Below are positions 1-40,643 of a stretch of DNA of 40,643 nt, in pieces. The stretch is from the NCBI GenBank assembly GCA_015061335.1, contig SUWT01000012.1, positions 1-40,643 on the forward strand, read 5' to 3'. The DNA comes from Lentimicrobiaceae bacterium. Its GTDB lineage: Bacteria > Bacteroidota > Bacteroidia > Bacteroidales > F082. A program made the position numbers and the translations under genes. Numbering within the stretch: position 1 is the stretch's first letter; each line of letters begins with the position of its first letter. The notes below the pieces were generated by a model. That model was given only the letters and a program-made list of their open reading frames with translations. It was not told the DNA's origin and ran no database searches.

Positions 1-15
1 GTGCTCTTCCGATCT
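1..15. other. Illumina adapter remnant at contig edge
   Basis: The first 15 bases, GTGCTCTTCCGATCT, equal the 3' end of the Illumina TruSeq read-2 adapter. The reverse complement starts AGATCGGAAGAGC, the universal adapter start. The sufC reading frame is sensible up to base 16 and turns into adapter translation after it, so these bases are not genomic. Confidence 0.95.
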
Positions 16-625
16 GTGTGATAACGATGAATGCGTTGTCATCTCTATGCAACTGATTAACTCCGTTAGCCACTATTCTCAAAGCATCGATGTCGAGGCC
101 TGAGTCAGTCTCATCAAGAATTGCGAGTTGAGGCTCTAACATCGCCATCTGGAAGATTTCATTTTTCTTTTTCTCACCACCTGAGAATCCGACGTTTACA
201 TAGCGATTCTGGAGTTTTGCAGTAATCTCTACCATCGCCTGTTTCTCTTTCATCATCTTAAGAAATTCTGGCATGGTGATGTTTGGAAGTCCTTGATATT
301 CGCGTTTAGCATTTACGGCAGTACGCATGAAATTCTGGATGCTCACACCCGGAATCTCGACTGGATATTGGAAACTGAGGAAAATACCTTCGTTAGCGCG
401 GTCGGCAGGACTCATTTCCATGATATTCTTTCCTTTAAACCAAATCTCGCCTTCTGTAATCTCGTAGCCTTCCCTGCCGGTGATGGCAGCTGCCAACGTA
501 CTCTTGCCGGTTCCGTTAGGTCCCATGATGGCATGAATCTCACCTTCGTTTACTGTTAAGTTAAAACCTTTTAATATTTCTTTGCCTCCTACTGAGACAT
601 GTAAGTTTTTTATTTCGAATAACAT
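16..625 (-). CDS. sufC: SufC, Fe-S cluster assembly ATPase (partial, 3' end missing)
   Basis: ABC-type ATPase of the SUF system, which partners SufB and SufD in building iron-sulfur clusters in the cytoplasm. Translating the minus strand from ATG at 625 gives about 203 residues out of a usual 250 or so. Walker A reads GPNGTGKST, the signature region is FSGGEKKKNEIFQM and Walker B is LAILDETDSGLD, all typical of SufC. The frame ends in FIVIT followed by CAC, consistent with the H-loop of the family motif ITHY; adapter sequence then takes over. It lies 30 bases after sufB on the same strand and is probably co-transcribed with it. The remaining suf genes would lie outside the window. Confidence 0.93.
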
Positions 626-655
626 AGTTATAAATTTTCTTTAAGTTAAAAATAA

Positions 656-2107
656 TTAACCGACGCTGCCTTCTAAAGTGATTGACAACAACTTTTGTGC
701 TTCAACGGCAAATTCCATCGGGAGTTTATTCAAGACATCTTTTGCATAACCATTGACAATCAATCCTATTGCTTTCTCTGTATCGATGCCTCTTTGGTTA
801 CAATAGAACAATTGGTCTTCTGAAATCTTAGATGTCGTAGCCTCGTGTTCGAGAATCGCGGTGTCGTTGCTGCATTCGATATAAGGCCAAGTATGTGCGC
901 CGCATTTGTCGCCAAGCAACAGAGAATCACACTGTGAGAAGTTGCGGCAGTTGCTCGCGTTAGGAGCTATTCTCACCAAACCGCGATAACCGTTCTGACT
1001 GTGACCTGCGGAAATGCCTTTTGAAATGATAGTGCTTTTACTATTCTTTCCGAGATGAATCATCTTGGTTCCGGTGTCAGCTTGTTGGTAGTTGTTAGTC
1101 ACTGCCACCGAATAAAACTCTGCTGATGAGTTGTCGCCTTTCAAGATGCAACTTGGATATTTCCAAGTGATTGCGGAACCCGTCTCGACCTGCGTCCAAG
1201 AAATCTTTGAGTTGTTACCGCGACAGATACCACGTTTTGTTACGAAGTTATAAATACCGCCTTTGCCGTCTTTGTCGCCCGGATACCAATTTTGTACTGT
1301 TGAATATTTCACCTCAGCGTCAGTCTCTGCTATAATCTCCACGATAGCTGCATGGAGCTGATTTTCATCACGTTGAGGTGCGGTGCAGCCTTCCATATAA
1401 CTTACGTAAGCACCTTCGTCAGCGACTATCAAAGTACGTTCAAACTGTCCTGTATTTGCGGCATTAATTCTGAAATATGTCGATAATTCCAAAGGACAAC
1501 GCACGCCTTTAGGAATGTAACAGAATGAACCATCGCTAAATACAGCGGAATTCAATGCTGCGAAGAAGTTGTCGGTATGAGGCACGACGGTTCCTAAATA
1601 TTTTTTAACTAAATCAGGATGTTGTTTAACAGCCTCGCTGAACGACATGAAGATGATTCCATGTTTCGACAAAGTATCTTGAAATGTAGTCTTTACGGAG
1701 GTGCTATCCATGACAGCATCGACGGCGACACCGGTGAGGCGTTTCTGTTCATCTAAAGAAATTCCTAATTTGTTAAAAGTATCCAACAATTCAGGATCAA
1801 CTTCATCGAGACTTTGCAGCTCTTTTCTTTTCTTAGGAGCAGCGTAGTAGATAATATCTTGATAATCAATTGGAGGTATGTTTAGATGCGCCCATTCAGG
1901 TTGTTTCATCGTCAACCATTTTCTATACGCTTTCAAGCGAAATTCAAGCAACCATTCCGGTTCCTCTTTTTTTGAGGAGATGAGTCTGATAATATCTTCG
2001 TTGAGACCTTTTGGCGCAAAATCAGTCTCAATATCAGTCACAAAGCCAAATTCATATTCTTTATTGGTTACTTGTTCAATTATATTTTCATTAGGATTTG
2101 AATCCAT
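656..2107 (-). CDS. sufB: SufB, Fe-S cluster scaffold subunit
   Basis: Scaffold protein of the SUF machinery, working in the cytoplasm as SufBC2D. The 483 residues fit the usual 470-490. Family-typical stretches are visible: [20 protein letters not shown] in the middle, then a beta-helical core with [26 protein letters not shown] and [20 protein letters not shown] near the end. It is the first gene of a leftward unit with sufC 30 bases downstream. A TAnnTTTG element on the minus strand at 2169-2162 would give a leader of about 50 bases. The protein begins [10 protein letters not shown], and no better downstream start is evident. Confidence 0.96.
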
Positions 2108-2161
2108 TTGTTGTTATTTTTTAAGTATTTAGTGATTTTTATAAAAAATTGTAATTTTTAG

Positions 2162-2169
2162 CAAAGATA
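2162..2169 (-). promoter_or_regulatory. -7 element for sufBC
   Basis: Reading the minus strand gives TATCTTTG followed by C, a match to the Bacteroidota -7 consensus TAnnTTTG. A TTG lies 24 bases upstream, slightly longer than the usual 19-21 spacer, so the -33 part is weak. Confidence 0.6.
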
Positions 2170-2206
2170 CAAAAAAATACGATATGAATAAGTCAATTTT
2201 TAGTAT

Positions 2207-2214
2207 TATATTTG
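2207..2214 (+). promoter_or_regulatory. -7 element for the 2232 gene
   Basis: TATATTTG followed by C matches TAnnTTTG. It sits inside the first codons of the longest open frame (start 2184), so transcription would begin near 2220 and the upstream ATG would not be in the message. No clear -33 box is visible. Confidence 0.45.
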
Positions 2215-2231
2215 CAGCATTTATTACTTTT

Positions 2232-3293
2232 ATGAAAAAACAAGAAACTCATCCTAATGGTTTTATGAGGAAATTTAAAAAGAGGAATATTATAACGTAT
2301 ATTCTGGCTTCAATAGCTGCATCTGTAATTATTATTTATGTGGCCATTTATCTTGCTGTACCATCATATCGTTTTGAAGATCCTGTCCCTTTTAAGGGTA
2401 GGTTTATTTATAATCCGTACCAGAATTTAGCGGAGACAAAATGGCAATATCTTGATTTTAGAAATGATACGTATGAGAAGATACAACTTCCTGTGTATGA
2501 ATATGGTTATGGTGTTTTTCCGATACGTTATCTCTGTATAGATTATGAGTCAAAAAGAAAAATAGATTATGCTTTCTTTCAAAATATCCATTATAAACAA
2601 TATAATATTAATTGTTTGAATAAAAACTGCGGTCTGGTGGTTCCCGCTCATCCTTCTAAAGGATTTAAAATCAGAGAGATGAAACATCTAGATAACTACA
2701 GGGTCTTGGAGGTATTATCACCATTGGGAAAACATCTTGATTATTGGGATATGGCGTTGTCATCTGGTCGTAGAGTTAATATTCTGGCATCCAATATGTT
2801 TGATGCTGAAGACGACTTTGTTTCTAAAACTGTTGTTAATCAGGTAGATGATGACAAGAAGTCTGTCATTAGCTCTTTAAAAAATGGTGATTCATACGCT
2901 ATTACTTATAAGAAAAACAACATAGATATTCCTGAATTGAGAAGTGTTGATTTACATAATGACACCGTTTTTGTAACAGCTTCCAAGATGATCAATGAGA
3001 TCCGTTTTATTGGTCAAGATGGGATGCTTAAAGATTCATTAATTGATGTAAATCAGGGTGTTTATGCTTTTTCTGATGATGACACATATATAAGAGTTGA
3101 GATGAATTTTGATGATGGAACGACTATATATCTCAATCCTTTGGTGCGACATGAATTTCAATATTTCTTTGATCCTGCTTTGACTACGATGATGAAAGCC
3201 AGGACATGGTTGATGCGTTTTGTATATATATTTGCATTTGTGTTTTTTGTTAAATATTTGTTATTCAATAGGAAAGAAGAAAATGCAGCTTAA
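2232..3293 (+). CDS. Membrane-anchored protein of unknown function
   Basis: I do not recognise this protein. The longest frame begins at 2184, but a -7 promoter element lies inside its first codons. I therefore prefer ATG 2232 (353 residues); ATG 2265, starting MRKFKKRN, is also possible. One N-terminal transmembrane helix (NIITYILASIAASVIIIYVA) follows a basic stretch. A soluble, probably periplasmic, beta-rich region of about 270 residues comes next. A second hydrophobic segment lies at the C-terminus (FVYIFAFVFFVKYLLF) and ends in a short basic tail. Its stop overlaps the start of the next gene by 11 bases, so the two are probably translationally coupled and may act together in envelope glycan work. 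That role is inference only. Confidence 0.75.
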   Translation: MKKQETHPNGFMRKFKKRNIITYILASIAASVIIIYVAIYLAVPSYRFEDPVPFKGRFIYNPYQNLAETKWQYLDFRNDTYEKIQLPVYEYGYGVFPIRYLCIDYESKRKIDYAFFQNIHYKQYNINCLNKNCGLVVPAHPSKGFKIREMKHLDNYRVLEVLSPLGKHLDYWDMALSSGRRVNILASNMFDAEDDFVSKTVVNQVDDDKKSVISSLKNGDSYAITYKKNNIDIPELRSVDLHNDTVFVTASKMINEIRFIGQDGMLKDSLIDVNQGVYAFSDDDTYIRVEMNFDDGTTIYLNPLVRHEFQYFFDPALTTMMKARTWLMRFVYIFAFVFFVKYLLFNRKEENAA

Positions 3294-4863
3294 GATAAAA
3301 GAAGAAAATATAAAGAAGAACCTGTTTTATTTACTTGTCGTCAGTGCTTTGATCAGAAGTTTTCTGGCGATATTTGTCGAGTTGGGTAACGACGAGGTAT
3401 ATTATTGGACGTATGCTTTATATCCTGATTGGAGTCATTTTGATCATCCTCCAATGGTAGGTTTTTTTATACAGATTTTTAGTTTTAATTTACTTTTTAC
3501 AGATGAATTTTTTATAAGGCTGTCATCAGTTATCTTTATGACTGTCAATACTTATCTTGTTTTTTTAATTGGGAAGCAGATAAAGAATGAGCTGACGGGA
3601 TTTTATGCGGCATTATTATATACTGCATCGATATATTCTTTTGTAATAACAGGGGTATTTATTCTTCCGGACACACCTTTATGTTTATTCATGTTTTTGT
3701 CGGTTTTATATTTCATAAGGTATTTCCAGTGTGAGAAGAACGGAGATTTGTTATTGGCGGGTCTTTTTGCCGGATTGGCAATATTATCTAAATATTCGGC
3801 TGTCTTTATCTGGTTTGGCGTAGGATTGTATGTTGTTTTTTATTCCAGAAAGGAATTTAAAAATCCGTTCTTGTATATGTCAGCTTTGATATCAGTTATT
3901 TGTGCATTGCCAATTTTGATATGGAATATAAATAATGAATTTATTAGTTTTACCTTCCATGGAAATAGAGTCGGTTTCTTCGGTGAATTTCATCCTGAAT
4001 ATTTTCTGATTGAAATTATTGGTGAGTTTTTATATAATAATCCTGTTAATTACATCCTTATAATCATAGCATTAATAGCACTTATTAAAGGAAATAGATC
4101 TGTTGATGATATGCCGCGACGTCTTTTATTATGCTTTAGCCTGCCGCTGATATTCCTATTTTGGATATTTTCTCTGACAAGACAAATTCTGCCCCATTGG
4201 ACAGCACCTTCTTTTGTTTTGCTATTGTTTTTTGTTGCTGCGCAATTTGCTGATAAACAGACATATGATAGCGGACATCTTCTTCTTCCAAAATCAGTTG
4301 TAAGATCTTTGTCATTATTATTAATTGTATTGTCGGTTGGCGTCGTGGAGATAAAAACTGGTTTTATCCCTTTGAATTTTTCAGAAAGATCAAAAACGGT
4401 GCAACGGTATGGAGAAGGCGATTTTACACTTGATATGTATGGAAGAAGTATTTTAATGACTGAATTCCAAGATATTAGACAAGAGATAATAAACTCAGGT
4501 CAAATGAAAGATACTGATGGTATTATTGCTCTGAAATGGTTTCCTTTAGCTCATTTTGATTATTATATTGCTCGACCTTTGGGAATTAAAATGTTTGGCT
4601 TCAGAGATCCTTCAGAAATCCATAAGTATTCTTGGATAAATAAATATAGAGGAGATTTGCAACTCGGTGAGGATTACTGGTTTATAACAGAAAGCTCTGA
4701 TTATTATGAGCCTGATAAGTACCTTGATAGATATTTTGAAGATATTATTCCCGTTGATACAATTAATATTGAACGATGTGGAAAGACTGCAAAATACGCT
4801 TTTGTCTATATGCTCAAAGATCTTAAAAAGATACCTCAAACCTGGTTCGTTGACGATAAATAG
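3283..4863 (+). CDS. GT-C glycosyltransferase, PMT/ArnT-like
   Basis: Multi-pass membrane enzyme likely to move a sugar from a polyprenyl-phosphate donor to an acceptor on the periplasmic face. The motif LGNDEVYYW after the first transmembrane helix carries the Asp-Glu pair typical of the PMT_2/ArnT family, and HFDHPPM follows it. About ten hydrophobic helices come before a soluble C-terminal part from about residue 350. An in-frame ATG at 3220 exists, but 3283 (MQLKIKEENI, 526 residues) is preferred. It overlaps the upstream gene by only 11 bases, and the 3220 start would add a stretch lying entirely inside that gene. The acceptor (lipid A, protein or glycolipid) cannot be told from sequence. 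Confidence 0.85.
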   Translation: MQLKIKEENIKKNLFYLLVVSALIRSFLAIFVELGNDEVYYWTYALYPDWSHFDHPPMVGFFIQIFSFNLLFTDEFFIRLSSVIFMTVNTYLVFLIGKQIKNELTGFYAALLYTASIYSFVITGVFILPDTPLCLFMFLSVLYFIRYFQCEKNGDLLLAGLFAGLAILSKYSAVFIWFGVGLYVVFYSRKEFKNPFLYMSALISVICALPILIWNINNEFISFTFHGNRVGFFGEFHPEYFLIEIIGEFLYNNPVNYILIIIALIALIKGNRSVDDMPRRLLLCFSLPLIFLFWIFSLTRQILPHWTAPSFVLLLFFVAAQFADKQTYDSGHLLLPKSVVRSLSLLLIVLSVGVVEIKTGFIPLNFSERSKTVQRYGEGDFTLDMYGRSILMTEFQDIRQEIINSGQMKDTDGIIALKWFPLAHFDYYIARPLGIKMFGFRDPSEIHKYSWINKYRGDLQLGEDYWFITESSDYYEPDKYLDRYFEDIIPVDTINIERCGKTAKYAFVYMLKDLKKIPQTWFVDDK

Positions 4864-4869
4864 TGTTTT

Positions 4870-4925
4870 GTTAATATATATTAACTTAAAATGACCTTTT
4901 TAACATTTTTATAGTTAAAAAATGT
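4870..4925 (+). terminator. AT-rich hairpins after the glycosyltransferase
   Basis: A perfect 16-base palindrome at 4870-4885 (GTTAATATATATTAAC) is followed by an inverted repeat pairing 4903-4910 with 4918-4925. Both are AT-only or nearly so and lack a GC-rich stem, so termination here is only a weak suggestion. Confidence 0.3.
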
Positions 4926-4954
4926 AATAACTCTATATTTTCTTTCTTTACCTC

Positions 4955-4986
4955 TTGACAGAAGGATAAGGGATTTTGTATTTTTG
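4955..4986 (+). promoter_or_regulatory. Promoter of the DUF2851 gene
   Basis: TTG at 4955-4957, a 21-base spacer, then TATTTTTG at 4979-4986. This is the best complete match to the Bacteroidota -33/-7 promoter in the window, 26 bases before the start codon. Confidence 0.7.
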
Positions 4987-5012
4987 AACAAGAAATTTAT
5001 GAACCCTTATTT

Positions 5013-6284
5013 ATGAAAGAAGATTTTATATATTATCTCTGGGAGAATAAGCTTTTGAGTAATAATCTTTATACAGTCGATAATGAAGAGATTACAATTA
5101 TCTCTGTCGGAAATAGGAATTTTAACTCTGGTGCTGATTTTGTTAATGCACGACTGATGATTGCAGGAACATTATGGGCAGGACAGGTGGAAATGCATGT
5201 TTTAGCCTCTGATTGGTATAAACATAATCATCATGAAGATGAAAATTATAATAATGTTATCCTTCATGTTGTTTATGAATGTGACATTACAACACTAAAT
5301 ATCCCTACTCTTGAAATTAAAGATAAATTTGACTTGTCTCTCTATTATAATTATCATACTTTCATGAATTCTAAGAGCTGGATTCCATGTGAAAACTATA
5401 TATCTGGTATTCAGAGCTTCACTCTTATTTCATGTTTGGATAGAATGCTTGTGGAACATCTGGAGAATGAGTGTGAAGATATTTGTGATAGTTTGAAAAA
5501 TAATCATTATGATTGGGAACAGACGTTTTATCAACGACTTATGCGTTATTTTGGATTGAAGGTAAATAACGATTCTTTTGATTATCTCTCCAAAATACTA
5601 CCATTAAGATTGCTTCTGCGCCATGTCGATAATCATATATATGTGGAATCCATGTTTTTTGGTTGTGCAGGTTTTCTCGAAAAAGATTTTAAGGAGGATT
5701 ATCCTACCTTGTTGAAACGAGAATTTGGTATGCTAAGATCTAAATATGGCTTGAAGGTTATGCCTTTTTCAAATTGGAAATTTCTTCGTCTGAGACCTCC
5801 CAATTTTCCTGGTATTAGGATAGCTCAACTTGCTAAAATAATAATTAGAAATACAAGTATGTTTTCTAAGATAAGAGATGCTGAAGTACTCGATGATATT
5901 TTCCAATTATTTGATATACAATTAGATGAATATTGGGATACACATTTCCATTTTGATAAGATTTCTGTGAAAGCTCAGAAAAAAATCTTAGGTAGAACCG
6001 CGATTAATCTGATTATGATAAATGCTGTAGTACCGATGATCTTTTATTATGGACAATATCATTCTTTGGATAAATATAAAGATAGAGCAATAAGGTTTCT
6101 AGAACAAATTGATGCCGAAGATAATGTGATAATCAGACATTTCGCTAATTGTGGCATAATTTTGCAGAATTCTTTTCAGACTCAGGCAATAATGTATATG
6201 TATAAATATTATTGTAGGCGACGAAGATGTTTGGAATGTAGGATATATTCTGTCATATCCAAGAATGGAGACAGAAACGGTTGA
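5013..6284 (+). CDS. DUF2851 family protein
   Basis: Recognised as the Bacteroidota DUF2851 family, whose function is not known. The N-terminal part contains GNRNFNSGADFVNARLMI and then LWAGQVEMHVLASDWYKH, both typical of the family. The Asp-Phe and Glu-Met-His residues suggest a possible nuclease-like or metal-binding site, which is inference. The C-terminus carries three closely spaced cysteines in CRRRRCLEC, the usual family ending and possibly a metal knuckle. At 423 residues it has the normal length. It has its own promoter at 4955-4986 and no signal peptide, so it is presumably cytoplasmic. Confidence 0.88.
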   Translation: MKEDFIYYLWENKLLSNNLYTVDNEEITIISVGNRNFNSGADFVNARLMIAGTLWAGQVEMHVLASDWYKHNHHEDENYNNVILHVVYECDITTLNIPTLEIKDKFDLSLYYNYHTFMNSKSWIPCENYISGIQSFTLISCLDRMLVEHLENECEDICDSLKNNHYDWEQTFYQRLMRYFGLKVNNDSFDYLSKILPLRLLLRHVDNHIYVESMFFGCAGFLEKDFKEDYPTLLKREFGMLRSKYGLKVMPFSNWKFLRLRPPNFPGIRIAQLAKIIIRNTSMFSKIRDAEVLDDIFQLFDIQLDEYWDTHFHFDKISVKAQKKILGRTAINLIMINAVVPMIFYYGQYHSLDKYKDRAIRFLEQIDAEDNVIIRHFANCGIILQNSFQTQAIMYMYKYYCRRRRCLECRIYSVISKNGDRNG

Positions 6285-6325
6285 AAAGTCATTATGTTTT
6301 TTTCATAACATATGTAATAATTTTA

Positions 6326-6333
6326 TATTTTTG
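6326..6333 (+). promoter_or_regulatory. -7 element for the 6393 gene
   Basis: TATTTTTG followed by C, 59 bases upstream of the start codon. No convincing -33 box is visible. Confidence 0.5.
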
Positions 6334-6392
6334 CGGTAACCTTGGAAAGGATTTATAGTTATAAAATTAAAAATATTTAAAAATATAAAGAA

Positions 6393-7019
6393 ATGAGAAG
6401 ACTATTACTTTTTTTACTTTTTATCATAGTAAGTATTACGGCAAACGCCCAATTGTTTTTGTCAGGTGGTATCACTTTGACAGATATTGATACGCGAATA
6501 TCTAATTCTAGTGTTACATTGCAACACTCACGAAATACGTCGTTTACCATAGCTCCTGCCGTTGGATATATGTTCCCGGGAACCCGTTGTGGTGTAGGTG
6601 TCGTGACAGCTTATGGAAGAGCTAATAGTGAAGAAGCAGTTGGAAAGGCTTTTACAAATGCGTATGATGTCTCTCTATTCTTCCGTTATGTATATGCGTT
6701 ATTCCCTAAAATTACATTATATGCCGATCTGAAATTTCCAATCGGTTATTCTCATACTAAGGCAAAAGTGGGAACAACAGTTCAGACTATCAATGATGTT
6801 AGTAAAACTTCTTTGATGGGTGTTCGTCTGGTACCTGGATTGTCGTATAAATTTACCGATCATATATTATTCACTACCGAAATTGGCTTAATGAGCGCGA
6901 ATTTCGTTCATACCAAGAAAACGACTTTTAATGATGGAGTCGTGACAGAAAATAACGACTTTACTTTAGGTGCTAATAACAGAGCAATCGCATCGTTCTG
7001 TTTCGTATATTTATTCTAA
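6393..7019 (+). CDS. Small outer-membrane beta-barrel protein
   Basis: 208 residues beginning with a clear signal peptide (MRRLLLFLLFIIVSITANA, then Q). The mature part alternates hydrophobic and polar residues in short strands with aromatic ends, such as VSLFFRYVYALFPKITLYAD, and finishes in ASFCFVYLF. A terminal aromatic residue is typical of outer-membrane barrels. It resembles the 8-stranded porin-like proteins common in Bacteroidota, with no catalytic motif. It stands alone, between its own -7 element and a strong terminator. Its ligand or role is unknown. Confidence 0.8.
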   Translation: MRRLLLFLLFIIVSITANAQLFLSGGITLTDIDTRISNSSVTLQHSRNTSFTIAPAVGYMFPGTRCGVGVVTAYGRANSEEAVGKAFTNAYDVSLFFRYVYALFPKITLYADLKFPIGYSHTKAKVGTTVQTINDVSKTSLMGVRLVPGLSYKFTDHILFTTEIGLMSANFVHTKKTTFNDGVVTENNDFTLGANNRAIASFCFVYLF

Positions 7020-7023
7020 AATT

Positions 7024-7050
7024 AAAAAAGCGGCTTCAAGCCGCTTTTTT
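7024..7050. terminator. Bidirectional intrinsic terminator
   Basis: Inverted repeat with AGCGGC and GCCGCT arms around TTCAA, flanked by A6 on the left and T6 on the right. It lies between the ends of convergent genes (stops at 7019 and 7062) and can serve both. Confidence 0.9.
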
Positions 7051-7061
7051 AATTTTTATTA

Positions 7062-7601
7062 TCATTCGCCGCATCCGCCACCGCAACTGTCACAGCAACT
7101 TTGATTGTGGCAGTGACCTCCGCCGCAACCACCGCCGAAGTCAGCTTCTGTCAATTCGCGGACATCCAAGATTTCGCCTGTGAAATATAATGGCACGCCA
7201 GCTAGCTCAGGATTGAAGTCAACCTTAACTGTTGTCTCACCAATTTCTAAAATCTTGCCAGGAAATGGTTGATTGTTATTGTCTGTAAACCACACTGTCT
7301 CACCGACTTTGCAGATCGTTTCGTTAAGAACGCCATCTTGCATGAAAATGTCTTTGTTGACATCTAAAACATTTTCTTCCTTATGTTCACCATAACCTTC
7401 TTGTGGTGTCAAAGCGAAACCAAATGTTGCGCCTGGCTCCAAACCGTCTAAATTCTCTTCGAATTTTGGTAATAACATCCCTTGACCAAATATGGCTTGG
7501 AATGGCTGTTCTTTTGTTGTTTCTTGAATGATTTCTCCATCAGCTGTCTCGCGATGTAAAACGTAAGTCATTGTGACTACTGTGTTTTTTGCTACTTTCA
7601 T
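7062..7601 (-). CDS. slyD: FKBP-type peptidyl-prolyl isomerase, SlyD-like
   Basis: Cytoplasmic prolyl isomerase and chaperone of the SlyD group. The FKBP core begins VVTMTYVLHR, includes the substrate-site stretch FGQGMLLPKFEENLDGLEPG, and is interrupted by an insert-in-flap-type region (about residues 75-130). The last 26 or so residues form a Gly/Cys/His tail with six Cys and two His (for example GGGHCHNQSCCDSC). This resembles the metal-binding tails of E. coli SlyD, which deliver nickel. The 179 residues fit the family. No clear TAnnTTTG element was found upstream, so it may be co-transcribed with the VWA gene 59 bases before it. Metal choice cannot be read from sequence. Confidence 0.88.
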   Translation of the reverse strand: MKVAKNTVVTMTYVLHRETADGEIIQETTKEQPFQAIFGQGMLLPKFEENLDGLEPGATFGFALTPQEGYGEHKEENVLDVNKDIFMQDGVLNETICKVGETVWFTDNNNQPFPGKILEIGETTVKVDFNPELAGVPLYFTGEILDVRELTEADFGGGCGGGHCHNQSCCDSCGGGCGE

Positions 7602-7660
7602 TTCTTATCTTTTTTTATTGATATAATATTATATTTTAAACTTTCAATTTTCAATTCAAA

Positions 7661-9742
7661 TCAGTATGTTCCAAACATCTTCCTTAGGATCCACTCGATT
7701 GAAATGAGCGATAAAATTATAAAAAATATTGATTTCAAATTGATCAGATCCTTGTAATTATTTTCTTCTCTTGTAATGGAACATATCCTTTCATCATTCT
7801 TCAATGTTTCTAAAAGCTGATCTAACTCATTGATATTATAGTTCTTTGCCTTGGTGAGACTTGCTAGCGCCTGCATTCTTGATGCGTTAGCTATTAAATC
7901 TTGAGCTTCGGCACCTACACTGACAACAGAAAACGTGCCATTCTCCATATATTTTTTACCACCATATTCTGCTTGAGCTGTAAATGTATAAATGCCCTTA
8001 GGTAATGTGTTGATATTCAATTTATATGACTTGTCATTTTTTGAAAAAGCATATTCATAAATAGCCTTATTATGTTTGTTGATGATGCGTATGTGCAAGT
8101 CGGGATCCGTAATTAATTCCTGACTTGGATTTTTAAGATCAGCAGTGAAAATGATGTCTTCAGTGTTTAAATAATTATCTTTATGATTGATAATCAATTC
8201 TTTATCCTTTTCTGTGAGAAGATATTTGACAGATTTGCTGAAAAGTTCTTCAAAATTATGGCAGTTTTCATTATTGTAATAATCATAGAGTTTCCATCTC
8301 CATATGCCCGTACCTAACAGAAAAGCTACCTTTCTACCATCAGTATCATTGCTAAAACTCATCATAGGATTCTGTGTCATTACGTTTGAAATATTCATCA
8401 ATAAAAGAATATCATGATTTGTTTTAAACGAATAATTTATATGAGGAACCGACAGTGGAGGTAAATTGTTGATTGATTTAATCAATTCGTCTTCAATACT
8501 ATATAAACCAAATGTCTGGCTATGATAGGGCTTTACGTCGAGTATGCTGTTAACTGTTCCTCGCTCGATGCTGATACTGTTTTGCAGACTGTTGAAAGCT
8601 TCTAAATCAGTGTGTTCTCCAATAATAAAGAATAAGGGAGTTTCTTTATTGTTAGCTACTTCTTGCTTTAATTGGTCTAATCTATTCATCCCCTTATAAG
8701 GAATCTGGTGCATGAAGATTATATCATAATCGCTGAAATCAGGAATCTCGCCATTGTCAAAGAACATCTCTGTCTCGAAATGATTTCCCAATGCGTTTTT
8801 TAGACTGCCTAGATCCGGGTGAGGAGATTTTGCGTAAAATAAAACTTTGTATTGCTTGTCAATAACCTCAATAAAGAAACTTTTTTTGTTATTTTGCGTA
8901 ACTTGTTCGTTTCTTATCGTATCAATCAGAATGTCAATTTGTTTAACACCTTCCTCCCCAGAGTTTATATTAAAATCAAAAGTATGTGAAAAACGATTTG
9001 AGTTTACAGGAATATTAAGTTCTTCAATAATCTCATTGTTTACTAAAACCTTGATATTCATACTCTTGTTACGACAATTATGTGCATTTGCAATTATTCT
9101 CAATGGAAAAATTGTGTTTGTCGGACTGGTTTTGTTGTATTGTACGTCTTTGACATAGAAATCAGGATGATTTGTGGTATCTCCAAGAGTGACGGTATAA
9201 ATAGGGAAAGGGTATGATTCAATATTTTGTTCTGGTGAATAAGATTTGTTGATGATGCCGTCAGATAAAAGTACTACTGCACCTACATTCTTTTTGTAAT
9301 AAATTTTTCTTAAATCATTTAATGTTGTATATAAGTCGGTGTAATAATCCTGGTAATCAATATGTTGAAAATCTTTCAGTTCTTTGCCAAATAAATATTT
9401 GTCAACATTATAATAATCGTCCAGTTTATTGATTAAGGAGTCGAGAATATGAGGATATTCATTTTTGTAAAAAGATGAATCTTTTGTGAGAATCAATGAT
9501 TTGGAGTTATCTTGTGCGATAATAATGCTTGCAGCTTCAATCTTAGTGCTTTTTTGTTTGATATATGGATTGAAAAAAAGTATAGCGACTAATGCTACTG
9601 CAATGGTTCTCAGCAGAAAAAGTAGTATGGAAAGAGTTTTATTGTAGTGCTGACTTTTGTTGGATAAATATAAAAGTGACGCAAAACAAATTCCTAATAA
9701 AATCGCAATAAGATATATCCACATATCAATGTAATCTGACAT
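7661..9742 (-). CDS. VWA-like membrane protein
   Basis: A 693-residue membrane protein of a type widespread in Bacteroidota, related to BatA-like VWA proteins. Two N-terminal transmembrane helices (about residues 8-26 and 37-57) are followed by a VWA-like fold. That fold shows a DxSxS metal site, DNSKS at residues 78-82, and a VVLLSDG strand. Beta-sandwich regions follow, then a domain like a glutamine amidotransferase fold (residues about 320-450), and a last transmembrane helix near 670-690. Likely faces the periplasm and binds partners through the metal site; function is unknown. The -7 element at 9757-9750 is only seven bases before this start, so ATG 9724 (MWIYL) is an alternative. Confidence 0.78.
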   Translation of the reverse strand: MSDYIDMWIYLIAILLGICFASLLYLSNKSQHYNKTLSILLFLLRTIAVALVAILFFNPYIKQKSTKIEAASIIIAQDNSKSLILTKDSSFYKNEYPHILDSLINKLDDYYNVDKYLFGKELKDFQHIDYQDYYTDLYTTLNDLRKIYYKKNVGAVVLLSDGIINKSYSPEQNIESYPFPIYTVTLGDTTNHPDFYVKDVQYNKTSPTNTIFPLRIIANAHNCRNKSMNIKVLVNNEIIEELNIPVNSNRFSHTFDFNINSGEEGVKQIDILIDTIRNEQVTQNNKKSFFIEVIDKQYKVLFYAKSPHPDLGSLKNALGNHFETEMFFDNGEIPDFSDYDIIFMHQIPYKGMNRLDQLKQEVANNKETPLFFIIGEHTDLEAFNSLQNSISIERGTVNSILDVKPYHSQTFGLYSIEDELIKSINNLPPLSVPHINYSFKTNHDILLLMNISNVMTQNPMMSFSNDTDGRKVAFLLGTGIWRWKLYDYYNNENCHNFEELFSKSVKYLLTEKDKELIINHKDNYLNTEDIIFTADLKNPSQELITDPDLHIRIINKHNKAIYEYAFSKNDKSYKLNINTLPKGIYTFTAQAEYGGKKYMENGTFSVVSVGAEAQDLIANASRMQALASLTKAKNYNINELDQLLETLKNDERICSITREENNYKDLINLKSIFFIILSLISIEWILRKMFGTY

Positions 9743-9749
9743 AAAAATG

Positions 9750-9757
9750 CAAAAATA
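9750..9757 (-). promoter_or_regulatory. -7 element for the VWA gene
   Basis: The minus strand reads TATTTTTG followed by C, ending seven bases before the ATG at 9742. The transcript would be leaderless or nearly so. Confidence 0.5.
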
Positions 9758-9851
9758 ATAAAAATACTCATGCTTAATGTCTTGAGATAACTACAAATTA
9801 AAATGTTTTAAAAAAAAATTGTTTTTTTACCATTTGTATGCTCTAAAAAGC

Positions 9852-9859
9852 TAATTTTG
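9852..9859 (+). promoter_or_regulatory. -7 element for the Sua5/YrdC-family gene
   Basis: TAATTTTG, 17 bases upstream of the start codon. No -33 box at the right distance was seen. Confidence 0.4.
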
Positions 9860-9876
9860 TGTTTCAAAAATGAATT

Positions 9877-10449
9877 ATGATGAGAGAATTTGACGTGGAA
9901 ATTAACAAATGCTGCGATTTGTTGAAGCAAGGGAAGGTTATCTTATATCCTACAGATACTATTTGGGGAATAGGTTGTGATGCTACCAATGTGAAAGCCG
10001 TGGAAAAGATTTTTACGATTAAAGAAAGGGCAAAAGGGAAAGGACTGATAGTTCTGGTTGACAGCATTGAAATGTTAAAAGAATATGTGAAGAATTTTCC
10101 TTTGATAGCACCTGATATTATAAAAGCGGCTAAGAATCCGTTAAGTATAATCTATTCAGAATCAAAGGGATTAGCTAAAAATATTTCTCCAGACAATACT
10201 GTTTGTATAAGAGTTGTAGATAATGAATTTTGTAAGGCTTTGATAAATAAATTCGGACGTCCTATCACCTCAACATCAGCTAATCTCGCTGGAGATACAG
10301 CTCCATCAATTTTTGTGGAGATTACAGATTATATAAAATCGTCTGTAGATTATGTCGTCGATCTATATCACGATGTTTTAACAAAACCTAAAGCATCAAC
10401 AATCATAAGATTATACGAGGATAACAGATTTACCGTCATCAGACAATAA
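9877..10449 (+). CDS. tsaC: L-threonylcarbamoyladenylate synthase family (Sua5/YrdC/TsaC)
   Basis: Predicted to make threonylcarbamoyl-AMP from threonine, bicarbonate and ATP, for the t6A37 modification of tRNAs reading ANN codons. Family marks are visible: LYPTDTIWGIGCDA near residue 23, IFTIKERAKGKGLIVLV (the K-x-R nucleotide-binding motif) near 46, and ITSTSANLAGD near 130. At 190 residues it is the single-domain YrdC form without the Sua5 C-terminal domain. MMRE leaves a choice between 9877 and 9880. The S41 peptidase gene follows 43 bases later with no visible promoter, so the two may form one unit. Bacteroidota often carry more than one YrdC-type gene, so the exact paralog is uncertain. 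Confidence 0.9.
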   Translation: MMREFDVEINKCCDLLKQGKVILYPTDTIWGIGCDATNVKAVEKIFTIKERAKGKGLIVLVDSIEMLKEYVKNFPLIAPDIIKAAKNPLSIIYSESKGLAKNISPDNTVCIRVVDNEFCKALINKFGRPITSTSANLAGDTAPSIFVEITDYIKSSVDYVVDLYHDVLTKPKASTIIRLYEDNRFTVIRQ

Positions 10450-10492
10450 GATCGAACACTATTGAGTTATCGTTGTTAAACATAAAAAAAAT

Positions 10493-12106
10493 ATGAGATA
10501 CTTAAAATTTTTATTGTTATTTGTAGTTATTTGTTCTCAATTAATTACTAATGCTCAGGCTGTTAAGCAGGAGACCCAGATAAACCCTCAGACTACATTG
10601 CAGAAAATGTCGATGATGTATTATCTGATAGATAAATTTTATGTTGATACTGCAAATTTAGAGCAGCTTACAGAAGATGCTATTGTCGCTATTCTCAAGG
10701 AATTAGATCCTCATTCGGCGTATATTTCCAAGAAGGATGTCGAGAAGGCGAATGAGCCTTTGGTCGGCAGCTTTGAAGGTATAGGAGTGACTTTTCAATT
10801 GTTTCAGGATACTATCTTGGTGATTTCACCAGTTCCAGGAGGACCGTCTGATAAGGTCGGAATCATGGCAGGCGACAAAATCGTTAAGATTGATGGGGAA
10901 GATGCTGTTGGAAAAAAGATCAGCAATGAGTATGTTATGGAACATCTTAGGGGCAAGAAAGGAACTGTAGTCACGCTAGGCATCAAGAGAGGTAAGAGTA
11001 ATGAAATAATTGATTTTGAGGTTGTTAGAGACAAAATACCATTGAATAGTATTGATGCAGCATTTATGGTTGATAAAAATGTCGGCTATATTAAGTTGGA
11101 TCGTTTCGCGAAGACTTCAATGACGGAGTTTGAAGAGTCGCTGGAGAAATTGAAAAAACAAAAGATGAAGTCGTTGATACTTGATTTGAGAGGAAATAAC
11201 GGCGGTTATCTCAATATTGCGGTAGAGTTGAGTAATCAGTTTCTTAAGAAAGACCAGACAATAGTTTTTACAGAAGGATTAAAGAGTCCGAAACAGATTT
11301 TTAACACTGAAAAAAATGGAGATTTCACTGATGGTAAACTTGTTGTTTTGATTGATGAAGGCTCCGCCTCGGCAAGTGAGATAGTGTCGGGCGCGGTACA
11401 GGATTGGGACAGAGGCGTTTTGATAGGACGTAGGTCGTTTGGTAAAGGATTGGTACAGAGACCGTTCAATCTTCCTGACGGGTCTGTGGTGCGATTGACA
11501 ACAGCACGTTATTATACACCAACGGGAAGATGTATCCAACGTTCATACGATAAGGGCTCTGAAGATTATTACAATGAGATGACCAAGAGAATGAAACATG
11601 GAGAATATTATCATGCGGATAGTATTCATTTCCCTGATTCTTTGAAGTATTCTACCATGTTGAGCGGTCGTACGGTTTATGGAGGTGGAGGTATTATGCC
11701 AGATATCTTTATGCCTGTTGATACAACCTTCGGTACTAAATTGTATGTGGATCTCGTCAGAAAAGGAATTTTCAATCGTTTTACAGTTGATTATGTGATG
11801 GATCATAGGAAGGATCTTATTGAGAAATATCAGAATTTTGACAAATTTAACGAAGGTTTCTTTGTCAATGAAGATATAATGCAAGCATTTAGGAAATTGT
11901 CGGAGGAAGAAGGCATTGAGTGGAATGAAGAGCAATTCTTACGTTCAGAGTCGATGATAAGATTGCAAATCAAAGCACTTATTGCTCGTAATGAGTGGGA
12001 TATGGAAAAATATTATCAGGTTATAATGAAGCAAGATAAGATGATAGAAAAGGCGGTTGAAATATTGAACGACAATAATCAGTATAGGCAGTTGCTGGGA
12101 AGATGA
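10493..12106 (+). CDS. ctpA: S41 family C-terminal processing peptidase
   Basis: Secreted or periplasmic serine protease that trims C-termini (CtpA/Prc family). A signal peptide (MRYLKFLLLFVVICSQLITNAQA) precedes a short helical region, a PDZ domain at about residues 90-180 and the S41 core. The Ser/Lys catalytic machinery is present. S293 in GSASASE, D304 in QDWDRG and K318 in FGKGLVQ have spacings of 11 and 25 residues, matching the catalytic Ser, Asp and Lys of E. coli Prc. The C-terminal 140 residues are a helical extension. Length, 537, is normal for Bacteroidota. It lies just before the gingipain cluster but is separated by a terminator. Confidence 0.94.
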   Translation: MRYLKFLLLFVVICSQLITNAQAVKQETQINPQTTLQKMSMMYYLIDKFYVDTANLEQLTEDAIVAILKELDPHSAYISKKDVEKANEPLVGSFEGIGVTFQLFQDTILVISPVPGGPSDKVGIMAGDKIVKIDGEDAVGKKISNEYVMEHLRGKKGTVVTLGIKRGKSNEIIDFEVVRDKIPLNSIDAAFMVDKNVGYIKLDRFAKTSMTEFEESLEKLKKQKMKSLILDLRGNNGGYLNIAVELSNQFLKKDQTIVFTEGLKSPKQIFNTEKNGDFTDGKLVVLIDEGSASASEIVSGAVQDWDRGVLIGRRSFGKGLVQRPFNLPDGSVVRLTTARYYTPTGRCIQRSYDKGSEDYYNEMTKRMKHGEYYHADSIHFPDSLKYSTMLSGRTVYGGGGIMPDIFMPVDTTFGTKLYVDLVRKGIFNRFTVDYVMDHRKDLIEKYQNFDKFNEGFFVNEDIMQAFRKLSEEEGIEWNEEQFLRSESMIRLQIKALIARNEWDMEKYYQVIMKQDKMIEKAVEILNDNNQYRQLLGR

Positions 12107-12128
12107 AAGCATCCAAATAAATGATCTG

Positions 12129-12160
12129 AGAGAAAGTCTTATGGCTTTCTCTTTTTTTTT
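12129..12160 (+). terminator. Intrinsic terminator after ctpA
   Basis: An 8-base stem pairs AGAGAAAG with CTTTCTCT around an eight-base loop and runs into a long T tract. It closes the ctpA unit 22 bases after its stop. Confidence 0.88.
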
Positions 12161-12202
12161 GAAATTATTAGTATTAAGTAAGGATGGTGTAAGAAAAAAC
12201 AG

Positions 12203-12210
12203 TATATTTG
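12203..12210 (+). promoter_or_regulatory. -7 element for the Lys-gingipain-like gene
   Basis: TATATTTG, giving a leader of about 50 bases. The leader holds a small inverted repeat at 12216-12228 (TCGAA, TTT, TTCGA). No clear -33 box is visible. Confidence 0.5.
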
Positions 12211-12268
12211 TAGGCTCGAATTTTTCGATGAAAGAATATAATAAATAATCAAAATCTAACAAACAAAA

Positions 12269-15200
12269 ATGAAAAAGATGCAAAAGTCTATTTTTAGAAA
12301 GATTGCGCTAGCATGCATGGTGTTATTATTTGGAACACAAGTGTTTGCGCAAGGACGCATTGAACTTAATCCAAGTTCAAAAGGTGTACAGATTTCAGAA
12401 TCCAGTTTCAGTGGATTTAATTCTACATTCTCATTCAGCAGCTTAGAAAGTAATAATGTAATGACAGAAGCTGGTGAATTTTCTGTTATAACAATTGCAA
12501 AAACTGTTAATGGTGGTGAACTTGGCGGTCCTGCATTGCCAATCGCACGTGAACTTGTCGCTGTTCCATTTGGTGCAACACCTGTAGTAAAAGTCGTTAA
12601 CTATAGTACAACTGACTATAAACTCAGTGATTATGGTATCGGAAGAGTTTATCCTCAACAACCTTCATACAGCAAGGATACAAAATTTGAGGATATGGTT
12701 TTCCATTATAATGAAAAAGAATATCAAAGCAGAGCTTTTGCGACAGCTCCAGAAGTGTCATTCAAAGTCATGGGAACAATGCGTGGTGTACAACTCGGTG
12801 CATTACAAGTTGAACCAGTTAGTTATGATGCAGCAAGTAACACAATACGTGTATTTAACGATATTCAGTTAGAGGTTGTGTTTGAAAATGCTGATATAGC
12901 ACTTACAGAAGAGACTTTGATTAAAACTTATTCTCCATATTTCGATGTTATTTACAAACAATTATTCAATACTAGAGCTATAAACGATGTTTATGAGGAT
13001 CATCCTGATCTTTACAAAACACCTGTACAAATGCTTGTTATAGCAAATCGTATGTTTGAAGAAGTTATGCAACCATGGTTAGAATGGAAAACACAAAAAG
13101 GTTTCTATGTAACACTCAAATATACCGATGAACTTGGTAGCGGTACAGCTAACGATATTCAAGCTTTCATTCAAGAACAATATGCAGCTAATACTCCATC
13201 ATTCGTCATCATCTTCGGTGATGAAGATCAAGTAGCTCCAAGTAGAAACTCTGGTGTTGAGTCTGGTCGTGTAACAGACCTTTATTATGCAAGTGTTGAT
13301 GGTGATGAATATCCAGATATTTACCACAGCCGTATGGCATGTGAGACAGTAGATCAAATGGCAGCTCTCATCCACAAGATTTTACAACATGAACAATATA
13401 CAATGCCAGATCCATCATATCTTAGCAATGTATTGTTGATAGCAGGTGCTGACTGGAACTGGAATCCTATGGTAGGTCAACCTACAATTCAGTATGCATC
13501 AAACTATTACTACAATGCAGAACATGGCTTTGAGAATGTATATGAATATTTAGATAGCTATTCAGGATGTTATTCACATTTGGATACAGGTGTCGCTTTT
13601 GCGAACTATACAGCACACGGTAGCGAGACAAGCTGGGCAGATCCTAACTTCTCTGTATCAGATGTTAATAATTTGACAAATGTTGACAAATATTTCTGGG
13701 CAATGGGTAACTGCTGTAATGCAGCTGACTGGGGATATAACTCAACATGTTTTGGTGAAGCCATGATCCGCGGTGAAGAAAAAGGAGCATGGGGCTATAT
13801 TGGATCATGTCCTGTAACATATTGGTGGGAAGACTATTACTTTGGTGTTGGTGCTACAAGTGTAACAAACCAAATGCCAACAATGGAACAAACCACAATG
13901 GGTAACTACGACGCTCTTTGGATGGAAGATACATATAATGTATTGGCAGCTGTTCCATTTACAGGAAACTTGGCTGTAGCATACGCACATACAGAAGGCG
14001 GATATTCAACATCAGCATCTGTAAAATATTATTATGAAGCATATCACACATTAGGTGACGGTTCTGTTATGCCATATAGAGCACAACCAACAGACAATAA
14101 CGTCACACACCTCCCAACATTACCTATAGGTATTGCTAATTACACAGTGTCAGCAACTCCTGGTTCATACGTAGGTATTTCAAAAGACGGTGTTTTGTAT
14201 GGCGCAGGTATGATCGATGAAACAGGTACAACAGACATTATATTAGAACCTATTACATCAGGTGGTGACGTGACAATCGTTGTTACACATCCAAGTCACA
14301 TTCCATATATCACAACAGTACCAGCAGCAGCATTGGATGGTCCGTTCATCGCAGTTGATTCATATTCACCAGCAACAGCTCCTGTTGATGAAGAAGTATC
14401 ATTCTCAGTTGTATTCAAAAATGTTGGTACAGAAACAACATCAGGTACAACAACTGTTACATTAAGCAGCGAAAATCCTAATATCACAATCACAGATGCA
14501 GAAGCTTCATTCGATGCATTAGCAGCCGAAGCTGTTGTTGAATTAGCTGATGAGTTCTCATTTACTATTTCAGAAAATGCTGTTAATGGCGATGTTATCG
14601 TTGTAAATTGCGTAGCAACATGTGGTTCAGAGTCATGGGAAGGCAAGATGACAATTACCGTAGGTACTCCTATCCTTGAATTTGAAGGATTTTCATGGGC
14701 AGGCTCATATGAACCAGGTGAGACATACACAGTGGCAGTTTCATTCAAAAATAAAGGACGTTATATGGCAACAAATGCAGCTGTAGCTATTTCTTCAACA
14801 AGTCAATATCTCACATTTGCAGAAGAAACATTTGAAGTCGGTACAATAGATCCAAGTGGTATAGCAACAGCTTTATTTGATGTTATAGTATCATCATCAT
14901 GTCCTTCAACAGAAGTTCTAGATCTTACCTTCGACATTACAGCAGATAATGCAAATCCTGCTCAAGGTACAGGTGCAATGTCTAATACATGTAATGTAGT
15001 ATTCGATTTACATGACTCATACGGTGATGGCTGGAATGGCGCTAAGTTAATAGTATCATTCGATGATGGAACTGAAACTCAAAACCTTACAATTGGTAGT
15101 GGTGGCTCTTCAGCAAATTATGTTCTTACAATAAATGTAGGTACACATGTTACAGTTACTTTCGATAGTGGCTCTTATGACTCAGAATGTTCATTTACTA

Positions 15201-15787
15201 TAGCATACGAAGATGGTGCAACAATTTACCAAAGCCAAGGTATTCCTTCAGAAGGAGTAGTATGTGAATTTGACGTTAACTGTGCTGGAGGTGCAGCACT
15301 CGCTCCTGTTGAAAACTTAGAAGCTGATGCAGAACAACTTGGTCAAGTGACACTTTCATGGACAGCACCAGAAGGTTATGTTAACTTCTACGTATTACGT
15401 AACGGAGTCCAAATCGCTGAGACAACAGAAACAACATACGTTGACTCAGGTCTCGAATCAGGTACATATACATATTCTGTAATTGCTAACTATGAAGAAG
15501 GTCAATCAATTCCAAGAATTATTATCGTTGAAATGTTTGATAATGTTGGTGAAAATGCAGAAGTGATGTTTACAATCTATCCAAATCCTGCAAAAGATCA
15601 TATCAATATCTTAACAAATGCTTCAAAATACGAGTATCAAATCATAAATAGCATCGGTCAAGTTGTCTTGAGTGGTGTTTCAAATGGTAGCAATCAAGTG
15701 TCATTAAGCGACATAGAAAACGGTATGTATTTCTTGAAAGTCGTTTCTGATGGTCAAATCTCAATTAATAAGATCTTAGTTCAATAA
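12269..15787 (+). CDS. kgp: Lys-gingipain (Kgp)-like C25 cysteine protease with T9SS sorting domain
   Basis: Secreted cysteine protease predicted to cut after lysine. Order: signal peptide to about residue 28 (ends VFAQ), propeptide to about 236, C25 catalytic domain, Ig-like domain (ISKDGVLYG, about 570-650), two CARDB-like domains, a domain around HDSYGDGWNG (915-924), FnIII (1011-1087), type A sorting domain with YPNP at 1104-1107 and terminal KILVQ. Catalytic residues align with P. gingivalis Kgp: H450 in YTAHGSE, C483 in GNCC and D395 in GADWNWN. H450 to C483 is 33 residues, as in Kgp H444 to C477. T448 and D522 (WWEDYY) match the S1 residues T442 and D516 that bind lysine. Arg236 is the basic residue nearest the expected activation site. 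It probably shares a transcript with the next protease. Confidence 0.93.
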   Translation: MKKMQKSIFRKIALACMVLLFGTQVFAQGRIELNPSSKGVQISESSFSGFNSTFSFSSLESNNVMTEAGEFSVITIAKTVNGGELGGPALPIARELVAVPFGATPVVKVVNYSTTDYKLSDYGIGRVYPQQPSYSKDTKFEDMVFHYNEKEYQSRAFATAPEVSFKVMGTMRGVQLGALQVEPVSYDAASNTIRVFNDIQLEVVFENADIALTEETLIKTYSPYFDVIYKQLFNTRAINDVYEDHPDLYKTPVQMLVIANRMFEEVMQPWLEWKTQKGFYVTLKYTDELGSGTANDIQAFIQEQYAANTPSFVIIFGDEDQVAPSRNSGVESGRVTDLYYASVDGDEYPDIYHSRMACETVDQMAALIHKILQHEQYTMPDPSYLSNVLLIAGADWNWNPMVGQPTIQYASNYYYNAEHGFENVYEYLDSYSGCYSHLDTGVAFANYTAHGSETSWADPNFSVSDVNNLTNVDKYFWAMGNCCNAADWGYNSTCFGEAMIRGEEKGAWGYIGSCPVTYWWEDYYFGVGATSVTNQMPTMEQTTMGNYDALWMEDTYNVLAAVPFTGNLAVAYAHTEGGYSTSASVKYYYEAYHTLGDGSVMPYRAQPTDNNVTHLPTLPIGIANYTVSATPGSYVGISKDGVLYGAGMIDETGTTDIILEPITSGGDVTIVVTHPSHIPYITTVPAAALDGPFIAVDSYSPATAPVDEEVSFSVVFKNVGTETTSGTTTVTLSSENPNITITDAEASFDALAAEAVVELADEFSFTISENAVNGDVIVVNCVATCGSESWEGKMTITVGTPILEFEGFSWAGSYEPGETYTVAVSFKNKGRYMATNAAVAISSTSQYLTFAEETFEVGTIDPSGIATALFDVIVSSSCPSTEVLDLTFDITADNANPAQGTGAMSNTCNVVFDLHDSYGDGWNGAKLIVSFDDGTETQNLTIGSGGSSANYVLTINVGTHVTVTFDSGSYDSECSFTIAYEDGATIYQSQGIPSEGVVCEFDVNCAGGAALAPVENLEADAEQLGQVTLSWTAPEGYVNFYVLRNGVQIAETTETTYVDSGLESGTYTYSVIANYEEGQSIPRIIIVEMFDNVGENAEVMFTIYPNPAKDHINILTNASKYEYQIINSIGQVVLSGVSNGSNQVSLSDIENGMYFLKVVSDGQISINKILVQ

Positions 15788-15797
15788 TTATGGATAA

Positions 15798-15824
15798 AAA
15801 GGGCAGGTTTTATTCTTGCCCTTT
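15798..15824 (+). other. Stem-loop between the first two protease genes
   Basis: AAAGGGCA at 15798-15805 pairs with TGCCCTTT at 15817-15824 around an 11-base loop. There is no proper T tract after it and no TAnnTTTG element before the next gene. It may cause partial termination or protect an RNA end, rather than separate two units. Confidence 0.5.
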
Positions 15825-15837
15825 ATTAAATTTAAAT

Positions 15838-18800
15838 ATGATGAAAAAGTCCTTACTAGTATCATTTTTTTTGTTAGCAACAACCTTTGGTTTTGCTCAA
15901 GAATGGTTTGGAGTTAAAAGTAGTACTCCAACTTCGTTTCAGAAGACTTTGATTTCGTCAACTGAAGATGAGATTGTCGTTGGTGTTAAAGTTGATGGTT
16001 TTAATGCAACAGCAGTTAAGACTGATAAAGGAGAACAAGTCGTTATAAGTGCAGATGACATGGCTTCAATGCTCATTAAAGGTGCACCAGACGTTCCTAT
16101 GTTCCCAATACCTATGATTATAGGTGATAGAGCGGAAATGCAGGTTAGTGTCATAGAATCAGAATATACCGATTTTGAAGGTATAGAAGTGGCTCCGTCA
16201 AAAGGTAACTTCAGCCGTCAAATCAATCCTGATGATGTAGAATATGTGTATGGTGATATGTATCAACAAGATGCATTTTATCCTGCAACTCAAGCATCAT
16301 TGGAATCACCATATATTTTGCGTGATTTCCGCGGTCAAAACTTGATGGTTTATCCATACGCTTATAATCCTGTAACAAAGACATTACGTGTTTATACAAA
16401 ACTCGTTATTTCAGTAAATAAAGTTGGTGATAATGGCGAGAATCAAAAGGTTTCACGTAGAAGTAATTCTATTGAAGCAGCTCCTGAGACATTCGCTGCC
16501 TACGAACGTCGTTTCATAAATTATCCTTCAGCATCAAAATATGATTTCATAGTTGACGAAGGTGAAATGCTCATCGTTTGTGTTGATGAATATATGGAAG
16601 CTGTTCAACCATTGGTGGATTGGAAGAACATATCAGGTCGTCCTACAACAATGGTAGGTGTATCAGAGACAGGAACAGAAGATGACCTTAAAGCATATAT
16701 CCAAGATTATTATGCATCACATCCAGACCTTACATATTTGCTTTTGGTTGGTGAACATAATAATCTTAAGGCTCACACAGTTCCAGGTGGTAGATCAGAT
16801 AACTTCTACGGTATGTTGGAAGGTGATGATTATTATGAAGAAATCTTGGTAGGTCGTTTGCCTGTTAATAGTGTTCAGGATGCTGAAAATCAGGTGGCGA
16901 AGACTATCTATTATGAACGCAACATTGATGAAACAGCAACATGGGCAACAAGAGCTGTTGGTATTGGCGCTGACGAAGGTGCAGGAATGGGCCATTATGG
17001 TGAAGCCGATTACGAACACATGGATTTTATCAGAGATACACTTATGCATTATACATATACAGAGGTGTCTCAACATTACGCATACATAAATAATCCTACT
17101 GCTGCAACTATGATTGAGGACTTTAATACAGGTGCAACGGTAGCTAACTATTGTAACCACGGAAGCCCTACATCATGGGCAGTTGCTAATTTTAGTAACT
17201 CTCATATTCACCAGTTGACCAATGATAATAGATTGCCATTTATTTGGTCTGTAGCATGTAATAATGGTCAGTTCGACTATGATGAGTGCTTCGGCGAGGC
17301 ATGGATGAGAGCAACAAACTCTTCAACAGGTGCTCCAACAGGTGCTATCGGCGGTATGTTCTCATGGATTTCACAACCATGGCTTCCTCCAATGTTTGGA
17401 CAAGATGAAATGAATGCTATCTTGACAGAATGGCGTGATGGTTATAAACATACCTTAGGAGGTGTGTCGGTCAATGGTAATCAGTACGTACTTGATATGG
17501 CTCCAGGAGATGCTGGCTCTACACACAATACTTGGCTTCTTTTCGGTGATCCATCATTGATGGTTAGAACAGATGTGCCTCAAAATATGAATGTTACAGC
17601 TAGCCCTTCTGTACTTCTTCTAGGTATGACATCACTTACAGTTAATGCTGATGCAGAATTCGGTATCGCAACATTATCAATGGACGGTGAGGCGATAGCT
17701 TCAGCTTACGTGAATAATGGTGTCGCAGAACTTTCATTTCCTGCTCTTGCAAACGTTGGAACAGCAAAACTCGTTGTTGTGGGTTATAACAAAGTTACTA
17801 CAGAAATGGATATTATGATCAATCCTGCTGAAGGTGCTTTTTTGGTTAATGATGGATATGTCCTCAACGATGATAACGGACAATTAGATTACGGTGAAAA
17901 TATTAAACTTAGCATTAATGTAGAAAATGTCGGTGTTGAACAAGCAAATGACATATCAGTCGAACTTACAACAGATTCAGAATATATTACCTTAAACGAT
18001 AATACTGAAACAATTGATGGTATAGCTGCTGGTGAGACTATCACTCTTGAAGAAGCATTCGACTTTGATGTGGCTTCTAATGTGCCAGACCAAACCACAA
18101 TAGAGTTCGTCGTGGTTTATACCTCAGGATCAGATGTGTGGGAATCTAAGATAATTATGAAAGCTAATGCTCCAAAATTAAAATCTTCAAGTATTGCATT
18201 AGAAAACAATGTTATGCCAGGTGAGACTGGAAAACTGATCCTTGTTGTTAATAATGACGGTCATAGTGATGCTCATGACCTTGTAGCAGAATTGACAAGT
18301 AGTTCATCAGATCTTCAATTTACAAATGTCTCAATATCTTCAGAAGATATTGCAGTAGGTGAAGATGTGACAATAGAAGCTGAGTTTGATGTCGCTTCAT
18401 CAGTGCTGGAAGGTACACTTATAGAAGTAGGTATTAACGTTGCAGCAGGACATTATACCATGAATTCTGTTTATAACATTAATGTTGGTAATGTAACTGA
18501 AGGTTTTGAATCAGGTGACTTCTCTGCATACGATTGGCAATTCTCAGGTTCCGCTCAATGGACTGTGACAAGCAATTATTCATACGAGGGTACATATAGC
18601 GCTAAATCGGGTGCTATAGGAAACTCTGAATCAAGTAGTTTGACGCTAACCATAGAAGTGTTGTCAGATGGTGAGATGAGCTTCTATTGTAAAGTTAATT
18701 CAGAATCAGGCTATGATAAATTAATATTCTATATCGATAATGTTCCTCAGGACGATTGGTCAGGTGATGTGAGTTGGTCTTTGCAAACATTCCAAGTTAC

Positions 18801-19395
18801 ACAAGGAACTCATACCTTCGAATGGAAATATTCAAAAGATATTTCTCAATCAAGTGGAGAAGATTGTGCTTATATAGATAATATTACATTCCCTCCTGTC
18901 AGCGTAGTTGAATTACTTGATCCTATTGCAGAATTGAAAGCTGAAGTTAATGGTAATACAGTTACTTTAGACTGGACTCCAGTAGATGATGCAGAATACA
19001 TCATCAAACGTGATGGTGCTGAAATCGCTACTACATCATCAACAACATACGAAGATGTCTTAGACGAAGATGGCATATACATGTATAGTGTAATCGCAAA
19101 GGTCGGAGACTTCTATTCACTTCCTGCAATCGTAACAGTAACTGTAGGTACTGTTGACATCATCGAAATTGAATCTGTTAAATTTGATATCTATCCAAAC
19201 CCTACAACAGGTATTGTAAATGTAGGTGTTAATACAGTATTTGATGCTAATGTCTATAACTACCAAGGTCAGATTGTTATGAGATTAACAGACAATAATG
19301 GTCAGATAGATATGTCAGCACTCCCTGCTGGTCTTTATCTCTTAGAAATAAGAGCTAATGACAAAGTAGCAGTAGAAAAGATCATCCTTAAATGA
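15838..19395 (+). CDS. Arg-gingipain (Rgp)-like C25 cysteine protease 1 with T9SS sorting domain
   Basis: Secreted cysteine protease predicted to cut after arginine. The frame opens at 15790, but MMKKSLLVSFFLLATTFGFA at 15838 is the signal peptide. Propeptide runs to about residue 234 with the Rgp-like stretch YILRDFRGQN. By alignment with RgpB the catalytic pair is H441 and C474 (spacing 33, as RgpB H211 and C244). D391 in GEADYEH matches D163, the Arg-binding acid, and W515 before LPPM matches W284. After the catalytic domain come an Ig-like domain, two CARDB-like domains, a cleaved-adhesin-like region opening FESGDFSAYDWQ, an FnIII domain and a sorting domain (YPNP at 1119, end KIILK). The residue before the conserved Y235 at the activation site is K234, not Arg. 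Confidence 0.93.
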   Translation: MMKKSLLVSFFLLATTFGFAQEWFGVKSSTPTSFQKTLISSTEDEIVVGVKVDGFNATAVKTDKGEQVVISADDMASMLIKGAPDVPMFPIPMIIGDRAEMQVSVIESEYTDFEGIEVAPSKGNFSRQINPDDVEYVYGDMYQQDAFYPATQASLESPYILRDFRGQNLMVYPYAYNPVTKTLRVYTKLVISVNKVGDNGENQKVSRRSNSIEAAPETFAAYERRFINYPSASKYDFIVDEGEMLIVCVDEYMEAVQPLVDWKNISGRPTTMVGVSETGTEDDLKAYIQDYYASHPDLTYLLLVGEHNNLKAHTVPGGRSDNFYGMLEGDDYYEEILVGRLPVNSVQDAENQVAKTIYYERNIDETATWATRAVGIGADEGAGMGHYGEADYEHMDFIRDTLMHYTYTEVSQHYAYINNPTAATMIEDFNTGATVANYCNHGSPTSWAVANFSNSHIHQLTNDNRLPFIWSVACNNGQFDYDECFGEAWMRATNSSTGAPTGAIGGMFSWISQPWLPPMFGQDEMNAILTEWRDGYKHTLGGVSVNGNQYVLDMAPGDAGSTHNTWLLFGDPSLMVRTDVPQNMNVTASPSVLLLGMTSLTVNADAEFGIATLSMDGEAIASAYVNNGVAELSFPALANVGTAKLVVVGYNKVTTEMDIMINPAEGAFLVNDGYVLNDDNGQLDYGENIKLSINVENVGVEQANDISVELTTDSEYITLNDNTETIDGIAAGETITLEEAFDFDVASNVPDQTTIEFVVVYTSGSDVWESKIIMKANAPKLKSSSIALENNVMPGETGKLILVVNNDGHSDAHDLVAELTSSSSDLQFTNVSISSEDIAVGEDVTIEAEFDVASSVLEGTLIEVGINVAAGHYTMNSVYNINVGNVTEGFESGDFSAYDWQFSGSAQWTVTSNYSYEGTYSAKSGAIGNSESSSLTLTIEVLSDGEMSFYCKVNSESGYDKLIFYIDNVPQDDWSGDVSWSLQTFQVTQGTHTFEWKYSKDISQSSGEDCAYIDNITFPPVSVVELLDPIAELKAEVNGNTVTLDWTPVDDAEYIIKRDGAEIATTSSTTYEDVLDEDGIYMYSVIAKVGDFYSLPAIVTVTVGTVDIIEIESVKFDIYPNPTTGIVNVGVNTVFDANVYNYQGQIVMRLTDNNGQIDMSALPAGLYLLEIRANDKVAVEKIILK

Positions 19396-19415
19396 GATTG
19401 ATATTTTTCATGGTT

Positions 19416-19450
19416 AAGGAAGATGGGATTTTCTCATCTTCCTTTTTTTT
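19416..19450 (+). terminator. Strong intrinsic terminator after protease 1
   Basis: A 10-base stem, AAGGAAGATG with CATCTTCCTT, extended by a G-U and a G-C pair and followed by T8. It ends the first two-protease unit. Confidence 0.92.
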
Positions 19451-19485
19451 ATTTAAAAAAATTTAACTTACATTGATATATTTTT

Positions 19486-19493
19486 TAAATTTG
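19486..19493 (+). promoter_or_regulatory. -7 element for the lipoprotein-barrel pair
   Basis: TAAATTTG followed by C, 49 bases before the start codon. No -33 box at standard distance was seen. Confidence 0.5.
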
Positions 19494-19542
19494 CAGAATT
19501 GTATTGAAAATTAATCAATGTATAATTTAAAATTTATAAAAC

Positions 19543-20652
19543 ATGAAAAGATTTTTACCATTCTCTTTTAAAAGCTTGACATTGCTTATCGCGCTTAATT
19601 TTTTAGTCTCATGCGATAGCGAAGTAAATAAGATTGATGTTAACAACCAATTTGCGATACAATTATTTACAGACACGGTAAGAATGAGTGATCTGTTAAC
19701 AATGGTTGACTCAACAACATTGGAATATTTTAAGATAGATGAATATGGAGAAATATCCTTGTTTTTCTCAGACACTATCAATGATGCTATAAGTTCAGAA
19801 GATGTCTTATCTGGTATGACAAAATTTGATTTTATTGATACAAAAGAGATTAGTGTTAATTTTCCAAATCTTTCAGGAAATCTGGAAATTATAGAACCGG
19901 AATTGAGCTTTAAATATATCAATACTTTTGATTTTGAAGCGACAGGAGTCATAGACTCAGTATTTTTTACAAATGCTTTAGGAAATAAAATCAGTTTGCT
20001 TGAAAATTGGACTACTATAGAAAGACCTTTGCCGCCAACGGGTAATACAAGCGCTGAACTTACAAATATTGATGATTATGTTGTTGATAATTTTAATCTT
20101 TTAGATGACTATAGAAAAGTAACTTTTAATGGAAATATTAACTTTGATGCTGATGATGTAGATTATAACACAATTACAGAAGATTCTCATCTGGATTTTA
20201 TTACGGAAATAAGTCTTCCGTTAGAGTTTGTCATAGAGAATTTGATTTTTAACAATATTTACGATTTCAGCATTGAAGCTGATGATGATGAAAATTCAGA
20301 AGGAATTAATCTGGATGGAGATTTTGATGAAATTGAATTTAAATTTGTTTGTGTGAATACTCTTCCTATTCAGGTGAAACCGCAGATATATATCGTTCAA
20401 GATAATACAGTTGTAGATTCTTTATTTGTAGAGGATTCTTATATACATGCTGGCTCTGCTGAGAACCCCACAGAAGATGTTATAATCGTTAAGGTTGTCG
20501 ATGATAAATTACAAAAGATCAGAGAGGCTGATCAAGTTATGCTTAATGTTGGCTTGACATCTTTGGGAAGCAATGTGGTTTTAAATGCCGATGATTATTT
20601 CTTCTTGAGAGTAGGAATGACAACAAAGACTTCAGAAATTTATGTAGATTGA
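19543..20652 (+). CDS. Lipoprotein of unknown function
   Basis: 369 residues with a lipoprotein signal: the hydrophobic stretch LTLLIALNFLVSC has a lipobox LVSC, giving lipidated Cys24, followed by DSE. Negatively charged residues just after Cys favour surface or outer-membrane export in Bacteroidota, though the full surface-export signal is not certain. The rest is acidic (DADDVDYN, EADDDENSEG) and looks beta-rich, with no domain I recognise. The DUF5723 gene starts 24 bases later, with no terminator between, so the two are almost surely co-transcribed and may form an outer-membrane pair. The pair is flanked on both sides by Arg-gingipain-like genes. Confidence 0.82.
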   Translation: MKRFLPFSFKSLTLLIALNFLVSCDSEVNKIDVNNQFAIQLFTDTVRMSDLLTMVDSTTLEYFKIDEYGEISLFFSDTINDAISSEDVLSGMTKFDFIDTKEISVNFPNLSGNLEIIEPELSFKYINTFDFEATGVIDSVFFTNALGNKISLLENWTTIERPLPPTGNTSAELTNIDDYVVDNFNLLDDYRKVTFNGNINFDADDVDYNTITEDSHLDFITEISLPLEFVIENLIFNNIYDFSIEADDDENSEGINLDGDFDEIEFKFVCVNTLPIQVKPQIYIVQDNTVVDSLFVEDSYIHAGSAENPTEDVIIVKVVDDKLQKIREADQVMLNVGLTSLGSNVVLNADDYFFLRVGMTTKTSEIYVD

Positions 20653-20676
20653 TTTATAATTTTAAATTAATGTATC

Positions 20677-22071
20677 ATGAAAACAATATATAGATTATTC
20701 GTGATATTGGCATTGTCGTTCGTAGCGTTGAATGCAAAAGCTCAAAACGACGGTATGGCTATTACATTATTACCTAACTCTTTGTATAGTAATTATTTCA
20801 ATCCAGGTATTCGTGTTGAGTCGAAGGGTATGATAGGTATCGGCTTTTCTAATATTGGAGCTTCTGTATATAATTCCAGTGTGAGATATAATAATATATA
20901 CAATTTTGAAAACGGAAAGGCTGTCTCAATAAACGCTAATAAGCTTGTAAACAGTTTAAACGAGCATGACAACTACATAGGTACTAACATCTCTATGGAT
21001 CTCTTGGGTTTGGGATATAGGATAACAGATAAGTTATATCTTGATCTTAATTGGAGAGTTAAGAGTAACGGAGAATTTCATTATTCAAGAGATTTTGTGG
21101 GCTTCTTCATCAATGGTAATGGCAATTATATGGGAGAGGAGAACTATGCCGATTTCACCTTTGGTCTTGATATAAATATCTTTTCTGAGATTTCCGTCGG
21201 ATTGCAATATGATATAAATGAAAAACTGACAGTTGGTGTCAGACCAAAATTGTTGGCAGGAGTGCTTAATGCGAGTATAAATGATGATAATACAAAAATT
21301 TATACTGATTCCGATACATATGAAATGATAGGAGATATTAATCTTAATACTAAGGTATCAAGTATCTTGGATGCTGATTTAGATAAATTGTCGGAAAGCG
21401 TCCTTTTCCAGGAAGGCTCGGTTTCTTTAACCGAACTTATGAAATTTAAAGATAATTATGGATTTGGCGTTGATTTTGGTGCTTCATATACTTTTAACGA
21501 GCATTTTGGTGTAGCAGCAGGAGTTTATGATTTGGGCTTTATCAAGTGGAAAAATACAAAGGAGAAATATGTCGAGAAAGAAAATGTGGTAATCAGTGAA
21601 CCTATAGCTGGTGATTTTGATGCTTTGTTAGATATGAATCTCGATTTGTCGGAATTGTATAAGAATCTTTTTAGAGATGTATGGGGAGCAGATACACTTC
21701 ATTCTGCCGATGATTATACAACCTCATTAAAGACAAGGATTATACTTCAAGGATATTATGAGTTAAATTCTTTCGCCAGATTTACCGCAATTAGTCAGAT
21801 GTATTATGTCAATCAAAAGTTACGCCCAGCATTAACTTTGGCATATAGCGGTTCTTTCCTCGATATCCTTAACGTTACAGCCAATTATACCTTATCTAAA
21901 TACTCAGGTAACTACTTAGGTGTAGGATTGGGTATTAATGTGGCATTCATGAATATTTATGTTGTGACAGATAATATAATGATATTGAGTAATATAGGAG
22001 CTTCGGCATCAAAGCTTCTCACATCGTACGAAAGTGCTAATCTTAGATTTGGTATTGTTTTTAGTCTGTAG
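20677..22071 (+). CDS. DUF5723-type outer-membrane beta-barrel protein
   Basis: 464 residues with a signal peptide (MKTIYRLFVILALSFVALNAKA, then Q). The mature start, LLPNSLYSNYFNPGI, resembles the DUF5723 family of Bacteroidota outer-membrane proteins, which has no assigned function. Many amphipathic strands follow, such as ADFTFGLDINIFSEISVGLQYD and FGVDFGASYTFNEHFGVAAGV. The last residues, LRFGIVFSL, form a closing strand, though the end residue is Leu rather than Phe. It is the second gene of a two-gene unit with the lipoprotein. A role in anchoring or exporting the neighbouring proteases is possible but not shown. Confidence 0.8.
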   Translation: MKTIYRLFVILALSFVALNAKAQNDGMAITLLPNSLYSNYFNPGIRVESKGMIGIGFSNIGASVYNSSVRYNNIYNFENGKAVSINANKLVNSLNEHDNYIGTNISMDLLGLGYRITDKLYLDLNWRVKSNGEFHYSRDFVGFFINGNGNYMGEENYADFTFGLDINIFSEISVGLQYDINEKLTVGVRPKLLAGVLNASINDDNTKIYTDSDTYEMIGDINLNTKVSSILDADLDKLSESVLFQEGSVSLTELMKFKDNYGFGVDFGASYTFNEHFGVAAGVYDLGFIKWKNTKEKYVEKENVVISEPIAGDFDALLDMNLDLSELYKNLFRDVWGADTLHSADDYTTSLKTRIILQGYYELNSFARFTAISQMYYVNQKLRPALTLAYSGSFLDILNVTANYTLSKYSGNYLGVGLGINVAFMNIYVVTDNIMILSNIGASASKLLTSYESANLRFGIVFSL

Positions 22072-22099
22072 TTTGATATTATTTTTATATATTTTTTGT

Positions 22100-22128
22100 A
22101 GCGGTATTTTATAATGCCGCTTTTTTTT
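22100..22128 (+). terminator. Intrinsic terminator after the barrel gene
   Basis: AGCGGTAT pairs with ATGCCGCT (one G-U) around TTTATA and is followed by a run of T. It lies directly against the -7 element of the next gene. Confidence 0.88.
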
Positions 22129-22129
22129 G

Positions 22130-22137
22130 TAAATTTG
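22130..22137 (+). promoter_or_regulatory. -7 element for protease 2
   Basis: TAAATTTG followed by C, 22 bases before the ATG. It begins one base after the T tract of the preceding terminator, so the upstream promoter half would fall within the hairpin. Confidence 0.55.
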
Positions 22138-22159
22138 CAAAATATAAATAATTATTAAA

Positions 22160-25100
22160 ATGAAAAAGTCTATCTTTACTTTATTACTGTTATTATTATT
22201 ACAATCGACTTATTGTCAGGAATGGCAATTAAATAATTTTAATTCAGATGAGGTGTATTCGGCACGATTACTTTCATCGACTGAGGAGTCAATAATAGTG
22301 GAAATAACTCTTAATGGCTTCAGTACCAGTGAGGTGGAAACTCCAAAAGGTAATGCCATTATTATTAATGCAGAGGAGATGTATCCGCTTTCTGAGGCTG
22401 GAGATCCTAATATCCCAAGCTTGTCAATACCATTGATTATTAATGATATATATAAGATGGATGTTAGGGTTGATGATGCTGAATATGTTGAATATCAGGG
22501 TGTTGAAATAGCTCCATTTAAAGGGCATTTCCCTCGTTCAATAAATCCCGATGACGTTCCTTATACATATTCCGAGGTGTATGAAAATGATGCATTTTTC
22601 CCTGTTTCACAAGTTAAATTAGACGAACCATATATCTTGCGCGATTTCAGAGGTCAAAATCTTAAGGTTACACCTTTTGCATATAATCCTCAGACAAAAG
22701 TTCTGAGAGTTTATAATAAAATTATCGTCGAGGTTTTTAGCTCTGATATTGATAATTATAATATTATCTCCAGAAAATCTAATATCATTAAACTTGATAA
22801 TGATTTTAAGCATATTTATGAAAATAGATTCTTAAATTATTCAGAATCAGGCGTAAAGTATGATGTTTTTGAAGAAGAAGGCGACCTTCTCATAATTTGC
22901 CATGATGAGTTTATGGATGCTATGGAACCGTATGTAGAATGGAAAACAACCATCGGACGTAAGACTACAATTGTAGGAACTAGTGTCGCAGGAACAACCG
23001 AAGATGATATAAAATCTTATATCTCAGAACAATACGATATAAATCCAGATCTGACACATGTCTTATTGGTAGGAGATTCATATCATATTCCAGGTAAATA
23101 TATTCCTGCAGGTACATATTCAGGTTGTTCAGACTGGTGGTATGGTCAATTATCGGGCAATGATTATTACAACGAACTTATTATAGGTCGTTTTTGTGTT
23201 GAAGAAATTGATGAAGTAAATACGCATATCGACAAAGTTATTCATTATGAAAGAGATATTGATGCCTCTGATACATGGTTGACTGTAGGACAGGGCGTTT
23301 CCAAACGTGAGGGCGTTGGAGGTCATTATGGAGAAGATGATTATGAACATATTGATAATATCAGGGATGATTTGTTGGATTATAATTATACACTTGTTCA
23401 TCGTGATTATGCTAGTGTTTCAGGTGTTTCTTCTTCAGCAGCCATTATAAGTGAACATATTAATGCTGGCGTAAGTATAATCAATTATTGTAATCATGGA
23501 TCGCCATCATCATGGGGAGTGTTTTCATACGATAATGATGATGTCAATGCTCTCGTCAATGATGATAAACTGCCATTTATTATCTCAGTAGCATGTAATA
23601 ACGGACAATATGACTATCATCGTGACTTGTGTTTTGCCGAGACATGGATGAGAGCTACAAATAATTCTACCGGCAATCCAACAGGAGCAATAGGAGGTGT
23701 CTTTTCATATATATTGCAACCTTGGATACCACCTATGTATGGTCAGGATGAGATGGTAGATATTTTAGTTGAATCGTATTCGAATAATATAAAACGCACT
23801 ATGGGTGGTGTGGTCTTAAATGGTAATATGAAGATACTTGATATTGGAGGTAATACTTTAGAATATTGGGCAACATATAACGCATGGAATATTTTTGGTG
23901 ATCCAACATTGACATTACGTAATGATGTGCCATCTAATATGCAGGTTTCTCATAATGACAATATTTCTATTAATTCTACAAGCTTTGTCGTCAATGCGGT
24001 AGATGCAGATGGTGCTATTGCAACCTTGACAAAAGATCATGAGATCATGGGCTCAGCTATAATCAATAATGGAAGTGCAATAATTAATTTCAGTGCTCCT
24101 GATGTCACAGGAGAAGCAACACTTTCTGTCTTTGGCTATAATAAATTGACATATCTTACTACTATTGATATTATTGATGGAGGAACAAATGCACTGTCTG
24201 TTAGTCTTAGTGCAAATCCCGATGTTATAGCATTAGGCGCTACATCAACATTGACAGCTAATGCAGAAGGTGGTGATGGTACTTATTCATATTCATGGTC
24301 ACCATCAACATCATTAGATAACGCTAATATCCAATCGCCATTGGCAAATCCAATCACAACAACAACTTATACATGTACTGTATCTGATGGAACAGAAACT
24401 GTCGATGCTTCTTTGACATTGATAGTAGTACTTCCTCCAACAGCTTTGACAGCTAATGTTGATGGCGATAATGTAGAATTATCATGGCAGGCTCCAGAAT
24501 ATGTTGACTCATATAATATTTATCGTGATAATGAATTAATAGCATCAGATATTAGTAATACTACATATACAGAATATGATCTTCCAGAAGGTTTTTATGA
24601 ATATGCGGTAACTGCCAACTATGAAGGTGTTGAGTCGCCAAAAAGTGATGTGGCTACTACATTTGTAGAAGAATTTGTCGTGACAACTTATGCTAATCCA
24701 TCTATAATTATTGAAACTCATCAGACTACAATTTCTGCATATGCGTCGGGAAATGGTCCGGTATCATATAGTTGGACACCCGCAGATGATCTTGAATACC
24801 CTAATAACTCATCTACATCAGCATCACCTATAGTGACGACAACATATACGGTGTTTGCCGAATGCGGAACGCAATCAGCAACAGCAGATCTTACTGTTTA
24901 TGTTGTTGAAATTCCTAAGGGATTGACAGTGACAATAGAAGATAATAATGTTAGATTGCAATGGAATGAGGTAGATCTAGCCGAATATTATGTTGTTATG
25001 CGAGATGGTTACGTATTGAGCTCTTATGTTCCAACAACAACATATTTAGATGAAGATCTTGAAGAAGGTAGTTATTGTTATAGTGTTAAATCTGTCCGCG

Positions 25101-25726
25101 ATCACTTGACAACACCAGCTTGTGATGAAATTTGTGTCGAAATAGGTGGTGATGGTTGCGAGCCTCCAAAAGATATTACAGCTCAATACTATTGGTACGA
25201 CGGCGAGTTTGGGGCATTGATAGATTGGAATAGAATAGAGACAGCTGAGACTTTAACAGAATATAGAATTTACAGAAGTAAAGATAATATTAATTATGAG
25301 CTTGTTGGCACTCTCGCAAATGTGCCAGGTTTAAATCATTATCAATATTCTGATATGAATAATGCTATAGGTACATATTATTATAAGGTGTCGGCATATT
25401 ATGCAGGTATCGATTGTGAGTCGGAATTTGGTATGGCAGCTAATTCAACCAACGATTATGTGATGATAGACATAACATCTGTGGATGGTATTTCTGATAA
25501 TGATATTGTGATTTATCCTAATCCTGCATACGACAAACTTTGCGTTAAGGCGGATCATATCACATCATTGACCATAGTCAATATGATGGGTCAGATTGTT
25601 ATGAGACAATATTGTGATTCCGATGAGCTAACTATAGATCTGGGAAATTTACATTCAGGAATGTATGTATTACAAATTGAGAGCAAGTCGGGATTATTGA
25701 GCAGACGTATTAATATTGTGAAATAA
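22160..25726 (+). CDS. Arg-gingipain (Rgp)-like C25 cysteine protease 2 with T9SS sorting domain
   Basis: 1188-residue secreted protease, paralog of the one at 15838. Signal peptide MKKSIFTLLLLLLLQSTYC is followed by a propeptide with YILRDFRGQN. By alignment with RgpB, H446 and C479 are the catalytic pair (33 apart), D394 in GEDDYEH is the Arg-binding acid and W522 before IPPM matches W284. The activation site reads GVK then YDV, so P1 is K233. After the catalytic and Ig-like domains the architecture differs from protease 1: PKD-like domain (YSYSWSPSTSL), FnIII, second PKD-like (VSYSWTPADDL), two more FnIII domains, and a sorting domain with YPNP at 1119 ending INIVK. PKD-like domains often bind surfaces or substrates. 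It has its own -7 element, and the RNase gene starts 13 bases after it. Confidence 0.93.
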   Translation: MKKSIFTLLLLLLLQSTYCQEWQLNNFNSDEVYSARLLSSTEESIIVEITLNGFSTSEVETPKGNAIIINAEEMYPLSEAGDPNIPSLSIPLIINDIYKMDVRVDDAEYVEYQGVEIAPFKGHFPRSINPDDVPYTYSEVYENDAFFPVSQVKLDEPYILRDFRGQNLKVTPFAYNPQTKVLRVYNKIIVEVFSSDIDNYNIISRKSNIIKLDNDFKHIYENRFLNYSESGVKYDVFEEEGDLLIICHDEFMDAMEPYVEWKTTIGRKTTIVGTSVAGTTEDDIKSYISEQYDINPDLTHVLLVGDSYHIPGKYIPAGTYSGCSDWWYGQLSGNDYYNELIIGRFCVEEIDEVNTHIDKVIHYERDIDASDTWLTVGQGVSKREGVGGHYGEDDYEHIDNIRDDLLDYNYTLVHRDYASVSGVSSSAAIISEHINAGVSIINYCNHGSPSSWGVFSYDNDDVNALVNDDKLPFIISVACNNGQYDYHRDLCFAETWMRATNNSTGNPTGAIGGVFSYILQPWIPPMYGQDEMVDILVESYSNNIKRTMGGVVLNGNMKILDIGGNTLEYWATYNAWNIFGDPTLTLRNDVPSNMQVSHNDNISINSTSFVVNAVDADGAIATLTKDHEIMGSAIINNGSAIINFSAPDVTGEATLSVFGYNKLTYLTTIDIIDGGTNALSVSLSANPDVIALGATSTLTANAEGGDGTYSYSWSPSTSLDNANIQSPLANPITTTTYTCTVSDGTETVDASLTLIVVLPPTALTANVDGDNVELSWQAPEYVDSYNIYRDNELIASDISNTTYTEYDLPEGFYEYAVTANYEGVESPKSDVATTFVEEFVVTTYANPSIIIETHQTTISAYASGNGPVSYSWTPADDLEYPNNSSTSASPIVTTTYTVFAECGTQSATADLTVYVVEIPKGLTVTIEDNNVRLQWNEVDLAEYYVVMRDGYVLSSYVPTTTYLDEDLEEGSYCYSVKSVRDHLTTPACDEICVEIGGDGCEPPKDITAQYYWYDGEFGALIDWNRIETAETLTEYRIYRSKDNINYELVGTLANVPGLNHYQYSDMNNAIGTYYYKVSAYYAGIDCESEFGMAANSTNDYVMIDITSVDGISDNDIVIYPNPAYDKLCVKADHITSLTIVNMMGQIVMRQYCDSDELTIDLGNLHSGMYVLQIESKSGLLSRRINIVK

Positions 25727-25739
25727 TAACAAGAATGAT

Positions 25740-27140
25740 ATGGAAATCAAATTTATAGGTGCAGCTAGAGAGGTTACTGGCAGTAAGCATCTCATTACTA
25801 CACGTCATGGGAAAAAGATTCTTTTAGACTGTGGAATGTTTCAAGGTAAGGGCTTGGATACTGATGCTTTGAACCGTAATACTATGGTTGATCCTGCTGA
25901 TATAGACCATATTATTCTTACCCATGCGCATGTTGATCATTCGGGTTTGATACCTTATTTTTATAAGAGGGGGTTTAGAGGTTCTGTTATATGTACGCAG
26001 GCAACTCGTAATCTATGTTCTATTATGTTGCCCGACAGTGGTTTTATCCAAGAGAATGATACATATTGGTTTAACAAGAAGCGGGCCCGTCAAGGATTGA
26101 AGCCCGTCGAGCCCATATATACGGAGAAAGAAGCCAGAGAATGTATAGAGCTCTTTATTAGCGTGCCGCTTAATCGTCAATTCTATATCGATAATAATAT
26201 ACGAGTAAAATTTACTAATACAGGTCACTTGTTAGGTAGTGCATCAGCGACCATAGAAATCGATGAATATGGCGAACTGACACGTATAGGATATACCGGA
26301 GATATAGGTAGAAGTAATAATTATTTACTTCGCGCCCCTGATGCGTTTCCTCAATGTGACTACCTCATAGTGGAAAGTACATACGGCGACAGATTGCATC
26401 AAGATAAGCAACTGTCTGAAGATGAATTGTTGAGAATTATCAGACATACCTGTATCGAAAAAAAAGGAAAACTCATCATACCTTCTTTCGCTATAGGTAG
26501 GACACAAGAAATAGTGTATATCTTGAATAATTTCTATAATGAAGGTAAATTGCCTAATATCCCAATTTATGTTGATAGTCCATTGGCTGTGAACGCTACA
26601 AATATTTTCCGTCTTCATCTGGATTTATTTAATAAAGATGTGGCTGAAGTCCTTGAACATGATGATGATCCATTCGGTTTCGGTACTTTGAGATATATCA
26701 CTAATGTAAATCATTCAAAGTCGTTGAATAATCGTCAGGAGGCATGTATAATCATCTCTGCATCAGGAATGATGGAAGCGGGAAGAGTTAAGCATCATAT
26801 AGCAAATAACATTGATGATCCTAAGAACTCAATTTTGGCGATAGGCTATTGCGCTCCGACGACATTAGGAGCTAGAATTCTCGGAGGCGAAAAACAGATC
26901 TCTATATTTGGAACACCTCATACCGTAAATGCAGAGGTGTTTAAGATAGATGCTTTCAGCGGTCATGCCGATTATCAGGAAATGGAACAATATCTACGTT
27001 GTCAAAATCCAGAAAAAGTGAAAAAATTATTTATCGTTCATGGTGATTACGAGGCACAGGTTCCATATAGTAAAGTGCTCGCAAAAGCAGGCTTTAAAGA
27101 TATAGTGATCCCGACACCAGGAGAGGTTTTTCAATTATGA
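25740..27140 (+). CDS. Beta-CASP metallo-beta-lactamase RNase
   Basis: Predicted zinc-dependent RNA nuclease of the CPSF73-like bacterial group (MBL fold, beta-CASP and RMMBL parts). The zinc motif is HAHVDH at residues 62-67. Further beta-CASP marks are VESTYGDRLH, IPSFAIGRTQEIVYIL, ASGMMEAGRVKHHI and DAFSGHADYQEM, and IVHGD near the end. The 466 residues fit this family. It has no signal peptide and is cytoplasmic. It follows protease 2 after 13 bases with no visible promoter or terminator, so it is likely read from the protease promoter. The stop lies 8 bases from the convergent transporter stop, with no clear hairpin between them. Confidence 0.93.
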   Translation: MEIKFIGAAREVTGSKHLITTRHGKKILLDCGMFQGKGLDTDALNRNTMVDPADIDHIILTHAHVDHSGLIPYFYKRGFRGSVICTQATRNLCSIMLPDSGFIQENDTYWFNKKRARQGLKPVEPIYTEKEARECIELFISVPLNRQFYIDNNIRVKFTNTGHLLGSASATIEIDEYGELTRIGYTGDIGRSNNYLLRAPDAFPQCDYLIVESTYGDRLHQDKQLSEDELLRIIRHTCIEKKGKLIIPSFAIGRTQEIVYILNNFYNEGKLPNIPIYVDSPLAVNATNIFRLHLDLFNKDVAEVLEHDDDPFGFGTLRYITNVNHSKSLNNRQEACIIISASGMMEAGRVKHHIANNIDDPKNSILAIGYCAPTTLGARILGGEKQISIFGTPHTVNAEVFKIDAFSGHADYQEMEQYLRCQNPEKVKKLFIVHGDYEAQVPYSKVLAKAGFKDIVIPTPGEVFQL

Positions 27141-27148
27141 TCTGAGAA

Positions 27149-27811
27149 TTATAAACTTTTCTTTATGAAACTTACACCTGCATAGGCGAGGGGAGTCCCA
27201 AAGAAGACCTCAATGCCGAGTTTCATGAAATATTGTGTGGCAATCATCATGAAGATGTCGCGTGTCGTCATTGTTCCAACGAAGGCTATCAAGACGAAAG
27301 GTACAGTATCAAACATGTGTGCGGCTATGGAACTTCCTATGGTTCTTGTCCATAAAGGCTTGTCGTGGAGCTTGGCTTTAATCTTGTCCATAAGCCATGC
27401 GTTTGACAACTCACCAAGAAGGAAGCCCGTTAATGACGCTATCACAATGCGAGGTACGTATGTGAAGACATTGTCGTAGGCGACAGCTGTTCCCTCTAGA
27501 TAATCAGGCGATGGTAGCCATACCGCAATCTGTGTGAACAGCATCATAATGATGTTACAAAGGAATGTCATCCAAATGACCTTCTTCGCTTTTTGATAGC
27601 CCCATATCTCCGTAAGTATGTCGCCGAGCATATAGGCGAAAGGGAAAGTGATGGTGCCTGCATCGAAATAAATGATGTTAAAGAAACTGATTACTTTTAC
27701 TGCCATGATATTCGACACTAAGTAAAGAGTGACGAAGAGCGCAGTCACAACCATAAATGACATCTCGCCATTTGTTCGGTTTTTTAAAGGGTTTTCCGAG
27801 ACCTTGTTCAT
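27149..27811 (-). CDS. yhhQ: Queuosine precursor transporter (YhhQ/VUT family)
   Basis: Inner-membrane protein of 220 residues, the usual length for the VUT_1 family, which takes up queuosine precursors such as preQ0. About six hydrophobic helices are visible. Family marks are FDAGTITFPFAYMLGDILTEIWGY, here at about residues 50-73, and ASLTGFLLGELSNAWLMDKIK further on. It lies downstream of the dnaA unit but has its own -7 element at 27836-27829. Whether it prefers preQ0, preQ1 or queuine cannot be read from the sequence. Confidence 0.9.
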   Translation of the reverse strand: MNKVSENPLKNRTNGEMSFMVVTALFVTLYLVSNIMAVKVISFFNIIYFDAGTITFPFAYMLGDILTEIWGYQKAKKVIWMTFLCNIIMMLFTQIAVWLPSPDYLEGTAVAYDNVFTYVPRIVIASLTGFLLGELSNAWLMDKIKAKLHDKPLWTRTIGSSIAAHMFDTVPFVLIAFVGTMTTRDIFMMIATQYFMKLGIEVFFGTPLAYAGVSFIKKSL

Positions 27812-27828
27812 AAGAATGAATTAAAATA

Positions 27829-27836
27829 CAAAAATA
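27829..27836 (-). promoter_or_regulatory. -7 element for yhhQ
   Basis: The minus strand reads TATTTTTG, 17 bases before the ATG. No -33 box was seen. Confidence 0.45.
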
Positions 27837-27874
27837 ATAAAACTTTTAGAATTATAAGATTAAAAAACGAAAAT

Positions 27875-28210
27875 TTATTGATCTGTCACAGATAATTTAT
27901 TTCTTAAAATACCTGTGACACTTTTTTCTATATCATTATAATTCTCATCATTAAAGAAGATGTTTTTAAAATCCTCAATATATCTATCTGCTTTATATTC
28001 AGAACTAAAGAAGATTTTTTTGTTTTTATTTAAGATTTCTTCTCTTGTATTGGTGTCGTAATTCTCAAAGATATTGTATATTCTTACGAACATCTCTGTA
28101 TCAACACATAAAGCGAAATTAACCAGATTCTGTTTTTTTAGTTTCACATCTAGGGAGAATGCATATAGCAGACAGAAAACCTGAAACTCATCCTTTGAAA
28201 ATACTTTCAT
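27875..28210 (-). CDS. Small protein of unknown function
   Basis: I do not recognise this 111-residue protein. It is predicted to be largely helical and soluble, begins MKVFSKDEFQVFCLLYAFSLD and is rich in Lys, Asn, Glu and aromatic residues. There is no signal peptide and no membrane segment. It starts 5 bases after the stop of the RsmI-like gene, which itself overlaps dnaA by one base. All three are therefore probably on one transcript. The tight spacing supports a real gene, but the function is unknown. Confidence 0.65.
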   Translation of the reverse strand: MKVFSKDEFQVFCLLYAFSLDVKLKKQNLVNFALCVDTEMFVRIYNIFENYDTNTREEILNKNKKIFFSSEYKADRYIEDFKNIFFNDENYNDIEKSVTGILRNKLSVTDQ

Positions 28211-28215
28211 GACAT

Positions 28216-28941
28216 TTAATTTCTAGATCTGTAAATCAGAAAAACTGCGGGTTTTTTATTCCAGTCTTTTTTGATTTTTTTCCATTCAGATATAGGTTTA
28301 CTCACTATTTCCTCATCTTTTGTGGTGATGTTGCAAGCGACGCAAAGCATAGTGTTAGGGTGGCAGGTCTTTATTATCTCCTCTATCATAGCATTGTTAC
28401 GGAAAGGTGTTTCGATGAACATTTGAGTTTCGTTGTTCATAGAAGATCTGCGTTCTATGTTGCGGAGAGCATTTGCTCTTTCCTGGCTTTTTATTGGCAG
28501 GTAGCCATGGAAGCAGAATGCTTGTCCATTAAATCCTGATGCCATGAGAGCCAATATCATTGCGTTAGGTCCGCTAAGAGGTCTTACCTGTATTCCTGCT
28601 TGGTGTGCCAATTCTACTATCAATGCGCCAGGGTCTGCTACACAAGGAGTACCTGCTTCAGACATAAGTCCAATATCATTTCCATTGAGAGCCTCGCCTA
28701 GATATGTCATCAGATCAGGATTTGCTTTATCGTGTTTGTCTAATTCTACGAAGGTGAGATCGTCTATGGCGCATGGCATATTCATCTTCGACAGCATACG
28801 TCGTGCAGTTCTCAGATTCTCGACGATAAAAAATCTTATATTACGGACTATATTCAGTGTGCCAAGAGGCAGTACCTCTTCGGCTGTTGTTGATCCCAAT
28901 AATGTTGGAATCAGATATAATTTACCAAAATGAGGATTCAT
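28216..28941 (-). CDS. RsmI-like SAM-dependent methyltransferase
   Basis: Tetrapyrrole-methylase-fold enzyme of the RsmI (YraL) group, which in E. coli adds a 2'-O-methyl group to C1402 of 16S rRNA. Marks are LYLIPTLLGSTT at the N-terminus, GLMSEAGTPCVADPGALIVELA near the middle, and PLSGPNAMILALMASGFNGQ. At 241 residues it is shorter than RsmI proper (about 285), and matches the shorter second RsmI-like paralog found in Bacteroidota. The exact substrate is therefore open. Its ATG shares one base with the dnaA stop (TGATG), so translation is likely coupled. Confidence 0.87.
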   Translation of the reverse strand: MNPHFGKLYLIPTLLGSTTAEEVLPLGTLNIVRNIRFFIVENLRTARRMLSKMNMPCAIDDLTFVELDKHDKANPDLMTYLGEALNGNDIGLMSEAGTPCVADPGALIVELAHQAGIQVRPLSGPNAMILALMASGFNGQAFCFHGYLPIKSQERANALRNIERRSSMNNETQMFIETPFRNNAMIEEIIKTCHPNTMLCVACNITTKDEEIVSKPISEWKKIKKDWNKKPAVFLIYRSRN

Positions 28942-30362
28942 CAGCAGATATTTTTCTCTATATCATCGGCGATAGCCTTAAATTTTTTATCAGTTTCCAA
29001 GAGGTTCGCCACTGTTTTCAGCGCATGTATGACTGTGGCGTGGTCTTTGCCGCCGCATTCCTGACCTATCGATGCGAGTGAGCATTTCGTGAATTTCTTT
29101 GCAAAATACATGGCAAGTTGTCGAGCTTGTACCATCTCCCTTTTCTTGGATTTTGAATAAAAGTCCTCGATCTGAATATTAAGATTATTACAAACTACGT
29201 TTACAATATACTCTATTGAGACTTCTTGCACACTGTTATTGACAAATCTGTCGAGAAGTTGACGAGCCAGATCCAAGGTTACGGCTTTCTTATTCAATGA
29301 TGATTGTGCCATCAGAGAGATAAGGAGACCTTCCATTTCTCGGATGTTTGTTTTTACCCTTGAGGCGACATAATCAATGACCTCATCAGGAAGTATAATG
29401 CCTTCGTTGTATGCTTTACGCTTTAAGATTTTGGTTCTTGTTTCTTCGTCAGGAGCCTGTAAATCGGCTGAAAGTCCCCATTTGAAGCGAGAAAGAAGAC
29501 GTGGTTCCATATCTTTAATTTCTATAGGAGCCTTGTCGCAGGTAAAAATGAGCTGTTTTCCATTTTGTTGCAAATGATTGAAAATGTGGAAGAAAGCATC
29601 CTGTGTTTTTGTTTTTCCTGATAAGAATTGAATGTCATCTACAATAAGGACATCTATCATCTGATAGAAATGTATGAAATCGTTTCGGGTTTTATTTTTA
29701 CATGAACTCATAAACTGTTGAATAAACTGTTCTGAGTTAACATATAATACGATCAGATTTGGATGATGTCTTTTTGTCTCCAATCCTATTGCATGACATA
29801 GGTGAGTTTTACCCATGCCAGTAGGACTATAAATGAATAATGGGTTGAATGCCGTTTTACCAGGCTTGTCAGCCACTGCCAAACCGGCAGAGCGGGCAAG
29901 ACGATTACAACTTCCTTCTATATAATTGTCAAAAGAGTAATTTTCGTTGAGTTGGGATTCCACCTTTATCTTATTGATTCCAGGAAGCACGAAAGGATTC
30001 ATGACTTCCTTGTTGTTTTCATTATTGAAATCTATAGGAACACGTACAGGCGGATTTATTGTATTTGTTCTGTCGGTACTAGGAATATGTATGTCGAAAG
30101 GATGATCTGCATCCATCACGATGCTATATTCCAATCGACCTGCCTCTCCCAACACTTTCCTGATTGTAAGTCTTAACAAGCTGATATAATGAGTCTCGAG
30201 ATATTCATAAACAAATTGACTCGGAACTTGTATGGTGAGCACGCCATCTTGATAAGCTATAGGCTTGATTGGTTCAAACCACGTTTTATAGCTTTGAGGT
30301 TGGGTGTTGTCACGTATCATTTTGAGACAATCATTCCATATATCGACACAATGTCTGCTCAT
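28941..30362 (-). CDS. dnaA: DnaA, chromosomal replication initiator
   Basis: AAA+ initiator protein of 473 residues. Domain I occupies about 1-90 (WNDCLKMIRDNTQPQSYKTWF) and is followed by a linker. The ATPase domain has Walker A GMGKT at 182-186 and Walker B VDDIQF at about 241-246. The C-terminal DNA-binding domain contains ARQLAMYFAKKFTKCSLASI and GGKDHATVIHA, which replaces the common GGRDHTTVLHA. It is the first gene of a leftward unit with the RsmI-like gene and a small unknown protein. The 194-base region upstream is very AT-rich, but I see no DnaA boxes in it. Confidence 0.97.
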   Translation of the reverse strand: MSRHCVDIWNDCLKMIRDNTQPQSYKTWFEPIKPIAYQDGVLTIQVPSQFVYEYLETHYISLLRLTIRKVLGEAGRLEYSIVMDADHPFDIHIPSTDRTNTINPPVRVPIDFNNENNKEVMNPFVLPGINKIKVESQLNENYSFDNYIEGSCNRLARSAGLAVADKPGKTAFNPLFIYSPTGMGKTHLCHAIGLETKRHHPNLIVLYVNSEQFIQQFMSSCKNKTRNDFIHFYQMIDVLIVDDIQFLSGKTKTQDAFFHIFNHLQQNGKQLIFTCDKAPIEIKDMEPRLLSRFKWGLSADLQAPDEETRTKILKRKAYNEGIILPDEVIDYVASRVKTNIREMEGLLISLMAQSSLNKKAVTLDLARQLLDRFVNNSVQEVSIEYIVNVVCNNLNIQIEDFYSKSKKREMVQARQLAMYFAKKFTKCSLASIGQECGGKDHATVIHALKTVANLLETDKKFKAIADDIEKNIC

Positions 30363-30514
30363 TATTATTGTTAAAAAATTACAAGAGTTTAAAAATCAGA
30401 TAATTAAAAATTTCAGTTTTTATCTTAAAATTTTCAACAAAAATGGGAACAAAAAAGTTAATAAAAAAACAATTTTTATATTGATTATTAATTTTCTTTG
30501 TTATAAATTACGAG

Positions 30515-30522
30515 CAAGGATA
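30515..30522 (-). promoter_or_regulatory. Possible distant -7 element for dnaA
   Basis: The minus strand reads TATCCTTG followed by C, one base off TAnnTTTG. It would imply a long leader of about 150 bases of AT-rich sequence. No better element lies closer to dnaA. Confidence 0.25.
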
Positions 30523-30556
30523 AAACTGGTTTTGACTATATGTAAGCATCAGATTA

Positions 30557-31171
30557 TTAGACTGTTTTGAGATAATTAACCTCAACACCGTATAGTCTTC
30601 CCAATTTTTCCACGACTCTATCTGCATCTTTTTTCCTCACAGAAATTTCCAGGTAACAATTGAGTTCAAACTTGGGGTTTTGTTGTTCCAGATTCTCATC
30701 TTTAAGCACTCTCATAACCTCGTTAAGAAGTGGATAATCAAATATTACAGAATAAACTTCATCTATGGTTTTTTCGATGATGACAGCATTGTCCAAAGCT
30801 TCACGGGCTGATGTTTTATATGCATTGATAAGTCCTGGAACACCTAATTTTATGCCGCCGAAATAACGTACCACAACTACACAAACATTAGTCACATCCT
30901 TGGAAAGGATCTGGTTTAGGATTGGTTTTCCAGCTGTTCCAGATGGCTCTCCATCATCGGAAGAACGATAACATGATTTGTCAGGGTTTATTATAAAGGC
31001 ATAACAATGATGGCGGGCATCGAAATATTGCTTTTTGAACTCTGCAACACGGGTCTTGACATCCTCTTCAGAATGCACGGCAAAAGCCTTGGCAATAAAT
31101 TTACTGCCTTTTTCCTTGTATAATCCATCACCTTCCTCTACCAATACTTTATATGTATCTTCAAACATCAT
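30557..31171 (-). CDS. yigZ: YigZ/IMPACT family protein
   Basis: 204-residue cytoplasmic protein of the YigZ (UPF0029/IMPACT) family. KEKGSKFIAKAF near the start, RHHCYAFIINPD and SSDDGEPSGTAGKPIL in the middle, and VVVVRYFGGIKLGVPGLINAY are family hallmarks, followed by the C-terminal DUF1949-type ferredoxin-like domain. The biochemical role in bacteria is not settled, though the eukaryotic relative IMPACT regulates GCN2. The start is ATG 31171 or 31168 (MMFED). The -7 element at 31183-31176 leaves only four bases before the first ATG, so the message is probably leaderless. Confidence 0.92.
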   Translation of the reverse strand: MMFEDTYKVLVEEGDGLYKEKGSKFIAKAFAVHSEEDVKTRVAEFKKQYFDARHHCYAFIINPDKSCYRSSDDGEPSGTAGKPILNQILSKDVTNVCVVVVRYFGGIKLGVPGLINAYKTSAREALDNAVIIEKTIDEVYSVIFDYPLLNEVMRVLKDENLEQQNPKFELNCYLEISVRKKDADRVVEKLGRLYGVEVNYLKTV

Positions 31172-31175
31172 TCTG

Positions 31176-31183
31176 CAAAGATA
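31176..31183 (-). promoter_or_regulatory. -7 element for yigZ
   Basis: The minus strand reads TATCTTTG followed by C. A TTG on the minus strand at 31207-31205 gives a 21-base spacer, within the usual range. The box ends four bases before the ATG. Confidence 0.65.
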
Positions 31184-31196
31184 AGATATTTTTCAA

Positions 31197-31204
31197 TATT
31201 TTTG
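31197..31204 (+). promoter_or_regulatory. -7 element for prmC
   Basis: TATTTTTG followed by C, ending four bases before the ATG. The -33 position would fall at about 31172-31175 (weak match TCTG), inside the yigZ start region. Confidence 0.55.
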
Positions 31205-31208
31205 CAAT

Positions 31209-32096
31209 ATGAAAGTACCATCAAATTTAGTTAAGGATATTAGAGATTACTATTGTGAGAAACTTTGCTATATTTATGATAGAAAAGAAGCTGACTCAAT
31301 GATTCTCATCTTGTTCGATTATTATTTTAAGATTAGTAGAGTTAAGATGCTTTTAGAGCCGGATTTACGGCTGAGTGAATCTGAGATGCTTAAGATACAT
31401 TTCGCTGTAAAAGATCTGCTTAAATATAAGCCGATACAATATGTAATAGGAGAAACTGAATTCTGTGATTTGAGATTCAAGCTAAATGAGAATGTCTTGA
31501 TTCCTAGACCGGAAACTTCAGAATTAGTGAGGATGATAGCTGACAGCTGTAAGTTATCATCTGTAGGCAATATTTTAGATATCGGAACCGGTTCGGGATG
31601 TATCGCGATAAGTTTGGCGAAAATGTTGCCGCAAAGTCAGGTGTTCGCTATGGATATTTCAGAGAAAGCTCTGGATGTGGCGAAAGAAAACGCTGCTAAT
31701 AATAATGAGAATGTCATTTTCATTCATGATGATATTTTGTCTTTAAGAAATGATATTGAAACGAAATTCGACATCATCGTGAGCAATCCGCCGTATGTAA
31801 GAGAAATGGAAAAGACGGATATGCGTGACAATGTATTGAATTGGGAACCACATGGCGCATTGTTTGTTAGTGATGACGATCCTATGATTTTCTACAAGAG
31901 TATCCTGGAATTCTCCAAGACACATCTTAATGAGAATGGTCAAGTTTGGCTGGAAATCAATGAGTTTCTTGGAAAAGAAATGCTTTCTTTGTGTCAGGAC
32001 TTAGGTTTCTGCAATATAAGAATCATTAAAGATTTCAGAGAGAAAGAAAGATTTATGAGACTTAATATCAATCAAACATCACGCCTGGGTTCATAG
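31209..32096 (+). CDS. prmC: PrmC, release factor glutamine methyltransferase
   Basis: Methylates the Gln of the GGQ motif in release factors RF1 and RF2 using SAM. The N-terminal helical domain is followed by IQYVIGETEFCDLRF, then VLIPRPETSELV. The SAM-binding loop is ILDIGTGSGCIAISLA (about residues 120-135) and the catalytic NPPY is at 193-196. The 295 residues are normal length. It diverges from yigZ across a 37-base gap and its 3' end overlaps the convergent unknown gene by 29 bases. The start at 31209 follows its -7 element by four bases. Confidence 0.95.
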   Translation: MKVPSNLVKDIRDYYCEKLCYIYDRKEADSMILILFDYYFKISRVKMLLEPDLRLSESEMLKIHFAVKDLLKYKPIQYVIGETEFCDLRFKLNENVLIPRPETSELVRMIADSCKLSSVGNILDIGTGSGCIAISLAKMLPQSQVFAMDISEKALDVAKENAANNNENVIFIHDDILSLRNDIETKFDIIVSNPPYVREMEKTDMRDNVLNWEPHGALFVSDDDPMIFYKSILEFSKTHLNENGQVWLEINEFLGKEMLSLCQDLGFCNIRIIKDFREKERFMRLNINQTSRLGS

Positions 32097-33006
32097 AACA
32101 TGGGCTTCTCCAATCGATGTCTCTACGGGCGAGAGCCGCTCTTTTCGCGCTCCAATAGGCGTAGCAGAAGCCCATCCCGCGAGGCTCGCCTTTCAGTTCT
32201 TCTTCCACTTCTTTCTCTACTTCATAAATATGCTTCTCCCATTCTTCTGAGGCTTGGACAGGATCTACCTTTAAATATTTGCTGTGATGATTCCACAGAT
32301 CTAAGCCTGGTCCTGACATGTTTCTGCTTACAATCCAAGAAAGATCATAGATATGTTTATCTACAGTACGAAAATAATATTTATCGAAATGTTCTTCTAG
32401 TTCTGCATCGAAATCTTCTTTCTTTTCCCACATTCGGCATAATCTGTAATATTCACAGAAAGATTGATATAGACGAGGTGTCTCTTTAATGGAGATGCAA
32501 TCGTTCTTTAGGATAAGTTCAATTCCATAGGCTCTCAAGGCAGGTGTGATTTTGTCATCTCTTTTCGGTGCGAGATCCTTAATGATGTGTAACCATCTTC
32601 TGGCTAACGGAATATTTTTCCATATTTCGCCTTCTTCAGCATTATCCATCATCTTTTCAAACAGATCTATATATTCAGAATACTCATCATTCCAATCCCA
32701 GTCACCTGAAGGTGAGGAGAAGAAGAACACAAAGCGTTCCGACTTATCGATATACATATTAGGGATGTCGTATGATGGAGTGCCTAGGATCTGCCATTTC
32801 CTATTGATCGTATAGGTATAATCCATGAATGTAAAAGTTATTTCATTCTCATTTATAGAAATAACTTTAAGGGTGCAGCCGAAGAAATTATATTCGCTGC
32901 CTTCATGGATTTTGTCTTCATGTATATAAATACAATTTGTGTCTCTGTTGCCGATGCTCATGTCTCTGGACTCGAAAATGCGAGCCATCCCAAAGTATTG
33001 TTCCAT
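32068..33006 (-). CDS. Protein of unknown function, 312 residues
   Basis: I do not recognise this family. There is no signal peptide. The N-terminal half looks beta-rich (NFFGCTLKVISINENEITFT) and includes SPSGDWDWNDEYSEYIDLF. The second half is helical and charged (VEKEVEEELKGEPRGMGFCY). The C-terminus, AALARRDIDWRSPCSMNPG, lies in the 29 bases shared with the end of prmC on the other strand. A later ATG at 32988 (MARIFESRD) is possible. Upstream, TAAACTTTGC resembles a -7 element, but with one extra base. Likely cytoplasmic; no role can be offered. Confidence 0.72.
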   Translation of the reverse strand: MEQYFGMARIFESRDMSIGNRDTNCIYIHEDKIHEGSEYNFFGCTLKVISINENEITFTFMDYTYTINRKWQILGTPSYDIPNMYIDKSERFVFFFSSPSGDWDWNDEYSEYIDLFEKMMDNAEEGEIWKNIPLARRWLHIIKDLAPKRDDKITPALRAYGIELILKNDCISIKETPRLYQSFCEYYRLCRMWEKKEDFDAELEEHFDKYYFRTVDKHIYDLSWIVSRNMSGPGLDLWNHHSKYLKVDPVQASEEWEKHIYEVEKEVEEELKGEPRGMGFCYAYWSAKRAALARRDIDWRSPCSMNPGVMFD

Positions 33007-33116
33007 AGAATAATCAATAAATAATCAAATGTTTATACGTCGCTGCAAAGTTTAAACTTTTTTTAAAAAGATGCAAGGATTTTTTTTGCGATGGAATATT
33101 GTTATTGTCAAAAAAA

Positions 33117-33147
33117 ATCGACTTTCAATCGACTAAATCTATTGACT
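33117..33147 (+). repeat. Three short direct repeats upstream of rnpB
   Basis: ATCGACT at 33117 and 33128, and the variant ATTGACT at 33141, lie just upstream of the rnpB -7 element. Steps are 11 and 13 bases, close to helical phase, so they could be a regulator site. Confidence 0.4.
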
Positions 33148-33154
33148 TTTTTTG

Positions 33155-33162
33155 TACTTTTG
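33155..33162 (+). promoter_or_regulatory. -7 element for rnpB
   Basis: TACTTTTG followed by C. Transcription would start near 33168, matching the first base of the RNA P1 helix. Confidence 0.65.
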
Positions 33163-33167
33163 CGCTT

Positions 33168-33530
33168 CGAAAAGCGATTGTCGCGGGCAGAGTGAAATCT
33201 GCGTGAGGAAAGTCGGGACAGCACAGAGCGCCGTACTTCTTAACAGGAAGGTGTCCGAGAGGATAACAGAAAGTGCCACAGAAAATTACCGCTCTACGGA
33301 GTAAGGGTGAAAATGTGAGGTAAGAGCTCACGCGAGGTCGTGGTGACATGGTCTCGGGGTAAACCTTACGGGCTGCAAAACCAAATATACCGGCGATGGT
33401 ATTATGTACCGGGAGGGCTGCTCGTCCGAGTCGGGAGGGTAGGTCGCTTGAGTCTTACGGCAACGTCAGACCTAGAGAAATGACAATCACCTTGGAAACG
33501 AGGAACAGAATCCCGCTTATGCTTTTCTTT
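33168..33530 (+). ncRNA. rnpB: RNase P RNA (type A)
   Basis: Catalytic RNA of RNase P, which matures tRNA 5' ends. The conserved 5' block GAGGAAAGTC is at about 33213 and the 3' block ACAGAATCCCGCTTAT at 33505-33520, together with AGGGTGAAA in the middle. P1 is formed by GAAAAGC at 33169-33175 and GCTTTTC at 33521-33527. The 5' core is GTCGGGACA rather than the more common GTCCGGGC. A T-rich run follows from 33528. It fills most of the gap between the neighbouring protein genes. Confidence 0.95.
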
Positions 33531-33535
33531 TTTTT

Positions 33536-33565
33536 GTTTTTAGCTGTCAATTGACAGCTAAAAAC
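33536..33565. repeat. Perfect 30-base palindrome after rnpB
   Basis: Fully symmetric inverted repeat with core GCTGTCAATTGACAGC and T- and A-rich flanks. It follows the T tract of rnpB. It may be a terminator hairpin or a dimeric protein site, and lies upstream of the -7 element at 33588. Confidence 0.75.
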
Positions 33566-33587
33566 ATATCATAAAGTAATTTTTTAT

Positions 33588-33595
33588 TATCTTTG
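33588..33595 (+). promoter_or_regulatory. -7 element for the TPR gene
   Basis: TATCTTTG followed by C. It would give a leader of about 35 bases to ATG 33637. Confidence 0.55.
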
Positions 33596-33636
33596 CCGTT
33601 ATCTCAATGTATTTATTAAAAATTGTCTTATTTTTT

Positions 33637-36600
33637 ATGAAAACATACATAAAACTTATCATCTTCACTACTACATTTTTTTTGTTAAGTAATTTATTAT
33701 CAGCACAGAAACAAATTAATTACTACGACAATAAAGCCCTATTCGAAAGAGGTGTCATGTTATACGAAAATAAGCACTATGGCTCAGCATTGGAATGTTT
33801 TGAAGAATATATCTCCAAATCTGATGATAATAATTCCCAAGAAATGGTAATGGCGAAGTATTATGAAGCAACATCAGCCTTATATCTTGACAACAGTAAA
33901 GGTGAAACAAAAGTAATTACTTTCATCAAAGAGAATCCGACCAGTCTTATGGCGCATCAGGCTAACTTCATATATGCCAATACTTTATTCCAAAATAGAA
34001 AATACAGGGATGCACTAAAACGATATGACGATATTGATGCCAACATTTTAAATGAAGAAGAAAGATACGAATACACCTTCAATAAAGCCATCTCATATTT
34101 TCAGACACAGGAAATAGAGAAGTCAGTTCCAATGTTTAGGAAACTTGCTCATAAAAACAATAAATATCGTGACGATGCCACATATTATTATGCGCACATT
34201 CTGTATAATGAAGAAAATAAGGAGGAGGCATACAAGTATTTTATAGAACTTAGAAATAGCAAAGAATACAAGGATATCAGTGAGATTTATGTGCTACAGA
34301 TTAATTTTGAAAACGGACAGTACGTCGAAGTGACGGAAAAAGGAGATGAGATTCTGAACAAAGCCCAGAGAGCACGTAAAGCAGATTTGGCATTGATAAT
34401 GGCAGAATCATGGTTCCAACTTAAAGATTATGCGAAAAGTCTCGAATATTATGAGATAGCTAAACAAAGTACTCGTCGTAGTTTTCCTAGAGATGTTGAG
34501 TTTAAGATCGGTTTCTGCAGGATGAAGAATCAGGATTACGAGGGAGCTGTAGAACATTTTCAGAAAGTTGTGAGTCATGATGACGCATTGGCACAATACG
34601 GCTCTTATTATCTGGCACTTTGTTATACAAATAGTCAGCAGGAAAAGTTTGCCCGAAACACATTCCTGAAGGCTTATAAGATGAAATACAATGACAGCCT
34701 GAGTGAAAATGCTCTTTTTAACTATGCGGCTTTAAGCTTTATCCCCGGCATCGACCCGTTCAATGAAGCTGTAGGTGTTCTTAATGATTTTATAAAACAT
34801 AACGAACATTCTCCTAATGTCAGTGATGCACAAGATATTGTGATTCACCTGCTTTTGAACTCAAAAGATTATGACTTGGCACTCAGTACTTTGGAAAGTT
34901 ATTCAAGTTTAAGTCCTGAATTAGAGAAAATACAGTCACAACTGACATACAATGTCGGTATTCATCATTATAATAACGGAGATTACAACAATGCCATCAG
35001 TTTCTTCAAAAGAAGTGTCGGCGGCAAGAACATAGAAGCAGCAACGCAGTCGGAAGCGCTATATTGGATGGCTGATTCCTATTACATGAAAAAAGATGAG
35101 AAAAATGCTCAAAAATATTATCTGCAGTTTATACAATCGGTAGCGGCAAAAAACACTTCTGTTTATCCTTTGGCATATTATAATCTAGGATATATTTATC
35201 TCAACAAGGCAGATTTCGACAATGCAATCCAGAAATTCATGGAATTCAACAATTATGACAAGAGTTTTGACAAGCATAGGCAAAGTGATTCATGGATGAG
35301 AATTGCAGATTGTTACTTTATTAAACGTCAATATAATAATGCTATAAGTGCATATAGTAATGCCAGTAAGTTGGATAATAAGAACATAGATTACGCCCTA
35401 TATCAGCAGGGTATGGGCTATGGAGCCTTAGGCAAGACACAAGAAAAGATAAATAGTCTGAACATAATAGCGACAAGATATCCTAAATCATCATTCTTCG
35501 ACAAGGCGTTATATGAGATAGGTATGGCATATCTTAGCAGCAATGATGAGCGTTCTGCCATCGCGGCATTCGACAAAGTCGTAAAAGAAAGACCGAGGTC
35601 AATGTATGCTCGCAAAGCTGTGATGAAGATCGGTATGATATACTACAATAATGATGAATATGACAAAGCCTTAGTCTCATTGAAAGAAATCGTGTCACAA
35701 TATCCTAACACGGAAGAATCAAGAGAGTCCTTGAATATTATTAGCAATATCTATAAAGAAAAGAATGAGATCCAGACCTATTTTGATTATTTGGCGGAGA
35801 ATAATATCGCAAGTATAAGTATTGATGAACAAGATTCATTGACATTCAGGACCGTAGAAGATTTCTATTCAAGGAACAAGTACAAGGAAACCATTAAAGG
35901 CGGCAAGCAATACATAGAAAAATATCCTGATGGAGCCTATTTGCTAAAAGTCCATTATTACACAATGAAAGCTATGGAAAAAACAAATAACTTCGATGGT
36001 ATAAAGACACATCTTGAATATATAATAAATCAGCTTGACAATGATTACACGGATAACGCATTATTATTGATGGCTAGGATTGAATACGACTCATCGAACT
36101 ATGCGGCAGCGGCTGAGTATTACGACCGACTTATTAGTATTACTGAAAATCAACGAGTTATGACTGAGGCTGCAGAAGGATGTATGAAATCTTATTATTT
36201 CAACAATAATTATGAGAAATCTATAGAGAAGGCTAATGAGCTTCTTAAAATGGATGATATATCTGATAATCAGAGAAATCAGTCGCATTATATCTTGGGT
36301 AAATCATACTTCGATAAGAAATATTATACAGAAGCTATGGAACATTTTGATATTTGTTCTGCTGTTGACAAGACTTCAACTGGAGCTGAATGTTCGTATT
36401 ACTCAGTACATTGTCTTTATAATTTGCAAAAATATGATGAAGCCGAGGAGAAGGTCTTCGACATTTCAGAGAATTTCGGATCTTTTGTCAATTGGACGGC
36501 ACGCTCGTTTATTGTTCTAAGCGATGTATATGTGGCTAAAGATAATGTTTTCCAGGCGAAAGAAACATTGAAAAGTGTTATTGACAACTATCCCAAAGAC

Positions 36601-36669
36601 GATAATGAAAGTGAAGAAATCATTAGAATGGCGCAGGAAAAGTTAGATGTATTAGAGAATGTGGAATGA
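33637..36669 (+). CDS. Large secreted TPR-repeat protein
   Basis: About 1010 residues. The frame opens at 33607, but MKTYIKLIIFTTTFFLLSNLLSA at 33637 is a proper signal peptide, followed by Q. The rest is made of roughly twenty-five helical hairpins of the TPR type from end to end, with many YDNAI/YEGAVEHF/DKAL-like repeats (for example YNNAISFFKRSV and FDNAIQKFMEF). It has no lipobox, so it should be periplasmic. TPR arrays are protein-binding scaffolds. The gene is followed by a 7-base repeat tract and then a receptor-like barrel 71 bases downstream. It probably works with that outer-membrane protein, but the partner is not known. Confidence 0.87.
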   Translation: MKTYIKLIIFTTTFFLLSNLLSAQKQINYYDNKALFERGVMLYENKHYGSALECFEEYISKSDDNNSQEMVMAKYYEATSALYLDNSKGETKVITFIKENPTSLMAHQANFIYANTLFQNRKYRDALKRYDDIDANILNEEERYEYTFNKAISYFQTQEIEKSVPMFRKLAHKNNKYRDDATYYYAHILYNEENKEEAYKYFIELRNSKEYKDISEIYVLQINFENGQYVEVTEKGDEILNKAQRARKADLALIMAESWFQLKDYAKSLEYYEIAKQSTRRSFPRDVEFKIGFCRMKNQDYEGAVEHFQKVVSHDDALAQYGSYYLALCYTNSQQEKFARNTFLKAYKMKYNDSLSENALFNYAALSFIPGIDPFNEAVGVLNDFIKHNEHSPNVSDAQDIVIHLLLNSKDYDLALSTLESYSSLSPELEKIQSQLTYNVGIHHYNNGDYNNAISFFKRSVGGKNIEAATQSEALYWMADSYYMKKDEKNAQKYYLQFIQSVAAKNTSVYPLAYYNLGYIYLNKADFDNAIQKFMEFNNYDKSFDKHRQSDSWMRIADCYFIKRQYNNAISAYSNASKLDNKNIDYALYQQGMGYGALGKTQEKINSLNIIATRYPKSSFFDKALYEIGMAYLSSNDERSAIAAFDKVVKERPRSMYARKAVMKIGMIYYNNDEYDKALVSLKEIVSQYPNTEESRESLNIISNIYKEKNEIQTYFDYLAENNIASISIDEQDSLTFRTVEDFYSRNKYKETIKGGKQYIEKYPDGAYLLKVHYYTMKAMEKTNNFDGIKTHLEYIINQLDNDYTDNALLLMARIEYDSSNYAAAAEYYDRLISITENQRVMTEAAEGCMKSYYFNNNYEKSIEKANELLKMDDISDNQRNQSHYILGKSYFDKKYYTEAMEHFDICSAVDKTSTGAECSYYSVHCLYNLQKYDEAEEKVFDISENFGSFVNWTARSFIVLSDVYVAKDNVFQAKETLKSVIDNYPKDDNESEEIIRMAQEKLDVLENVE

Positions 36670-36730
36670 AGAATGAAGAATGAATAATGAATAATGAATA
36701 ATGAATAATGAAGAATGAATAATGAATAAT
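36668..36730 (+). repeat. Heptanucleotide tandem repeat, nine copies
   Basis: Nine 7-base units (GAATAAT or GAAGAAT) fill most of the gap between the TPR gene stop (36667-36669) and the next start (36741). Unit order: two GAAGAAT, four GAATAAT, one GAAGAAT, two GAATAAT. Each unit junction creates an ATG with a stop three or four codons later. Confidence 0.93.
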
Positions 36731-36740
36731 TAGAAATATT

Positions 36741-38423
36741 ATGAGAAATAGTAATTTTATAATAGCTATATTTTTTCTTTTGACGGGTGGTTTGACGATG
36801 GCGCAATCGCATAATGAGGAAGTCACTGTAGAAGGCGTATATATTCCTCAGATTAAGAAGTCGGAGAGAGTTGTCAAGACTCCGGAGATGCCTAAGAATG
36901 AATTTGTCATACCTAAATATGAGCTCAATACTGCAGATTTCTTTTATAGATATAATATTGATTTGGAGCCAATTAGTCCTCAACAATATAAAAATGATGA
37001 TTATAATGAAGTGGTAAACAATTTTATCAAATTGGGGTTCGGAACTCGTATCTCACCAGATTTTATCTTTCGTCATTATTCAGATATCTCAAAGAAAAGC
37101 AGCTTGGGTATAGGCTTGCTTCACAATTCCACATGGCTTCCGATGAAGGACTATCCGAACGCAAAGTATATGAATAATGCGTTCAATGTGTCGATGACTA
37201 ATAGATTCTCCAGATTTCAACTTCATTCATACATAGATTATGACTATGATATGTATTATCTGAACCCGGACCTTGACATCATGACCGCCGATGGCTGTTA
37301 TTCAAAGAGAAACATCCACGCTCTTAATGTTAAACTGTTGGCAAACAACAATGAAACCTCATATCAATCTTTATATAACGAATACTTATTAGATTATTCA
37401 TATTCTGGAATTCAAGGAGGAATGCAGGAAAATCTGGCTAAGTTGAAGGCTCATGTGGAACACTCGAATTCATGGTTCAGAAATGGCGACGGCATCCAGA
37501 CTTTAGCCGTTGACATCAACGCTGACATTGATAACATCAATCAGACATTGTTCTTGATTGCAGCGAATCCATATCTGGCATTCGACGGAGAATATTATAA
37601 CCTCCATCTGGGTTTCAGAGTTGACGCCAAGACAAACTCCACCAATTTAGGAGGAATCTATCCTGACATCAAAGGAAGCCTTTATCTCTTCAACAGAAAT
37701 ATGGAATTTTACTCGGGATTAGGCGGTAAAACTAAAATCAACACCTTGAAAGAAATTCTTTCTGAAAACCCATTCATAATTTCTGACCTGAAAGAATTTG
37801 CCGAATTCGATTATGAAAAAACCAGACTTGATTTCAATGCTGGACTGAGATTCAAGGTTTTGAACAAACTGGGCGGACATATAGGATTGAAATACAAGAT
37901 GGTTGATAACCATGTGTTTTATGTAAGATCGGAGGAAAGACTGAATACATTCGACATAATTCTCAACGACTGCAACATATTCAATCTAAATATTGATATT
38001 CATTATAAGCTCAAGGACGACCTCAAACTCGCAGCAAATTTCTCTTACAACAAATACGACATGCTTTATTCACAAGGTAACGACTCGTTGATTAACGCAT
38101 TAGAAGAGAATGTGAATCAGAAAGCATGGTACAAACCAGAATTTGAATTTACCTTAAAAGGAGTGTATAAGTTAAATGAACAGTGGGACTTCAGCGTCGC
38201 CACATATTTTGAAGGAAAACGTTACGACTTGTCCAATTATAGCATTGTAAACGAATTAAAGCCGATCGTTGACATCCAATTAGGCTGTGATTACAATATG
38301 AATGAAAATCTTTCTTTTTATTGCGAGATTAAGAATTTGATCAATAACAAATATCAAATGTATTATGGCTATCCAAGTTACGGATTCCAGATGTTCGTAG
38401 GATTCAAATACAGATTTTTATAG
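36741..38423 (+). CDS. Outer-membrane receptor-like beta-barrel
   Basis: 560 residues with a signal peptide (MRNSNFIIAIFFLLTGGLTMA, then Q) and a barrel of many strands with aromatic ends. The last strand is FQMFVGFKYRFL, similar to TonB-dependent receptors. The N-terminal part is short (VEGVYIPQIKKSERVVKTPEMPK) and I see neither a full plug domain nor a TonB box of usual form. It may therefore be a TonB-receptor relative lacking the plug. It sits after the TPR gene, separated only by the heptanucleotide repeat. No promoter is visible in that gap, so the two are likely co-transcribed. The ligand is unknown. Confidence 0.83.
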   Translation: MRNSNFIIAIFFLLTGGLTMAQSHNEEVTVEGVYIPQIKKSERVVKTPEMPKNEFVIPKYELNTADFFYRYNIDLEPISPQQYKNDDYNEVVNNFIKLGFGTRISPDFIFRHYSDISKKSSLGIGLLHNSTWLPMKDYPNAKYMNNAFNVSMTNRFSRFQLHSYIDYDYDMYYLNPDLDIMTADGCYSKRNIHALNVKLLANNNETSYQSLYNEYLLDYSYSGIQGGMQENLAKLKAHVEHSNSWFRNGDGIQTLAVDINADIDNINQTLFLIAANPYLAFDGEYYNLHLGFRVDAKTNSTNLGGIYPDIKGSLYLFNRNMEFYSGLGGKTKINTLKEILSENPFIISDLKEFAEFDYEKTRLDFNAGLRFKVLNKLGGHIGLKYKMVDNHVFYVRSEERLNTFDIILNDCNIFNLNIDIHYKLKDDLKLAANFSYNKYDMLYSQGNDSLINALEENVNQKAWYKPEFEFTLKGVYKLNEQWDFSVATYFEGKRYDLSNYSIVNELKPIVDIQLGCDYNMNENLSFYCEIKNLINNKYQMYYGYPSYGFQMFVGFKYRFL

Positions 38424-38507
38424 CCATCAGCTATCGGTGGACAGTAAATAAAGACTTTTGTCGTTAGAATATTTTCAACAAAGAACTATATTTTACCAAT
38501 AAATTTT

Positions 38508-38541
38508 ATCGTGCTTTTGTTAAAATCGCACGATTTTTTTT
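38508..38541 (+). terminator. Intrinsic terminator before gyrB
   Basis: ATCGTGC at 38508-38514 pairs with GCACGAT at 38528-38534, followed by a run of T. It ends the TPR-barrel unit. Confidence 0.87.
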
Positions 38542-38543
38542 AT

Positions 38544-38551
38544 TATCTTTG
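38544..38551 (+). promoter_or_regulatory. -7 element for gyrB
   Basis: TATCTTTG followed by C, 71 bases before the ATG, directly after the terminator. A TTTG in the terminator loop at 38516-38519 leaves a 24-base spacer, so the -33 match is weak. Confidence 0.6.
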
Positions 38552-38616
38552 CGCATAAACTTACATTATTTTTTAAATAATTAAAATAGACAATTAAAAT
38601 ATCATTTTACATATAA

Positions 38617-40590
<1,974 letters not shown>

Positions 40591-40600
40591 CAAATAAAAT

Positions 40601-40643
40601 ATGAATAGTCTTGTCAGAATATTTACATTTCTATCAGTCTTGT
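40601..40643 (+). CDS. Start of a further gene (truncated by the window end)
   Basis: An ATG ten bases after the gyrB stop opens MNSLVRIFTFLSVL, which looks like the start of a signal peptide or membrane helix. Only 14 codons are inside the window, so the product cannot be named. Confidence 0.5.
   Translation, partial: MNSLVRIFTFLSVL

Follow-up and report, generated by a model that had tools for sequence, protein, structure and literature searches.

In the window, i.e. the whole analysed stretch of 40,643 nucleotides of contig SUWT01000012.1 from a Lentimicrobiaceae bacterium, three genes are best explained as encoding gingipain-like proteases, one of the Lys-type and two of the Arg-type, which are predicted to be secreted as zymogens by the T9SS. 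The P1 residue of each predicted activation bond matches the predicted specificity of the partner, with Lys at the junction of the Arg-type enzymes and Arg at that of the Lys-type enzyme, and the best explanation, to which we give a probability of about one half, is that the Arg- and Lys-type zymogens would switch each other on. No published report of such crossed wiring was found in a literature search limited to open-licence papers.

The Kgp-type (Lys-gingipain-like) zymogen of 1172 amino acids is encoded at 12269..15787 on the plus strand and matches the PDB entries of Kgp (4rbm, E 1.5e-147) and of the Kgp prodomain (5mun, E 4.5e-44). On the same strand lie Rgp-type zymogen 1 (15838..19395, 1185 amino acids; RgpB 4ief_B, E 2.4e-92; prodomain 4ief_A, E 5.2e-34), for which an alternative longer reading frame starting with the ATG at 15790 is possible, and Rgp-type zymogen 2 (22160..25726, 1188 amino acids; 4ief_B, E 4.1e-88; 4ief_A, E 1.2e-32). 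According to Pfam the Kgp-type is composed of Propeptide_C25, Peptidase_C25, the C25_C Ig-like domain, and a T9SS type A tail, and both Rgp-types of Propeptide_C25, Peptidase_C25, Peptidase_C25_C, and a T9SS tail, with all four models above cut-off; Rgp-type 1 has also one CARDB match barely above cut-off. In contrast to Kgp of Porphyromonas gingivalis, no haemagglutinin-adhesin domains were found by the Pfam scan (E 0.001) after the Kgp-type catalytic domain. In a scan for sigma-70 promoters the matches were no commoner than in shuffles.

The predicted P1 residues of the prodomain junctions are R236 in the Kgp-type (codon 12974-12976, plus strand), K234 before Y235 in Rgp-type 1 (16537..16539, plus strand), and K233 before Y234 in Rgp-type 2 (22856..22858, plus strand). 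The surrounding letters read YKQLFNTR236-AINDVYEDH, NYPSASK234-YDFIVDEG, and NYSESGVK233-YDVFEEEG, respectively, and together with the coordinates they confirm the first-pass annotation, which had placed Lys before Tyr in both Arg-type proteases and Arg236 before DVYEDH in the Kgp-like zymogen. Its alignment of the former sites with the start of mature RgpB holds in part: the Lys-Tyr is present, but a gap is needed and the Tyr stands two residues closer to the next Gly, the HMMER alignments to RgpB starting a few residues past the junction Tyr. The concern that R236 is three residues off the strict Kgp alignment is dissolved, as its column is basic in 97% of the 120 homologs listed against 21% at N239, which directly precedes DVY, and in many relatives the letters FN-W-R-DDVY bring Arg next to the mature start. 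The ortholog conservation check that had been proposed gave basic fractions of 0.97 (R236), 0.96 (K234), and 1.00 (K233) among the 120 homologs listed for each, while among the 18 neighbouring columns per junction only R225 (1.0) near K234, S228 (0.28) near K233, and K230 (0.38) and N239 (0.21) near R236 exceed 0.13. Judging from these columns, the conserved basic junction residues are more than chance. In the predicted structures R236 (model residue 215) falls within the segment 213-217 and K234 (model residue 213) within the stretch 181-215, both with pLDDT<50, so that the two modelled junctions sit in low-confidence stretches separating domains.

The specificities assumed for the three enzymes are backed by two sets of residues. 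The Kgp-type keeps the Kgp S1 residues Thr442, Asn475, Trp513, and Asp516, whose roles are described in PMC6426963; its S1 and active-site residues (Kgp numbering in brackets) are T448 (T442), H450 (H444), N481 (N475), C483 (C477), W519 (W513), and D522 (D516) at 13610..13834 on the plus strand. Both Arg-types keep the RgpB S1 residues Asp163, Gln282, Trp284, and Met288 together with His211 and Cys244 (for their roles see PMC4357240 and PMC9559808), which in Rgp-type 1 are D391 (D163), H441 (H211), C474 (C244), Q513 (Q282), W515 (W284), and M519 (M288) at 17008..17394 on the plus strand. In the prodomain, K136 of the Kgp-type (12674..12676, plus strand) is aligned with the Kgp loop Lys (K129 in prepro numbering, as deduced from chain length), and R127 of Rgp-type 1 (16216..16218, plus strand) and R126 of Rgp-type 2 (22535..22537, plus strand) are the equivalents of the S1-plugging loop Arg126 of RgpB. 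This residue is Lys in 120/120 Kgp-type homologs listed and 127/127 K-type locus ORFs, and Arg in 240/240 Rgp-type homologs listed (120/120 for each zymogen) and 72/72 Rgp-type locus ORFs, the 360 homolog sequences being all different.

According to the proposed mechanism, the S1 pocket of each enzyme would be plugged by a prodomain residue of the enzyme's own preference, which is Lys for the Lys-type and Arg for the Arg-types, and the bond between prodomain and enzyme would follow the residue preferred by the opposite type. A same-type enzyme would first cut the plug loop, as happens in RgpB at Arg126, and an enzyme of the opposite type would then make the separating cut; in RgpB the cut at loop Arg126 is required before the cut at Arg229 (PMC4357240). 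Since the loop residue is of the self-type in both enzymes, the partner's part would be confined to the final cut and it would not work alone, and full activity of each type would need some of both. We infer that these junction bonds are cut in the cell and that it is these enzymes which cut them.

The first-pass annotation had contrasted this arrangement with P. gingivalis, where Rgp cleavage at Arg serves both types, and the contrast is borne out, as Arg229 is the last prodomain residue of RgpB (PMC4357240) and Lys stands here. With Arg229 Rgp itself can cut the RgpB junction, whereas the predicted junctions of the window's Rgp-types have Lys (K234, K233) in place of this Arg. RgpB/RgpA of P. 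gingivalis (family C25) share with them the prodomain, catalytic, Ig-like, and T9SS domains, the S1 residues, and the Arg126 equivalent, and differ, apart from the junction P1, in that two fewer residues separate here the junction Tyr from the following conserved Gly, the T9SS tail here follows the Ig-like domain after about 450 extra residues, and the catalytic His is preceded by Cys-Asn in place of Thr-Gly. Kgp of P. gingivalis shares with the Kgp-type the catalytic domain (48-49% identical by fold alignment), the S1 residues, the loop Lys, and the junction Arg (Arg228 at the end of the P. gingivalis prodomain); the linker reads LFN-T-R-AIN-DVY here against LFN plus one final residue before DVY in the solved chains (5mun, 4rbm). 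In P. gingivalis Kgp activity drops without Rgp and recovers on adding Rgp (PMC10100897), and thus cross-processing between the types occurs there.

Among the dereplicated members of the window's clade the Rgp-type P1 is Lys in 61/72 and Arg in 11/72, the latter counting against the crossed reading, and the Kgp-type P1 is Arg in 102/107, Lys in 3/107, and absent in 2/107. The 51 distinct neighbouring pairs (53 minus 2 repeats) are crossed, i.e. with Lys in the Arg enzyme and Arg in the Lys enzyme, in 42 cases, RR in six, Lys/none in two, and KK in one; being mostly found via a Kgp-type search, they are uninformative on how frequently both types co-occur. The crossed pairs fall in one supported FastTree clade. 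Also against the crossed reading, the Kgp-type junction of two near relatives (L015, L016) carries Asn and lacks any basic residue, and their Rgp-types retain Lys. Lys before Tyr is not peculiar to this genome and is the commonest state in the sample, with 53/106 prodomain-bearing Rgp-types outside the clade in addition to the 61/72 inside it; the distinctive feature is the crossed combination rather than Lys-Tyr alone.

For the order-wide comparison 100 stretches were hand-picked from listed places (99 new loci and 1 duplicate) and scoring covered the three best candidates of each genome, with the last basic linker residue taken as P1 in Kgp-types having several, and with the calling rules revised once after inspection. 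Outside the window's clade there were 54 neighbouring pairs (53 loci, 52 genomes, 27 families), and after exclusion of 13 in which one of the two residues was non-basic, missing, or doubtful, the 41 scorable pairs were KK in 20, RR in 15, KR in 3, and RK in 3, so that the junctions of a pair usually match. Crossed wiring, spanning the window's clade, is thus an exception to a pattern of shared activators, though this pattern rests on few evolutionary events and partly tracks Lys/Arg usage. The phylogenetic sign test of order-wide matching, with 7 and 5 independent pairs, had no power (median p 1), and many independent co-changes are therefore not claimed. Of the 29 counted genomes that have a Kgp-type and where no Rgp-type was found, 25 have Lys at the Kgp junction, one has Arg, and three have no basic residue there (47 such genomes, loci from 30, L310 excluded as a copy of an included gene), against Lys in 27, Arg in 21, and other in 6 of the 54 cases where both genes neighbour outside the clade (Fisher p 3e-4 with doubtful NYK calls excluded; 0.027 by families). 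Eight of the 14 Rgp-only genomes have a prodomain, with junction Arg in five and Lys in three, the latter (G057, G127, G386) having a Lys-Tyr junction and no Kgp-type found, which speaks against the crossed reading. A broader and more tentative reading, which we rate somewhat below even odds, is that gingipain pairs of Bacteroidales would carry an evolvable activation wiring of one residue per zymogen (Arg-driven RR, Lys-driven KK, crossed, or non-basic), which the window's clade would have fixed in the crossed state as a two-key lock where neither type matures fully alone.

We consider it unlikely that PorU or a PorU complex would remove or destabilise the prodomains at the cell surface, with the basic junctions being secondary trimming sites, as this would leave unexplained both the Lys/Arg pattern among genomes and the fact that one linker column is 96-100% basic. 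Veillard is said to have found in 2019 that added Rgp cut the RgpB prodomain, with activity not being freed. PorU is nevertheless a serious candidate for a third activator: two PorU genes exceed the family cut-off in this genome, and in P. gingivalis PorU takes part in removing the prodomains of gingipains (PMC10202324). According to PMC11285876 removal of the prodomain has to be followed by its degradation, and a PorU deletion strain showed no relevant activity of either RgpB or Kgp, but this loss may stem from a general failure of export and processing. Self-processing, by which the Arg-types would cut at R224/R225 (between ERR and FINY) and the Lys-type at K230 or the loop Lys, the junctions being cut later by whatever is present, has in our estimation a small chance. 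R225, nine residues upstream of K234, could be a self-site, being basic in 120/120 Rgp-like 1 homologs listed, Arg in 64/72 window-clade Rgp-types, and placed where a helix predicted with low confidence ends; however, the position is mostly His or Gln outside the clade, K230 is basic in only 38% of the 120 homologs listed, and self-processing offers no reason for keeping the junction column basic.

The choice of Lys or Arg at the junction might also be neutral drift, both residues being cut by a broad trypsin-like or mixed ambient activity, and trypsin is present in the gut lumen. The junction residue does track overall usage (mean K/(K+R) 0.71 in KK pairs and 0.56 in RR pairs), but the junction pair reaches p 7.5e-6 against 0.005 for the best of 114 control pairs of Lys/Arg-variable columns, although one control pair agrees equally often, and the partner's residue adds to usage as a predictor (p 0.0125); we regard drift as improbable. 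In the window's clade adjacent genes of one genome consistently differ in having Lys or Arg, so usage cannot be the cause there. Usage as sole cause was rejected, as it accounts for part of the order-wide matching and fails for the crossed clade. Clostripain (C11), a further candidate for cutting at Arg or Lys, was looked for in this genome and not found. A relaxed S1 pocket that would accept Lys and let the window's Rgp-types activate themselves at K234/K233 seems very improbable. Thr209 and Gly210 beside the catalytic His are changed to Cys and Asn in nearly the whole clade, but the same Cys/Asn occur in most same-clade Rgp-types with Arg junctions, D163, Q282, and W284 are kept and M288 mostly so, and the loop plug is invariably Arg in the locus ORFs and homologs listed. 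A relaxed S1 behind the Lys junctions is not supported, as the tabulated S1 positions fail to separate Lys- from Arg-junction enzymes; these positions show no consistent difference between the two groups, and hence nothing to suggest that the Rgp-types have turned to cutting themselves at Lys.

The literature on gingipain activation found in the open-licence search deals with a single oral pathogen. Crossed wiring, if true, would be a bacterial counterpart to the reciprocal activation of the plasma contact system. The wide natural variation at one residue, from RR and KK to crossed and non-basic junctions, would then allow self and PorU activation of gingipain zymogens to be compared between species. 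Factor XII and prekallikrein are serine proteases unrelated to gingipains, and their reciprocal activation is proven experimentally. In human plasma they are two mutually activating zymogens (PMC12284676), whereas for the proteases of the window mutual activation is a prediction from sequence. Apart from the three zymogens, the genome encodes 12 further C25 proteases, two of them PorU, which could act on zymogens.

Three C25 protease genes lie on the + strand of the window. One encodes a Kgp-type with predicted Lys specificity (12269-15787) and two encode Rgp-types with predicted Arg specificity (Rgp-type 1, 15838-19395; Rgp-type 2, 22160-25726); each protein contains Propeptide_C25, Peptidase_C25 and Peptidase_C25_C domains and a T9SS type A tail. 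The nearest solved structure is Kgp for the Kgp-type (4rbm, E 1.5e-147; prodomain 5mun, E 4.5e-44) and RgpB (4ief) for Rgp-type 1 (E 2.4e-92; prodomain E 5.2e-34) and Rgp-type 2 (E 4.1e-88; prodomain E 1.2e-32). The Kgp-type and Rgp-type 1 were also modelled with AlphaFold from the window's sequence and homologs, and both models agree with the same structures. Of the terminator-like hairpins within 12000-27200, the four with the most pairs are all located in gaps between genes, before the Kgp-type (12128-12153), between it and Rgp-type 1 (15798-15824), after Rgp-type 1 (19416-19444), and before Rgp-type 2 (22100-22121); since the second would fall inside a longer reading of Rgp-type 1, the start at 15838 is favoured. 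Two genes, one with DUF5723 and the other without any Pfam match, lie between the Rgp-types (19543-22071).

The S1 residues described for Kgp (Thr442, Asn475, Trp513, and Asp516; PMC6426963) and for RgpB (Asp163, Gln282, Trp284, and Met288; PMC4357240, PMC9559808) all have kept equivalents in the Kgp-type and in both Rgp-types, respectively, which supports the Lys and Arg specificities predicted in the first-pass annotation. All 127 Kgp-type ORFs surveyed share Asn475, Trp513, and Asp516, and 126 of them share Thr442. All 72 Rgp-type ORFs share Gln282 and Trp284; 69 carry Asp163, with Glu in the other 3, and 62 carry Met288. Both sets include the window's own copies more than once. When the S1 positions were tabulated, no consistent difference between Lys-junction and Arg-junction Rgp-types was found. 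In the RgpB zymogen structure the prodomain Arg126 is reported to sit in its own S1 (PMC4357240), and the inhibitory-loop Lys of Kgp is predicted to enter S1 (PMC3677877). By alignment to these prodomains the loop residue is Arg in both Rgp-types (R127 and R126) and Lys in the Kgp-type (K136), and it is self-type in 360/360 homologs (best 120 per protein), which supports the predicted specificities independently of the S1 residues. Rgp-type 1 (17152-17157), Rgp-type 2 at the equivalent position, and nearly all Rgp-types of the window's clade have Cys-Asn before the catalytic His; RgpB has Thr-Gly.

At the prodomain/enzyme junction, R236 of the Kgp-type and K234-Y235 and K233-Y234 of Rgp-types 1 and 2 were confirmed by letter and coordinate; the proposed match to the mature start of RgpB requires a two-residue gap in the alignment. 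Conservation was checked in the best 120 matches to each protein (out of 3391, 3287, and 3289; 360 different sequences). A basic residue occupies the junction column in 97% (R236), 96% (K234), and 100% (K233) of them, and among the 18 columns flanking each junction only R225 (100%), S228 (28%), K230 (38%), and N239 (21%) exceed 13%. In the Rgp-like 1 set (best 120) the junction is Lys in 14/14 at ≥70% identity over the first 720 residues, Lys in 24 and Arg in 80 at 60-70%, and one each below 60%; in the Rgp-like 2 set (best 120) it is Lys in 30/30 at ≥60% and Lys in 49 and Arg in 41 below; the Kgp-like set (best 120) has Arg in 110, Lys in 6, and none in 4. A Lys/Arg swap in a column that stays basic matches the expectation for a P1 site. 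At the level of sequence, the junction pattern is clear and conserved, was rightly seen by the first-pass annotation, and is stronger than first stated.

Three sets were surveyed: named genomes (77 loci), 40 relatives together with the window's own genome (30 loci), and the order as a whole, sampled evenly (393 genomes, with Rgp-types found in 158 and Kgp-types in 191). In neighbouring same-strand pairs the Kgp-type comes first in 52/53 cases inside the window's clade and 51/54 outside. The window-clade pairs (53 listed, 51 distinct after removal of two repeats) form one supported clade in a midpoint-rooted FastTree tree, and their Rgp/Kgp junctions are Lys/Arg in 42, Arg/Arg in 6, Lys/none in 2, and Lys/Lys in 1. 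Across all copies of the clade the Rgp-type junction is Lys in 61 and Arg in 11 (n=72), and the Kgp-type junction is Arg in 102, Lys in 3, and none in 2 (n=107); the second Kgp-type of the window's own genome (L004) has Arg as well. Residue usage cannot produce this crossed state, since adjoining genes hold to different residues, one to Lys and the other to Arg. In that tree the neighbouring family f49 (3 rows) carries Arg at the Rgp-type junction; under the midpoint root this would fit an Arg-to-Lys change in the Rgp-type.

Outside the window's family 54 pairs were collected from 52 genomes of 27 families, and the 41 with a clear basic P1 on both sides are Lys/Lys in 20, Arg/Arg in 15, Lys/Arg in 3, and Arg/Lys in 3 (Fisher 7.5e-6); the same states number 13, 6, 2, and 2 by family majority (p 0.006) and 13, 6, 3, and 3 by distinct family-state (p 0.031). 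Much of this matching is accounted for by Lys/Arg usage of the proteins; the partner's junction residue adds to usage (p 0.0125), while usage added onto the partner's residue is not significant (p 0.16). As controls, 114 pairs of other Lys/Arg-variable columns from these proteins were compared; the lowest p was 0.005, and one pair matches with the same frequency as the junctions do. A tree-based independent-pairs test lacks power, the Arg/Arg and Lys/Lys states each occupying large clades. As a pattern the matching is real, with a modest number of events behind it.

In 47 genomes with a Kgp-type an Rgp-type was not found, the Rgp query giving weak matches only (E 3e-46 or worse), mostly at Kgp-type genes. 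The 29 junctions read there are Lys in 25, Arg in 1, and none in 3, versus Lys in 27, Arg in 21, and other in 6 for Kgp-types with a neighbouring Rgp-type outside the window's clade (n=54; doubtful calls set aside, Fisher p 3e-4, by families 0.027); genes missing from incomplete assemblies would blur this and the Rgp-only comparison. Thus, Kgp-types of this sample seldom have a junction Arg where no Rgp-type was found. Among 14 Rgp-only genomes 6 lack the prodomain and the other 8 have Arg in 5 and Lys in 3. The six prodomain-less Rgp-type ORFs (two families) are about 525-530 aa long and begin at the catalytic domain.

Given a self-type residue in the loop and a partner-type residue at the junction, activation would most simply proceed by two cuts, each made by a different enzyme: the loop would be cut by a same-type enzyme, possibly started by trace activity of the zymogens, and then the junction would be cut by the partner type. 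In reports on RgpB, the cut at Arg229 requires a prior loop cut at Arg126, and an R126A/R229A mutant is still active, 80-fold below the mature enzyme (PMC4357240); Kgp activity of P. gingivalis is described to drop without Rgp and to be restored by added Rgp (PMC10100897). The shared activator would be the Lys enzyme in the Lys/Lys state and, as in P. gingivalis, the Arg enzyme in the Arg/Arg state. That the Lys-type and Arg-type zymogens activate each other is the best reading of the mechanism, unproven, with a probability of about one half.

Several observations hold it at this level. PorU is reported to be involved in removing the gingipain prodomain in P. gingivalis (PMC10202324), and two adjacent PorU genes above the family cut-off are among the 16 C25 peptidases of the window's own genome (2.58 Mb; on contig C111, locus L264, and others). 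R225 is a candidate Arg self-site in Rgp-type 1. In the near relatives L015 (repeated as L271 in genome G009) and L016 the Kgp-type has Asn at the R236 position and no basic residue from LFN to the mature start, despite the junction Lys retained in their Rgp-types. The Rgp-type junction is Lys-Tyr in G057, G127, and G386, where a Kgp-type was not found, and Asp-Tyr in ten Rgp-types of other families, where cutting by neither gingipain type is expected, so that a basic P1 is no universal requirement. The window also carries dnaA (28941-30362, - strand) and gyrB (38623-40590, + strand), and the proteases are possibly near the replication origin.
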